In this document: positions 1 through 46,972 of the stretch, piece after piece
Layout: each line of letters begins with the position of its first letter
Numbering within the stretch: position 1 is the first letter of the stretch
From: an uncultured Oscillospiraceae bacterium
Lineage (GTDB): Bacteria > Bacillota > Clostridia > Oscillospirales > Oscillospiraceae
Length of the DNA stretch: 46,972 bases
Reading direction: 5' to 3'
NCBI GenBank assembly: GCA_947624065.1
Contig: CANQIO010000010.1
Location: forward strand, 1-46,972
Translations under genes and position numbers: made by a program
Notes under the pieces: model-generated
What the model was told of the DNA's origin: nothing
Seen by the model: only the letters and a program-made list of their open reading frames with translations
Databases searched by the model: none

Positions 1-1
1 C

Positions 2-1339
2 GTGGTGTTCATCATCTTCGGCGCGTTTCTGGAGCGCACCGGCATCAGCGATTTCTTCATCAACCTGGCCAACTGCGCGGCGGGCGCCTCCTCCGGCGGA
101 CCTGCCAAGGTGGCCGTCATCTCCTCCGCCCTGTGCGGCATGGTGTCCGGCTCCTCCGTGGGCAACACCGTGACCACCGGCTCGGTCACCATCCCCATGA
201 TGAAAAAGACCGGCTACAAGGGCGAGTTCGCCGGGGCCGTGGAGGCGGCTGCCTCCACCGGCGGGCAGATCATGCCCCCCATCATGGGCGCGGCGGCCTT
301 CCTCATGGCCGAGTACGTGGGCGTGCCCTACTCCAACATCATCGTCCGGGCCATCCTGCCGGCGGTGCTGTATTTCCTGGGCATCTTCATCTGTGTGCAC
401 CTGGAGGCCAGGAAGCTGGGCCTGCGGGGCATCCCCCGCTCGGAGCTGCCCAAGTTCATGGACCTGCTGCCCAAGATCTATCTGCTGCTGCCGCTGGTGC
501 TGCTGGTGTACCTGGTGTCCAGCGGCACCCGCACCATGGCCTTCTCCGCGGCCGTGTCCATCGTGGCGGCCATCATAGTGAGCCTGTTCGACAAGGCCCA
601 CCGCATGACGCCGCTGGCCATCTTCGACGCCCTGGCAGCCGGCGCCAAGAGCTGCATCACCGTGGCCGCCGCCTGCGGCATGGCCGGCGTCATCTCCGGG
701 TGCATCAACATGACGGGCCTGGCCTCCAAGCTGATCACCGCCATCGTGTCCATCTCCGGCGGGCACCTGATCGTGGCGCTGTTTTTGACCATGCTGTGCT
801 GCATCGTGCTGGGCATGGGCGTGCCCACCACCGCCAACTACTGCATCATGGCCTCCACCTGCGCCCCCATCCTGATCCAGATGGGCATCGACAAAATGGC
901 GGCTCACTTCTTCGTGTTCTACTTCGGCATCGTGGCGGACATCACCCCGCCGGTGGCCCTGGCGGCTTACGCCGGCTCCGCCATCGCCAAGGCCCCGCCC
1001 ATGAAGACCGCCTTCAACGCCACCAAGCTGGCCATCGCCGCCTTCGTGGTGCCCTATATCCTCGCCCTGAACCCGGCCATGGTGCTGGTGGACACCACCG
1101 CCTTCGAGGTGGTCCAGGTGGCCGTCACCTCCGTGCTGGGCATCGTGGCCCTGGGCATCGGCCTGCAGGGATATCTGAAGGGCAGCGTGCCCTGGCCGCT
1201 GCGCATCGTGGCCCTGGCCGCGGGCCTGTTCCTGGTCTATCCGGGCACCGTCAGCGACCTGGTGGGCCTGGCCGTGGTGGTGGGCATCTTCCTGTTCCAG
1301 ACCTTCGTCCACAAAAAGGATCAGCCCGCCGCGGCATGA
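2..1339 (+). CDS. TRAP transporter fused permease (4TM/12TM type), 3' part
   Basis: This is the C-terminal 445 residues of a TRAP transporter large permease; the true start lies before the window. TRAP systems use a sodium gradient and an extracytoplasmic receptor to import organic acids. The whole fragment is strings of hydrophobic segments. The GGQIMPPIMGAAAF stretch and the GMGVPTTANY motif near residue 275 are typical of the fused DctQM-like permeases that pair with TAXI-type receptors. The C-terminus adds several extra helices. The receptor gene would be expected just upstream, outside the window. A strong terminator follows the stop codon, so it is probably transcribed separately from the kinase operon, but its position suggests that it imports the substrate of that operon. 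The substrate cannot be read from the sequence. Confidence 0.9.
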   Translation: MVFIIFGAFLERTGISDFFINLANCAAGASSGGPAKVAVISSALCGMVSGSSVGNTVTTGSVTIPMMKKTGYKGEFAGAVEAAASTGGQIMPPIMGAAAFLMAEYVGVPYSNIIVRAILPAVLYFLGIFICVHLEARKLGLRGIPRSELPKFMDLLPKIYLLLPLVLLVYLVSSGTRTMAFSAAVSIVAAIIVSLFDKAHRMTPLAIFDALAAGAKSCITVAAACGMAGVISGCINMTGLASKLITAIVSISGGHLIVALFLTMLCCIVLGMGVPTTANYCIMASTCAPILIQMGIDKMAAHFFVFYFGIVADITPPVALAAYAGSAIAKAPPMKTAFNATKLAIAAFVVPYILALNPAMVLVDTTAFEVVQVAVTSVLGIVALGIGLQGYLKGSVPWPLRIVALAAGLFLVYPGTVSDLVGLAVVVGIFLFQTFVHKKDQPAAA

Positions 1340-1371
1340 CACGCCGCCGCAGGGGTCCAGCATACGAGCAA

Positions 1372-1415
1372 CCGCGCTCACCGGTCTCCGGACCGGCGGG
1401 CGCGGCCTCTTTTTT
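1372..1415 (+). terminator. Rho-independent terminator after TRAP permease
   Basis: A two-part stem: CCGCGC at 1372-1377 pairs with GCGCGG at 1400-1405. Inside it CCGGTC (1381-1386) pairs with GACCGG (1391-1396) around a TCCG tetraloop. A T-rich run follows at 1408-1415. Confidence 0.85.
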
Positions 1416-1611
1416 GGTGCCTCCCGCGGCCGGGAGGGATTGACATAAGTTCACAAAACCGGCCCTTCCGTGTTCCCCGCCTTTTGTCGGTATCCATCGA
1501 AAAAATACCATTAATTTCCTATTTGTTTCATATTAATACAGTTCTTTCTCCCTTTCCGGAAAAAGAAATTCAAATCGTTTCAAATTAGCACATTTTCTCC
1601 TGTATCCTTGG
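1416..1611 (+). other. AT-rich regulatory gap before the catabolic operon
   Basis: No gene is visible between the TRAP terminator and the operon promoter. The base composition turns AT-rich from about 1500. It holds a 10-bp palindrome TTTCCGGAAA at 1554-1563 and a direct repeat TCAAAT-N4-TCAAAT at about 1570-1585, both within 60 bp upstream of the putative -35 box. They are candidate operator sites for the PrpR-type regulator encoded at 13068-14855. This is inference; there is no known consensus to match. Confidence 0.4.
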
Positions 1612-1640
1612 TTGTGACTGGGGGCCATCGCGGATAAAAT
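1612..1640 (+). promoter_or_regulatory. Putative sigma-A promoter of the acid-sugar operon
   Basis: TTGTGA (1612-1617), 17-nt spacer, TAAAAT (1635-1640). The predicted start near 1647 gives a leader of about 40 nt before the kinase ATG. No -24/-12 sigma-54 element is visible in the gap. Confidence 0.6.
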
Positions 1641-1687
1641 GTACAAAAAGAAATCTGAAGTCTATTCCATATATGGGAGTTTTGCAG

Positions 1688-2947
1688 ATGGTTCGCCTAA
1701 TGATCGTTGCGGATGATTTCACCGGCGCACTGGACAGCGGCGTCAAGTTTGCCGCGCACGGTGCCAGGACTCTGGTGGTCGTCGGCATGCCGGCCACCTT
1801 CTCCCCCGACGCGGAGGTGCTGGTGGTGGACGCCGAGACGCGCCACCTGGCCCCGGAGCGGGCCTATGAGATCATCGGGACGCTGACCGCCGGCGCCATC
1901 GCCGCCGGTATCCCCTACATATATAAAAAGACCGATTCCGCCCTGCGGGGCAACGTGGGCGCGGAACTGACGGCGCTTCTGAAGGCCAGCGGCGCCCGGC
2001 AGCTCCCCTTCCTGCCTGCCTTTCCGCAGGTGGGACGCACCACCGTCGACGGCATCCACCGCAGCAATGGCACGCCGGTGGCCGAGAGCGTGTTCGGCCG
2101 CGATCCCTTCGAGCCGGTGCGCCACTCCTCCGTGACGGAGCTCATCGGCGAGCAGAGCGACGTGCCGGCCCACAGCTTTCCGGCTCTGGGTCCCCGCGAC
2201 CAGGTCCCCGATCAGGAGGGCATCCTGGTATTCGACGGCGAGCGGGCGGAGGACCTGGTATCCACCGGAGAGCGGCTGCTGGCCGCGGGCATGCTCCGGG
2301 TGGCGGCTGGATGCGCCGGCTTTGCCGCGGTGCTGCCCCGGCTGCTGGGCTTCGGCACCGCCGGCGCGGCGGAGGGGCCCGCTCTGGACCCCCGCATGCT
2401 GGTGGTCTGCGGCAGCGTGAACCCCATCACCGCCGCGCAGATCCGTTACGCCGAGGCGCACGGCTTCCAGCGCATCCAGCCCACCCCCCAACAGAAGCTG
2501 GAACCTGACTATTGGGACACGCCGGACGGCGCCCAGGCCATGGACGACATCCGCCGCCAGCTGCGCCAGAGCCCCCGGCTCATCATCGACACCAACGAGC
2601 CCGACGGCAACAGCCTGACCGCCGGATATGCCGCCTCCCTTGGCCTGACCACCCAGGACGTGCGGGTGCGGGTGGCCAAGAGCTTCGGCCGGATCGTGGG
2701 AGAGCTGTTCACCGATCCCGCCCTGGGTACGCTGTTCATCACCGGCGGCGACACGCTCCTGCAGTGCATGCAGGCCATGGGCGTCAGCCAGATGGAGCCA
2801 GTGTGCGAGCTGGACTCCGGCGTGGTGCTGTCCCGGTTCACCTACCGCCGGTGCACCCGGTACGTGATCTCCAAGTCCGGCGGCTTTGGCGGCGAGGACC
2901 TGCTGGTCGGACTGGCCGGCCGGCTCGGCTCCCAGCAGACCAACTGA
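1688..2947 (+). CDS. Four-carbon acid sugar kinase family protein (DUF1537)
   Basis: ATP-dependent kinase of the DUF1537 family, whose characterised members phosphorylate D-threonate, D- or L-erythronate and related four-carbon acid sugars in the cytoplasm. The N-terminal domain opens with VADDFTGALDSG (residues 8-19) and has the KKTDSALRG substrate motif at 80-88. The C-terminal nucleotide domain has ITGGDT near 350 and SKSGGFG near 395. At 419 aa it is normal length for the family. ATG 1688 is chosen over ATG 1673 because GGGAG at 1675-1679 sits 8 nt before it. It is the first gene of the operon, and the PdxA-like dehydrogenase four genes on is the usual partner that oxidises the phosphorylated product. 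Exact substrate unknown. Confidence 0.9.
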   Translation: MVRLMIVADDFTGALDSGVKFAAHGARTLVVVGMPATFSPDAEVLVVDAETRHLAPERAYEIIGTLTAGAIAAGIPYIYKKTDSALRGNVGAELTALLKASGARQLPFLPAFPQVGRTTVDGIHRSNGTPVAESVFGRDPFEPVRHSSVTELIGEQSDVPAHSFPALGPRDQVPDQEGILVFDGERAEDLVSTGERLLAAGMLRVAAGCAGFAAVLPRLLGFGTAGAAEGPALDPRMLVVCGSVNPITAAQIRYAEAHGFQRIQPTPQQKLEPDYWDTPDGAQAMDDIRRQLRQSPRLIIDTNEPDGNSLTAGYAASLGLTTQDVRVRVAKSFGRIVGELFTDPALGTLFITGGDTLLQCMQAMGVSQMEPVCELDSGVVLSRFTYRRCTRYVISKSGGFGGEDLLVGLAGRLGSQQTN

Positions 2948-2988
2948 GACGAAAAAATAATTAATTATATTATATGGAGGTAACCGCA

Positions 2989-4149
2989 ATGACTTATCCC
3001 ACGCTCCCCGGCCTGACTTACGACGGCCAGCTGTACCGCAACGAGGAAATGGGCACCGTGGAGGCCGTCATCCCTCCCGGGATCCACCCCACCTGCCACT
3101 CTCCCGCCACCCTGGAGCTGCCCAACGGCGACCTGCTGTGCTGCTGGTTCGCCGGCACCTATGAGGGCAGCGCCGACGTGCACATCGTCTGCGCCCGTCT
3201 GCCCAAGGGCGAGACCAAGTGGAGCGAGCCGGTGGACATCTCCGGCGATCCCACCCGCAGCGAGCAGAACCCCTCCCTGTTCTACGGCCCGGACGGCGCC
3301 GTGTGGGCCATGTACACCGCCCAGAAGGACCGGGAGGCCGGCAAGGACAATATGCAGTTCACCTCCCAGGTCCGCGTGCAGAAGAGCTTCGACGGCGGCC
3401 TGACCTGGGGCCCCTATGAGACCATGTTCCCCCGGGAGGGCACCTTCTGCCGCCAGGCCATCCAGGTGCTGTCCAACGGCCGGTGGATCTTCGGCAACTG
3501 GATCTGCACCGACTCTGTGGACGGCCTGTCCGGCGACCCCACCGCCTTCCAGATCTCCGACGACCAGGGCAAGACCTGGCGCCAGGTGGATATGCCCAAG
3601 TCCAACGGCCGCGTGCACGCCAACGTGGTGGAGCTGGAGAACGGCCATCTGGTGGCCTTCATGCGGGACCGCGAGGCGGCCAACATCTACCGCAGCGAGT
3701 CCTTTGACTGGGGCGACTCCTGGACCGAGCCCAAGCCCACTCCCCTGCCCAACAACAACTCCTCCATCAGCGCCATCAAGCTCCAGAGCGGCCGCATCGC
3801 CATCGCTCACAACCCCACCTGCACCCCCGAGCCCACCCCCGGCAAGGCCGCTTGGCCCGGACTGCGCTGCCCGGTGGCAGTGGCCCTCAGCGAGGACGGC
3901 GGTCTGACCTTCCCCATGATCCGCTGGATGGAGCGGGGCGAGGGCTTCGTCGGCGACGAGAACAAGACCAACAACAAGCAGTATGAGTATCCCCACATCA
4001 TGCAGAGCGCCGACGGCCGCATCCACCTGACCTACGCCGCCTTCACCCGCAAGGCCATCAAGTACGTCAGCTTCACCGAAGAGGACGTGATGGGCGCCAA
4101 GCGCGAGCGCGTGGGCCTGTACAACCCCACCGCCGCCCAGAGCCGCTGA
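2989..4149 (+). CDS. BNR/Asp-box sialidase-like protein (cytoplasmic)
   Basis: A 386-residue beta-propeller of the BNR_2 (sialidase superfamily) type. Four Asp-boxes are visible: SFDGGLTW 133-140, SDDQGKTW 190-197, SFDWGDSW 238-245 and SEDGGLTF 301-308. There is no signal peptide, so it acts inside the cell on an imported substrate. The position of the N-terminal sialidase Arg-Ile-Pro motif reads HSPATLEL (37-44), so the usual first arginine of the carboxylate-binding triad appears to be missing. The call is therefore the fold rather than sialidase activity; a glycoside hydrolase, lyase or isomerase is equally possible. GGAGG at 2976-2980 selects ATG 2989. It lies 41 nt after the kinase in the same operon. 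Confidence 0.75.
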   Translation: MTYPTLPGLTYDGQLYRNEEMGTVEAVIPPGIHPTCHSPATLELPNGDLLCCWFAGTYEGSADVHIVCARLPKGETKWSEPVDISGDPTRSEQNPSLFYGPDGAVWAMYTAQKDREAGKDNMQFTSQVRVQKSFDGGLTWGPYETMFPREGTFCRQAIQVLSNGRWIFGNWICTDSVDGLSGDPTAFQISDDQGKTWRQVDMPKSNGRVHANVVELENGHLVAFMRDREAANIYRSESFDWGDSWTEPKPTPLPNNNSSISAIKLQSGRIAIAHNPTCTPEPTPGKAAWPGLRCPVAVALSEDGGLTFPMIRWMERGEGFVGDENKTNNKQYEYPHIMQSADGRIHLTYAAFTRKAIKYVSFTEEDVMGAKRERVGLYNPTAAQSR

Positions 4150-4174
4150 GAATCTTTCCTAGGAGGACATCCCC

Positions 4175-5335
4175 ATGCTTACTTCCTATAATCTGAAAAC
4201 GCCCCACGCCATCTACGGCGGGGAAAATGCCATGGCAAACATCACCACCATCCTCCAGACCAAGAAGGTCAAGCGGGTGGCCATGTTCACCGATAAGGTC
4301 ATCGAGAGCACCGGCCTGTTCGCCCTGCCCGAGGAGGCCGTGAAGGCCGCCGGCGCGGACTATTACGTGCTGGACGATCTGCCCCCCGAGCCGGCTTACA
4401 CCGCCGTGCAGAAGGTGGTCGACCAGTTCAAGCAGAGCGGCGCGGACATGATCGTGGCCTGCGGCGGCGGCAGCGTGCTGGACGCGGCCAAGCTGGCCAG
4501 CGTGCTGGTCACCGACGAGTACGGCGTCAAGGAGCTGCTGGACGATCCCGGCCGGGCCCAGAAGTGCGTGCCCATCATCCTGATCCCCACCACCGCCGGC
4601 ACCGGCGCCGAGGTCACCCCCAACGCCATCGTGGCCGTGCCCGAGCGTGAGCTGAAGGTGGGCATCGTCAACGAGAACATGATCGCCGACTACGTGATCC
4701 TGGACGCCCGGATGATCAAGAACCTGCCCCGGAAGGTGGCCGCCGCCACCGGCGTGGACGCGCTGGCCCACTGCATCGAGTGCTTCACCAGCAACAAGGC
4801 CAACCCCTTCAGCGACCTGTACGCCCTGGAGGGCCTGGATCTGATCCTCAACAACATCATGGACGCCGTCAACGACACCGAGGCCATGGAGGCCAAGAAC
4901 CGCATGCAGATCGCGGCCTATTACGGCGGCCTGGCCATCACCGCCTCCGGCACCACCGCCGTGCACGCGCTGAGCTATCCTCTGGGCGGCAAGTACCACA
5001 TCGCCCACGGCGTGTCCAACGCCATCCTGCTGGCCCCAGTGATGCGCTTCAACGAGCCGGTCTGCCGGGAGAAGTTCGCCCAGGTCTATGACCGCTGCGT
5101 CCACGGGGAAAAGACCTGCCATACCGTGGAGGAGAAGAGCGCCTACATCATCGCCTGGCTGGAGAAGATCGTCAGGGAGCTGGACATCCCCACCAGCCTC
5201 AAGGAGTTCAACGTCCCCGAGGAGGATCTGGAGAGCCTGGTGGCCTCCGGCATGGAGGTGACCCGGCTGCTGGTCAACAACATGCGCGAGGTGACCGCCG
5301 ACGACGCCCGGGCCATCTATCGCGAGATCATGTGA
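4175..5335 (+). CDS. Iron-containing alcohol dehydrogenase family protein
   Basis: NAD(P)-dependent, metal-dependent alcohol dehydrogenase of the Fe-ADH group, 386 aa. The nucleotide-binding GGGSVLDAAK is at 97-106 and TTAGTGAEVTP at 139-149. Predicted metal ligands are all present: D195 and H199 in GVDALAHCIE, H264 in HALSYPLG, and H278 in HIAHGV. AGGAGG at 4161-4166 precedes the ATG by 8 nt. Within the operon it could oxidise the sugar acid alcohol or reduce the aldehyde left by the neighbouring aldolase. Family members act on very different alcohols, so the substrate is not assigned. Confidence 0.9.
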   Translation: MLTSYNLKTPHAIYGGENAMANITTILQTKKVKRVAMFTDKVIESTGLFALPEEAVKAAGADYYVLDDLPPEPAYTAVQKVVDQFKQSGADMIVACGGGSVLDAAKLASVLVTDEYGVKELLDDPGRAQKCVPIILIPTTAGTGAEVTPNAIVAVPERELKVGIVNENMIADYVILDARMIKNLPRKVAAATGVDALAHCIECFTSNKANPFSDLYALEGLDLILNNIMDAVNDTEAMEAKNRMQIAAYYGGLAITASGTTAVHALSYPLGGKYHIAHGVSNAILLAPVMRFNEPVCREKFAQVYDRCVHGEKTCHTVEEKSAYIIAWLEKIVRELDIPTSLKEFNVPEEDLESLVASGMEVTRLLVNNMREVTADDARAIYREIM

Positions 5336-5378
5336 ACCCGAGCCTTTCTCACAACTTTTCTGAAAAGAGGTACAGGCT

Positions 5379-6290
5379 ATGAAGAACTTAGAGATCAAGG
5401 GCATCATCCCGCCGATCGTCACCCCCATGGACCCGGTGGATGAGTCCGTCAATATCCCCGAGCTGCGCAACCAGGTGGAGCGGCAGATCGCCGCCGGCGT
5501 GCACGGCATCTTCCCCTTCGGCACCAACGGCGAGGCCTATATCCTCAGCATGGAGGAGAAGGAGCAGATCCTGGAGGCCACCGTGGACCAGGTCAAGGGC
5601 CGCATCCCCGTCTACGCGGGCACCGGCTGCATCTCCACCCGGGACACTGTGTATCTGAGCAAGCGGGCCCAGCAGCTGGGCGCCGACGCGCTGAGCATCA
5701 TCACCCCCAGCTTCGCCGCCGCCAGCCAGAAGGAGCTGTATGACCACTATGTGGAGGTGGCCAAGCATGTGGACATCCCCATCATCCTCTACAACATCCC
5801 CGCCCGCACCGGCAACAAGCTGCTGCCCGAGACGGTGGCAAAGCTGGCCAAGGACGTGGACGTGATCGTGGGCGCCAAGGACTCCAGCGGCGATCTGGAC
5901 AACCTGATGGCCTATATCCAGGTGACCCGTGACATCGGCAAGGACTTCGCCGTCCTGGCCGGCAACGACGGCAACATCCTCAAGTGCCTGAAGGCCGGCG
6001 GCGCCGGCGGCGTGGCGGGCCGAGCCAACCTGTGGCCCAAGACCATCGCCTCCATCTACGACCACTTCGTGGCCGGCGAGCTGGAGGAGGCGGAGAAGGC
6101 CCAAGAGTCCATCACCCCCTTGGGGCGGGTGTTCAAGTTCGGCAACCCCAACACCATCATCAAGAAGGGCACCGCCCTGCTGGGCTATCCTGTGGGCGAC
6201 TGCCGCAAGCCCTTCAACTATCTGTGCGACGAGGGCATGGAGGAGCTGAAGAAGGTCCTGGCTGAGGCGAAGGCCGCCGGCGTTTGCTGA
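5379..6290 (+). CDS. DapA/NanA-family aldolase (dihydrodipicolinate synthase family)
   Basis: A 303-aa TIM-barrel class I aldolase. The Schiff-base lysine is K167 in GAKDSSGD. The catalytic tyrosine is Y138 in YNIPARTG, and the pyruvate carboxylate loop is GTNGE at 48-52. The family includes DapA, N-acetylneuraminate lyase and 2-keto-3-deoxy-sugar-acid aldolases. This copy sits in a sugar-acid operon away from lysine genes, so a lyase or aldolase giving pyruvate plus an aldehyde is more likely than lysine synthesis. It starts 43 nt after the Fe-ADH with GAGG upstream. The GTNGE loop differs from the GTTGE of DapA. Confidence 0.87.
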   Translation: MKNLEIKGIIPPIVTPMDPVDESVNIPELRNQVERQIAAGVHGIFPFGTNGEAYILSMEEKEQILEATVDQVKGRIPVYAGTGCISTRDTVYLSKRAQQLGADALSIITPSFAAASQKELYDHYVEVAKHVDIPIILYNIPARTGNKLLPETVAKLAKDVDVIVGAKDSSGDLDNLMAYIQVTRDIGKDFAVLAGNDGNILKCLKAGGAGGVAGRANLWPKTIASIYDHFVAGELEEAEKAQESITPLGRVFKFGNPNTIIKKGTALLGYPVGDCRKPFNYLCDEGMEELKKVLAEAKAAGVC

Positions 6291-6317
6291 GAGCGGCATT
6301 CAGGAGGTTTTTACACA

Positions 6318-7400
6318 ATGGCAGACAAACCCATTCTTGGCGTCACCATGGGCGACCCCTTCGGCAACGGCCCGGAGATCTCCGTTCAGGCGTTGGCGGA
6401 CCCGGCGGTCTATGACCGCTGCCGGCCCCTGATCGTGGGCGACGCCAGCTCCATGGAGTACGCCGCCAAGGCCGCCAAGGCGGTCCACGGCATCGACGTG
6501 GCCATCCATCCCATCCACGCAGTGAGCGAGGCCAGCTTCCAGCCCGGCACCATCGACGTGCTGGACCTGGGCCTGGTCAAGCCCGAGGACATCCCCGGCG
6601 ACCCCGCCGCGCCCAAGCCCTTCAAGCTGGGCGCCACCGCTCTGGGCGGCGAGGCGGCCTTCCAGTATGTGAAGAAGGTCATCGAGCTGGCCATGGCGGG
6701 CGAGGTGGACGCCACCGTCACCAACGCTTTGAGCAAGGAAGCCATCAACATGGCCGGGCACCACTTCTCCGGCCACACCGAGATCTACGCCCACTACACC
6801 GGTACCGACAAGTACACCATGATGCTGGCCCACGAGGAGCTGCGGGTGGTGCATGTATCCACCCACGTGTCCCTGCGGGAGGCCTGCGACCGGGTGAAGA
6901 AGCAGCGGGTGCTGGACGTGATCCGCATCGCCAACGAGGGCTGCAAGGCCATCGGCATCGCCCAGCCCAAGATCGCCGTGGCGGGTCTGAACCCCCACTG
7001 CGGGGAGAACGGCATGTTCGGCCGGGAGGAGATCGAGGAGATCCAGCCCGCCATCGACCAGGCCATGGCCGAGGGCATCCTCATCCCCGACGGCAAGCCC
7101 ACGCCCCCCGACTCCGTGTTCTCCAAGGCGCTGGGCGGCTGGTATGACATCGTGGTGTGCATGTATCACGACCAGGGCCACATCCCCCTGAAGGTGAAGG
7201 GCTTCGTGTACAACAAGGCCGAGGGCCACTGGGACGCGGTGGCCGGCGTCAACGTGACGCTGGGCCTGCCCATCATCCGGGCCAGCGTGGACCACGGCAC
7301 CGGCTTCGGCCACGCCGGCAGCGGCACCGCCAACGCCCTGAGTCTGGTCAACGCCATGGACTACGGCATCCGCATGGCCAACGCCAAGAGCAAGAACTGA
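6318..7400 (+). CDS. PdxA-family 4-phospho-acid dehydrogenase (PdxA2-like)
   Basis: A 360-aa NAD- and metal-dependent dehydrogenase of the PdxA family. The three metal histidines of PdxA are conserved: H183 in STHVSL, H227 in NPHCGENG and H284 in MYHDQG. The GHTE motif is at 152-155. The SVDHGTGFGHAG segment near the C-terminus is also conserved. PdxA in B6 synthesis oxidises 4-phosphohydroxy-L-threonine; PdxA2 paralogues next to DUF1537 kinases oxidise and decarboxylate phosphorylated threonate or erythronate to dihydroxyacetone phosphate. The kinase in this operon favours the second role. AGGAGG is present at 6302-6307. Confidence 0.88.
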   Translation: MADKPILGVTMGDPFGNGPEISVQALADPAVYDRCRPLIVGDASSMEYAAKAAKAVHGIDVAIHPIHAVSEASFQPGTIDVLDLGLVKPEDIPGDPAAPKPFKLGATALGGEAAFQYVKKVIELAMAGEVDATVTNALSKEAINMAGHHFSGHTEIYAHYTGTDKYTMMLAHEELRVVHVSTHVSLREACDRVKKQRVLDVIRIANEGCKAIGIAQPKIAVAGLNPHCGENGMFGREEIEEIQPAIDQAMAEGILIPDGKPTPPDSVFSKALGGWYDIVVCMYHDQGHIPLKVKGFVYNKAEGHWDAVAGVNVTLGLPIIRASVDHGTGFGHAGSGTANALSLVNAMDYGIRMANAKSKN

Positions 7401-7417
7401 GACACTTTGATCCTGAC

Positions 7418-7453
7418 CCGCGGGCGGAACGGCCTTCCGTCCCCCGCCCGCGG
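7418..7453 (+). other. Intercistronic hairpin between pdxA-like gene and esterase
   Basis: CCGCGGGCGG (7418-7427) pairs perfectly with CCGCCCGCGG (7444-7453). ACGG/CCGT (7429-7432/7437-7440) forms an inner stem. No T-run follows, so it is more likely an RNA-processing or stability element than a terminator. Confidence 0.6.
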
Positions 7454-7489
7454 ATCATCCCATCCCACCGGCGGAGAGGAGGCGGCAGC

Positions 7490-9121
7490 GTGCAAGCGCC
7501 AGTTTCCGAAAAGCACCCCTTTTACTGCTACATATCGACGCGGGCCTGCTATGACCCGGCGCGGACCATCTATGTGTGCGCCCCGGACCGGGACGCCGCC
7601 GACATGGCGTCGCTGGAGCGCTTCGCCGCTTCCTCCGGCTGGCGGGACATCGCCGAGGCGGACGGCGCGGTGCTGGTCCTGCCCCTGGCCAAAAACGGCT
7701 GGGGCAGCGAGAGCGTTGCGCTGCTGCCGGAGCTGTACGCCGAGACCCAGGGAAAGTTCCCCGTCCCCCAGGGAGAGGGGCTCTACGGCCGGGGCGGAAA
7801 GCTCTGGTGCTGGGAGACGCTGATCTGCCTGGCGGGCTACGGCGAGGGCGCGGTCTATGCCGGAAACGCTCTGGCCGCCGCCCCCGGACGGTTCACCGCC
7901 GCGGCGCTGGTGGGCGGCGCGCCGGAGGACTTCTCCGCCGCCGACGCCCCCTCCGCCCATTTCATGACCGCCGGCGTCAGCGCCGGCTATGACAAAAAGA
8001 ACCGTGATGTCCCCGTCCGCCTGTGGATGTTCCTGGACCGCCCGGAACAGGGCCAGGCCGCGGCCCGGTACTTTTCCGGCGCGGAGCGGCCGGCCGGGAC
8101 AGGATGCTTCGACGGCGTTCCCGCCGCGCTTTACGGCGACCGGGTCCGCCTGTCCACTGGGACCTTCGGTCCCGAGCCGGCGCTGTCCTCCCTCATCTAC
8201 CGGGAACTGTTCGCAAAGACCATCCGCTGGAAATGCGGCCCCGACGGGGCGCTGGCAGACTTGGCAGGCCGGGAGGAGCTGATCCGCTCCGGCCGGTTCG
8301 CCCGGCACACGGTCCGCTCCGGCGGGCGCGAATATGACATCCTCGTCCACGTCCCCAGGGGACGGGAAGGCCAGCGGGGTCTGCCCCTTCTCATCAGCCT
8401 CCACGGCCGGGGCGAGCCCGCCTGGATGTTCTGCCAGAAAAACGGCTGGGAAGAGCTGGCCGACGAGACGGGAGCGTTCCTTCTGGCCGTGCCCGACTCG
8501 CCGGAGAACATCTGGTTTTTGGACCGGGACGGCGGCGCCCTCGGCGCCATGGTGGAGCTGCTGGCGGCGGGATACGGCGTCGACCGGGAGCGGGTATACC
8601 TGACCGGCTTTTCCAACGGGGCCATGATGACCCGTCAGGCCGGGACCCGGTACGCCTCCCTCTTCGCGGGCCTCTCAGCCTGGAACGGGCCGTCCAGCGA
8701 GGCGCTGCCCGGCGCCGACGGCTGGCAGGAGGATCTGGCCCGGCTGGAAGAAGAAGGCTGGCAGATGCCCTATTTCGCCTATGCCGGGGATCGTGACGGC
8801 GTCGCGCCGCCCGACCGGGAGGAGCTGCTGGAGCGGATGCTGCGGCTGAACGGCTGCGCAGACCGGCAAAGCCCGGACGCGGTCTGGACCGACAAAGACC
8901 GGTACGCCCCCGACCGGGGCTACCGCCAGGGAGAGCGCATGACCAGCCAGGTCTGGCTGGATGCCGCGGGCACGCCCCGGGTGGCCATGACCGTGATGCG
9001 CGACATGCCCCACGGCGCCATCCCGGACGAGAGCCGCTCCGCATGGGAGCTGCTGCGGCGGTACCGCCGCCCGGCGGGAAGCCGCGAGATCGCGGTGATA
9101 CCTCAGGACAAAAACGCGTAG
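7490..9121 (+). CDS. Tandem alpha/beta hydrolase, PHB-depolymerase-like esterase domain at C-terminus
   Basis: A 543-aa cytoplasmic protein with two hydrolase-like halves. The C-terminal half (about 280-525) resembles PHB depolymerase/LpqC-type esterases: core strand LLISLHGRG (300-308), nucleophile elbow GFSNG with S375, acid candidate in YAGDRDG (D434/D436), histidine H508 in MPHGA. The N-terminal half (about 15-240) also looks like a hydrolase fold, but its elbow reads GYGEG at 116-120, with Gly where the serine should be, so it is probably inactive. GTG 7490 is used because GAGAGGAGG ends a few bases upstream and no earlier in-frame codon has a binding site. Likely removes acyl or lactone ester groups from the imported substrate; the substrate is unknown. 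Confidence 0.75.
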   Translation: MQAPVSEKHPFYCYISTRACYDPARTIYVCAPDRDAADMASLERFAASSGWRDIAEADGAVLVLPLAKNGWGSESVALLPELYAETQGKFPVPQGEGLYGRGGKLWCWETLICLAGYGEGAVYAGNALAAAPGRFTAAALVGGAPEDFSAADAPSAHFMTAGVSAGYDKKNRDVPVRLWMFLDRPEQGQAAARYFSGAERPAGTGCFDGVPAALYGDRVRLSTGTFGPEPALSSLIYRELFAKTIRWKCGPDGALADLAGREELIRSGRFARHTVRSGGREYDILVHVPRGREGQRGLPLLISLHGRGEPAWMFCQKNGWEELADETGAFLLAVPDSPENIWFLDRDGGALGAMVELLAAGYGVDRERVYLTGFSNGAMMTRQAGTRYASLFAGLSAWNGPSSEALPGADGWQEDLARLEEEGWQMPYFAYAGDRDGVAPPDREELLERMLRLNGCADRQSPDAVWTDKDRYAPDRGYRQGERMTSQVWLDAAGTPRVAMTVMRDMPHGAIPDESRSAWELLRRYRRPAGSREIAVIPQDKNA

Positions 9122-9145
9122 GCTGTATAGCCGAAGGAGGCGCCT

Positions 9146-10126
9146 ATGTACATTCCCCCCAAGGTGAAGCCCCTGTGCCCGCCGGAGAAGCCGCCCCGGT
9201 TCGAGGACGTGCCCTATGCCCAAGTGACGCTGGACGACGGCTCGCCTTATACCCTGCGGCTGGACATCTATCAGGACCCGGCCCAGAGCCGGCCCGGCCC
9301 CTGCATCGTGTACTTTTTCGGCGGCGGCTGGATGTGGGGCGAGTATAAGCAAAAGACTCAGAAAGCCGTCTACTGCCGGGACCTGGTACGTCTGACCGAC
9401 CAGGGCTTCACCGTGGTGTGCCCCGACTACCGGCTGGCAAGCCAGGCCATCTTCCCCGCCTGCATCCACGACTGCAAGGGCGTGATCCGGTTTCTGAAGG
9501 CCAACGCCGCCCGGTTCAACATCGACCCGGAGCGGATCGGCGTGCTGGGCAACTCCGCCGGCGGCCACCTGGCCGCCATGGTGGCCATGAGCGCCGGCCA
9601 TCCCGAGATCGAGGGCGACGTGGGCGGCAACCTGGACCAGTCCAGCGCGGTGAAGGCGGCGTGTCTTTTCTACTGCCCGGCGGACCTGGAGCAGGCGCTG
9701 CTGACCAACGCCGCCCAGAGCCAGGCCAAAGACCTGACCGGCACGGAGATCGAGAACGTGGGCAACGACAAGGCGGACATCATTCCCGCCCTGATCGTAG
9801 GCTACACGGGCCCCGGCCGGACCATCCAAAAGCTGGCCCAGGTGGCCCAGCGGGGCGACCGGTCCGATCCGGACTGGCCCTTCATCGAGCTGACCCGGCT
9901 TTGCAGCCCTGTCACCTACGCCAGCGCTGACTGTCCTCCCATCGCCATCTTCCACGGCGGGCGCGACCCCATCGTGGACATCCAGCAGAGCGAGATCCTG
10001 TACCGCGCCCTGGTGGCGGCGGGGGCGGACGCCACCTATCTCTCTTATTCCTACGGCGGCCACGGCCCCTCCCTGGGACCGGAGCTGGACCAGTTCGCCT
10101 ACCGTTTTCTGACGGAGCGGCTGTAA
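9146..10126 (+). CDS. Alpha/beta hydrolase, acetyl-esterase (Aes/HSL) type
   Basis: A 326-aa serine esterase of the hormone-sensitive-lipase/Aes group. The nucleophile is S137 in GNSAGG. The acid lies in HGGRDPIV and the histidine in YGGHGP near the C-terminus. The family oxyanion HGGG motif appears as FFGGGW (57-62), with Phe in place of His. No signal peptide. AAGGAGG lies just before the ATG, 24 nt after the tandem hydrolase. Two different esterases in one operon suggest an acylated, possibly O-acetylated, sugar-acid substrate (inference). Confidence 0.85.
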   Translation: MYIPPKVKPLCPPEKPPRFEDVPYAQVTLDDGSPYTLRLDIYQDPAQSRPGPCIVYFFGGGWMWGEYKQKTQKAVYCRDLVRLTDQGFTVVCPDYRLASQAIFPACIHDCKGVIRFLKANAARFNIDPERIGVLGNSAGGHLAAMVAMSAGHPEIEGDVGGNLDQSSAVKAACLFYCPADLEQALLTNAAQSQAKDLTGTEIENVGNDKADIIPALIVGYTGPGRTIQKLAQVAQRGDRSDPDWPFIELTRLCSPVTYASADCPPIAIFHGGRDPIVDIQQSEILYRALVAAGADATYLSYSYGGHGPSLGPELDQFAYRFLTERL

Positions 10127-10147
10127 AAAAGACCCCATGTGGATCGT

Positions 10148-10173
10148 CGTCCGCCCCTGTGGCAGGGCGGACG
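10148..10173 (+). other. Intercistronic hairpin before the permease gene
   Basis: CGTCCGCCC (10148-10156) pairs perfectly with GGGCGGACG (10165-10173) around an 8-nt loop, without a T-run. It lies in the 111-nt gap between the esterase and the permease and resembles the other unpunctuated hairpins of this operon. Confidence 0.55.
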
Positions 10174-10237
10174 CGCAGATAAACAAACCGATCCAGCAAA
10201 CCCAAACCACTTATTTCAAGGAAGGAAGGAACAACAA

Positions 10238-11512
10238 ATGACTACCCCAATGATCATCGCACTGGGCATCACGATCCTGATGATCGTGATGATCATGTCC
10301 GACAAATTCGCCTTTGGCGCGCCTCCCCTGATCTGCTGCGTGCTGCTGGTGCTCTTTGGCATCTCCACGGTCCAGGAGGCCTTCGCCGGCTTCGTGAACA
10401 ACAGCGTGGTCATGATCGCCGGCTTTATGGGCATCATGGCGGCCCTGCAAAAGACCAGCCTCATCACCAAGGTCAAGCAGGTGATGCTGAACCTGGCCAT
10501 GAAGGGCGGCTATAAGAGCTACGTACTGCTGGTCGTCATCGCCATGCTGGCCGGCTCCGTGTTCGGCGCCGGCGCCACCGCCTGCTACGTGCTGGTGCTG
10601 AGCCTGGTGTCCACCATCCCCTACAACAAGCAGCTGCCTCCCTCCAAGCTGATGATGCCCATGGGCTTCGCCACCAACCAGCCCCTGGTCCCCATCAACG
10701 TGGCCCTGCATCTGGGCATCACCGTCCAGGTGCTGGAGACCGCCGGCTGGGACATGGGCGCCGGCATCCCCACCATCCAGTTCTCCCTGGTGAACGTGAT
10801 CATGAACGTGGCGTTCCTGGCCTGGTGCCTGATCGGCTTCAAGCTGCTGCCCGACCATGAGATCGCCGCCGCCGAGGCCTCCAACAACACCGCTGAGGCC
10901 GAGAAGCTGCCCAAGTGGCAGGAGAACCTGATCTACGTCTGCTTCGTGGTCGGCGTTCTGGGCATGGTGTTCCAGAGCAAGATCGGCAACGCCGGTTATG
11001 TGATCCCCGCCCTGTGCGTGGCCGTGCTGGTGACCTGCCGCGTGCTCACCTTCGGCGAGGCCATGCACAACATCGGCGCCCCCGTGGTGCTGATGATGGC
11101 CGGCGTCGTGGGCGTGGCCGACGCCCTTGCCGGCACCGGCTTCACCGCCATGATCGGCGAGAAGATGGCCGTTCTGCTGGCCAACGTGAGCCCCTTCATC
11201 ATCGTGCTGGCCTTCTCCCTGCTGGCCTCCACCCTGGCCACCTTCACCGGCTCCAACCTGGGCACCGCGATGGTGTTCGCGCCCATCGCCGTGGCGGCCT
11301 GCATGGCTCTGGGCTACAACCCCACCGCCGCTGCCACCGCGGTCGTCATCTCCTCCTGGAACGGCGGCTATATGCCCGTCGACGGCATGCCTGCCATGAT
11401 CATGGGCATGGGCAACTACAAGCTCACCGAGTTCTGGAAGTTCTCCGTTCCCATGTACTTCGTACGTATCATCTTCTTGAGCCTGGGCGCCGTGCTCGTG
11501 TTCCCGCTCTAA
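10238..11512 (+). CDS. Ion-transporter superfamily permease (SLC13/CitM-like)
   Basis: A 424-aa integral membrane protein with about ten to twelve hydrophobic segments in two similar halves, as in SLC13, CitM and related carboxylate or ion carriers. A hydrophilic loop near 215-230 (EASNNTAEAEKLPKW) splits the halves. GSNLGTAMVFAP near 345 and SSWNGGYMPVDGMPA near 375 sit in re-entrant-like regions. ATG 10238 follows AAGGAAGGA at 10222-10230; an upstream in-frame start would run through the hairpin. It may import the substrate or export a product. It duplicates the function of the TRAP system at the start of the island, so the two may carry different compounds. Confidence 0.7.
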   Translation: MTTPMIIALGITILMIVMIMSDKFAFGAPPLICCVLLVLFGISTVQEAFAGFVNNSVVMIAGFMGIMAALQKTSLITKVKQVMLNLAMKGGYKSYVLLVVIAMLAGSVFGAGATACYVLVLSLVSTIPYNKQLPPSKLMMPMGFATNQPLVPINVALHLGITVQVLETAGWDMGAGIPTIQFSLVNVIMNVAFLAWCLIGFKLLPDHEIAAAEASNNTAEAEKLPKWQENLIYVCFVVGVLGMVFQSKIGNAGYVIPALCVAVLVTCRVLTFGEAMHNIGAPVVLMMAGVVGVADALAGTGFTAMIGEKMAVLLANVSPFIIVLAFSLLASTLATFTGSNLGTAMVFAPIAVAACMALGYNPTAAATAVVISSWNGGYMPVDGMPAMIMGMGNYKLTEFWKFSVPMYFVRIIFLSLGAVLVFPL

Positions 11513-11543
11513 GCGGCGGTTGCTAAGAAAAGGAGAATGTGGT

Positions 11544-11990
11544 ATGATCGTTGAGTCACTGGAAAAGCTGGGGCTATACGCGCCGCACATTCCCCATCTG
11601 GCCGATGGGCTGGCCTGCCTGGCCGCCCATCGGGACGACCCCGCGCCTGCCCGCTATGAATTCAGCGGCGGCTATATGATGCTCCAGGAGGGCACCACCC
11701 GCCCTGTGGACGATGGCGACTATGAGGCCCACCGGGCCTATCTGGACGTGCAGGTGGTCCTGGGCGGCGGCGAGACCGTCATCTGGGCCGACATCGACGC
11801 GCTGACCCCGACCGGGTCCTATGACGCCGCCAAGGACAAGATCATGCTGGCGGGCGCCGGCGTCCCGGTCCGGATCGATCCGGGCATGTGCTATGTCTGC
11901 TGGCCCCACGACGCCCACAAGGCGTGCCGCTGCCTGACCGAGCCCGGTCCCTTCCGGAAGGCGGTCATCAAGCTGGCAATCGAGAAATAA
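11544..11990 (+). CDS. YhcH/YjgK/YiaL family protein (NanQ-like anomerase)
   Basis: A 148-aa single-domain cupin-like protein of the DUF386 family. Characterised members speed up sugar anomerisation, including NanQ for N-acetylneuraminate. The family-typical AHRAYLDVQVVLGG segment lies near residues 62-75, and the metal-site histidines include those in WPHDAHKAC near the C-terminus. AGGAG at 11531-11535 fixes ATG 11544, which is 31 nt after the permease. Its presence says the operon substrate passes through a cyclic sugar with an anomeric centre, in line with a nonulosonate-like or aldonate-linked compound. Confidence 0.87.
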   Translation: MIVESLEKLGLYAPHIPHLADGLACLAAHRDDPAPARYEFSGGYMMLQEGTTRPVDDGDYEAHRAYLDVQVVLGGGETVIWADIDALTPTGSYDAAKDKIMLAGAGVPVRIDPGMCYVCWPHDAHKACRCLTEPGPFRKAVIKLAIEK

Positions 11991-12010
11991 TCGCAAGGGA
12001 GTCGAACATC

Positions 12011-12976
12011 ATGCTCGTACCTGTATTACTGTTTATCGTGGGTCTGCTGTGCCTGATCAAGGGCGGCGACTGGTTCGTGGACGGCGCGGTGGGCATCGCC
12101 CGCCGGTTCCACCTGCCAGAGCTGCTCATCGGCGCCACAGTGGTCTCCATCGGCACTACCCTGCCGGAGGTCATGGTGTCCACCACCTCCGCCCTGAAGG
12201 GCATCGGCTCCATCGCCTACGGCAACGCCATCGGCTCCGTCATCTGCAACACCTCGCTCATCGCCGCCATCACCATCGCCGTGCGGCCCGGCCCGGTGGA
12301 TAAGAAGGCGCTGAAGACCCCCGTGCTGTTCTTCTTCACCGCGGCGGTGATCTACGCCGTCGTGGCCTACACCACCGGTAACTTCACCCGTCCCATCGGC
12401 CTCATCATGATGGCGATGTTCATCGTGTACATGGTCGTCACCGTGCGGCAGATGAAGGGCGCCCCCCAGCCGGAAGGCGAGGACGCTGAGGAGCAGGAGG
12501 ACATGCCGCTGAGCAAGAGCATCATCCTGCTGGTACTGGGCGCGGCGGTGATCGCCGTGGGCGCCGACCTGCTGGTGGACAACGGCACTCTCATCGCCCG
12601 CGCTCTGGGCGTGCCCGAGACCGTCATCGCTCTGACCTTCGTGGCCTTGGGCACCTCCCTGCCCGAGCTGGTCACCGCCATCACCTCTCTGGCCAAGGGC
12701 CACGGCGCCCTGAGCCTGGGCAACGTGATCGGCGCGAACCTGTTCAACCTGGTGCTGGTCAGCGGCGTGGCCGTGACGCTGGCGCCGTTCCCCATCCCCG
12801 AGGCGGCCACCATCGCGGGCCACAACGCCTCCCTGGTGATGGATCTGCCCGTGATGTTCGCGGTCATGCTGCTGCTGACTGTGCCGGCCCTCCTGAAGGG
12901 CAAGCTCAGCCGTCTGCAGGGCATCGTGCTGCTGGCCATCTACGCGGCGTTCTGCGTCATCCAGTTCACCCTGTAA
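12011..12976 (+). CDS. Calcium/sodium antiporter family protein (CaCA)
   Basis: A 321-aa cation exchanger with two inverted alpha-repeats. The first has GTTLPEVMVST and GNAIGSVICN, the second GTSLPELVTAI and GNVIGANLFN. The acidic residues of both repeats (Glu in LPE) are present. About ten membrane segments, with an acidic loop (EGEDAEEQED) in the middle. AAGGGAG at 11995-12001 precedes the ATG. The exchanger is unusual inside a sugar-acid operon. It may dispose of calcium or sodium that enters with a TRAP- or SLC13-carried substrate, but this is inference. Confidence 0.87.
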   Translation: MLVPVLLFIVGLLCLIKGGDWFVDGAVGIARRFHLPELLIGATVVSIGTTLPEVMVSTTSALKGIGSIAYGNAIGSVICNTSLIAAITIAVRPGPVDKKALKTPVLFFFTAAVIYAVVAYTTGNFTRPIGLIMMAMFIVYMVVTVRQMKGAPQPEGEDAEEQEDMPLSKSIILLVLGAAVIAVGADLLVDNGTLIARALGVPETVIALTFVALGTSLPELVTAITSLAKGHGALSLGNVIGANLFNLVLVSGVAVTLAPFPIPEAATIAGHNASLVMDLPVMFAVMLLLTVPALLKGKLSRLQGIVLLAIYAAFCVIQFTL

Positions 12977-12997
12977 GCAAACACGAAAACCTGATCC

Positions 12998-13031
12998 CTG
13001 CCGGAGCCGACTGCTTGGTCTGCTCCGGCAG
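12998..13031 (+). other. Hairpin before the regulator gene
   Basis: CTGCCGGAGC (12998-13007) pairs perfectly with GCTCCGGCAG (13022-13031) around a 14-nt loop. No T-run follows. It could be an operator, a weak terminator or an RNA-stability element between the exchanger and the regulator. Confidence 0.5.
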
Positions 13032-13067
13032 CCGGTATAGAGGACCCATCGCAAAGGAGGAAGGCCA

Positions 13068-14855
13068 ATGCCCCGTTCCGATATCAACATCCTGGCCGTC
13101 GCCCCGTATGAGAGCATGAAAGCCGCCATGGAGAGGGTGGCGGAGGCCTATCCCGAGATCCGTCTGGAGGTGTATACCGGAGACCTGGAGGAGGGCGTGG
13201 AGGCGGTCCGCAGCGCCGGACCGGACAACTTCGACTGCATCATCTCCCGGGGCGGCACCGCCCAGCTCATCCGCCGGATCACCGACGTGCCGGTGGTGGA
13301 GATCCCACTGTCGGTCTATGACGTGTTGCGCGCCATCAAGCTGGCGGAGAACTACACCGACCTGTACGCCATCGTGGGCTTCCCCAACATCACCGGAACG
13401 GCCCACATCCTGTGCGACCTGCTGCGGTCCAACGTGGACATCCTCACCGTCCACGACGCCCGGGAGGTCGCCTCTACCCTGTCCCGCCTGGTCCAGGGCG
13501 GCTACCGGATGGTGGTCTGCGACATGGCCACCCACACCGCCGCCCGGCAGATGGGGCTGGACGCCTTCCTCATCACCTCCGGGGAGGAGAGCCTGCGCGA
13601 GGCCCTGGAACAGGCTCTGACGGTGAGCGCCGGCTTCCGCCGGCTGCGGGAGGAGAACCTCTTTCTGCGCGGCGCCCTCCAGGAGACGGAAAAGACCGTC
13701 GTGCTGGACGGGCAGGGCGCGCTCTATTTCTCCGCCCCCACCGAGCCCGCCGCCGAGGCTCTGAAGGTGCTGCGCCAGCGGCTGCCCGCCCTGCAGGAGG
13801 GCTCCGCCCAGCGGTTTTACCACAATGAACAGGGCACGCTTTACGGCGTCTCCGCCCAGGCCGTCACCATCGGCCAGCGGAAATATTACCAGTTCCGCTA
13901 TGTGGAGGAAAAGATCCCTCTCCGGTCCGGACGCAACGGCATCCGCTCTTATAACAAGAGCGAGTGCATCCATCTGCTCCAGGGCGGGATCTACGGTCTG
14001 CGGGGCCTTTTGGGCGAGCAGGAAGCGGCCGTGGATACGGCTGCGGCCACCCGACAGCCGGTGATGATCATCGGCGAGCCCGGCACCGGCAAGGACCAGC
14101 TGGCCCGCATCCTCTATCTGCGCGGCCCTCTGCGGGACAAGCCCTTCGTGGTGCTGGACTGCGCCGCCATGAACGACAAGAGCTGGAACTTCCTGCTGGA
14201 CCACTACAGCTCCCCCCTGAACGGCTCCGGAAACACTATCAGCTTCCGCCACATGGAGGCCCTCTCTGACGCCCGGTGGCGGGAGCTGCTGGCCGCCATA
14301 TGGGAGACGGGCCTGGCCAGACGGGTCCGGCTGCTGTTCGCCATCACCTGCCCGGAGGGGCGGGCCCTGCCGCCCCAGTGCCACGAGCTGGTGTCCTCCC
14401 TGGGCTGCATCACCTTCCGGCTGCCAGCCCTGCGGGACCGGTCCGACGAGATCACCTCCCTGGCCAGCCTGTATCTGGCCAGCCTGAACCTGGAGACGGG
14501 CAAGCAGATCTCCGGTTTCGACGACCGGGCCATGGAGCGGCTGCGCTCCTACCGCTGGCCGCAGAATTACGCCCAGCTGGACCGGGTGCTGCGGGACCTG
14601 GTCCTGCACACCACCGGCCAGTACATCCATGGCGCCGCGGTGGCCGATGCCCTGCAGAGAGAGCGGGGCCTGCTGGAGAACACCGCCCCGGCGGCTCTGG
14701 CCGTTGAGGGCCGGACCCTGGAGCAGATCACCACTGACGCGATCCTGCAGGCCATCGCCGCCCACGGCGGCAACCGGACCGCCGCGGCGCGTCAGCTGGG
14801 CATCAGCCGCTCCACCCTGTGGCGGTATCTGGCCAGGACGGAGGACATGAAATAG
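13068..14855 (+). CDS. PrpR-N type regulator with degenerate sigma-54 AAA+ domain and Fis HTH
   Basis: A 595-aa regulator. Residues 1-190 form a PrpR_N ligand-sensing domain (SRGGTAQLIR at 60-69). About 205-285 looks PAS-like. About 320-515 is a remnant NtrC-type AAA+ domain, and 565-590 is a Fis-type HTH (GGNRTAAARQLGISRSTLW). Walker A (GEPGTGK, 336-342) is intact. The GAFTGA loop that contacts sigma-54 is absent, and the Walker B region reads TISFRHME (390-397) without the LDE aspartate. It probably does not activate sigma-54 RNA polymerase and may act as a classical repressor or activator. AAGGAGG precedes the ATG. As last gene of the island it likely senses the substrate or an intermediate. 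Confidence 0.82.
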   Translation: MPRSDINILAVAPYESMKAAMERVAEAYPEIRLEVYTGDLEEGVEAVRSAGPDNFDCIISRGGTAQLIRRITDVPVVEIPLSVYDVLRAIKLAENYTDLYAIVGFPNITGTAHILCDLLRSNVDILTVHDAREVASTLSRLVQGGYRMVVCDMATHTAARQMGLDAFLITSGEESLREALEQALTVSAGFRRLREENLFLRGALQETEKTVVLDGQGALYFSAPTEPAAEALKVLRQRLPALQEGSAQRFYHNEQGTLYGVSAQAVTIGQRKYYQFRYVEEKIPLRSGRNGIRSYNKSECIHLLQGGIYGLRGLLGEQEAAVDTAAATRQPVMIIGEPGTGKDQLARILYLRGPLRDKPFVVLDCAAMNDKSWNFLLDHYSSPLNGSGNTISFRHMEALSDARWRELLAAIWETGLARRVRLLFAITCPEGRALPPQCHELVSSLGCITFRLPALRDRSDEITSLASLYLASLNLETGKQISGFDDRAMERLRSYRWPQNYAQLDRVLRDLVLHTTGQYIHGAAVADALQRERGLLENTAPAALAVEGRTLEQITTDAILQAIAAHGGNRTAAARQLGISRSTLWRYLARTEDMK

Positions 14856-14896
14856 CTCCGCGCAAAACCGCTGTCCAGCGCCTTTTCAAAACGACA

Positions 14897-14930
14897 AAAG
14901 TCCGTACTCTTTGAAAAGAGTACGGACTTT
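14897..14930. terminator. Bidirectional terminator, 16-bp perfect stem
   Basis: AAAGTCCGTACTCTTT (14897-14912) and AAAGAGTACGGACTTT (14915-14930) are perfect reverse complements. It separates the + strand island from the convergent ABC cluster and has T-rich tails in both directions. Confidence 0.9.
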
Positions 14931-14984
14931 GTCTATGGATGCTGCGCGCTTCCCATGGGCCGCGCGGGAGGATGGAGCTGTCTC

Positions 14985-16247
14985 TTATTCCCGGCGCAGG
15001 GCGTCGATGGGGTTCAGATTCGCGGCCTTCACCGCGGGGATCATGCCGAAGATCACACCGATGATCATGGAGAACACCACCGCCACGCCGATGGCCGGAT
15101 AGCTGATGGCCGTGGGCGTGCCCATGACGGAGGAGATCAGCCGGCTCAGCGCGATGCCGGCCGCCACGCCGATGATGCCGCCGATGCTGGTCAGAGCGGC
15201 GGCCTCGGTCAAAAACTGGCCCAGCACCCGGCGCTTTTTCGCGCCGATGGCCTTTTTCAGACCGATCTCCCTCGTCCGCTCGGTAACGGTCACCAGCATG
15301 ATGTTCATCACGCCGATGCCGCCCACCAGCAGGGAGATGCCCGCGATCCAGAGCAGCTGGTTGTTGGTGGCGTTGCTCATCTCCTGGATCTGGGCGGCCT
15401 GGTTCATCAGATCGTCGCTGCGATAGGAAAAGGTCCCCTGGTCGCTGGTGCCGGATATCTGATTGGCGGTGAGCAGGTCCTCGGCCTGCTGGCCGATGGC
15501 GGTCATATCGTCGGTGCTCCGGGCCTTCAGCACCACGCTCTGGGGCTCGTCGAACCGGTACACGATGGGCCACGCCTCCAGGGGGATGAACACCTTGCCG
15601 CCGGAAGTGTCGGCATACATCTGATAGTCCCGGATGGTCTCGATGGCAAAGTCGCTGGAGCGGGTCTTTGCCACTACACCGACGATGGTGAAGGGCTCGC
15701 CGCCGATCTCCAGCACCTTTCCCACGGCGCTCACGTCGCCGAACAGCACCGCCTCCGCGCCGGTGTCCAGCATGGCGACCTTCCGGAAAGCGGCCCGGTC
15801 GTCGTCGGTGAAGCCCCGGCCGTAGCTGAGCTTGTAGCCGGTGGCGGTGAAGTAATCCCGATCCACGCCATACAGCTCGCCGGAGAAGGAGGTGTTGCCG
15901 TAATAGATATCGTAGTCATACTGCCGGGAGGAGAACAGGCTCACAGCCTCCACGTTCTCGATCTCCGCCAGCTGCTGGCGGGTCTCCTCGGTGATGGGCA
16001 GCACGTTGTCGGGCATCGGGTTCCACTGGGAGAAGGTATAGGGGTAGTCGTCCTGGTACAGCTGCACCGTCACGGCGTTGGTGCCGGAGCCGATGAGGCT
16101 CTCCTTGATCTGGTCGTTGGTGCCCTTGATGGTGGACACGATGGTGATGATGGAGGCGATGCCGATGATGATGCCCAGCATGGTCAGGAAAGAGCGCATC
16201 TTGTGGCCCCAGATGCCCTGGAATGCCAGCGCTATGTTCTCAAACAT
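14985..16247 (-). CDS. MacB-like ABC transporter permease (FtsX family)
   Basis: A 420-aa permease: one N-terminal membrane helix, a large extracytoplasmic MacB_PCD domain (about 45-265) and three C-terminal helices of the FtsX domain. The conserved GGIGVMNIMLVTVTERTREIG sequence of the coupling region appears near 300. Last gene of the minus-strand cluster MFP1 - ATPase - MFP2 - permease. The ATG is 18 nt past the MFP2 stop. Such type VII ABC systems work by mechanotransmission and export peptides, antibiotics or lipids, or act on the envelope. Substrate unknown. Confidence 0.93.
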   Translation of the reverse strand: MFENIALAFQGIWGHKMRSFLTMLGIIIGIASIITIVSTIKGTNDQIKESLIGSGTNAVTVQLYQDDYPYTFSQWNPMPDNVLPITEETRQQLAEIENVEAVSLFSSRQYDYDIYYGNTSFSGELYGVDRDYFTATGYKLSYGRGFTDDDRAAFRKVAMLDTGAEAVLFGDVSAVGKVLEIGGEPFTIVGVVAKTRSSDFAIETIRDYQMYADTSGGKVFIPLEAWPIVYRFDEPQSVVLKARSTDDMTAIGQQAEDLLTANQISGTSDQGTFSYRSDDLMNQAAQIQEMSNATNNQLLWIAGISLLVGGIGVMNIMLVTVTERTREIGLKKAIGAKKRRVLGQFLTEAAALTSIGGIIGVAAGIALSRLISSVMGTPTAISYPAIGVAVVFSMIIGVIFGMIPAVKAANLNPIDALRRE

Positions 16248-16265
16248 GTGTTTCCCGCCTCCTCA

Positions 16266-18590
16266 TCAATAGTAGCTGCCATAGAGGCTCTGAAGGTCCT
16301 CCTTGTATTCGACCTTCGCGCCCTCCTTCACCGCGCGGCCGTAGGGGAAGGCCACATAATCCGTCTCCATGTCCAGCCCGCCGGTGATCTCCGTGGAGGA
16401 ACCGTAATAGCTCCGGCCTGTGGAGACATAGCGCTTTTCCAGCCGGTCGTTCTCTCCGGCGGCGTACACATAGGTCCTGGCCCCCTCGGTGCGCAGGAAC
16501 GCGTTGTCCATGACGAACACGCCCTCCTCGGGGGTCTCGCTGCCGGACAGAGAGTAGCTCAGATTCACATAGTAGCCCTCCCGCAGGCCCGCGTCCTCGT
16601 CCACCCGGACGGTGAAGGGGTACTTGGAGGCGTTCTCGTTGGACTGGGGGCTCCAGTAATAGAAATAGTTCTTGCTCTCGTCCACCGGGTACTCGCTGAT
16701 CTCCACGATCTCGCCGTCCAGCGTCGTGCCGGTCATCCAGTCCTGGACCGTGACCGTGTCGCCCACATGCAGGATGCCCAGGTCGAACTCGCTCATGACG
16801 CCGGTGATGTAATATCCGCCGCCGCCGGAGACGAGCACCACCGGCTGGTTCTGCTCCAGAGCCTCCTGGGGGTCCAGAACGGTCTTTACCACGCCCGCCG
16901 TGGTGCACAGCACCTCGCCGTTGGACAGCTCGAATTCCAACGCCTTCAGTTCCTGCTCCGCCATCCGCAGCGCCAGGGTGCTGTCGGCGATCTGCTGCTG
17001 TGTCTCGATCTTCATCTGGTTGATCTCTTCCAGGGTGTAGGTGGGGCCGCTGTAGAAGTAGCCGCCGCCCCAGTCGCTCTCGCCGGTGTCCTCCATGTAG
17101 GGGGAGTACGCCGCGGGCATGATCCGATAGATCCACCCGGTGACGGGCTCGCCGGCGGCGTCCTCGCCGCCCCAGAGCTGCCGGAAGGCGAATTCGAAAG
17201 CCTCATAGACCATGCCGTTGAGGGCGTTGGCCTCCCGGATCTCGAACACGATATAGATGTTCCCGTCCCCCGGCACAGGGGTGATGGTGGGGACAGGGGT
17301 CTCCCCCGGCTGGCCGGGGACGTCCGGATCGGTGGGCGTATCGCCCGTACCGGGGTCAGAGGGCGCGTCCCCCGCGCCGGGGTCAGAGGGCGTCTCGCCC
17401 TCGGCCCGCAGGATGCGCGTGTCAGTGTGCCGCGCCCGGAAAACGGACGGCACCACATAGGCTCCACCGGGCTCGTCGGCGGCCTCCGCCGCGGGCACGG
17501 CGGTCGCCTCCGTGGCCGGCACCTCGGTGGCCTCGGCCACGGGCACAGAGGTAGCCTCCGTCGTCGGTACGTCCGTGGCGGTCGGCTCCGCCGGCGTCTC
17601 TGTGGCCGACGGTGTATCGGTGGGCTCTGCGCCGGGCTCTGGCGTGGCGTCGGGTTCTGCGCCGGGCTCCGGCGTGGCGTCGGGCTCCGTGCCGGGCTCC
17701 GGCGTGGCGTCGGGCTCCGTGCCGGGCTCTGGCGTGGCGTCGGGCTCCGTGCCGGGCTCTGGCGTGGCGTCGGGCTCTGTGCCGGGCTCCGGCGTGGCGT
17801 CGGGCTCACCGCTGGGCTCCGGCGTGGCCGTAGGTGTCCCGTCCGGGGTGGGACTGGGCTCCGCCGAGGGCGTGGGAGAGGGCTCCGGGCTTGGGGTGGG
17901 AGACTCCTCCGGCTCCGCGGTGGCCGGGATGTCCGGCATCTCCGGGATCGGCGGCATCTCCGCCGGCTCGCCCCGCGCCACAGCGATCAGGTAATCCACC
18001 ATGGCGTCAAAGATGGGCAGCTGCTCGCTCCACATGAACACATAGGGGTCCTCTCTGGTGCCGCTGCCGCCCTGGAAATAGGGCACGCTCATCGATACCA
18101 GAGGCGCGCGGGTGGGCATGGGGGGCGCATATCCCCCGCCGCCATAGCCCACATGATAGGTGCCGATCTCCTGCAGCTTGGCCTGGGCGTCGCTCAGGTC
18201 CAGCTTATATTGGTCGATCTCGATCTGCTTTTTCTCCAGTTCCACCTCGTCCAGGGTGGTATCAAAGGCCAGGATCGGGTCGCCCACGTTGACCTGCTGG
18301 CCCTCCTGGACATAGATCTCCGTGACGGTCTGGGTGCTGGTCAAAAACACCGACTGCATCTTGTCGGCGGTGACGGGTCCCTCTGTCTCCGCGCGGGAGG
18401 CATAGCTGTCCGCGTAGCCGATGCCGCTGCTGATCGGGTAGACGTTCACCGTGCTGCCGCCGCGGTTTTTGAGATAATAGTACCCCCCGCCGCCGGCCGC
18501 GCCCAGCAGGATCACGCACACCAGCACGATAGAGACGACCTTCTTGGCCTTGCCCCGGCCGGGCTTCTGGCCGCTGTGTTTACCAGGCAT
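16266..18590 (-). CDS. Membrane-fusion (HlyD/YknX-like) protein with large Pro/Thr/Glu-rich insertion
   Basis: A 774-aa adaptor, about twice the family length. Residues 17-40 form an N-terminal membrane anchor. The lipoyl half-motif lies near 86-110 and the first coil at 113-142. About 375 residues are then inserted where a coiled-coil hairpin should turn, before the second coil (about 520-555), the second lipoyl half, the beta-barrel and the C-terminal domain. The insertion has two possibly globular stretches flanking a low-complexity linker of TPEPGTEPDA repeats (about 200-450). ATG 18590 has AAGGAGG upstream, and the gene overlaps the ATPase end by 11 nt, so translation is probably coupled. 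Partners are the ATPase at 18580-19275 and the FtsX permease at 14985-16247. Confidence 0.85.
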   Translation of the reverse strand: MPGKHSGQKPGRGKAKKVVSIVLVCVILLGAAGGGGYYYLKNRGGSTVNVYPISSGIGYADSYASRAETEGPVTADKMQSVFLTSTQTVTEIYVQEGQQVNVGDPILAFDTTLDEVELEKKQIEIDQYKLDLSDAQAKLQEIGTYHVGYGGGGYAPPMPTRAPLVSMSVPYFQGGSGTREDPYVFMWSEQLPIFDAMVDYLIAVARGEPAEMPPIPEMPDIPATAEPEESPTPSPEPSPTPSAEPSPTPDGTPTATPEPSGEPDATPEPGTEPDATPEPGTEPDATPEPGTEPDATPEPGTEPDATPEPGAEPDATPEPGAEPTDTPSATETPAEPTATDVPTTEATSVPVAEATEVPATEATAVPAAEAADEPGGAYVVPSVFRARHTDTRILRAEGETPSDPGAGDAPSDPGTGDTPTDPDVPGQPGETPVPTITPVPGDGNIYIVFEIREANALNGMVYEAFEFAFRQLWGGEDAAGEPVTGWIYRIMPAAYSPYMEDTGESDWGGGYFYSGPTYTLEEINQMKIETQQQIADSTLALRMAEQELKALEFELSNGEVLCTTAGVVKTVLDPQEALEQNQPVVLVSGGGGYYITGVMSEFDLGILHVGDTVTVQDWMTGTTLDGEIVEISEYPVDESKNYFYYWSPQSNENASKYPFTVRVDEDAGLREGYYVNLSYSLSGSETPEEGVFVMDNAFLRTEGARTYVYAAGENDRLEKRYVSTGRSYYGSSTEITGGLDMETDYVAFPYGRAVKEGAKVEYKEDLQSLYGSYY
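17641..17820. repeat. 30-bp tandem repeat (minisatellite), six units
   Basis: Six consecutive near-identical 30-bp units begin GGCGTGGCGTCGGG at 17641, 17671, 17701, 17731, 17761 and 17791, with degenerate copies on both flanks. Read on the minus strand each unit encodes ten residues of the type EPDATPEPGT. Units differ at a few third-codon positions (CTC/CTT, GTG/GCG). The unit is a multiple of 3, so copy changes keep the frame. Confidence 0.95.
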
Positions 18591-19275
18591 CCCCGACGCC
18601 TCCTTCCCCTTCCGCCAGCAGCTCGCCGTCCAGGATGCGGCGCAGATGCTTGGCCCGGGCGCCCACCGCCGGCTCATGGGTGATGAGCACGATGGTGGTG
18701 CCCTTGGCATTCAGCTCGTCGAACAGGTCCATCACCTGATGGCCGGAGGTGCTGTCCAGCGCGCCGGTGGGCTCGTCGGCCAGCAGCAGCTTCGGCTTGT
18801 TGATCATAGCCCGGGCGATGGCGACGCGCTGCTGCTGGCCGCCGGAAAGCTGGTTGGGCATGAAATCCATCCGGTCTCCCAGCCCCACCATTTGCAGGGC
18901 CTCCTCCGCCCGGCGGTTGCGGGCGCGCTTTTTCACCCCCGCGTACAGCAGCGGCAGCGCCACGTTCTCCCGGGCGGACAGCTTCGGCAGCAGATAAAAG
19001 CTCTGGAACACGAATCCCAGCGTGGTGTTGCGCACGTCGGCCAGGTGATTGTCCGAGGCGTGGGCCACGTTCTCGCCGTTGAGCAGATACTCCCCGCTGG
19101 TGGGCACATCCAGGCACCCGATCAGATTCATGAGCGTGGTCTTGCCGGAGCCGGAGGGGCCCATGATGGCCAGATAATCCCCCTCCTCGATGGCCAGGTC
19201 CACGTGCTTGAGGATGTGGACGATCTCCTTGCCCTGGGGATAGTCCTTGCAGATATCCTTCATCTCAAGAAGCAT
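18580..19275 (-). CDS. ABC transporter ATP-binding protein (MacB/LolD type)
   Basis: A 231-aa ATPase with Walker [11 protein letters not shown]-loop, signature LSGGQQQR, Walker [13 protein letters not shown] and the switch histidine in LITHEP. It belongs to the MacB/LolD/YknY group that pairs with FtsX-type permeases. The start ATG 19275 has AAGGAGG five nt upstream; an earlier in-frame start is not supported. It lies 10 nt after the first membrane-fusion gene and overlaps the next gene by 11 nt, so the four genes form one operon. Confidence 0.95.
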
Positions 19276-19285
19276 GGCCGCCTCC

Positions 19286-20518
19286 TTACCCAACGACCCT
19301 GGGCTCGCTGCCCGTATCGCCGGCGGCCTGCTCCTCATAGCGCTCCACCGGCCGGCCCTCCTCCAGGCCCTCCTCGGGGAAGGCTATGTAGTCGGACAGG
19401 TCCAGCCCCTCGGTGATCTCATAGGCGCCCATCATCTCGTCGTAGACGCCCAGACCCACGGTCCGCTTGGCCAGCTTGCTGCCGTCGGCGGCCCACACAT
19501 AGGCGGTTCCGTCCTCTTCATACTGGATATAGTACTCCGGCAGCATGGGCCCCTCGGGCTTTTCCTCTTCCTCTTCGCCGCTGTCCGGCTCGATGTACAC
19601 ATGCTGGCCCAGGATGAGCCCCTCGGTGTCCTCCAGCTCGATATAGAACGGGTACTTGCTGGCGGTGGTCATGCCGTCGTCGCTGCTGCCCACGTATACC
19701 ATGCCGTCGTTGTTGTCGTTCTGCACCGGGTTCTCCCAGTCGATCATGGACAGGGTCCCGTTCCAGGTGACGGTGTCGTCGAGCCGCGAGCGGACCACCA
19801 TGGGCATGCCCTCCGTGAGAGCGTAGGCGTTCATCTCGCTGATGTTGCCCTGGATGCGCAGGCGGGTCACATCGGTGATGGTGATGAAGTCCACGCCGGT
19901 GCCCACGCCGCTGCCGGAGGGGTCATAATAGCCGTTGCTGCCGCCGGTGCCGTCCTCGTCCACGGACATGACCCGGCCGGCGATGGGGGCGTAGATCTCC
20001 GCGTTCTCCAGAGCCGCCTCCTTGGTGGCGATGTCCCGGTCCTTCAGGGAGATGTTGTAGTTGGCCTCCCGGATCTCCACATTCTTCGCGTCGATCTGCA
20101 GGGTATAGCGCAGCTTGTCGCCCTCCTTGGCCTTGTCCCGCTCGCTCGTCAGCTCCTGGATGGCCTGCTGGGCGGAGGCGATGGTGTTCTCCAGCTGTTC
20201 CCGCTCCAGATAGGTCTTATCCAGATCCAGCTGCATGGCCTCGGTATCATAGCTGAAAAGAAGGTCCCCGGCCTTTACCAGGTCGCCTTCCTCCACATTT
20301 ATTTCCAGGACCGTCTTGTCCTGATCCCGCTTCACCTGGGCGGTCTCCCCCGCCACGACCATCCCGGCGTACCGGTCGGCCAGGCCCACGGGTCCCGTGC
20401 CCACGATCATGGAGACCGGCTCTACGCTCACAGCCTCTCCGCCGGCGGCCTCAGAGCACCCGCTCACCGCGCCCGCCAGCACGATCCCCACCAGGATCAC
20501 TGCGATCACTCGCTTCAT
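19286..20518 (-). CDS. HlyD-family membrane-fusion lipoprotein
   Basis: A 410-aa adaptor with a type II signal peptide: MKRVIAVILVGIVLAGAVSGC ends in a lipobox with Cys 21. Two lipoyl half-motifs (NVEEGDLVKAGDLLFSYD and EIYAPIAGRVMSVDEDG) flank a coiled coil of about 80 residues rich in Glu, Lys and Gln. A beta-barrel and an acidic stretch (SGEEEEEKPEG) follow. It is the first gene of the ABC cluster and differs from the second adaptor at 16266-18590, which has a transmembrane anchor instead of a lipid. Two adaptors in one cluster may form a mixed assembly. GGAGG precedes the ATG. Confidence 0.88.
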   Translation of the reverse strand: MKRVIAVILVGIVLAGAVSGCSEAAGGEAVSVEPVSMIVGTGPVGLADRYAGMVVAGETAQVKRDQDKTVLEINVEEGDLVKAGDLLFSYDTEAMQLDLDKTYLEREQLENTIASAQQAIQELTSERDKAKEGDKLRYTLQIDAKNVEIREANYNISLKDRDIATKEAALENAEIYAPIAGRVMSVDEDGTGGSNGYYDPSGSGVGTGVDFITITDVTRLRIQGNISEMNAYALTEGMPMVVRSRLDDTVTWNGTLSMIDWENPVQNDNNDGMVYVGSSDDGMTTASKYPFYIELEDTEGLILGQHVYIEPDSGEEEEEKPEGPMLPEYYIQYEEDGTAYVWAADGSKLAKRTVGLGVYDEMMGAYEITEGLDLSDYIAFPEEGLEEGRPVERYEEQAAGDTGSEPRVVG

Positions 20519-20570
20519 GTCGTCCTCCTTATGCGAACAGTTTTCCTCACACCAGCAACGGTGTCACCCT

Positions 20571-20599
20571 ATCATATTACGATTTGTAACAAATGTAAA
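20571..20599 (-). promoter_or_regulatory. Promoter of the ABC/adaptor operon
   Basis: On the minus strand: TTTACA (20599-20594), 17-nt spacer, TATGAT (20576-20571). The spacer contains TTGTTACAAATCGTAA, a possible regulator site (weak). Leader of about 45 nt. Confidence 0.7.
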
Positions 20600-20644
20600 C
20601 AGCTTAATTCTTAAGATTTCATTAAACGCTTCTCATGGTATGAA

Positions 20645-20673
20645 TTGACATCCCGCCCCTGTTGGGCTATACT
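20645..20673 (+). promoter_or_regulatory. Promoter of the EamA transporter gene
   Basis: TTGACA (20645-20650), 17-nt spacer, TATACT (20668-20673), close to the sigma-A consensus. It is divergent from the ABC operon promoter about 70 bp away. Confidence 0.85.
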
Positions 20674-20711
20674 GCCGGAAAACGGCGATCCCGCTGGAAA
20701 AGAGGTCCCTC

Positions 20712-21650
20712 ATGAAGCTCCGTTCTCTGAAAAACTCCGCCCTGCTGCTGCTAACCGCCCTCATTTGGGGCGTGGCCTTCGTGGCCCAGAAGGACGGCAT
20801 GAAGTATATCGGCCCGTTCACCTATAACTGCGTGCGCTCCTTCGTGGGCGGGCTGTTCCTGCTGGTCATGCTGCCCCCGCTGGACCGGCTCCGCAGCCGG
20901 AGCGGGCCCCTCGACAAGGGCAGCCGCCGGGACATCCTGGCCGGCGGGGCCGCATGCGGGCTGGCGCTGTTCGTGGCCGCCAATCTCCAGCAGTACGGCA
21001 TCGCCCTCCAGGACCCGGCCACCAACGTGGGCAAGGCGGGATTCATCTCCGCCTGCTACTGCGCCTTCGTGCCGGTGCTGGGCCTGGTGCTGAAGCGCAA
21101 ATCCCCGCCGCTGGTATGGCTGGGGGTGGCCGTGGCCGTGGTTGGGTCCTTCTTTCTGTGCCTGATGGACGGGCTGATGGCCGGCAAGGGGCTGGACCTG
21201 GGGCGGAGCGATCTGCTGATCCTGCTCAGCGCCCTGGGCTTTTCCGTGCACATCCTGGTCATCGACCATTTCTCCCCCCTGGCGGACGGGGTGCGCCTGA
21301 GCTGCGTGCAGTTTCTCGTGTGCGGGCTGCTGGGGGTGCCCTGCATGTTCCTGTTCGAGACGCCGGCGTGGCGGGACATCCTGGACTGCGCCGTGCCCAT
21401 CCTGTACTCGGGCATCATGAGCAGCGGCGTAGCCTATACCCTGCAGATCGTGGCCCAGAAGGAGGTCCATCCGGCCGTCGCCAGTCTGATCCTCAGTCTG
21501 GAAAGCGTATTCTCCATGCTGGCGGGATATGCCCTCATGCCCGGATCGGCGCTGAGCCGGTGGGAGCTTTTGGGCTGCGCGCTGGTGTTCTCGTCGGTGG
21601 TCCTGGTCCAGCTGGCCCCGGCTCCGTGGGAGCCCGCCCCCCGAGGCTGA
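20712..21650 (+). CDS. EamA-family (DMT superfamily) transporter
   Basis: A 312-aa membrane protein with ten predicted helices in two EamA repeats. The first repeat starts LLTALIWGVAFVAQKDGMKYIGP (shown in part: LIWGVAFVAQKDG, 17-29). The second ends in the Pro/Gly-rich LAGYALMPGSALS region near 275. DMT carriers export metabolites such as amino acids or nucleosides, but the substrate cannot be predicted. The ATG has AGAGG upstream and its own strong promoter, and the gene is followed by a terminator, so it is a single-gene unit. Confidence 0.9.
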   Translation: MKLRSLKNSALLLLTALIWGVAFVAQKDGMKYIGPFTYNCVRSFVGGLFLLVMLPPLDRLRSRSGPLDKGSRRDILAGGAACGLALFVAANLQQYGIALQDPATNVGKAGFISACYCAFVPVLGLVLKRKSPPLVWLGVAVAVVGSFFLCLMDGLMAGKGLDLGRSDLLILLSALGFSVHILVIDHFSPLADGVRLSCVQFLVCGLLGVPCMFLFETPAWRDILDCAVPILYSGIMSSGVAYTLQIVAQKEVHPAVASLILSLESVFSMLAGYALMPGSALSRWELLGCALVFSSVVLVQLAPAPWEPAPRG

Positions 21651-21669
21651 ACCGGACACAAAAAACGTG

Positions 21670-21692
21670 CCCCCGGCCGATGGCCGGGGGCG
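21670..21692. terminator. Terminator between convergent genes
   Basis: GCCCCCGGCC (21670-21679) pairs perfectly with GGCCGGGGGC (21683-21692) around a GAT loop. Six A residues at 21661-21666 give a T-run for minus-strand transcripts; the + side is followed by CTGTGTTTCT. Confidence 0.85.
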
Positions 21693-21703
21693 CTGTGTTT
21701 CTA

Positions 21704-22435
21704 TCAGTTGGTGTACACGTAATCGGAAGCGGTGATGGTGGGCAGCGAGACCTGGTTCTCGCCGGTGCCGTAGGTCCCGTTGTAGCTCCAGACGACGGAC
21801 ATGGTGCCAGAGGTGCCGCTGGCCACATCCAGCTCGGTGGAGAACAGATTGTTCACCGACGGGCCGTTGCCGGTGTAGTTGATGCTGCTGCCCATCAGGC
21901 TCTTGCTATAGCCGCTGAAGCTGATCGAGATGGGCTGGCTCATGACCTGCAGGCTCCAGGAGCTGACCGTTCCGGTGATCTTCAGCCGGGTGGTGCCGTT
22001 GCCCAAGTCCACGGCCTGCCAACTGACGGACATATTGACGCCCGCGCCGGTATCCGAGGAGAAGCTGCCCGAGCCGGTCACGCTGGCCGGCGCCTGCGTG
22101 GGAGGAGGCGGGTTCGTGGGAGCGGGCGCCTGGGTGGGAGCAGGCGGCTGCGTGGGCTTTGGAGTAGGCGCAGGCGGCTGCGTAGGCGGCCGGGTGGGCG
22201 GCGCGGTGGAGATCGGCGGGCTGGTGAAGCCGGGCCGCGGCGTGTTCACCACGATGGGCGGCACCGTCGGCGTGACCGTCGGGTCCTCCGTCGGCGGCGC
22301 GCTGGGTGTGACCGTGCTGACGAGGCCTCCGGGGCCGTCCACCTCTTCATCGGAGCATCGGCTCATCAGCGTTACCTCCAGGCCGACCACCAACAGCAGC
22401 ACCAGCAGAAGAAGCAAGATCCTCTGCACTCTCAT
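21704..22435 (-). CDS. Membrane-anchored Pro/Thr-rich protein, C-terminal domain unknown
   Basis: A 243-aa exported protein of unknown function. A strongly hydrophobic N-terminus (residues 5-21, LLLLLVLLLVVGLEV) is an uncleaved anchor or signal peptide. Residues about 38-112 are a Pro/Thr/Ala-rich linker with PPAPT-type repeats. Residues about 115-243 are Ser/Gly/Thr-rich with alternating hydrophobics, as in a beta-sandwich, and probably form a small binding or adhesive domain. RBS AAAGG and its own promoter at 22517-22545. The linker is like those in the adaptor at 16266-18590 and the penicillin-binding protein at 33926-36346, which suggests it spans the cell wall. Confidence 0.75.
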   Translation of the reverse strand: MRVQRILLLLLVLLLVVGLEVTLMSRCSDEEVDGPGGLVSTVTPSAPPTEDPTVTPTVPPIVVNTPRPGFTSPPISTAPPTRPPTQPPAPTPKPTQPPAPTQAPAPTNPPPPTQAPASVTGSGSFSSDTGAGVNMSVSWQAVDLGNGTTRLKITGTVSSWSLQVMSQPISISFSGYSKSLMGSSINYTGNGPSVNNLFSTELDVASGTSGTMSVVWSYNGTYGTGENQVSLPTITASDYVYTN

Positions 22436-22516
22436 ATCCTTTCCCTCCGATCTCTCTCCAAAGCAGATGGGGTCCTCTTTCTCCGTCCCGACGCGCGGGG
22501 ATCATCCGTGGTTTGT

Positions 22517-22545
22517 ATTATAGCGCGTTTCTTTTCCAAACGCAA
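22517..22545 (-). promoter_or_regulatory. Promoter of the Pro/Thr-rich protein gene
   Basis: Minus strand: TTGCGT (22545-22540), 17-nt spacer ending AAACGCGC, TATAAT (22522-22517). The same AAACGCGCTATAAT block occurs at the csaB promoter. Confidence 0.75.
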
Positions 22546-22563
22546 CACCTTAACTTCTTAACT

Positions 22564-23742
22564 TCATCGGCCTGTCAGGGCCCGGAAATAGTCGGTCTCC
22601 ATGGCCCGGCGGTCGAATATGTACCGGTCGTACACCAGCCGGCAGACATCGGCGACGTATTCCGCCTGTTCCTGATCGTCCGCGAACCGGTCGTCCGCCG
22701 GGAAAAAGCTCTCCTCCCCGGCGATGAAGCACCCGGCGTCCGTCACCCAGTCGCAGTAGGCGCTGCCGCCCAGACTCACCAGCGGCGGGCGGCCTTCCTC
22801 CGGCGGGGCCAGCAGATCCCGGCCGGACAGCAGCCGGGCGTCATAGTCCATGCCCAGCAGATCCAGCAGCGTGGCTGTCACGTCCAGCTCCGAGGACGGC
22901 ACCGTCACCGACGTGCCCACCAGCCGCTGGCTCCACAGGAACATGTGCCCCCGCAGCGGCTGGGTGTGGCCCGTCAGCAGGCATATCACCGTGTCGTCAG
23001 CCATGTTCTGCTCCTCCAGCGCCTGGAACAGGGCCGCCAGAGACGCCTCCCCGTCGGCGTCGGGCCAGACCCAGTAGACAAAAAACGGTGCCTCCTCCGC
23101 TCCCAGCATGGCAAAGTCCGGCCCGCCCTCCGATCGCACGGCGGCAAAGCCCAGCGCCTCATAAGCCGCGTCCATATCCCCCCGGCCCGGCCACGCCCGG
23201 CACACATAGCCCGCGTCCCCCAGGCATCGAGCCAGCGCGAACGGCACCGACAGGGACCGCGCCCCCACGGCGGCCAGCGCCGTGTCCTCCCCCACCGCCG
23301 TGGGGGTCACGCCCGTGAGCAGGGCGAACTCCCGGCCGTCCCGGCCCTGGTACCACTCCGGGGCATAGTGCTCCAAAAAGCCGGCTCCCCCGGTCCAGAG
23401 CCGGTACAGCGCCGGGCTGCCCGTCTGGTCGAGCTTGAGCTCGGTCCAATCCTCCGCCAGGATGAGCACCAGGTTATTTCCGGCGAGCAGGCCGGTGTAG
23501 CGGCTCTTGGCCGTGGGCGTCCGGGTCAGATAATAGGCGTCCAGCTCCCCCAGCACGGCGCTGCCCGCGGTATGCTTGTCCGAGGCGGGAGCCAGATCCA
23601 GGACATTGTATCGCTCCGCGCTCCATTCCGCCGCGACGGCCATCACCGGCGCGGCCTGCAGAGCCTGCTCCGCCCGGGTCCGGGCCGCCATGAGACCCCC
23701 CAGCGCCACCAGCGTCAGGGCAAATATGAACCGGCGCATCAT
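22564..23742 (-). CDS. Degenerate LtaS-like sulfatase-fold protein, exported
   Basis: A 392-aa exported protein with a signal peptide (MMRRFIFALTLVALGGLMAA). The order of segments matches the extracellular domain of LtaS and related alkaline-phosphatase-superfamily enzymes: NNLVLILAEDW (89-99), YQGRDGREFALLTG (131-144), TVICLLTGHTQP (251-262) and ELDVTATLLDLLGM (285-298). Catalytic features are lost: the active-site Thr position in the GKTSDAEF-like motif reads RDGREF, and the YGDHG metal motif reads LTGHT, with the Asp missing. A lipid-phosphate transferase activity is unlikely; a binding or regulatory role is more plausible. The five LtaS membrane helices are also absent. AAGGAGG lies 5 nt before this ATG and 8 nt before the next. 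Confidence 0.68.
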   Translation of the reverse strand: MMRRFIFALTLVALGGLMAARTRAEQALQAAPVMAVAAEWSAERYNVLDLAPASDKHTAGSAVLGELDAYYLTRTPTAKSRYTGLLAGNNLVLILAEDWTELKLDQTGSPALYRLWTGGAGFLEHYAPEWYQGRDGREFALLTGVTPTAVGEDTALAAVGARSLSVPFALARCLGDAGYVCRAWPGRGDMDAAYEALGFAAVRSEGGPDFAMLGAEEAPFFVYWVWPDADGEASLAALFQALEEQNMADDTVICLLTGHTQPLRGHMFLWSQRLVGTSVTVPSSELDVTATLLDLLGMDYDARLLSGRDLLAPPEEGRPPLVSLGGSAYCDWVTDAGCFIAGEESFFPADDRFADDQEQAEYVADVCRLVYDRYIFDRRAMETDYFRALTGR

Positions 23743-23764
23743 GACCGCCTCCTTACGCGCTTTT

Positions 23765-23793
23765 CTTATAGAATGGCGCACAGGGGCTGTCGA
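23765..23793 (-). promoter_or_regulatory. Putative promoter of the sulfatase-fold gene
   Basis: Minus strand: TCGACA (23793-23788), 17-nt spacer, TATAAG (23770-23765). Two mismatches to consensus. The leader is about 20 nt and carries the AAGGAGG site. Confidence 0.55.
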
Positions 23794-23827
23794 ATGGAGC
23801 CGAAAGGCCGGCCCGGCCGGAAAAAAA

Positions 23828-23862
23828 GCGGCCGCGGAAGGGCGGCCGCGCATTGATTTTTT
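23828..23862 (+). other. Paired GCGGCCGC palindromes with T-run before prfC
   Basis: Two copies of the 8-bp palindrome GCGGCCGC at 23828-23835 and 23842-23849 can pair as a stem with a 6-nt loop. An A7 tract precedes and GATTTTTT follows (to 23862). It has the form of a terminator for + strand transcripts, although the genes on both sides point away from it. Confidence 0.5.
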
Positions 23863-23881
23863 CCACGGCGGATGGTAATAT
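23853..23881 (+). promoter_or_regulatory. Putative prfC promoter
   Basis: TTGATT (23853-23858), 17-nt spacer, TAATAT (23876-23881). The leader would be about 32 nt. Confidence 0.6.
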
Positions 23882-23919
23882 TAGCTTTTGACGGAAACTT
23901 TGACAGGCAGGAATGATTT

Positions 23920-25512
<1,593 letters not shown>

Positions 25513-25519
25513 ATGCGCC

Positions 25520-25550
25520 GCGCCCCGGGACGTTCCGTCCCGGGGCGCGA
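25520..25550. terminator. Bidirectional terminator, 13-bp perfect stem
   Basis: CGCGCCCCGGGAC (25520-25532) pairs perfectly with GTCCCGGGGCGCG (25538-25550) around GTTCC. It lies between the convergent prfC and the ABC operon. Confidence 0.85.
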
Positions 25551-25567
25551 TACATTAAATTATACTC

Positions 25568-26353
25568 TCAGCTCAGGAGCATTCGGTCGTTGTCCAGGGC
25601 CTTGCCCACGTTCTCCTTGAACATGCGCAGCAGATCGCTCACCGTGAGGCCCTGACGCGCGTCGCCCTTCAGATCCAGGAGGATGCGCCCGGAGTCCATC
25701 ATCAGCGTCCGATTGCCCAGCTCCAGGGCCGAGGACATGTTGTGGGTGATCATCAGGCAGGTGAGGCCGTGCTCCCGGACGATGTCCTGGGTCAGGGCCA
25801 GGACCTTCTCCGCCGTACTGGGGTCCAGGGCGGCGGTGTGCTCATCCAGCAGCAGCAGCTTGGGCGGCACCATGGTGGCCATGAGCAGGGTCAGCGCCTG
25901 GCGCTGGCCGCCGGAGAGAAGCCCCACCGGCTGGCGCATCCGGTCCTCCAGGCCCATGTCCAGCAGGGCCAGCTTATCCCGGAAGGCGGCCTTCTCCGCC
26001 TTGGACACGTGGCTGAGCCAGCCGCCGCCGGCCGCCGCCAGGGCCAGGTTCTCCTCGATGGTCATGGCCGGGGCGCTGCCCCGCATGGGGTCCTGGAACA
26101 GCCGGCCGATGGCCTTGGCCCGCTTGAACTCCGGCTGGAAGGTCACGTCCTGGCCGTCCAGTTCGATGCGGCCGGTATCGGGGAAAAAGCTGCCGGCGAT
26201 GGCGTTGAAAAGGGTGGATTTCCCCGCGCCGTTGGCGCCGATGATGGTGACGAAGTCGCCCTTCTCCAGATGCAGGCTCACGTCCGTAAGGGCTGTCTTT
26301 TCGTTGACCGTGCCGGGATTGAAGGTCTTGGAGATGTTTTGGAGGGTGAGCAT
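25568..26353 (-). CDS. trpZ: ABC transporter ATPase, TrpZ-like
   Basis: A 261-aa ATPase with Walker A GANGAGKST, signature LSGGQRQALTLLM, Walker B LLLLDEHTAALD and switch histidine in MITHNM. The DEHTAALDP sequence is typical of the ATPase partner of the ABC_sub_bind/TrpXYZ importers rather than of amino-acid importers in general. The ATG is one base after the permease stop, so the two are coupled. It powers uptake, probably of tryptophan or a precursor, given the Trp T-box at the operon head. Confidence 0.88.
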   Translation of the reverse strand: MLTLQNISKTFNPGTVNEKTALTDVSLHLEKGDFVTIIGANGAGKSTLFNAIAGSFFPDTGRIELDGQDVTFQPEFKRAKAIGRLFQDPMRGSAPAMTIEENLALAAAGGGWLSHVSKAEKAAFRDKLALLDMGLEDRMRQPVGLLSGGQRQALTLLMATMVPPKLLLLDEHTAALDPSTAEKVLALTQDIVREHGLTCLMITHNMSSALELGNRTLMMDSGRILLDLKGDARQGLTVSDLLRMFKENVGKALDNDRMLLS

Positions 26354-26354
26354 A

Positions 26355-27284
26355 TCAGCCGCCTCCCTTCCTGGACCCGGCCAGCCGCTTTTCGAGCATG
26401 GGCAGCTGGGTCTTGAGATAGGGCCCCGCGATGGCGATGATGACGATCACCGAACTGACCAGCTTGAGCATGAACGCGGGCATGTTCAGCCGCAGGGCGA
26501 TGGTGTACACCAGCCGGAAGATCACCGATCCCAGGACCATGCCCACCGCCCGCTTGGCGATGGAGCCCCGGCCCAGGAAGGTCTGGCCGATGAGCAGGCT
26601 GGCCAGGGCGATGGTGACCATGCCGGAGCCGATGTCGATGTTCACCGACTTCTGGCTCTGGGCCAGCAGGCACCCGGAAAGGCCCGTGAAGGCGTTGGCC
26701 ACACACAGGCCCACCGTGGTGGTGAACACGGGGTTGATGGAGGAGGAACGGACCATATCCGGGTTGTCGCCGGTGGCCCGGATGGCCAGGCCCAGCCGGG
26801 TGCGCAGGAACAGCGTCAAAAACACGATCACCAGCGCCACCGCCGCAAGGGCGATGAGCAGCTCCTGATACCCGGCCAGGGGCGTGTCCGCCAGCAGGGC
26901 CTTGACCTTGGTGAACACGGTCTCGGTCTTGTTCATGTTCAGCAGAGAGGACTTGCCCATGACGGCGATGTTGATGGAGTACAGGCCGGTGTTGACGATG
27001 ATGCCGGCCAGCAGGCTGTCGATGCCCATGCGGGTCTGGAGCACGGCGGTGACGAAGCCGGAGAGCATCCCCGCGGCCATGGCGGCCGGGATGCTCAGAT
27101 AGGGGTGGCCGGCGATGGCCACCACGGCCCCCACCGCCGCGCCCAGGGTGAAGCAGCCGTCGGTGCTCAGATCGCACACGTTCAGCATGGAGTAGCTCAA
27201 AAACAGGGCCAGTACGGTCAGCGAGCAGGTGACGCCCAGCTCCAGCGCCGTCTGCACCAGCCCCCATATGGCGGATAGTGACAT
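26355..27284 (-). CDS. trpY: ABC transporter permease, TrpY-like
   Basis: A 309-aa permease with eight to ten hydrophobic segments of the LivH/BPD_transp_2 type. The segment LSTDGCFTLGAAVGA near 38-52 and NALTGLSGCLLAQ-like region (here NAFTGLSGCLLAQSQ, about 185-199) are typical of the partner of ABC_sub_bind receptors. Start ATG 27284 has GGAGGAG upstream. It is separated from the receptor gene by a strong hairpin (27310-27337) and abuts the ATPase gene. Confidence 0.9.
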   Translation of the reverse strand: MSLSAIWGLVQTALELGVTCSLTVLALFLSYSMLNVCDLSTDGCFTLGAAVGAVVAIAGHPYLSIPAAMAAGMLSGFVTAVLQTRMGIDSLLAGIIVNTGLYSINIAVMGKSSLLNMNKTETVFTKVKALLADTPLAGYQELLIALAAVALVIVFLTLFLRTRLGLAIRATGDNPDMVRSSSINPVFTTTVGLCVANAFTGLSGCLLAQSQKSVNIDIGSGMVTIALASLLIGQTFLGRGSIAKRAVGMVLGSVIFRLVYTIALRLNMPAFMLKLVSSVIVIIAIAGPYLKTQLPMLEKRLAGSRKGGG

Positions 27285-27309
27285 GGTTTCTCCTCCGGGT
27301 CATGATATA

Positions 27310-27337
27310 GGGGGCAGGGGCTCGCGCCCCTGTCCCC
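27310..27337 (-). other. Intercistronic hairpin between receptor and permease genes
   Basis: On the + strand GGGGGCAGGGGC (27310-27321) pairs with GCCCCTGTCCCC (27326-27337) around TCGC: 12 bp with one G-T wobble. No T-run follows on the minus strand. Hairpins after a receptor gene commonly protect its mRNA and set a high receptor-to-permease ratio (inference). Confidence 0.7.
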
Positions 27338-27358
27338 GCGTCATTTTTCAGTTCTGGC

Positions 27359-28387
27359 TTATTCGGCCGCCTCGCCGAATTCCTCGGCGGTCTCGATGGG
27401 CTTGACGGCGGTGCACAGGTCGGCGAACAGCTCGGCCAGCTCGTCGAAGGTCTTGCCGGTGATCTGCTCGCACACGTCGGTGTTGATGGTGGCGGTGCCG
27501 TTGTCGAAGGTCATGACGGGCAGCTCAGCGGGGTCCTCGCCGTCGATCAGGACCTGGGCGATCATGTTGGCGGTCTCCACGCCCAGGTTGGCGTAGTCCA
27601 CGCCGTAGCCCAGGAACGCGCCGTTCAGGGCGAAGGAGTCGGCGCCGGTGTAGTGGGGGATGCCGGCCTCGGCCAGGGCCTCGTAGATGGAGAGCTCGGC
27701 GGTCATGATGGTGTTGTCGGAGGGGGTGAACACGGCGTCCACGCCGTCGGCGATCATGCTGTCCACAGCCAGCCGGACCTCGGGGATGGTGGTGCCATTG
27801 TACTCCTTATACGCAATGCCCTTCTCGTCCAGGTATTCCTTGGCCGCGGCGATGGGGGTGGCGGAGGAGTCCTGGCCCAGGTCATACAGCAGGCCTATCA
27901 GGTCCGCCTCGGGGTCGGCGGCAAAGATCAGGTTCATGACAGCGGTGGTGTCCAAGAAGTCGCTGGTGCCGGTGATGTTGGCGCCGGGGGCCTCATTGCT
28001 CTCCACCAGGCCGGCGGCCTCGGGGTCGGAGACGGCGGAGAAGATGACGGGGATCTGGTTGTCCTCGGTAGCGGCCTGCATCTGCATGGCCACGGGGGTG
28101 GCCACGCCCACCATCAGGTCCACGCCGTCGGCGATGAAGTTCTGGATGATCTGGTCCATGACGGCGGCGTCGCCGTTGCAGTTGTCGTAGCTGATCTCGA
28201 AGGTGACGCCCTTCTCCTCGCCGATGGCGGTCAGCTGGTTCTGGATGTTCTCCACGATCTGGTTGAGGGACGCGTCGTCCACGTAGTTGCAGATGCCGAT
28301 CTTATAGGTCTCGCCCTCGGCGAAGGCGACAGAGCTCATGGACAGGGCCAGCACAAGGGCCATCACGATGCAAACGATCTTTTTCAT
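27359..28387 (-). CDS. trpX: ABC transporter substrate-binding protein, TrpX-like
   Basis: A 342-aa receptor of the ABC_sub_bind family. A signal peptide (MKKIVCIVMALVLALSMSSV, cleaved near AFA-EG at 25) is followed by two alpha/beta lobes. The cleavage site lacks a lipobox cysteine, so it is unclear how it is held at the membrane. Family features include GVATPVAMQMQAA and IPVIFSAVSDP. TrpX receptors bind tryptophan; the T-box with a TGG specifier upstream supports that assignment here. ATG 28387 has AAGGAG 9 nt upstream. Long in-frame upstream extensions run through the T-box leader and are not coding. Confidence 0.87.
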   Translation of the reverse strand: MKKIVCIVMALVLALSMSSVAFAEGETYKIGICNYVDDASLNQIVENIQNQLTAIGEEKGVTFEISYDNCNGDAAVMDQIIQNFIADGVDLMVGVATPVAMQMQAATEDNQIPVIFSAVSDPEAAGLVESNEAPGANITGTSDFLDTTAVMNLIFAADPEADLIGLLYDLGQDSSATPIAAAKEYLDEKGIAYKEYNGTTIPEVRLAVDSMIADGVDAVFTPSDNTIMTAELSIYEALAEAGIPHYTGADSFALNGAFLGYGVDYANLGVETANMIAQVLIDGEDPAELPVMTFDNGTATINTDVCEQITGKTFDELAELFADLCTAVKPIETAEEFGEAAE

Positions 28388-28464
28388 TGTATTGTTCTCC
28401 TTTTCAAGCTTTCTCATTTTAGTTTTTTTGGTTCGTTCATGTTCATGTTTCGTGGGTGTCGTCC

Positions 28465-28503
28465 TTACGCCCGCCATCGTCTGGACAATATGAACATCTT
28501 CAT
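28465..28503 (-). CDS. Putative 12-aa Trp-containing leader peptide
   Basis: Just after the T-box terminator lies AAGGGGAGG, then ATG 28503, with a TAA at 28467-28465. It encodes MKMFILSRRWRA; Trp 10 is TGG at 28476-28474. The second ATG (Met 3) has the better spacing of 9 nt and would give 10 residues. ATGTTCAT inside the ORF can pair with ATGAACAT just after it. The arrangement recalls the Bacillus subtilis anti-TRAP leader, where a T-box is followed by a short Trp-rich ORF. With one Trp codon the regulatory role is inference. Confidence 0.5.
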   Translation of the reverse strand: MKMFILSRRWRA

Positions 28504-28516
28504 GTACCTCCCCTTG

Positions 28517-28814
28517 GAAAATAAAAATCCTGTCCCTGCATTTCTGCTGGGACAGGATGTTATAAACTCCTGCGGTGCCACCCGGCTTGACGCTCAAAAA
28601 AGCGTCCGCTTTGCTCCGCGCCATCACGCGGCGGCGTTGTTCACGGAGCGCCTCTCTCCGTCTCACATAGGGCGGACAAGTCCGCCTTCCGATCGCCCTC
28701 CGAAGTCCATTCGCACATTCCCGCCTGTACCGCGCTCCCAGCAACGCGCAGCTCTCTGGGACAGGCACTGGAAAGGTTACTTACTCTTCATCAACGGTTT
28801 ACTGTATTGAATTT
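28517..28814 (-). ncRNA. T-box riboswitch, tryptophan-specific, with terminator
   Basis: A leader of about 300 nt read on the minus strand. Stem I opens GATGAAGAGTAAGTA; its base GAAG pairs with CTTC. Directly before CTTC the specifier loop reads GAA-TGG-A, so the specifier codon is TGG (28709-28707) = Trp. AGAGAG follows on the ascending side. The T-box bulge GGGTGGCACCGC is at 28583-28572. The terminator ATCCTGTCCC/GGGACAGGAT (28558-28549/28536-28527) ends in TTTTTATTTT. Uncharged tRNA-Trp would favour the antiterminator and turn on the TrpXYZ-like transporter. The exact 5' end is inferred from the promoter. Confidence 0.93.
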
Positions 28815-28820
28815 GGCTGC

Positions 28821-28849
28821 ATTATAGCGCGGGAATGAACGTTTGTCAA
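28821..28849 (-). promoter_or_regulatory. Perfect-consensus promoter of the T-box/ABC operon
   Basis: Minus strand: TTGACA (28849-28844), 17-nt spacer, TATAAT (28826-28821). Full match to sigma-A consensus, as fits a promoter controlled downstream by the T-box. Confidence 0.92.
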
Positions 28850-28893
28850 TACCTTTTTTGCAGGTATTTTTTACCATGCGCACCGGCGCGTTT

Positions 28894-29808
28894 TTACAGC
28901 GCGCACAGCGCCGCGGCGGTGTCGGCGGCCAGGGCGGCGTTGTTGAGCACCAGCTGGATGTTGGACTCCAGGCTGTCGCCGCCGGTGAGCTCCTTGACCC
29001 GGGCCAGCAGGAAGGGGGTCACCTTCTTGCCCTTGACGCCCTGGGCCACGCTCTCGGCCACGGCCTGGTCGATGGCGGCGTTGATGACCGCCGGGTCCAT
29101 GGAATATTTCTCCGGGATGGGGTTGGCGCACAGCATGCCGCCGGGATAGCCCAGGGCCCGCTGGGCTGCAAAGGCCGCGGCCAGCTCCGCCGGGCTCTCG
29201 GCCCGGAAGTCCACGCCGAAGCCGCTGGTGCGGGTATAGAAGGCGGGCAGCTCGTCGGTCTGATAGCCGCACACGGCCACGCCCTTGGTCTCCAGATACT
29301 CCAGAGTCAGGCCCAGGTCCAAAATGGACTTGGCCCCGGCGCACACCACCAGCACCGGCGTGCGGGCCAGCTCCTCCAGGTCGGCGGAGATGTCCATGGT
29401 GACCTCCGCGCCCCGGTGCACGCCGCCGATGCCACCGGTGGCGAACACGCCGATGCCGGCCAGGGCGGCCACGATCATGGTGGCGGCCACGGTGGTGGCG
29501 CCATCCTCGTGGCGGGCGCACAGCACCGGCAGATCCCGGCGGCTGGCCTTGGTGACGGCCTGGCCCTTCTTGGCCAGGTACTCGATCTCGTCCTTTTCCA
29601 GCCCGGCCTTCAGCCGCCCGCCGATGACGGCGATGGTGGCGGGCACGGCGCCGTGGGCGCGGATCATGTCCTCCACGGCGAACGCGGTCTCCGCGTTCTG
29701 GGGCCAGGGCATGCCGTGGGAGATGATGGTGCTCTCCAGCGCCACCACGGGCCTGCCGGCGGCCAGCGCCTCGGCCACCTCCGGCTTTATGTCCAGATAC
29801 TGATTCAT
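28894..29808 (-). CDS. psuG: Pseudouridine-5'-phosphate glycosidase
   Basis: A 304-aa enzyme that splits pseudouridine 5'-phosphate into uracil and ribose 5-phosphate (IndA family). The catalytic lysine equivalent is K160 in CAGAKSILDL, with E26 in ALESTIISHGMP and K87 in VTKASRRDLP. The metal and phosphate regions ATGGIGGVHRGAE and SNIQLVLNNA are conserved. GGAGG precedes the ATG. No psuK kinase is next to it, so either a kinase acts from elsewhere or the substrate arrives phosphorylated. It is preceded by a DUF1294 gene on the same strand with a 45-nt gap. Confidence 0.95.
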   Translation of the reverse strand: MNQYLDIKPEVAEALAAGRPVVALESTIISHGMPWPQNAETAFAVEDMIRAHGAVPATIAVIGGRLKAGLEKDEIEYLAKKGQAVTKASRRDLPVLCARHEDGATTVAATMIVAALAGIGVFATGGIGGVHRGAEVTMDISADLEELARTPVLVVCAGAKSILDLGLTLEYLETKGVAVCGYQTDELPAFYTRTSGFGVDFRAESPAELAAAFAAQRALGYPGGMLCANPIPEKYSMDPAVINAAIDQAVAESVAQGVKGKKVTPFLLARVKELTGGDSLESNIQLVLNNAALAADTAAALCAL

Positions 29809-29853
29809 GCTTGACGCACCTCCGGAAAAACTTTACAATGGTCTTGGGTCCCG

Positions 29854-30135
29854 TCACTTGGCGGTGACGAAAAACAGGCTGAGAAAAAAGGCGATCTCCA
29901 GGACCAGGATGGCCGGGACGCCGACGGTGAATTTCCGCTTGCGGATCTTATGCCAGAACAGCAGCATCCCCGCCAGCGCGCCCACGGCCCCGCCCACGGC
30001 GGCCAGGCCCAGCAGCGCGGCCTCCGGGATGCGCTCCCGGTGGACCCTCGCCAGGTACTTGTCCACGCCGTACACGGCCAGGGTGAGCAGATTCACCGCC
30101 TCCAGATAGATCAAAAGCACAACGAAAATATCCAT
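29854..30135 (-). CDS. DUF1294 small membrane protein, probably leaderless mRNA
   Basis: A 93-aa membrane protein of the DUF1294 family (function unknown). It has three hydrophobic segments, and the family motif YGVDKYLARVHRERIPEAALL is visible (core GVDKYLA and RIPE), with FWHKIRKRKF near 62-71. ATG 30135 lies only 6 nt after a TATACT -10 box, so the predicted transcript begins at or next to the A of the ATG. An in-frame GTG at 30141 would start before +1. No Shine-Dalgarno sequence is possible for ATG 30135. It is divergent from the alanyl-tRNA editing gene. Confidence 0.8.
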   Translation of the reverse strand: MDIFVVLLIYLEAVNLLTLAVYGVDKYLARVHRERIPEAALLGLAAVGGAVGALAGMLLFWHKIRKRKFTVGVPAILVLEIAFFLSLFFVTAK

Positions 30136-30141
30136 GGCCAC

Positions 30142-30170
30142 AGTATAACCTTTTTTTGCCGGGAGGTCAA
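30142..30170 (-). promoter_or_regulatory. Promoter of the DUF1294-psuG unit, overlapping the divergent RBS
   Basis: Minus strand: TTGACC (30170-30165), 17-nt spacer, TATACT (30147-30142). The -35 box overlaps the GGGAGG ribosome binding site (30161-30166) of the + strand editing gene. Confidence 0.75.
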
Positions 30171-30173
30171 CCG

Positions 30174-31319
30174 ATGCAGACCAGAAAGCTCTATTACGAG
30201 GACGCCTACTGCAAGCGCTTCACGGCGCGGGTGCTCAGCTGCGAGAGGGCCGGCGACGGCTGGGAGGCGGTGCTGGACGCCACGGCCTTCTTCCCGGAGG
30301 AGGGCGGCCAGACGGCGGACACGGGCACCCTGGACGGCGCGGCCGTGACGGACGTGCAGGAGCGGGATGGGGTCATATACCACCGCCTGGCCGGGCCGAT
30401 CGAGCCGGGCCGGCAGGTAGAGTGCGCGCTGGACTGGGCCGAGCGGTTCCGTAAGATGCAGACCCACACGGCGGAGCACATCCTCTCCGGCCTGGCCCAC
30501 GCCAAATACGGCTATGAGAACGTGGGCTTCCACTTGGGCGCGGACTGCTGCACGGTGGATCTGAGCGGAGAGCTGGACCGGGCGCAGCTGGACCAGCTGG
30601 AGCGCCAGGCCAACGCCGTGGTGTGGCGAAACGTGCCGGTGACGGCCCGGTTCCCCTCCGTGCCGGAACTGAAGGACCTGCACTACCGCAGCAAGCTGGA
30701 GCTGACCCACGACGTGCGCATCGTGACGGTCCAGGGGGTGGACGACTGCGCCTGCTGCGCGCCCCATGTGTCCGGCACGGGCCAGATCGGGGCTATCAAA
30801 ATTTTGGATTTCATGCGCCACCGGGGCGGCGTCCGGTTCTGGATGAAGGCCGGCCCCGACGCCATGGAGGACTACGCCCGCCGCTATGCCGCCACCGTGG
30901 CAGTGTCCGGGCTGCTCAACACGCCCCAGGAGGACGTGGCCGCCGGGGTGGAGCGGCTGCTGGCCCAGCGGGACGGTCTGAAGCGGGAGATGGCGGAGCT
31001 TCGCCGGGAGATGGCCCGGGCGCGGGCAGATGCCCTGCCGGAGACGGACGGGCATTTGCTGCTGTTCTTCCAGGGGGACGAGGACGCGCTGCGCCTGCTG
31101 GCCAACGCCGGGATGGAAAAATGCGCCGGCGTGTGCGCGGTGTTCGCCGGGGAGGACAGGGCATGGCGGTTCGTCATGGCCAGCCGCACGGCGGACATGC
31201 GCGCCTTTCTCAAGGAGCACGGCCCGGCCCTGGGGGCCAAGGGCGGCGGCCAGCCCCGGATGGTCTCCGGCCGGAGCACCGCTGACCGGAAGGAGCTGGA
31301 GGCGTTTTTCGGCCACTGA
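30174..31319 (+). CDS. Alanyl-tRNA editing protein, AlaX-L type with DHHA1 domain
   Basis: A 381-aa trans-editing hydrolase that clears mischarged Ser- or Gly-tRNA-Ala. The zinc site has H98 and H102 in HTAEHILSG and C194 and H198 in CACCAPHVSGTGQIG. The N-terminal TAFFPEEGGQTADTG segment (38-51) is typical of the AlaRS second-additional domain. A coiled stretch (about 250-295) and a DHHA1-like C-terminal domain with GGGQPRMVSG complete the long AlaX form. The ATG 30174 has GGGAGG 7 nt upstream. The usual Cys-Gly-Gly-Thr-His of AlaRS is Cys-Cys-Ala-Pro-His here, with the ligands kept. Confidence 0.9.
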   Translation: MQTRKLYYEDAYCKRFTARVLSCERAGDGWEAVLDATAFFPEEGGQTADTGTLDGAAVTDVQERDGVIYHRLAGPIEPGRQVECALDWAERFRKMQTHTAEHILSGLAHAKYGYENVGFHLGADCCTVDLSGELDRAQLDQLERQANAVVWRNVPVTARFPSVPELKDLHYRSKLELTHDVRIVTVQGVDDCACCAPHVSGTGQIGAIKILDFMRHRGGVRFWMKAGPDAMEDYARRYAATVAVSGLLNTPQEDVAAGVERLLAQRDGLKREMAELRREMARARADALPETDGHLLLFFQGDEDALRLLANAGMEKCAGVCAVFAGEDRAWRFVMASRTADMRAFLKEHGPALGAKGGGQPRMVSGRSTADRKELEAFFGH

Positions 31320-31338
31320 GGGAGAGAAAGCAAAAAAC

Positions 31339-31370
31339 GGGGCATGGCCGCCGGCAGGCGGTCATGCCCC
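31339..31370. terminator. Terminator between convergent genes
   Basis: GGGGCATGGCCGCC (31339-31352) pairs with GGCGGTCATGCCCC (31357-31370) with one G-T wobble. Six A residues at 31332-31337 give the T-run for the minus-strand lipoprotein gene. Confidence 0.85.
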
Positions 31371-31392
31371 TGTGTGATTTGTCCCTGCGCCG

Positions 31393-32703
31393 TCAGCCGG
31401 TGCTCTCGCCGATGATGCCGCTGATGTTGCTGGGGTCCTGGGCCAGGGAGAGGATATAGCTGCGCAGGCTGGCCATGGCGTTGGCGTCGCAGGCATAGTT
31501 GGTGCCCACCACCTGCTGGATGGAGTCGCCGACGAAATAGAGGATGGGGCCGGACTCGTCGGACAGGGTGACGGAGACGGTGATCTCCTCGCCCTGGGGG
31601 GCAACCTGCTCCGCCGAGGCGGTGATGGTGGTGACCTGCTGGACGAACTGGGCCGCGGTGCTCCCGCTGAGAGTCAGATAGCCGTCCTGGCCGTTGATGG
31701 TGTAGCTGACGAACACGCCGATGACGGTGACGCCGCCCAGCTCATTGAAGGCCGCCTGCTGGGCCAGGGCGATGTCCTCCCGCAGGGCGGTCAGCTGGCC
31801 GCCGGAGAAGGTGGGCAGCCGGCTCTCCGGCAGCACCGCCGTCTCGGGCAGCTGCTCCAGACCGTCCAGCCAGTAGTACACCGTCCCGTAATCCTCCGAC
31901 ACGGTCACTGCCAGGCAGGGCCCGGCAAAGGAGAAGGTATAATAGGACGCGTCGGGCAGGGAGAACACATAATCGGTGGTCTGGGTCAAGTCGATGTTCT
32001 GGTCAGGGCTGGTCTCGATCCGGTTGATGCGGGCGTTGGCCAGCAGCTGGAACACCTGGTCCACGACGGCCGGGTCCTGGCTGGTCAGCGTGGCACCGCC
32101 GTTCATCCGCCGGCCCACGGAGACCGGCCGGTTATTGTAGTAATCATCGGCAAAGGCGCGGATGCCGGCGTCGAAATACAGGTCGAACAGGTCGTATCCC
32201 TCGCTGTAACCGGGGAAGGTGAGGGCCCAGAGATTGTCCCCGCCGGAGACGGTATAGTTGGTGGAGGGCATTTTCAGGTCGGTCCCGGCAAAGGTGACGG
32301 ACCAGGTGACGCCGTTTTTCATGGTGAAGATAAAGGTGGTCTCCCCGCCGATCGGGGCGCCCTCCGCCCGGCCGGTGACAGACATGGACCGCAGCGCGTC
32401 GCAGGCGGCGATGATGGACGCCCGGTCAAAGACGGGGGAGGCATAGCCCCGCTCGGGGGTATAGATGCTCAGGGCGATGGGGGTGTCGTCATAGTAGGAC
32501 GAGGCAAAGCTGTCCCAGCCGATAAAGCTCATCAGCGGCCGCGTCTCGAACACGTCCTCCGTCGGCGCCGCGTCTTCCGGCGCGGGGGTCTCCGTCCCGG
32601 CGACCACCGGGTCGGTCCCCGGCATGATGGGCACGAAATGGCCGCAGGCGGCCAGCGCCAAGAGCAGTCCCAGCGCCAGCAGCAGCCCCATGAGTCTCTT
32701 CAT
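31393..32703 (-). CDS. Lipoprotein of unknown function
   Basis: A 436-aa lipoprotein. The type II signal peptide MKRLMGLLLALGLLLALAAC ends in a lipobox with Cys 20. A Pro/Thr/Glu-rich linker (about 28-52) follows, then a mostly beta-type domain with several repeated patterns such as TFIFTMKNGVTWSVTF and YVFSLPDASYYTFSF. These look like two copies of the same threading, so an internal duplication is likely. No catalytic motif is recognised. AAAGGAG precedes ATG 32703 and a consensus promoter lies just upstream. It stands alone between the 6S RNA terminator and the convergent editing gene. Confidence 0.8.
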   Translation of the reverse strand: MKRLMGLLLALGLLLALAACGHFVPIMPGTDPVVAGTETPAPEDAAPTEDVFETRPLMSFIGWDSFASSYYDDTPIALSIYTPERGYASPVFDRASIIAACDALRSMSVTGRAEGAPIGGETTFIFTMKNGVTWSVTFAGTDLKMPSTNYTVSGGDNLWALTFPGYSEGYDLFDLYFDAGIRAFADDYYNNRPVSVGRRMNGGATLTSQDPAVVDQVFQLLANARINRIETSPDQNIDLTQTTDYVFSLPDASYYTFSFAGPCLAVTVSEDYGTVYYWLDGLEQLPETAVLPESRLPTFSGGQLTALREDIALAQQAAFNELGGVTVIGVFVSYTINGQDGYLTLSGSTAAQFVQQVTTITASAEQVAPQGEEITVSVTLSDESGPILYFVGDSIQQVVGTNYACDANAMASLRSYILSLAQDPSNISGIIGESTG

Positions 32704-32751
32704 ATGGTCACGTCTCCTTTTCGGGTCAACGGCAAGTTCCGATACGCTGCC

Positions 32752-32780
32752 AGTATAGCACGACTTGTCCCGCCTGTCAA
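32752..32780 (-). promoter_or_regulatory. Promoter of the lipoprotein gene
   Basis: Minus strand: TTGACA (32780-32775), 17-nt spacer, TATACT (32757-32752). Confidence 0.88.
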
Positions 32781-32811
32781 AACGCCCGTTCCGAGGGGAT
32801 AAACAAACGAT

Positions 32812-32841
32812 CGCCGGAGCAAAGTCACCTTTGCTCCGGCG
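32812..32841 (-). terminator. Terminator of the 6S RNA
   Basis: CGCCGGAGCAAAG (32812-32824) pairs perfectly with CTTTGCTCCGGCG (32829-32841) around TCAC. On the minus strand ATCGTTTGTTTATC follows. Confidence 0.85.
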
Positions 32842-33026
32842 AGGCCCGCCCTGCCGTGGGGGCCAGATTTGTAACCTGCACAACTCGGCAGGTGGGTCGC
32901 CTCATGTCGGTTTCCGCGCTTCCAACATCCGGCACAAGCCGGGAGGCCTGCGCTCCGCCGCCATATACGGCGTCCCTTATAATAGATGTGGGTCCAACCG
33001 GGCCCTTGAGACCACGAACAGGGCAG
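32842..33026 (-). ncRNA. ssrS: 6S RNA (SsrS)
   Basis: An approximately 185-nt structured RNA that, as in other bacteria, would bind the sigma-A holoenzyme by mimicking an open promoter. Ends pair as a closing stem: CCUG-CCCUG-UU-CGUGG at the 5' end with CCACG-G-CAGGG-CGGG at the 3' end. The 3' arm carries the small hairpin CACCUGC...GCAGG followed by UUAC, as in E. coli 6S. The central part holds AUUAUAAGG opposite that arm, plus terminal hairpins CCGGC/GCCGG and AUGUUGG/CCGACAU. A TATAAA -10 box at 33034-33029 places the start near 33022-33026. A perfect-stem terminator follows. Exact ends are estimates. Confidence 0.82.
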
Positions 33027-33043
33027 GTTTTATACGCTCAGGT

Positions 33044-33337
33044 TCACTCGGCGGAGGGCGCCTCGTCCTCTTCGGCAAAGACCTGCTCCATGTAGTAGTC
33101 ATAGACCCTCTGGAGCTTATCCTCGTCGTCCACGGAGATGAACTGTTCCTCGCCGTTCTCCTCCACCACCTGCAGGATGATGAAGCCGTAATCAGGGTCG
33201 TCCTCGGCCATATCGGCGGGGAGAAAGACCATGTACTCGTCGCCCTCGAATTCCAGGGTGCCCAGATGCTCCAGCTCGAATTCGTTGCCGTCGTCGTCCT
33301 CGATGGTGATGTAACTCGCGCCAAATTCGCTTTCCAT
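33044..33337 (-). CDS. DUF1292 domain protein
   Basis: A 97-aa, very acidic cytoplasmic protein of the DUF1292 family common in Firmicutes (function unknown). The family pattern ITIEDDDGNEFELEHLGTL opens the domain (core DDDGNEFE, 14-21), followed by GDEYMVFLPAD and FIILQVVEENGEEQF. ATG 33337 has AAGGAGG 9 nt upstream. Its promoter is at 33366-33394. The stop codon lies only about 10 bp before the -10 box of the 6S RNA, so transcripts of this gene may read into 6S. Confidence 0.9.
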   Translation of the reverse strand: MESEFGASYITIEDDDGNEFELEHLGTLEFEGDEYMVFLPADMAEDDPDYGFIILQVVEENGEEQFISVDDEDKLQRVYDYYMEQVFAEEDEAPSAE

Positions 33338-33365
33338 TGCCGTCCCCTCCTTGGGTGATGCCTCT

Positions 33366-33394
33366 ATTGTATATGCTCCGGGGGCAGATTGCAA
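33366..33394 (-). promoter_or_regulatory. Promoter of the DUF1292 gene
   Basis: Minus strand: TTGCAA (33394-33389), 17-nt spacer, TACAAT (33371-33366). Confidence 0.7.
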
Positions 33395-33421
33395 GAGGGA
33401 AAAAGGGGAATTTCCCCCGCC

Positions 33422-33739
33422 TCAGGAGCCATAGTCCTCCAGCAGCCGGACCACCCGGCCATAGTCCTCCGCGGCCACGCCGCCGTTCAGGGCCATCCGG
33501 TCGGAAAGGGGCAGGTCCCTGACGCGGATGTCGGTGACGGTGACGGGCTCGGCCGCGTCCGGCGGGCAGAACACCCCTATGAAGCCGTCCCAGGCGCGCA
33601 GCATATACCCGCTCTGCGCCATGGCTGAGGCGGGCTCCGCCCTGGACAGCACCCCCAGATCCGCCAGCACCGTCAGCAGGCTCATGGCCGCGAACACCGC
33701 CAGCAGCAGCGTCAAAATGATCTTCATCCGAAATTTCAA
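33422..33739 (-). CDS. Small exported protein with BofC C-terminal-like domain
   Basis: A 105-aa protein with an N-terminal hydrophobic helix (about 6-22) and a short extracytoplasmic domain. The sequence YMLRAWDGFIGVF, the VTDIRVRDLPLSDR stretch and the end RVVRLLEDYGS match the pattern of the BofC C-terminal domain (LP..DR..L..G....LLEDY.S). In Bacillus, BofC inhibits the SpoIVB protease during the sigma-K checkpoint; stand-alone C-domains in Clostridia have no proven role. The start is uncertain: TTG 33739 has GGAGGAG 10 nt upstream, while ATG 33727 has poor spacing. Confidence 0.7.
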   Translation of the reverse strand: MKFRMKIILTLLLAVFAAMSLLTVLADLGVLSRAEPASAMAQSGYMLRAWDGFIGVFCPPDAAEPVTVTDIRVRDLPLSDRMALNGGVAAEDYGRVVRLLEDYGS

Positions 33740-33850
33740 AGCCCTTCAGCTCCTCCCGGACAGTATGCCCCGCCGCCGGACCTGTCATGCACGATTTAGG
33801 GAACAGTTCATCTTTTCTTCATAATTGGGATATACAATCGAGCCAAATGG

Positions 33851-33859
33851 TGCTATAAT
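33851..33859 (+). promoter_or_regulatory. Extended -10 promoter of the penicillin-binding protein gene
   Basis: TG-C-TATAAT, with TATAAT at 33854-33859. The -35 region (TATACA, 17 nt upstream) is weak, as is usual for extended -10 promoters. Confidence 0.6.
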
Positions 33860-33925
33860 AGTTATATCTATGCACACGTACCGACAGCGCAGAACATGCG
33901 TTCCCTGGGAGACGGAGGAACATTT

Positions 33926-36346
33926 GTGAATATATTCCGCAGAATCAGAGACAGTTTCCGGCGGCTCCGTGCCTGGCACAACAGCCGCAGGATGCGCCGT
34001 GCCCGCCGGGCGGTAGAGTCCGTGGCGGACACCGCCGCCGCCGGCGTGGGTTTCACGCTGCGCCTGGGCGTGAAGATCGTCGTCACGGCCCTGCTGGTGT
34101 TCATCACTACCGGCATGATCCTGGCCTGCATCTTCGCGGTGTACGTGAAAACCAGCCTGTCCGAACGGCTGGACGTGACACCCCAGGAGATCGCCACCAG
34201 CGAGTCCAGCCGCGTGCTGGCCGAGACCAGCCCCGGCAGCGGCCAATGGGTGGAGATCGACACCCTCTATGCCAAGATCAACCGCATCTGGGTGGACTAT
34301 GAGGATATGCCCATCGACCTGGAGCACGCCTGCGTGGCCATCGAGGACAAGCGCTTTTATCAGCACAAGGGCGTGGACTGGTGGCGCACCGTGGCCGCCT
34401 TCGGCAACATGTTCGTGAGCATGCGGGACAACTTCGGCGGCTCCACCATCACCCAGCAGCTGATCAAGAACCTGACCGGCCAGGACGAGGTCACCGTCCA
34501 GCGAAAGCTGCTGGAGATCTTCCAGGCCCTGGAGTATGAAAAAAAATACACCAAGCAGGAGATCATAGAGCTATACCTCAACCAGATCTATCTGGGCGAG
34601 GGCTGCAACGGCGTGGGCACCGCCTCCCGGGTGTATTTCGGCAAGGAGGTCCGGGACCTGGACCTGGCCGAGTGCGCCAGCCTGATCGGCATCACCAACA
34701 ACCCCTCCCTCTATGACCCCTACATCGGCCCGGAGAGCAAGGCCCGCAACAAGGCCCGCCAGGAGACCATCCTCTGGAACATGTACGATCAGGGGTACAT
34801 CACCTACGACGAGTACGTCTCCGCCAAGAACGAGACCCTCCACTTCCAGCGCGCCGAGGGCGAGGAGAGGACCTTCACCCCCAACACCTACTATGTGGAC
34901 TCGCTGGTGTACGACCTCATAGACGATTTTGCCGCCGCCCGCGGCATCAACCGGGACCTGGCCGAGAGCCTGGTCTACAACGGCGGCTACGACATCTATA
35001 CCTGCCTCGACCAGCGCATCCAGCAGATCGTGGACGACGTGTACCAGAACACCGGCAATCTTCCCCGGCCCTGGCAGTCGCCCCCCGCGGGGGCCAAGTT
35101 CGCCTCCGCCATCGTGGTCATGGACCCCAAGACCGGCGCCGTGCTGGCGCTGGCCGGCAACGTGGGCCAAAAGACCGGCAGCTTCACCAGCAACTACGCC
35201 ACCGAATACCGGCGGCCCCCCGGGTCCTCCTTCAAGCCCGTGGCCGTCTACGGCCCGGCTTTCGACCTGGGCCTGATCACCCAGGACACCAAGGTCAACG
35301 ACTCGCCCGATATCGTCCTGGCCGGTAAGCCTGACTGGTATCCCCGCAACGACTCCGGCGGCTATATCGGCTGGACCACCATCCGCATCGGCGTGGCCCG
35401 CTCCCTGAACACCGTGGCGGCCCAGGTACTGGATAAGCTGGGCCTGCAGGCCTCCTGGGACTACCTGACCAACCGCTTCGGCTTCACGAGCCTGGTCCGG
35501 GACGTGTGGGATGAGGCGTCCCAGCAGATCGTGTCGGACTATGTGTATCCGGCTCTGGCTCTGGGACAGCTCAGCTACGGCGTCACCCCCCTGGAGATGG
35601 CCCAGGCCTTCACCGCCTTCGACAATGACGGCGTCATGAGCTTCGGCCGGCTCTACTCCATGGTGACGGACCGGGAGGGCAACGTGGTGCTGGACAATCC
35701 CGTCCGTTCCCAGGTGGCCGTCAAGGCCAACACCGCCTGGAACATCACCGACATGCTCTGGGCCGCCGCCAACGGCGGTACGGGCTATTCCGCCAACTTC
35801 TCCGGTCAGGCCGTGGCCGGCAAGACCGGTACCACCAGCAGCAACCGCGACCGGTATTTCACCGGCTATACCCCCTACTATATGGCCGCCGTCTGGACCG
35901 GGTATGAACGCAACGAGAGGATGTACTTCAACATCAACCCGGCCACCCAGATCTGGCAGATGGTCATGAGCCGCATCCACGCGGGCCTGCCCTATAAGGA
36001 CTTCCCCATCCCCTCCAGGGGCTGGGCCACCAACATTTTCGGCGAGGAGGAGACCCCCACGCCCGAACCCACCGGGACGCCCGAGCCCACTGCGACGCCC
36101 GAGCCGCCTCCCGGCGTAATGGATACGCCGCCGGTGATCCCCGACGATCCCATCGCGCCGATGACCGACCCGCCCGTCGTGCCGGTGACCGACGAACCCA
36201 TCGTACCGGTGACCGAGCCGCCCGTCGTACCGGCGACCGACCCGCCCGTCGTGCCGGTGACCGATGCGCCGGTGATCACGGAACCGCCCGTCGTGCCGGC
36301 GACCGAACCGCCCGCCGGCGGGGAGGCGCCGCCCCCCTTTGGCTGA
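33926..36346 (+). CDS. Class A penicillin-binding protein (PBP1A type) with repeat tail
   Basis: An 806-aa bifunctional peptidoglycan synthase. A basic cytoplasmic N-terminus and a membrane helix (about 48-74) precede the GT51 transglycosylase domain, with catalytic E140 in AIEDKRFYQHKG and GGSTITQQLIKN at 171-182. The transpeptidase domain has S434-S-F-K437, SLN near 492-494 and K633-T-G. Residues from about 710 form a Pro/Thr/Val tail with 8-residue repeats. GTG 33926 is used because CGGAGGAA lies 7 nt upstream. It is followed by a terminator, so it is probably monocistronic. Confidence 0.95.
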   Translation: MNIFRRIRDSFRRLRAWHNSRRMRRARRAVESVADTAAAGVGFTLRLGVKIVVTALLVFITTGMILACIFAVYVKTSLSERLDVTPQEIATSESSRVLAETSPGSGQWVEIDTLYAKINRIWVDYEDMPIDLEHACVAIEDKRFYQHKGVDWWRTVAAFGNMFVSMRDNFGGSTITQQLIKNLTGQDEVTVQRKLLEIFQALEYEKKYTKQEIIELYLNQIYLGEGCNGVGTASRVYFGKEVRDLDLAECASLIGITNNPSLYDPYIGPESKARNKARQETILWNMYDQGYITYDEYVSAKNETLHFQRAEGEERTFTPNTYYVDSLVYDLIDDFAAARGINRDLAESLVYNGGYDIYTCLDQRIQQIVDDVYQNTGNLPRPWQSPPAGAKFASAIVVMDPKTGAVLALAGNVGQKTGSFTSNYATEYRRPPGSSFKPVAVYGPAFDLGLITQDTKVNDSPDIVLAGKPDWYPRNDSGGYIGWTTIRIGVARSLNTVAAQVLDKLGLQASWDYLTNRFGFTSLVRDVWDEASQQIVSDYVYPALALGQLSYGVTPLEMAQAFTAFDNDGVMSFGRLYSMVTDREGNVVLDNPVRSQVAVKANTAWNITDMLWAAANGGTGYSANFSGQAVAGKTGTTSSNRDRYFTGYTPYYMAAVWTGYERNERMYFNINPATQIWQMVMSRIHAGLPYKDFPIPSRGWATNIFGEEETPTPEPTGTPEPTATPEPPPGVMDTPPVIPDDPIAPMTDPPVVPVTDEPIVPVTEPPVVPATDPPVVPVTDAPVITEPPVVPATEPPAGGEAPPPFG
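36165..36312 (+). repeat. 24-bp repeats encoding PPVVPVTD-like units in the PBP tail
   Basis: Near-identical units of CCGCCCGTCGTGCCGGTGACC type recur about every 24 bp, with variants (GAACCCATCGTACCG, GCGCCGGTGATCACG). The unit is in frame and encodes PPVV-P-V/A-T-D/E. It lies at the C-terminus of the class A PBP. Confidence 0.85.
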
Positions 36347-36359
36347 CAGAGAGATCGCG

Positions 36360-36407
36360 ATATCCGCTCGTCCTTCCGTTCTTTGGGAAGGATGGGCGGA
36401 TATTTTT
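36360..36407 (+). terminator. Terminator after the PBP gene
   Basis: An 18-bp stem with two G-T wobbles: 36360-36377 pairs with 36386-36403 (ATATCCGC with GCGGATAT, TCCTTCC with GGAAGGA). Five T residues follow. Confidence 0.88.
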
Positions 36408-36428
36408 CCAAAAACCTTCACGGGCCTG

Positions 36429-36457
36429 TTGACAACCCGGAAACAACGTGTTACAAT
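36429..36457 (+). promoter_or_regulatory. Promoter of the small-protein / NlpC-P60 operon
   Basis: TTGACA (36429-36434), 17-nt spacer, TACAAT (36452-36457). Confidence 0.85.
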
Positions 36458-36487
36458 TCAGTTACAATATCAACGGAGGCGTTACCC

Positions 36488-36781
36488 ATGGCAGAGAAGA
36501 AGACCGCAGCCCTGCAGTATAAGGGCCACCCCCTGCGCCGGAAGGACAACCTCATCTATTTCGGCAGCATGGCGGACAAATACATCATCATGCTCCAGAT
36601 CCTGGACACCAAGAAGATCAAGGACCTGGATGTGGCTACCCGCGTATCCGTTCAGCTGCAGCTGACCGATCCGGACTTGAAGAGCCGGGATCGGGTCGTG
36701 AAGAAGAGCGAAAAGGACAGCCTTTACGCGGCCATGGACGTGGCCAGCGTGTGGCTGGACCGGGCGCTCGCCACCCGTTGA
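36488..36781 (+). CDS. Small conserved-looking protein of unknown function
   Basis: A 97-aa basic, soluble protein with no signal or membrane segment. I do not recognise a family. Visible features are a short N-terminal basic stretch (HPLRRKDN, 14-21), a hydrophobic core YIIMLQILDTKKIKD and a C-terminal amphipathic helix (SLYAAMDVASVWLDRALA). It has a strong GGAGG 8 nt before the ATG and a consensus promoter. It ends one base before the start of the NlpC/P60 gene, so the two are expressed together. Confidence 0.8.
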   Translation: MAEKKTAALQYKGHPLRRKDNLIYFGSMADKYIIMLQILDTKKIKDLDVATRVSVQLQLTDPDLKSRDRVVKKSEKDSLYAAMDVASVWLDRALATR

Positions 36782-36782
36782 T

Positions 36783-38138
36783 ATGCGCAGGCCAAGCAGC
36801 GCGGCGCTGTTCCGCTGGAGCGTGATCCTGGTCATCCTGCTGTGCCTGACCGTGGCCGTGGGTGGGACCTCCGCCCGCGCGGACAGCTGCGAGGGCGCCG
36901 GCACCGTGACCGCGTCGGCTTTGAATCTGCGCAGCGAACCCTCCACCTCCGGTTCGATCCTGGCCACCCTGCCCCGCGGCGCCGTCGTGCTCATCACCGG
37001 GGACACGGACGGGTGGTATAAGATCTGGTATCAGGGCGAGTCCGGTTATGTGAGCAAGAGCTACATCAGCTTCGCGCTCCAGGCGGACAGCAGCTTCGGC
37101 ACCGGTACCGTCACCGGCAATGGCGTGAACGTGCGCTCCGGGCCCGGCACCGCCTATTCCGCGGTGGGCACGGCCAGCGAGGGGGACACCATGTCCGTCA
37201 CCGGCGTGTCCGGCGGCTGGTTCAAGGTGCGCTATAAGGACACCGACGCCTATCTTTTCAGCGACTATATGTCCGTTTCCTGGATCACCGGCGGCAGCAC
37301 CGCCCCCGAAGCCCCGTCGCCGTCCCCCTCCGGGACCACCGGGGTCATCACCGGCGATTACGTGCGCATGCGCTCCGGGCCCGGCACCGGCTACTCCATC
37401 CTGGGTACATACAACAGCGGCACCAAGATGACCATCACCGGCTCCTCCGGCGACTGGTATGCCGTCAGCTACAACGGCCTTCAGGGCTATGTGTACAAGC
37501 AGTACCTCAGCCAGTCCGGTGTCACGGCCGACGTGGAGGATATGGACGACGTTTCCGCCCTGACCACCACCGGCGTGAACCTGCGGGAGGGCCCCTCCAC
37601 GGCCTATACCAGCAAGCGGCTGCTGGCCGCCGGCACCTATGTCACCATCACCGGCAAGTCCGGCCAGTGGTACCGGGTCGATTACAGCGGCATCACCGGT
37701 TACATCTACCAGGACTACCTGTCCACCTCCTCCAGCGACGACGACGGCCGGTCCCTGGCGCCCTCCACCGCGGGCGGAAAGATCGTGGCCGAGGCCAAAA
37801 AGTACCAGGGCGTGCGCTATGTCTACGGCGGCGCCAGCCCCTCCGGCTTTGACTGCTCCGGTTTCGTCTATTACGTTTACAAGCAGTGCGGCTATTCCAT
37901 TACCCGCACCGCCACCTCCCAGAGCTACGACGGCGTGAAGGTAGCCCGGGCCAATATGCTCCCCGGCGACATCATCATCTTCCTCAACGGCGCAAAGACC
38001 GCCATCGGCCACGCCGGTATCTACATCGGCAACGGCCAGTTCATCCACGCCTCCTCCGGCTCCGGACGGGTCGTCATCTCTTCCCTGTCCAGCAGCTACT
38101 ACGATACCCGGTTCTATACGGCCCGCCGGGTGGCGTGA
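36783..38138 (+). CDS. Secreted SH3-repeat NlpC/P60 endopeptidase
   Basis: A 451-aa cell-wall hydrolase. The signal peptide runs about 1-33 (cleaved near ARA-DS). Four bacterial SH3 domains lie at about 40-98, 107-166, 186-244 and 258-314, each with an NVRSGPGT-like core. The C-terminal NlpC/P60 domain (about 333-451) has the catalytic C358 in FDCSGF, H410 in IGHAGIY and H422 in FIHASS. It would cut peptide bonds in peptidoglycan stems. No clear RBS of its own: translation is probably coupled to the preceding gene, whose stop codon ends one base before this ATG. Repeats 2 and 3 share a 20-bp identical DNA stretch, a sign of recent duplication. Confidence 0.95.
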   Translation: MRRPSSAALFRWSVILVILLCLTVAVGGTSARADSCEGAGTVTASALNLRSEPSTSGSILATLPRGAVVLITGDTDGWYKIWYQGESGYVSKSYISFALQADSSFGTGTVTGNGVNVRSGPGTAYSAVGTASEGDTMSVTGVSGGWFKVRYKDTDAYLFSDYMSVSWITGGSTAPEAPSPSPSGTTGVITGDYVRMRSGPGTGYSILGTYNSGTKMTITGSSGDWYAVSYNGLQGYVYKQYLSQSGVTADVEDMDDVSALTTTGVNLREGPSTAYTSKRLLAAGTYVTITGKSGQWYRVDYSGITGYIYQDYLSTSSSDDDGRSLAPSTAGGKIVAEAKKYQGVRYVYGGASPSGFDCSGFVYYVYKQCGYSITRTATSQSYDGVKVARANMLPGDIIIFLNGAKTAIGHAGIYIGNGQFIHASSGSGRVVISSLSSSYYDTRFYTARRVA

Positions 38139-38153
38139 AAATAACGACAAAAG

Positions 38154-38184
38154 AAAGCCCCGGAGAACATGTCTCCGGGGCTTT
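38154..38184. terminator. Bidirectional terminator, 13-bp perfect stem
   Basis: AAAGCCCCGGAGA (38154-38166) pairs perfectly with TCTCCGGGGCTTT (38172-38184). It lies between the convergent NlpC/P60 and DegV genes. Confidence 0.88.
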
Positions 38185-38200
38185 TCGCGTCATATTTGAT

Positions 38201-39055
38201 CTACCGCTGGGGGCCGTAGAAGAACAGGGCCACGGTGCCGGGTCCCACGTGGGAGCCGGTGACCGGCTCATAGCACACCGTCAGGATCTGGCCGGTGCAG
38301 CCGGCGGCCCGCAGCTTTTCCACCACCAGAGCCGTATCCTTGGGGCTGTCGCAGTGGGCCAGGCCCACCGGGGCGGACAGGTCCGTGCAGAACTCCTTGT
38401 ATTTCGCGGCCAGGGTGTCCAGGGAACGCCGCCGGCCCACGTTCATGTGCCGCAGCACGATGTGGCCCTCCACGTCGCCAAAGAGCACCGGCTTGACGTT
38501 GAGCATGTTGCCCACCACCGCCACGGCGCTGTGCAGCCGCCCGCCCCGGCGCAGGTACTCCAGGTCCTCCACGGTGAAGATCTGGTACATATGGTCGCTT
38601 CGCTCCCGCGCCGCGGCCACGGCCTCGTCGAAAGAACCGCCCTTCTCCCGGACGTCAGCGGCGTACAGCACCTCCAGCCCTTCGCCCAGGGAGGCGGCTC
38701 TGGTATCGATCACCACGGCCCTCCGGCCGGGGTACTTCTCCTCCATCTCCGCCGCCACGGTGGTGGCCAGGCCCACCGTGCCGCTGATGCCGCTGGACAT
38801 GCCGATATAGATCAGATCCTCGCCCCGCTCCATCACCGGCTCGAACAGCTCCATGAACACCGTCGGGGACGGCATGGAGGTGCTGGTCCTGGCACCCGCC
38901 CGCATGGCGGCGTAAAAGGCCGGACCGTCGAAGCCCTTGGACACGTCCAGCACCTCGCCGTCTATGGTGCAGTGGATGGGGACGACGCCGATGGAATACC
39001 GGTCCACCAGCTCCTGGGGCAGATTGGCGGCCAGGTCCGTAAAGATCTGATACAT
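38201..39055 (-). CDS. DegV family fatty-acid-binding protein
   Basis: A 284-aa DegV/FakB-type protein. Family members bind a fatty acid and present it to the FakA kinase for phospholipid synthesis. Typical segments are FTDLAANLP at the N-terminus, TSMPSP near 59-64 (the serine/threonine pocket motif TSqps in the family), SSGISGT near 88 and LEYLRRGGRL near 168, with GSHVGPGTVALFF at the C-terminus. ATG 39055 is fixed by AGGAGG 8 nt upstream. No fakA gene is visible in the window. Confidence 0.93.
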   Translation of the reverse strand: MYQIFTDLAANLPQELVDRYSIGVVPIHCTIDGEVLDVSKGFDGPAFYAAMRAGARTSTSMPSPTVFMELFEPVMERGEDLIYIGMSSGISGTVGLATTVAAEMEEKYPGRRAVVIDTRAASLGEGLEVLYAADVREKGGSFDEAVAAARERSDHMYQIFTVEDLEYLRRGGRLHSAVAVVGNMLNVKPVLFGDVEGHIVLRHMNVGRRRSLDTLAAKYKEFCTDLSAPVGLAHCDSPKDTALVVEKLRAAGCTGQILTVCYEPVTGSHVGPGTVALFFYGPQR

Positions 39056-39085
39056 GGTATACCTCCTGCGAGCTTTCATGCTTCC

Positions 39086-39114
39086 AGCATACCCCGGGAG
39101 CGGAAAAACCGCAA
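39086..39114 (-). promoter_or_regulatory. Putative promoter of degV
   Basis: Minus strand: TTGCGG (39114-39109), 17-nt spacer, TATGCT (39091-39086). Confidence 0.55.
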
Positions 39115-39212
39115 CCTCCTGTTCCGTCCCTCGGTCTCCCAGCCCGTAGAATGGCACTCTCCGAATCGTAGAATCCCGCTGTTTGCAAGGCTTTGCGCGG
39201 CCGAGAAAAGGA

Positions 39213-39240
39213 AAAGTCCCCTCCCGGAGGAGGGGACTTT
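39213..39240 (-). terminator. Terminator of the csaB-nfo operon
   Basis: AAAGTCCCCTCC (39213-39224) pairs perfectly with GGAGGGGACTTT (39229-39240) around CGGA. On the minus strand TTTTCCTTTT follows. Confidence 0.88.
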
Positions 39241-39255
39241 TTGGCGGGCAGGTCC

Positions 39256-39465
39256 TCAGCGCAACTGGCCGGGGTCCATTCCCACCAGGGAGTCCACGTA
39301 GGAGCGCATCTCCGCCCGGGACCGGATGCGGTGGGTCTTTTTCAGGACCTGCTCCCGCTGCTCCGGGCTCAGGCCGGAGAACACGTCCATGGCGTCCGGG
39401 TTCTGGGCCAGGGCCATGCCGAAGCCCATGGGGATGCCCGGTCCGTCCACAAAATTGTCCTTCAT
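39256..39465 (-). CDS. Small 69-aa protein of unknown function
   Basis: A 69-residue soluble protein with no recognised family. The N-terminal third is Gly/Met-rich (GPGIPMGFGMALAQNPDAM) and the rest is helical and charged (SPEQREQVLKKTHRIRS). The ribosome binding site is weak (GGTGATG). It follows nfo by 48 nt and precedes the operon terminator, so it is probably the last gene of that transcript. The length and position between nfo and the terminator support a real gene, but the evidence is moderate. Confidence 0.6.
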   Translation of the reverse strand: MKDNFVDGPGIPMGFGMALAQNPDAMDVFSGLSPEQREQVLKKTHRIRSRAEMRSYVDSLVGMDPGQLR

Positions 39466-39513
39466 CGTTTCATCACCGGCTATAGTCTTTCCGGCGAAGG
39501 GCGCAAGTATGTA

Positions 39514-40344
39514 TCAGCCGTGGAGCTGCCACACCAGAGCGATCTCGGCGGCATAGCCGGCCTCGTCGTTGGGGGTCTCCAGGATGAAGGGCAGCTTTTC
39601 CAGCACAGGATGGGTGACGATGCGGCGGATGGCCTCCAGGGGCAGCTTCCCGTCCGGCAGCTTCTCATGCCGGTCCTTGGCCGCGCCCAGGTCGTTTTTC
39701 GTGTTGTTCAGATGCACCGCCTTCAGCCGGTCCAGGCCCACGGCCTTGTCGAAGGCCGTCAGCACCCCGTCCAGATCGTTCACGATGTCGTAGCCCGCGT
39801 CCCAGACGTGGCAGGTGTCCAGGCATACGCCCAGCTTGTCGGAGAGCGTCACCCGGTCCATGACGGCCCGCAGCTCCTCAAAGCGGCCGCCCACCTCGCT
39901 GCCCTTGCCGGCCATGGTCTCCAGCAGCACCGTGGTGGTCATCCCGGGGAAGAGCACCTGGTCCAATACCTCCGCGATCTTGGCGATACCCACCTCTATC
40001 CCCTGGCCCACGTGGCTGCCGGGGTGGAAGTTATAATACTGTCCGGGGGTATGCTCCATGCGCCGGAGGTCATCGGCGAAGGTGTTCAGGGCAAATTCGC
40101 GCACGTTCTCCTTCTCCGCGCAGGGGTTCAGGGTATATGGCGCGTGGGCCACGATGCGGTCGATGTCCTTTTCCCGGCAGAAGGCCAGGAAGGCGTCCAC
40201 GTCGGCCGGATCGATGTCCTTGGCCGCGCCGCCGCGGGGATTTCTGGTAAAAAACGCGAAGGTATTGCCGCCCAGGGCGTCGATGCGTCTGCCCATGGCG
40301 AGATAGCCGCCGCTGGCGGAGATATGGCATCCGATACGGAACAT
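39514..40344 (-). CDS. nfo: Endonuclease IV (AP endonuclease)
   Basis: A 276-aa TIM-barrel AP endonuclease that cuts 5' of abasic sites in base excision repair. All nine metal ligands of E. coli Nfo have counterparts: H67, H107, E142, D176, H179, H211, D224, H226 and E256. They lie in HAPY, NFHPGSH, LETMAGKGSE, CLDTCHVWDAGYD, VHLNNTK, DRHEKL and ILETPND. GAAAGGAG precedes the ATG, which is 13 nt after the peptidase stop. The operon partner pairing with a peptidase and csaB looks positional rather than functional. Confidence 0.96.
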   Translation of the reverse strand: MFRIGCHISASGGYLAMGRRIDALGGNTFAFFTRNPRGGAAKDIDPADVDAFLAFCREKDIDRIVAHAPYTLNPCAEKENVREFALNTFADDLRRMEHTPGQYYNFHPGSHVGQGIEVGIAKIAEVLDQVLFPGMTTTVLLETMAGKGSEVGGRFEELRAVMDRVTLSDKLGVCLDTCHVWDAGYDIVNDLDGVLTAFDKAVGLDRLKAVHLNNTKNDLGAAKDRHEKLPDGKLPLEAIRRIVTHPVLEKLPFILETPNDEAGYAAEIALVWQLHG

Positions 40345-40357
40345 ACGCGCGCTCCTT

Positions 40358-42355
40358 TCACTTGCAGTACTTGTCCATCCAGGAGAGGATCTCGTTCATC
40401 CTGGAGACGCGGTTTTTTGGCTTGCCGGAACGGCTGAGTTCGTGGTTCTCCCCCCGGAACAGGCACAGCTTCGTCTCCACGCCCGCTTTTTTCAGTGCCG
40501 TGAACATGGCCAGCCCCTCGCTCATCCAGCAGCGGAAATCGTTGTCCGAGTGGATGAACAGCGTGGGCGTATGGCAGTTTTTGGCGTATCGCAGGGGCGA
40601 GTGGGACCAGAGCTTCTCCGCGTCGGTGTCGGTGGTGGCCCGCATCTGGCCTTTGGCAAAGCGCAGGCCGATGTCGGTGGTATATTCAAAGGTGGTCCAG
40701 TTGGCGATGGACCGCTGGCTGGCCGCGGCGGCGAACCGGTCCGTGTGGCCGATGATCCAGTTGGTCATGAACCCGCCGTAGCTGCCGCCGGTGACGCCCA
40801 CCCTGGCCGGGTCCACCTCCGGATACTGGGAGAGCATCTCGTCCAAAAACGCCATGATGTCCTCATAGTCGATGGAGCCGTACTTGCCGGAGATGAAGCC
40901 AAATTCGTTGCCCCGGCCGTCGGAGCCCCGGGGGTTGCAGTAAAAAACGAAATAGCCCGCATTGGCCCAGACCTGCATCTCGTGGTGGAACACGTCCCCG
41001 AACACGGTCCGGGGCCCGCCGTGGATATGCAGGATGGCCGGATAGCGCCGTCCGGGCTCCCAGTCCGCCGGCCGCATGGCCCAGCCGTGGATGACATAGC
41101 CGTCCCGGTTTGTGAAGGTGTGCATCCTGGGCGGGGCGTATGTATAGTCCTCCGTCCGGGAGAAATGGGTCAGCCGCCGGCCGTCCCCGGCATAGAGCTC
41201 GCACAGCTCATTCCCATAGAGCCCGCAGTAGACCAGCTCCCCCTCCCGGACGTCGAAGCTGTCGCAGCTCCCGGCCGGGGTCAGCGGCGGGGAGACGCGG
41301 CCGTCCCGGTCGATGGTACACAGGAAGGTGCTGTCATCGACCGTGGTGAGGAAATAGAACCGGTCCCCGTCGGCCTTGGCGCCCCGGCCGCCGCCCAGCC
41401 GGGCGTCGGAGCCCACGGAGCCATAGCCCACAGACGCCTCGTAACGGGCCAGCAGCGTCCGCTCGCCCGTGGCCGGATCCATGAGGTAAAAGTCCGGATA
41501 CTGATCGTCCTCATAGGTCATGCCCGAGCCGTCCGGCACGGGCAGCTTCCCGTCGGTCATGGCCAGCAGCAGCTTTCCGTCCCAGAAGCCCAGCAGGTCC
41601 CCGCCCATGACGCCCGGCTCCATCAGGCACCGGGTCCCGCCGCCGGCCAGATCGTGGACATAGACGCCGGAATAGCCGTCGTTGCGGTGGGAGACCGGGC
41701 TGCCGGTGAAGGCCACCAGGTCCCCCTCCCAGTCAAAGCCGTCGCAGTTGAATTTCGCGTCTGTGATGGGCGTGAGCATCCCGGCGGACGCGTCGAACAG
41801 GCCCAGCCTGTCCCGCTTGCCGCTGATGATGTGCCGGCCGTTGAACCAGAAAGGATAGTCCTCCAGCACATAATAGGCCGGGTCCCTGACGTCGGCCAGG
41901 GCCTTGTCCCGCGCCGGGCCCTCCAGGGCAGCCAGCGCGTCCATGCGCTCGTCGTGGGTATAGTGGCAAAGATACTTCCCACCGCCCATGTCCCGGATGG
42001 CGCCCACCGTCTCCGGGATGGCAAAGGCCCGGCGGGCCTCGCCGCCGCGGGGGTCGATCTCATAGTAAACGGTCAGGGGCTCTCCGGCGTCGGCGCGCTT
42101 TTTGTCCGCCTCATCCCGCAGGGCGGGGAAGAGCACGGTGTTCCTCTCCGTCCAGACGAAGCTCCGTCCGTCCCCGCCGGCGGTGAGCGGCCGGGGCTCG
42201 GCTCCCTCCTGCGCCAGCCAGATATCCCCCTTGTAGCCGTTGGCCTCCTCGTCCGCCCGGGAGACCACGAAGGCGGTCATGGTCCCGTCCGGGGATATGG
42301 ACGGGGCGCTGACGAAACGCATCTCATACAGCGTTTCCGGCACGATCTTTTTCAT
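40358..42355 (-). CDS. S9-family serine peptidase (acylaminoacyl-peptidase/prolyl oligopeptidase type)
   Basis: A 665-aa cytoplasmic peptidase. An N-terminal beta-propeller (about 10-410) is followed by an alpha/beta hydrolase domain. The nucleophile sits in GGSYGGFMTNW (Ser near 522), the acid in FIHSDNDFRC and the histidine in RGENHELSRSG. The sequence HGGPRTVFGD near 450 is the oxyanion region. Such enzymes trim short acylated or proline-containing peptides. There is no signal peptide. It starts 24 nt after csaB and ends 13 nt before nfo. Confidence 0.93.
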   Translation of the reverse strand: MKKIVPETLYEMRFVSAPSISPDGTMTAFVVSRADEEANGYKGDIWLAQEGAEPRPLTAGGDGRSFVWTERNTVLFPALRDEADKKRADAGEPLTVYYEIDPRGGEARRAFAIPETVGAIRDMGGGKYLCHYTHDERMDALAALEGPARDKALADVRDPAYYVLEDYPFWFNGRHIISGKRDRLGLFDASAGMLTPITDAKFNCDGFDWEGDLVAFTGSPVSHRNDGYSGVYVHDLAGGGTRCLMEPGVMGGDLLGFWDGKLLLAMTDGKLPVPDGSGMTYEDDQYPDFYLMDPATGERTLLARYEASVGYGSVGSDARLGGGRGAKADGDRFYFLTTVDDSTFLCTIDRDGRVSPPLTPAGSCDSFDVREGELVYCGLYGNELCELYAGDGRRLTHFSRTEDYTYAPPRMHTFTNRDGYVIHGWAMRPADWEPGRRYPAILHIHGGPRTVFGDVFHHEMQVWANAGYFVFYCNPRGSDGRGNEFGFISGKYGSIDYEDIMAFLDEMLSQYPEVDPARVGVTGGSYGGFMTNWIIGHTDRFAAAASQRSIANWTTFEYTTDIGLRFAKGQMRATTDTDAEKLWSHSPLRYAKNCHTPTLFIHSDNDFRCWMSEGLAMFTALKKAGVETKLCLFRGENHELSRSGKPKNRVSRMNEILSWMDKYCK

Positions 42356-42379
42356 ACGGTACGGCTCCTTTTCTTTCTC

Positions 42380-43438
42380 TTACTCCCCCGCCAGAAGCTG
42401 GGCGGCGGCGTTGATATTCGTCTGTTCCCGCTCCCGGAGGGTGCGGGCCGCGGCGGACAGGTGCTCCCCGTCCAGATGCATGGCCAGGTCGATCAGCTCC
42501 TGCAGATCGTCCCCCGTCACATCCTCCAGCGCGATCATGGGCAGCCCCGCCTCCGTACAGAAGGCGTCCACCTTGGGGTCATAGCTGACCCCCGCGGCGG
42601 GGGCTCCGCCGGTGAGGGCGAAGATCAGCCCATGCAGGCGCATGGACACCACCAGGCTCATCCTCCCGGCCCGTTTTGCGTCGGCGGACACGGTATAGGG
42701 CACGCCGTCCAGCAGCGCACACACGTCGCCGATCACCCGGCGGTCCTCCGGCGCCAGGCAGAGGAACACCGGCGGCAGATGGTATCGCTCCCAGACATAC
42801 CGCGCCGCCTGGGCGAAGTCGGGCACATGGCTCCACACCTCCGGCCAGTGGCGGAGGATGAACCCGGCCTTTCGCTCCCGCTCCGCCGGCGCCGCCTCGG
42901 CGCCCAGCACCGGGTCGGCGGCCAGCAGCCGCTTGGACCCCCGCACGCCCCAGCTCTTCAGCGCGGCCAGGCTGGCCCCGTCCCGGACGGTGATCACGTC
43001 CGCGCAGCGGTTGAGGATGTTGGCCGTCCACATCTGCTCCCGGTCATGGAGGATGGGTCCCGCGCCGACGCCGTAAAGCTGGGTGGCGCAGCCCATGGCC
43101 TTGGCCGTGCGCAGCAGCGCCAGATAGTACCACAGGCTCCTGCGGCTGGTCACGTCCTGCAAAAGCCCGCCGCCGCCCAAGATGAAGAGCCTCGACCGGC
43201 CCATGGCTCGCAGCCATCCGATGGCGTTCATCCGCCCCACGGCGGCCGCGCCGCAGGCGCGGGCCACCTGCTTGGGATGGCGGCAGACGACCGTGATGGG
43301 CAGTTCCCGGTCCAATCGGCGCAGCGAGGCCGTGACGGCGGTCAAAATGGCGTCGTCGCCGGCGTTGGACATGCCATAGGCCCCGCATATGACCACGCCC
43401 TTCCGGGCGTCGGAGGGCAGACGGAAGAGGTTTTTCAT
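42380..43438 (-). CDS. csaB: Polysaccharide pyruvyl transferase
   Basis: A 352-aa CsaB-type enzyme that adds pyruvyl ketals to secondary cell-wall polysaccharide, the ligand for SLH-domain proteins. Family features are GAYGMSNAGDDAIL at 19-32, LFILGGGGLLQD at 83-94, VGAGPI near 121 and SMRLHGLIFAL near 273. Two Rossmann-like halves as in GT-B fold enzymes. RBS GAGGAG, own promoter with a TATAAT box. First gene of the csaB / peptidase / nfo / small ORF operon. Suggests the cell carries SLH-anchored surface proteins. Confidence 0.95.
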   Translation of the reverse strand: MKNLFRLPSDARKGVVICGAYGMSNAGDDAILTAVTASLRRLDRELPITVVCRHPKQVARACGAAAVGRMNAIGWLRAMGRSRLFILGGGGLLQDVTSRRSLWYYLALLRTAKAMGCATQLYGVGAGPILHDREQMWTANILNRCADVITVRDGASLAALKSWGVRGSKRLLAADPVLGAEAAPAERERKAGFILRHWPEVWSHVPDFAQAARYVWERYHLPPVFLCLAPEDRRVIGDVCALLDGVPYTVSADAKRAGRMSLVVSMRLHGLIFALTGGAPAAGVSYDPKVDAFCTEAGLPMIALEDVTGDDLQELIDLAMHLDGEHLSAAARTLREREQTNINAAAQLLAGE

Positions 43439-43516
43439 GGCGCGCTCCTCTTGTAAAAAGCTCTCAGGGGATCAAGACGCGTGATGGGGAGATAGCAAAA
43501 TCGATGATGTATGTTT

Positions 43517-43545
43517 ATTATAGCGCGTTTTTCCCCGCGGGACAA
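43517..43545 (-). promoter_or_regulatory. Promoter of the csaB operon
   Basis: Minus strand: TTGTCC (43545-43540), 17-nt spacer ending AAACGCGC, TATAAT (43522-43517). Confidence 0.72.
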
Positions 43546-43565
43546 GACGGCGCGCGCATGTTCTT

Positions 43566-43621
43566 CCTCTTGTGAAAGGGGCGCGTTGGGTGTAAAATGG
43601 GGCCAGAACGATCACAAGAGG
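43566..43621 (+). repeat. 10-bp inverted repeat around the phosphatase-GNAT promoter
   Basis: CCTCTTGTGA (43566-43575) and TCACAAGAGG (43612-43621) are perfect reverse complements 36 bp apart. The left arm contains the -35 box, the right arm the ribosome binding region. They could be two half-sites of one regulator; chance is not excluded. Confidence 0.6.
43570..43598 (+). promoter_or_regulatory. Promoter of the phosphatase-GNAT gene
   Basis: TTGTGA (43570-43575), 17-nt spacer, TAAAAT (43593-43598). The same hexamers and spacing as the acid-sugar operon promoter at 1612-1640. Confidence 0.65.
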
Positions 43622-43628
43622 GGATACC

Positions 43629-44780
43629 ATGACCAAGCTCTATCTCATCCGCCACGCCGAGGCGGAGGGCAACCTGTACCGCCGCGCCCAGGGCCAGTAC
43701 GACGCCAACATCACCCTGCTGGGCCGGCGGCAGGTGGCCGCCCTGGCAGAGCGGTTCCGGGACATACATCTCGACGCGCTTTGGGCCAGCGACCTGATCC
43801 GCACCCAGTCCACCGCCAGCGCCCTTTTGAAATACCACCCCGGTCTGACCCTGCACACGGACCCCGCCCTGCGGGAGGTGGACGTGGGCTGCTGGGAGGA
43901 CCGTGCCTGGGCGGAGATCAGCGTCCAGTACCCGGAGCAGCACTGGCTGTTCACCCACGACCCGGCCAAATGGCACGTGCCCGGCAGCGAGGATTATGAG
44001 GCCGTGTGGCAGCGGGTGCGGGGGGCGCTGCTGGCCCTGGCGGACGCCTATCCCGGCAGGACCGTGGCAGTGGTGAGCCACGCCTTCGCCATCCGCGCGG
44101 CGGCCGCCCACCTGATGGGCAGGGACTTTGCGGACATCCCCTATGGGGACAACACCGCCGTCACCACCCTGGAGGCGGAGGACGGCGCGCTCTCCCTCTC
44201 CAGCTACGCCGACGCGTCCCATCTGGGGGCGCTGAGCACCTTTGCCCGCCAGGGACTGGCCGGCGACCATCTGGCCCGAAAGGCAGACGGCAGGCCCGTG
44301 CCCATGTCCATGCCGGAGGAACGGGAGCTCTATACCCGCTGCTACAGCGAGACATGGCTGGCCAGCCACGGGAACCTGAAGGGGTTCGCCCCCCAGCTTT
44401 ATCTGGCCTCCGCCGTCCAGCGGGCAAAGGAGGACCCCCAATGCCTGGTGAAGCTGCTGTACGCCGACGCCCTGGCGGGGATCATCGAGCTGGACCCGGA
44501 GCGGGGCGCAGAGGACGGCGCCGGCTGGATCAGCCTCATCTGGGTGGAGAAGGACATGCGCGGCCGCCGGTTCGGCTCTCAGCTGATCGGCCACGCGGTG
44601 AGCTATTTCCGGCACCTGGGCCGGACCTCCATCCGTCTGCATGTGTCCCAGACCAACGCCGACGCCCTCGCGTTTTATGATGCGCTGGGCTTCCGCGTGC
44701 TGGACACGGCCCAGGGCGTGGGCGGGCCCCAGTATCTGATGGGGATGGACATCCGCCAGAAGGTGTGGTTCCTGCCGTGA
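43629..44780 (+). CDS. Histidine phosphatase - GNAT acetyltransferase fusion
   Basis: A 383-aa two-domain protein. Residues 1-200 are a phosphoglycerate-mutase-like phosphatase with R8-H9 in LIRHAE, R58, E83 in LREVDVGCWE and H151 in VVSHAF. Residues about 225-383 form a GNAT N-acetyltransferase, with the acetyl-CoA loop in KDMRGRRFGSQLIGH and the C-terminal strand AFYDALGFRVLD. Together this suggests one enzyme that removes a phosphate and acetylates, perhaps on the same metabolite. AAGAGGGG precedes the ATG. It overlaps the next gene by 4 nt (GTGA), so the two are translationally coupled. Confidence 0.93.
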   Translation: MTKLYLIRHAEAEGNLYRRAQGQYDANITLLGRRQVAALAERFRDIHLDALWASDLIRTQSTASALLKYHPGLTLHTDPALREVDVGCWEDRAWAEISVQYPEQHWLFTHDPAKWHVPGSEDYEAVWQRVRGALLALADAYPGRTVAVVSHAFAIRAAAAHLMGRDFADIPYGDNTAVTTLEAEDGALSLSSYADASHLGALSTFARQGLAGDHLARKADGRPVPMSMPEERELYTRCYSETWLASHGNLKGFAPQLYLASAVQRAKEDPQCLVKLLYADALAGIIELDPERGAEDGAGWISLIWVEKDMRGRRFGSQLIGHAVSYFRHLGRTSIRLHVSQTNADALAFYDALGFRVLDTAQGVGGPQYLMGMDIRQKVWFLP

Positions 44781-45883
44781 AGCCCGCGCCGCTGCTGATG
44801 ACGACGCCGTCCGCGGTGGAGCGGCTGCAGCTCGGTCCGGGCCGGCGCATCGTCGCCATCTCGGACGTGCACGGCGAGCTGGACTACTTAAAAGGCCTGC
44901 TGGAAAAGTGCGCCCTCCGGCCAGAGGACGTGATCGTGTTCGTGGGGGACCTGCTGGAAAAGGGGCCCGACTCCCTGGGCACGCTGCGGTATGTGATGGA
45001 GCTGAGCCGGCGGCGGGAGGTGCACGCCGTGTGCGGCAACTGCGACTTCTGGCAGAACTTCTGCGACCTGCCGGACGATCCGGAACAGGACGCGTTCTAT
45101 CTGCGGTACCTGGTGGGCCGGAACCGGGGCTGGGGCGACGGGCTGATCGCCCAGATGCTCCATGAGCAGGGCGTAGCCATCGCCCCGGACATGGACCTGG
45201 CCGCCGCCAAGGCCGCCGTGCGGGAGAACTACGGGCCGGAGCTGGACTTTCTCCGGGCCCTGCCCCATATCCTCGAGACGGAGGACTATATTTTCGTCCA
45301 CGGGGGCTATGTGCCGGAGAAGGGCGCCTTCGCCTGCATGAAGCTGGACCGGTACCGCTCCGTGGCCCGGCCCCATGCCAAGTGGACCGTGGTGGGCCAC
45401 TGGCCGCTGGTGCTCTATCACGAGGACGTGGTGGACGCCCGCCCCATCGTGGACGAGGACCTGAAGCTCATCAGCATCGACGGCGGGTGCGTTTTGAAAG
45501 ACGACGGACAGCTCAACGCCTTTTTCCTGCCGGATATGACCTGGACGAGCTATGACCGCTTCCCTGTGGCGCGCGTCAAAACGGCCCAGGCGGCGAGCCC
45601 GCGCCACTGGTACATCCGCTATGGCGACAACGCCGTAAAGATCCTCTCGGAGGACGCGGAGTTCATCCGCTGCCGCCATCTGCGCACGGGCTATGAGATG
45701 GACGTGCCCGCGGACCACATCCTCACCCGGGACGGGGACCGGGCCACGGTCAACGACGTGACCGACTACCGTCTGCCCCTCCGGGCGGGGGATGAGATCT
45801 CCGTGGTGCGCCGGACCGGCCGGGGGATCATGTGCAAGCGCGGCGGCGTCTCCGGCTGGTACGACGGAGAGCTGGATGAATAA
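44777..45883 (+). CDS. Metallophosphoesterase with C-terminal SH3-like extension
   Basis: A 368-aa protein. The calcineurin-type phosphatase domain has SDVHGELDYL (about 29-38), GDLLEKGPDS (about 57-66), GNCDFW in place of GNHE (near 87), a VHGGYVP histidine and VVGHWP (about 210). This is the PrpE/ApaH/serine-threonine phosphatase layout. The last 90 residues (HWYIRYGDNAV to the end) form a beta-rich extension that I do not recognise. GTG 44777 overlaps the TGA of the upstream gene and has AAGG 13 nt before; ATG 44798 is an alternative without any RBS. Coupling suggests both enzymes act on related phosphorylated compounds. Confidence 0.85.
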   Translation: MKPAPLLMTTPSAVERLQLGPGRRIVAISDVHGELDYLKGLLEKCALRPEDVIVFVGDLLEKGPDSLGTLRYVMELSRRREVHAVCGNCDFWQNFCDLPDDPEQDAFYLRYLVGRNRGWGDGLIAQMLHEQGVAIAPDMDLAAAKAAVRENYGPELDFLRALPHILETEDYIFVHGGYVPEKGAFACMKLDRYRSVARPHAKWTVVGHWPLVLYHEDVVDARPIVDEDLKLISIDGGCVLKDDGQLNAFFLPDMTWTSYDRFPVARVKTAQAASPRHWYIRYGDNAVKILSEDAEFIRCRHLRTGYEMDVPADHILTRDGDRATVNDVTDYRLPLRAGDEISVVRRTGRGIMCKRGGVSGWYDGELDE

Positions 45884-45896
45884 CGACGCAGACGGC

Positions 45897-45925
45897 AAAA
45901 GCCCCGCTCGACGAGCGGGGCTTTT
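45897..45925. terminator. Bidirectional terminator, 13-bp perfect stem
   Basis: AAAAGCCCCGCTC (45897-45909) pairs perfectly with GAGCGGGGCTTTT (45913-45925) around GAC. It serves the phosphoesterase operon and the convergent rpmE. Confidence 0.9.
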
Positions 45926-45939
45926 CCAATGCCGGCATC

Positions 45940-46143
45940 TTACTTGGTCAGGCCGTACTTCTTGTTGAACTTGTCCACACGGCCGCTGGTGTCCACCAGC
46001 TTCTGCTTGCCAGTGAAGAACGGGTGGCACTTGGAGCAGATCTCAACGGTGATGTTCTCACGGGTGGAGCCGGTCTCGATCACGTTGCCGCAGGCACAGC
46101 GGATGGTGGTCTTGTAGTACTTGGGATGGATGCCTTCCTTCAT
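45940..46143 (-). CDS. rpmE: 50S ribosomal protein L31, zinc-binding type
   Basis: A 67-aa ribosomal protein. [19 protein letters not shown] opens it. The zinc cysteines are C16, C18, C37 and C40 (CAC...CSKC), so this is the zinc (C+) form. The conserved [13 protein letters not shown] and [11 protein letters not shown] motifs follow. Start ATG 46143 has GAGGTG upstream; a longer in-frame start has no binding site and would extend into the promoter. Confidence 0.98.
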
Positions 46144-46210
46144 GTCGTTCACCTCATATCGAGCTGTCTTGAGTGCGGGCTCCCGCCCGCCGTTACAAGA
46201 CGCAGATGAT

Positions 46211-46239
46211 ATATTATCATATGTTTTTGCAAAGCGCAA
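46211..46239 (-). promoter_or_regulatory. Promoter of rpmE
   Basis: Minus strand: TTGCGC (46239-46234), 17-nt spacer, TAATAT (46216-46211). Confidence 0.6.
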
Positions 46240-46261
46240 CGTTTTTTTGCGCCGATACCGG

Positions 46262-46972
46262 TTATTTTTCCTCTCCCAGCGGGATCAGGGCCGCCTGCCG
46301 CCGCCGCAGATACCACAGCGCCGCCTGGCGCACCGGCTTTTGGAAGATGCGCTCCATGGCGGTGGCATAGGCCCGCAGCTGGGCGGTATGCCGCTCCGGC
46401 TCCACCTGAGCGTCGGTCTTGAAGTCGATGACCGTGAGGGCGCCGTCCTCCTCCATGCAGCAGTCCACCACGCCCTGGAGCAGGATCTCCTCTCCCGCCG
46501 GTGCCTGGGGATACCACAGCGCCGCCGGACACAGCAGGGAGAACCGGAATTCCCGGCTCACACGGTCCGCCGCCAGCAGCCGCGCCCCCAGCTCTGAGCG
46601 GAAAAAGGCCAGGATGTCGCCGGGGTCCACTGCCGCGGCCTGGCGCTCGTCCAGAAAGCCCATCCGTTCCATCCGGCCGATCTCAGCGGAGATCTCCTCC
46701 GCCGAGCCGGTCCTGGTCAGATCGATGTGCTGCATCACCAGGTGGGCCGCCACGCCCCGCTCCGTCCCCGAGAGAGGCCGGGAGCTCCGGCCGAAATCGG
46801 GCCTGCGCAGCCGGCCGGTGACCGCCGGTGCCTGGGGCAGCTCCGCCGCCTCGGCGTCGGCCCCGCCGGGCGCCGCCTCCCGGACCGCCGTGGCCGTGAG
46901 CTTGGAGGGCAGGGCCACCGCCGCCGCCCAGGGATAGGTCCACGCCAGCCGCCGGCCCAGCGCCTCGGTCAG
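46262..46972 (-). CDS. addA: ATP-dependent helicase/nuclease subunit A, C-terminal part
   Basis: The last 236 residues of an AddA-like RecB-family protein; the reading frame is open to the window end. It carries the PD-(D/E)XK nuclease domain: histidine motif in [13 protein letters not shown], aspartate in LQGVVDCC and catalytic VIDFKTD, followed by [14 protein letters not shown], the usual QxxxY helix. AddAB processes double-strand breaks for recombination. The helicase part lies outside. It ends 120 nt upstream of the rpmE start and reads toward it. Confidence 0.9.

Follow-up and report, generated by a model that had tools for sequence, protein, structure and literature searches.

The window analysed here is an entire contig of 46,972 nucleotides (CANQIO010000010.1) from an uncultured Oscillospiraceae bacterium; it begins inside dctM, and the families encoded in it were assigned by Pfam and NCBIfam profile scans of the open reading frames (ORFs). 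Positions 1688–14855 hold a run of closely spaced genes on the forward strand, and every feature named in a preliminary description of this DNA was found there, in order.

2..1339, forward strand: large permease subunit DctM of a TRAP transporter, truncated at its 5' end where the contig begins (PF06808, 8.2e-91)
1688..2947, forward strand: DUF1537 kinase, proposed D-threonate 4-kinase (PF07005, 2.2e-44; PF17042)
2974..4149, forward strand: sialidase-fold BNR protein, proposed intracellular enzyme on 3-deoxy-D-lyxo-hept-2-ulosaric acid (Dha) or a Dha glycoside (PF13088, 2e-55)
4175..5335, forward strand: iron-containing alcohol dehydrogenase (Fe-ADH), proposed C4 aldehyde-acid reductase giving D-threonate (PF00465/PF25137)
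5379..6290, forward strand: DapA/NanA-family lyase, proposed Dha aldolase (PF00701, 8.6e-74)
6318..7400, forward strand: PdxA2-type dehydrogenase, proposed decarboxylating D-threonate-4-phosphate dehydrogenase (PF04166, 2.4e-95)
7490..9121, forward strand: PHB-depolymerase-like esterase, accessory, GTG start likely (PF10503, marginally above cut-off; NF050058, 5.6e-34, below cut-off)
9146..10126, forward strand: BD-FAE/HSL-type esterase, accessory (PF20434, 4.6e-53)
10238..11512, forward strand: SLC13/CitMHS-type permease, proposed substrate importer (PF03600, 1.7e-22)
11544..11990, forward strand: YhcH/YjgK/YiaL protein, proposed anomerase (PF04074, 3e-24)
12011..12976, forward strand: Na+/Ca2+ exchanger, proposed exporter of Ca2+ co-imported with the diacid (PF01699, 2.2e-62)
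13068..14855, forward strand: regulator of the PrpR_N/sigma-54-activator type (PF06506, PF25601, HTH_8)
14897..14930, no strand assigned (listed on the reverse strand): hairpin of 15 pairs directly past the regulator (consensus match only)

The likely starts are 1688 for the kinase, whose ORF opens at 1673, 7490 for the first esterase, 10238 for the permease, 11544 for YhcH and 12011 for the exchanger. DctM is separated from the kinase by about 350 bp and may or may not be part of the operon; the preliminary description had placed a TRAP receptor upstream as well, and while the DctM subunit is present the receptor falls outside the window. The hairpin is a possible transcription end, sites of this kind numbering 4 against 6.7 in shuffled sequences. 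None of the cluster ORFs scanned had a Pfam match to the nanE/nanK-type families, in line with the earlier remark that sialic-type markers occur here without these genes.

Conservation and spread of the gene set

The survey took in relatives recognised by two short peptide patterns, of which the best 80 of 211 confirmed loci were retained, and the counts refer to these 80 or to a subset of 50 with at least 5 kb on each side of the BNR match, a gene being scored as present anywhere in the locus, up to 10 kb away. Some of the homology searches were run with strict E-value limits, and two of the alignments, A2 and A3, comprised 41 and 25 sequences. The genes for the kinase, Fe-ADH, lyase and PdxA all lie beside the BNR gene in 48 of the 50 well-flanked loci, indicating that the grouping exceeds chance. 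This supports the acidic-sugar pathway put forward in the preliminary description, with a NanA/DapA-type lyase ahead of the kinase and PdxA, and the synteny on which that description had staked its reading extends to other classes and a second phylum. Of the best 80 of 211 loci, 71 have Fe-ADH and 61 a gene resembling PrpR.

Beyond the survey, the analysis covered 9 plasmid records out of 314 and 2 E. coli records out of 1043. The five enzymes are encoded together in R. etli, R. ruizarguesonis, A. fabrum C58, a Klebsiella record, Enterococcus, Subdoligranulum and E. coli Nissle 1917. In S. meliloti all of them were traced by tblastn and profile, and on two Pantoea plasmids four were, the kinase not being seen. 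Of 5426 complete E. coli genomes, 1043 carry the BNR gene, about one fifth. Gene order differs among the loci, and this would suit an arrangement of two branches, with the kinase and PdxA2 on free D-threonate or D-erythronate and the lyase and Fe-ADH on an unrelated 2-keto-3-deoxy acid from another part of the compound, as would the stand-alone D-threonate pathway that DUF1537 kinase/PdxA2 pairs reportedly form elsewhere (work of 2016 attributed to Zhang). Such an arrangement is rather unlikely, since the four genes stay together in the loci counted above and in records of other classes, and a single linear, redox-neutral scheme would employ all of them.

Four loci (L089–L092) carry related sets of kinase, Fe-ADH, PdxA and lyase adjoining other enzymes, with no BNR gene in the stretch, so more than one precursor may feed into the core; two others (L079 and L080) have BNR and TRAP genes with the core set absent nearby. 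The neighbouring ORFs of at least 230 residues within three genes of the cluster, 220 in number, fell into 162 groups. As judged from sizes and start sequences, and for five proteins from Pfam/NCBIfam, these held no recurrent family beyond transporter parts, cation ATPases and SDRs, and no CAZyme for rhamnogalacturonan II (RG-II) was recognised near the loci on the same basis.

Among the best 80 of 211 loci, an esterase of the PHB type occurs in 4 and one of the BD-FAE type in 1, with a further case in a plasmid record (L100). This rarity marks the esterases as accessory and leaves the "acylated" substrate of the preliminary description unsupported, so that its overall interpretation is supported in part, for the acid-sugar route and the synteny. 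The permease is 62% identical between the window and the E. coli Nissle cluster, the BNR protein and lyase 41% each, and the importers at other loci are TRAP, Na+:solute symporter or ABC systems. The cation exchanger tends to accompany the SLC13-type permease: the association of permease and Ca exporter has a Fisher p of 0.0007 over 50 loci with kinship ignored, and the tree-aware independent pairs, taken from a quickly built 80-row BNR tree, number 4, too few for significance.

Properties of the predicted enzymes

The best NCBIfam match of the window kinase is D-threonate kinase (NF047819), with 184.1 bits against a cut-off of 450, which is passed by the enzymes of Klebsiella (505.7) and E. 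coli Nissle (533.4), two of the six tested with the window included. PdxA2 acts on D-threonate 4-phosphate, and here too the window protein lies below the cut-off of the dehydrogenase profile (NF002891, 295.7 bits against 583), which is passed by Klebsiella (665.1), Pantoea (657.8 and 667.2) and Nissle (681.6), four of eight with the window included; the kinases and dehydrogenases tested from Agrobacterium, Rhizobium and Enterococcus are below the D-threonate cut-offs. The window PdxA passes the vitamin B6 profile TIGR00557 (302.8 against 290.35), as do sequences that score as D-threonate dehydrogenases, and the solved structures nearest to it (4jqp, 2hi1 and 6e85) include a D-threonate 4-phosphate dehydrogenase. 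The DUF1537 family includes D-threonate and D-erythronate kinases, and 4-hydroxythreonine can be phosphorylated by one of its members (PMC10971088). The last point and the TIGR00557 score would agree with a locus for vitamin B6 or for repair of a toxic intermediate, as suggested for the same region of E. coli, where the account of genomic region GR 6 ties the kinase/PdxA pair to pyridoxal-5'-phosphate synthesis (PMC12928451). This is extremely unlikely, as the lyase, Fe-ADH, BNR protein, importer and regulator would be left unexplained and the nearest solved relatives include the D-threonate enzyme named above. Lysine or B6 biosynthesis was set aside, the genome having a separate DHDPS-type gene on another contig (C45) and the other genes of the cluster being left unexplained.

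By eye, no signal peptide was seen in the BNR protein. Its AlphaFold model (pLDDT 88) has GH33 sialidases as top Foldseek matches (best E 1.6e-18, query TM 0.69–0.71), and the column of the GH33 catalytic Glu, which activates the Tyr nucleophile, holds a histidine (His215) in 84 of 84 rows and in 9 of 9 other records. Another His, read by eye, stands in place of the first Arg of the GH33 carboxylate triad. Lacking the sialidase Glu, the protein is a doubtful glycoside hydrolase, and its action as a cleaving enzyme is a guess. The YhcH protein scores weakly as an N-acetylneuraminate anomerase (55.2 against a cut-off of 160), is found in 9 of the best 80 of 211 loci and is nearly exclusive with a VOC-like protein, which occupies its place in L042–L044; the exclusion has a Fisher p of 0.009 with kinship ignored, and 2 tree-aware independent pairs, too few for significance. 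A sialidase fold together with YhcH would suit an ulosonic acid as substrate.

The window lyase passes the DHDPS profile TIGR00674 (218.9 against 206.15) and fails the NanA profiles TIGR00683 (133.4 against 382) and NF003164 (142.3 against 281). The DHDPS-type Arg143 is kept in 70 of 72 lyase rows and 7 of 9 other records, being replaced by Val in R. etli and R. ruizarguesonis and missing in L091. In five controls of NanA-like pattern this position is Leu, and 22 of 29 controls show the DHDPS pattern TTYYYRTK. At the positions of Thr45 and Tyr107 (E. coli numbers), catalytic residues of DHDPS, the lyases have Asn50 and Phe112, each in 71 of 72 rows. The sialidase fold, the NanA-family lyase and the anomerase score of YhcH might together speak for a modified pathway for sialic acid (Neu5Ac/Kdn) or Kdo. 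This is very improbable, because the NanA equivalog score is far under its cut-off, nanE and nanK are unmatched in the cluster ORFs scanned, the lyase has Arg where NanA-like controls have Leu, and mannose-type or arabinose products would give the kinase and PdxA2 no role; sialic acid or Kdo catabolism was set aside since its products do not need these two enzymes, and sugar hexarates because they give a C3 product for which PdxA2 is superfluous.

A proposed route for Dha

If D-threonate is an intermediate, a C4 acid has to arise from what the lyase releases, and the expected substrate narrows from an unspecified sugar to a C7 2-keto-3-deoxy diacid. Dha, the C7 dicarboxylic 2-keto-3-deoxy sugar of pectic RG-II, fits, and the cluster probably encodes a pathway for Dha or a small Dha-containing compound. 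The first four steps and the substrate are inferred from gene content, conservation, residue patterns and the family scores of relatives. The SLC13/CitMHS-type permease would import the diacid, perhaps complexed with Ca2+, which the exchanger would then expel. The BNR protein and YhcH (the VOC-like protein elsewhere) would supply the free, ring-opened acid, which the lyase would split into pyruvate and a C4 aldehyde-acid; Fe-ADH would reduce the latter to D-threonate, C5 and C6 of the D-lyxo compound giving D-threo in a Fischer analysis by hand. The DUF1537 kinase would then form D-threonate 4-phosphate and PdxA2 would oxidise it to DHAP and CO2, with one NADH consumed and one formed.

In favour of Dha, most of the lyases keep the DHDPS-type Arg, and DHDPS itself forms a C7 2-keto-4-hydroxy diacid. 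SLC13 and TRAP carriers usually have small acids as cargo, so a glycoside would be unusual, and this counts against Dha together with the lyases in which that Arg is replaced or missing, the lack of a recognised RG-II CAZyme near the loci and the sub-threshold kinase and PdxA scores of the window, Agrobacterium, Rhizobium and Enterococcus; the BNR step is the least certain of the route. A C7 mono-acid, e.g. free 3-deoxy-D-arabino-heptulosonate, would be split into pyruvate and D-erythrose, and oxidation of the latter would give D-erythronate, which the kinase and PdxA2 would take to DHAP. D-erythronate kinases are known in the family and the window kinase is under the D-threonate cut-off, but this reading is clearly improbable: Fe-ADHs do not typically oxidise aldehydes to acids, the lyase would have no use for its conserved carboxylate-type Arg, and the corresponding proteins of E. 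coli and Klebsiella score as D-threonate enzymes.

Returning to Dha, it is related in structure to sialic acid, like Kdo, and RG-II is its only plant source (PMC12168206); it is also present in the scales of some green algae (PMC10762512), so pectin is not the sole source. Searches of a collection of open-access papers for Dha catabolism or for the gene set of the cluster listed no Dha pathway. The genes shared by Clostridia of the gut, bacteria associated with plants and certain E. coli look like an undescribed Dha route. It is conceivable, if somewhat short of probable, that a cytoplasmic BNR family with an altered active site acting on Dha, a lyase that in effect takes an oxygenated analogue through the DHDPS reaction in reverse, and import of a Ca2+-diacid with dedicated metal exporters together make up the intracellular fate of Dha in at least four bacterial classes and, going by the BNR gene, in about a fifth of complete E. 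coli genomes. RG-II is eaten as part of plant cell walls, and the proposal, if true, would account for what becomes, inside the cell, of a plant sugar that is among the rarest, give substrates to genes of gut and rhizosphere bacteria now called "sialidase", "dihydrodipicolinate synthase", "alcohol dehydrogenase" or SLC13 permease, and explain the E. coli metabolic region to which the BNR gene belongs. It specifies the enzymes and intermediates exactly, and in E. coli Nissle 1917 it has an organism that is tractable.

Relation to known systems

The account of GR 6 of E. coli (PMC12928451, 2026) lists eight of the nine Nissle cluster genes, all but TerC, calls the BNR protein COG4692 and remarks on the parallel in S. 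meliloti; no substrate or pathway was found there, and the kinase and PdxA2 are assigned to pyridoxal phosphate synthesis. Sialic acid (nan) catabolism shares the sialidase fold, the NanA-family lyase, the YhcH anomerase family and acid importers with the cluster, which differs in its lyase motif and BNR active site and in having no nanE/nanK match. RG-II degradation by Bacteroides thetaiotaomicron, reportedly described by Ndeh in 2017, is said to release Dha from the same polymer by glycosidases outside the cytoplasm; no further breakdown of the released Dha turned up in the papers searched. The galactarate/glucarate pathway, consisting of a lyase, tartronate semialdehyde reductase and glycerate kinase, follows the same logic one carbon shorter: a 2-keto-3-deoxy diacid is split, the aldehyde-acid reduced and the product phosphorylated. 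The enzyme families are other ones, and the C4 product here would need PdxA2 for loss of CO2. D-threonate catabolism by DtnK and PdxA2 shares the last two steps, a kinase followed by a decarboxylating dehydrogenase yielding DHAP, and both of its profiles are passed by the relatives from E. coli and Klebsiella and the dehydrogenase profile by those from Pantoea, with the window below the cut-offs. In the cluster, by contrast, the lyase, Fe-ADH and BNR protein would precede these steps, and D-threonate would be an intermediate instead of the nutrient.

Gene content and make-up of the operon

The window is a contig (C10) of a genome that is 75% complete. All the cluster genes named in the preliminary description were recovered there by family searches; they lie on the + strand, separated by roughly 20 to 111 bases. 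No gene for the TRAP receptor that was said to be encoded upstream is present in the window. The features are, in order:

Upstream of the kinase: TRAP DctM subunit, 5' end lost at the contig start
1688–14855, + strand throughout: DUF1537 kinase, BNR protein (2974–4149; sialidase fold), Fe-ADH, DapA-family lyase, PdxA, PHB-type esterase, BD-FAE esterase, CitMHS/SLC13 permease, YhcH, Na/Ca exchanger, PrpR-type regulator

The lyase, Fe-ADH, PdxA, permease and exchanger are 92–95% identical to those of the congener's locus L083, but the BNR protein shows 70% and the kinase 40% identity, and the nearest relative of the window BNR is found in Oscillibacter sp. 1-3 (93%). Judged by these identities the operon is a mosaic, parts of which have been exchanged.

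Distribution of the gene set

An alignment of four BNR proteins served for a pattern scan of 84,980 species genomes, and the best 80 of 211 confirmed BNR relatives were kept. Synteny of homologous loci, on which the preliminary description had made the pathway depend, was found in that kinase, Fe-ADH, lyase and PdxA are all present in 48 of the 50 loci having at least 5 kb on either side of BNR, the exceptions being L079 and L080; the gene orders differ between loci. In L080 (Succinivibrio, 6838–7998 and upstream) TRAP, YhcH and BNR occur with no core enzymes nearby, possibly as a separate uptake and processing module. Among relatives BNR is sparse: at E 1e-30 it was found in 4 of the order's 295 genomes, and at E 1e-100 in 2 of the 391 from the class, own genome counted in both. 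Such an occurrence suits an accessory, mobile pathway.

When plasmids were searched by tblastn, 314 records matched BNR, the majority from Rhizobium (128), Sinorhizobium (78), Pantoea (27) and Agrobacterium (17), nine of which were examined in detail. Lyase, BNR, Fe-ADH, PdxA and DUF1537 kinase are grouped in R. etli pC, R. ruizarguesonis and A. fabrum pAt, and likewise in a Klebsiella record, Enterococcus raffinosus and Subdoligranulum. Two Pantoea plasmids (L098 and L105) carry PdxA2 (the proposed D-threonate-4-phosphate dehydrogenase), Fe-ADH, lyase, an SSS symporter, BNR, YhcH and an SDR; their stretches showed no DUF1537 kinase. On S. meliloti 2011 pSymB (L106) the BNR match sits among the four core genes. 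A study of S. meliloti on Medicago mutants lists two pSymB genes for four-carbon acid sugar kinases among those tied to strain fitness shifts (PMC12904279); one of them may belong to the L106 cluster. The BNR gene is also found in E. coli, where 1043 of the 5426 complete genomes have it. Two of these were examined in detail, and one has a complete version of the cluster:

E. coli Nissle 1917 (L138), 2886–11865, between glnS and nagE: DeoR regulator, D-threonate-4-phosphate dehydrogenase, dtnK, Fe-ADH, DapA-family gene, TerC membrane protein, 'sialidase family protein', YhcH, SLC13 permease

The second strain has the identical gene order, with dtnK annotated as frameshifted. Between window and Nissle the permease is 62% identical, and BNR and lyase 41% each.

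Proposed route from Dha to D-threonate

Lyase, Fe-ADH, kinase and PdxA2 are proposed to act in series. The lyase would cut 2-keto-3-deoxy-heptarate into pyruvate and 4-oxo-2,3-dihydroxybutanoate, and Fe-ADH would reduce the latter to threonate; it is from the enzymes acting in line that 2-keto-3-deoxy-heptarate would follow as the lyase substrate. We take the known natural compound of this kind to be 3-deoxy-D-lyxo-hept-2-ulosaric acid (Dha), a sugar of pectin rhamnogalacturonan II (RG-II). By hand derivation, D-lyxo at C4–C6 (left, left, right) would, once the chain is cut, keep C5 on the left and C6 on the right, which is D-threo from the carboxyl end and would give D-threonate. Against the proposal, no RG-II enzymes were recognised beside the loci when neighbours were viewed, mainly by size and start sequence.

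Six kinases, including that of the window, were tested with the D-threonate kinase model, whose cut-off is 450. Klebsiella (505.7) and Nissle (533.4) lie above it, window (184), Enterococcus (220) and R. ruizarguesonis (137) below, and the Agrobacterium kinase gave no match at E 1e-30. With the model for D-threonate 4-phosphate dehydrogenase (eight dehydrogenases; cut-off 583), Klebsiella (665.1), Pantoea (657.8 and 667.2) and Nissle (681.6) pass, and window (296), Enterococcus (354), R. ruizarguesonis (309) and Agrobacterium (304) fall below. Because of these model scores D-threonate is well supported as intermediate in the enterobacterial version; for the window, which is below both cut-offs, it is an extrapolation carried over by gene-set identity.

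In DHDPS the aldehyde substrate is bound through its carboxylate by an Arg. This Arg is kept in 70 of 72 aligned lyases and in 7 of 9 other records, and the residue pattern thus supports a diacid as the probable substrate. Of the 72, the two that lack it may be second copies, about 30% identical, in L063 and L077; Val replaces the Arg in the divergent lyases of R. etli and R. ruizarguesonis. The genome and its relatives supplied 29 further PF00701 sequences for comparison: 22 show the DHDPS pattern TTYYYRTK, five a Leu pattern termed NanA-like and one is unlike both, and N, F and Arg occur together in one, the congener's cluster copy (L131). Since the product of DHDPS is a C7 2-keto-4-hydroxy diacid, built from a C4 aldehyde-acid, cleavage of Dha would be close to the reverse of that reaction.

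The BNR model (pLDDT 88) has GH33 sialidases as its best structural matches, and in a profile alignment to NanC His215 falls on a conserved Glu. His215 is found in 84/84 aligned relatives and 9/9 other records, and His42, which read by eye is at the position of the GH33 'RIP' Arg, in 83/84 (one gap) and 9/9. The predicted GH33-like fold would therefore suit an ulosonic acid, and with His215 at the Glu position ordinary sialidase chemistry is unlikely.

Four related kinase/Fe-ADH/PdxA/lyase sets (L089–L092) have no BNR in the stretch; in L091 the DHDPS-type Arg is absent from the lyase. Their neighbours encode a 2-hydroxyacid dehydrogenase, a phosphotriesterase-like lactonase, an amidohydrolase or a NadB-like flavoprotein, and because of these other enzymes the core may accept several precursors, the four sets being related pathways; this, too, counts against the proposal.

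Accessory genes, transport and earlier records

YhcH is present in 9 of the 80 survey loci, and 50 have a conserved VOC-like protein some 115 residues long; one locus has both. The VOC-like protein (L042:16324–16671, with no family above cut-off) has the same place in many loci, and in L042–L044 its gene lies where the window has YhcH, between permease and exchanger; this equivalent position suggests that the two share one job, either serving. The SLC13/CitMHS permease (43/80) and DctM (22/80) never occur together in the survey, unlike in the window, which carries both. A Na/Ca exchanger or P-type Ca-ATPase, the latter typed from one member best matched by SERCA and PMR1 models below their cut-offs, is found in 18/80 loci, 17 with the permease and none with DctM; a TerC protein accompanies the cluster in E. 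coli and a Ca-ATPase-like gene in Enterococcus. CitMHS carriers of metal-citrate complexes are a precedent. For the permease/Ca-exporter and YhcH/VOC associations, kinship-aware pairs were too few for significance.

No Dha catabolic pathway was found in the open-access literature searched, and as far as that literature shows the substrate and route proposed here are new. The gene set itself is already on record, since eight of the nine Nissle-type genes appear in PMC12928451, as region GR 6 of pathogenic E. coli. That paper remarks on the parallel in S. meliloti and connects the kinase/PdxA2 pair with pyridoxal phosphate.
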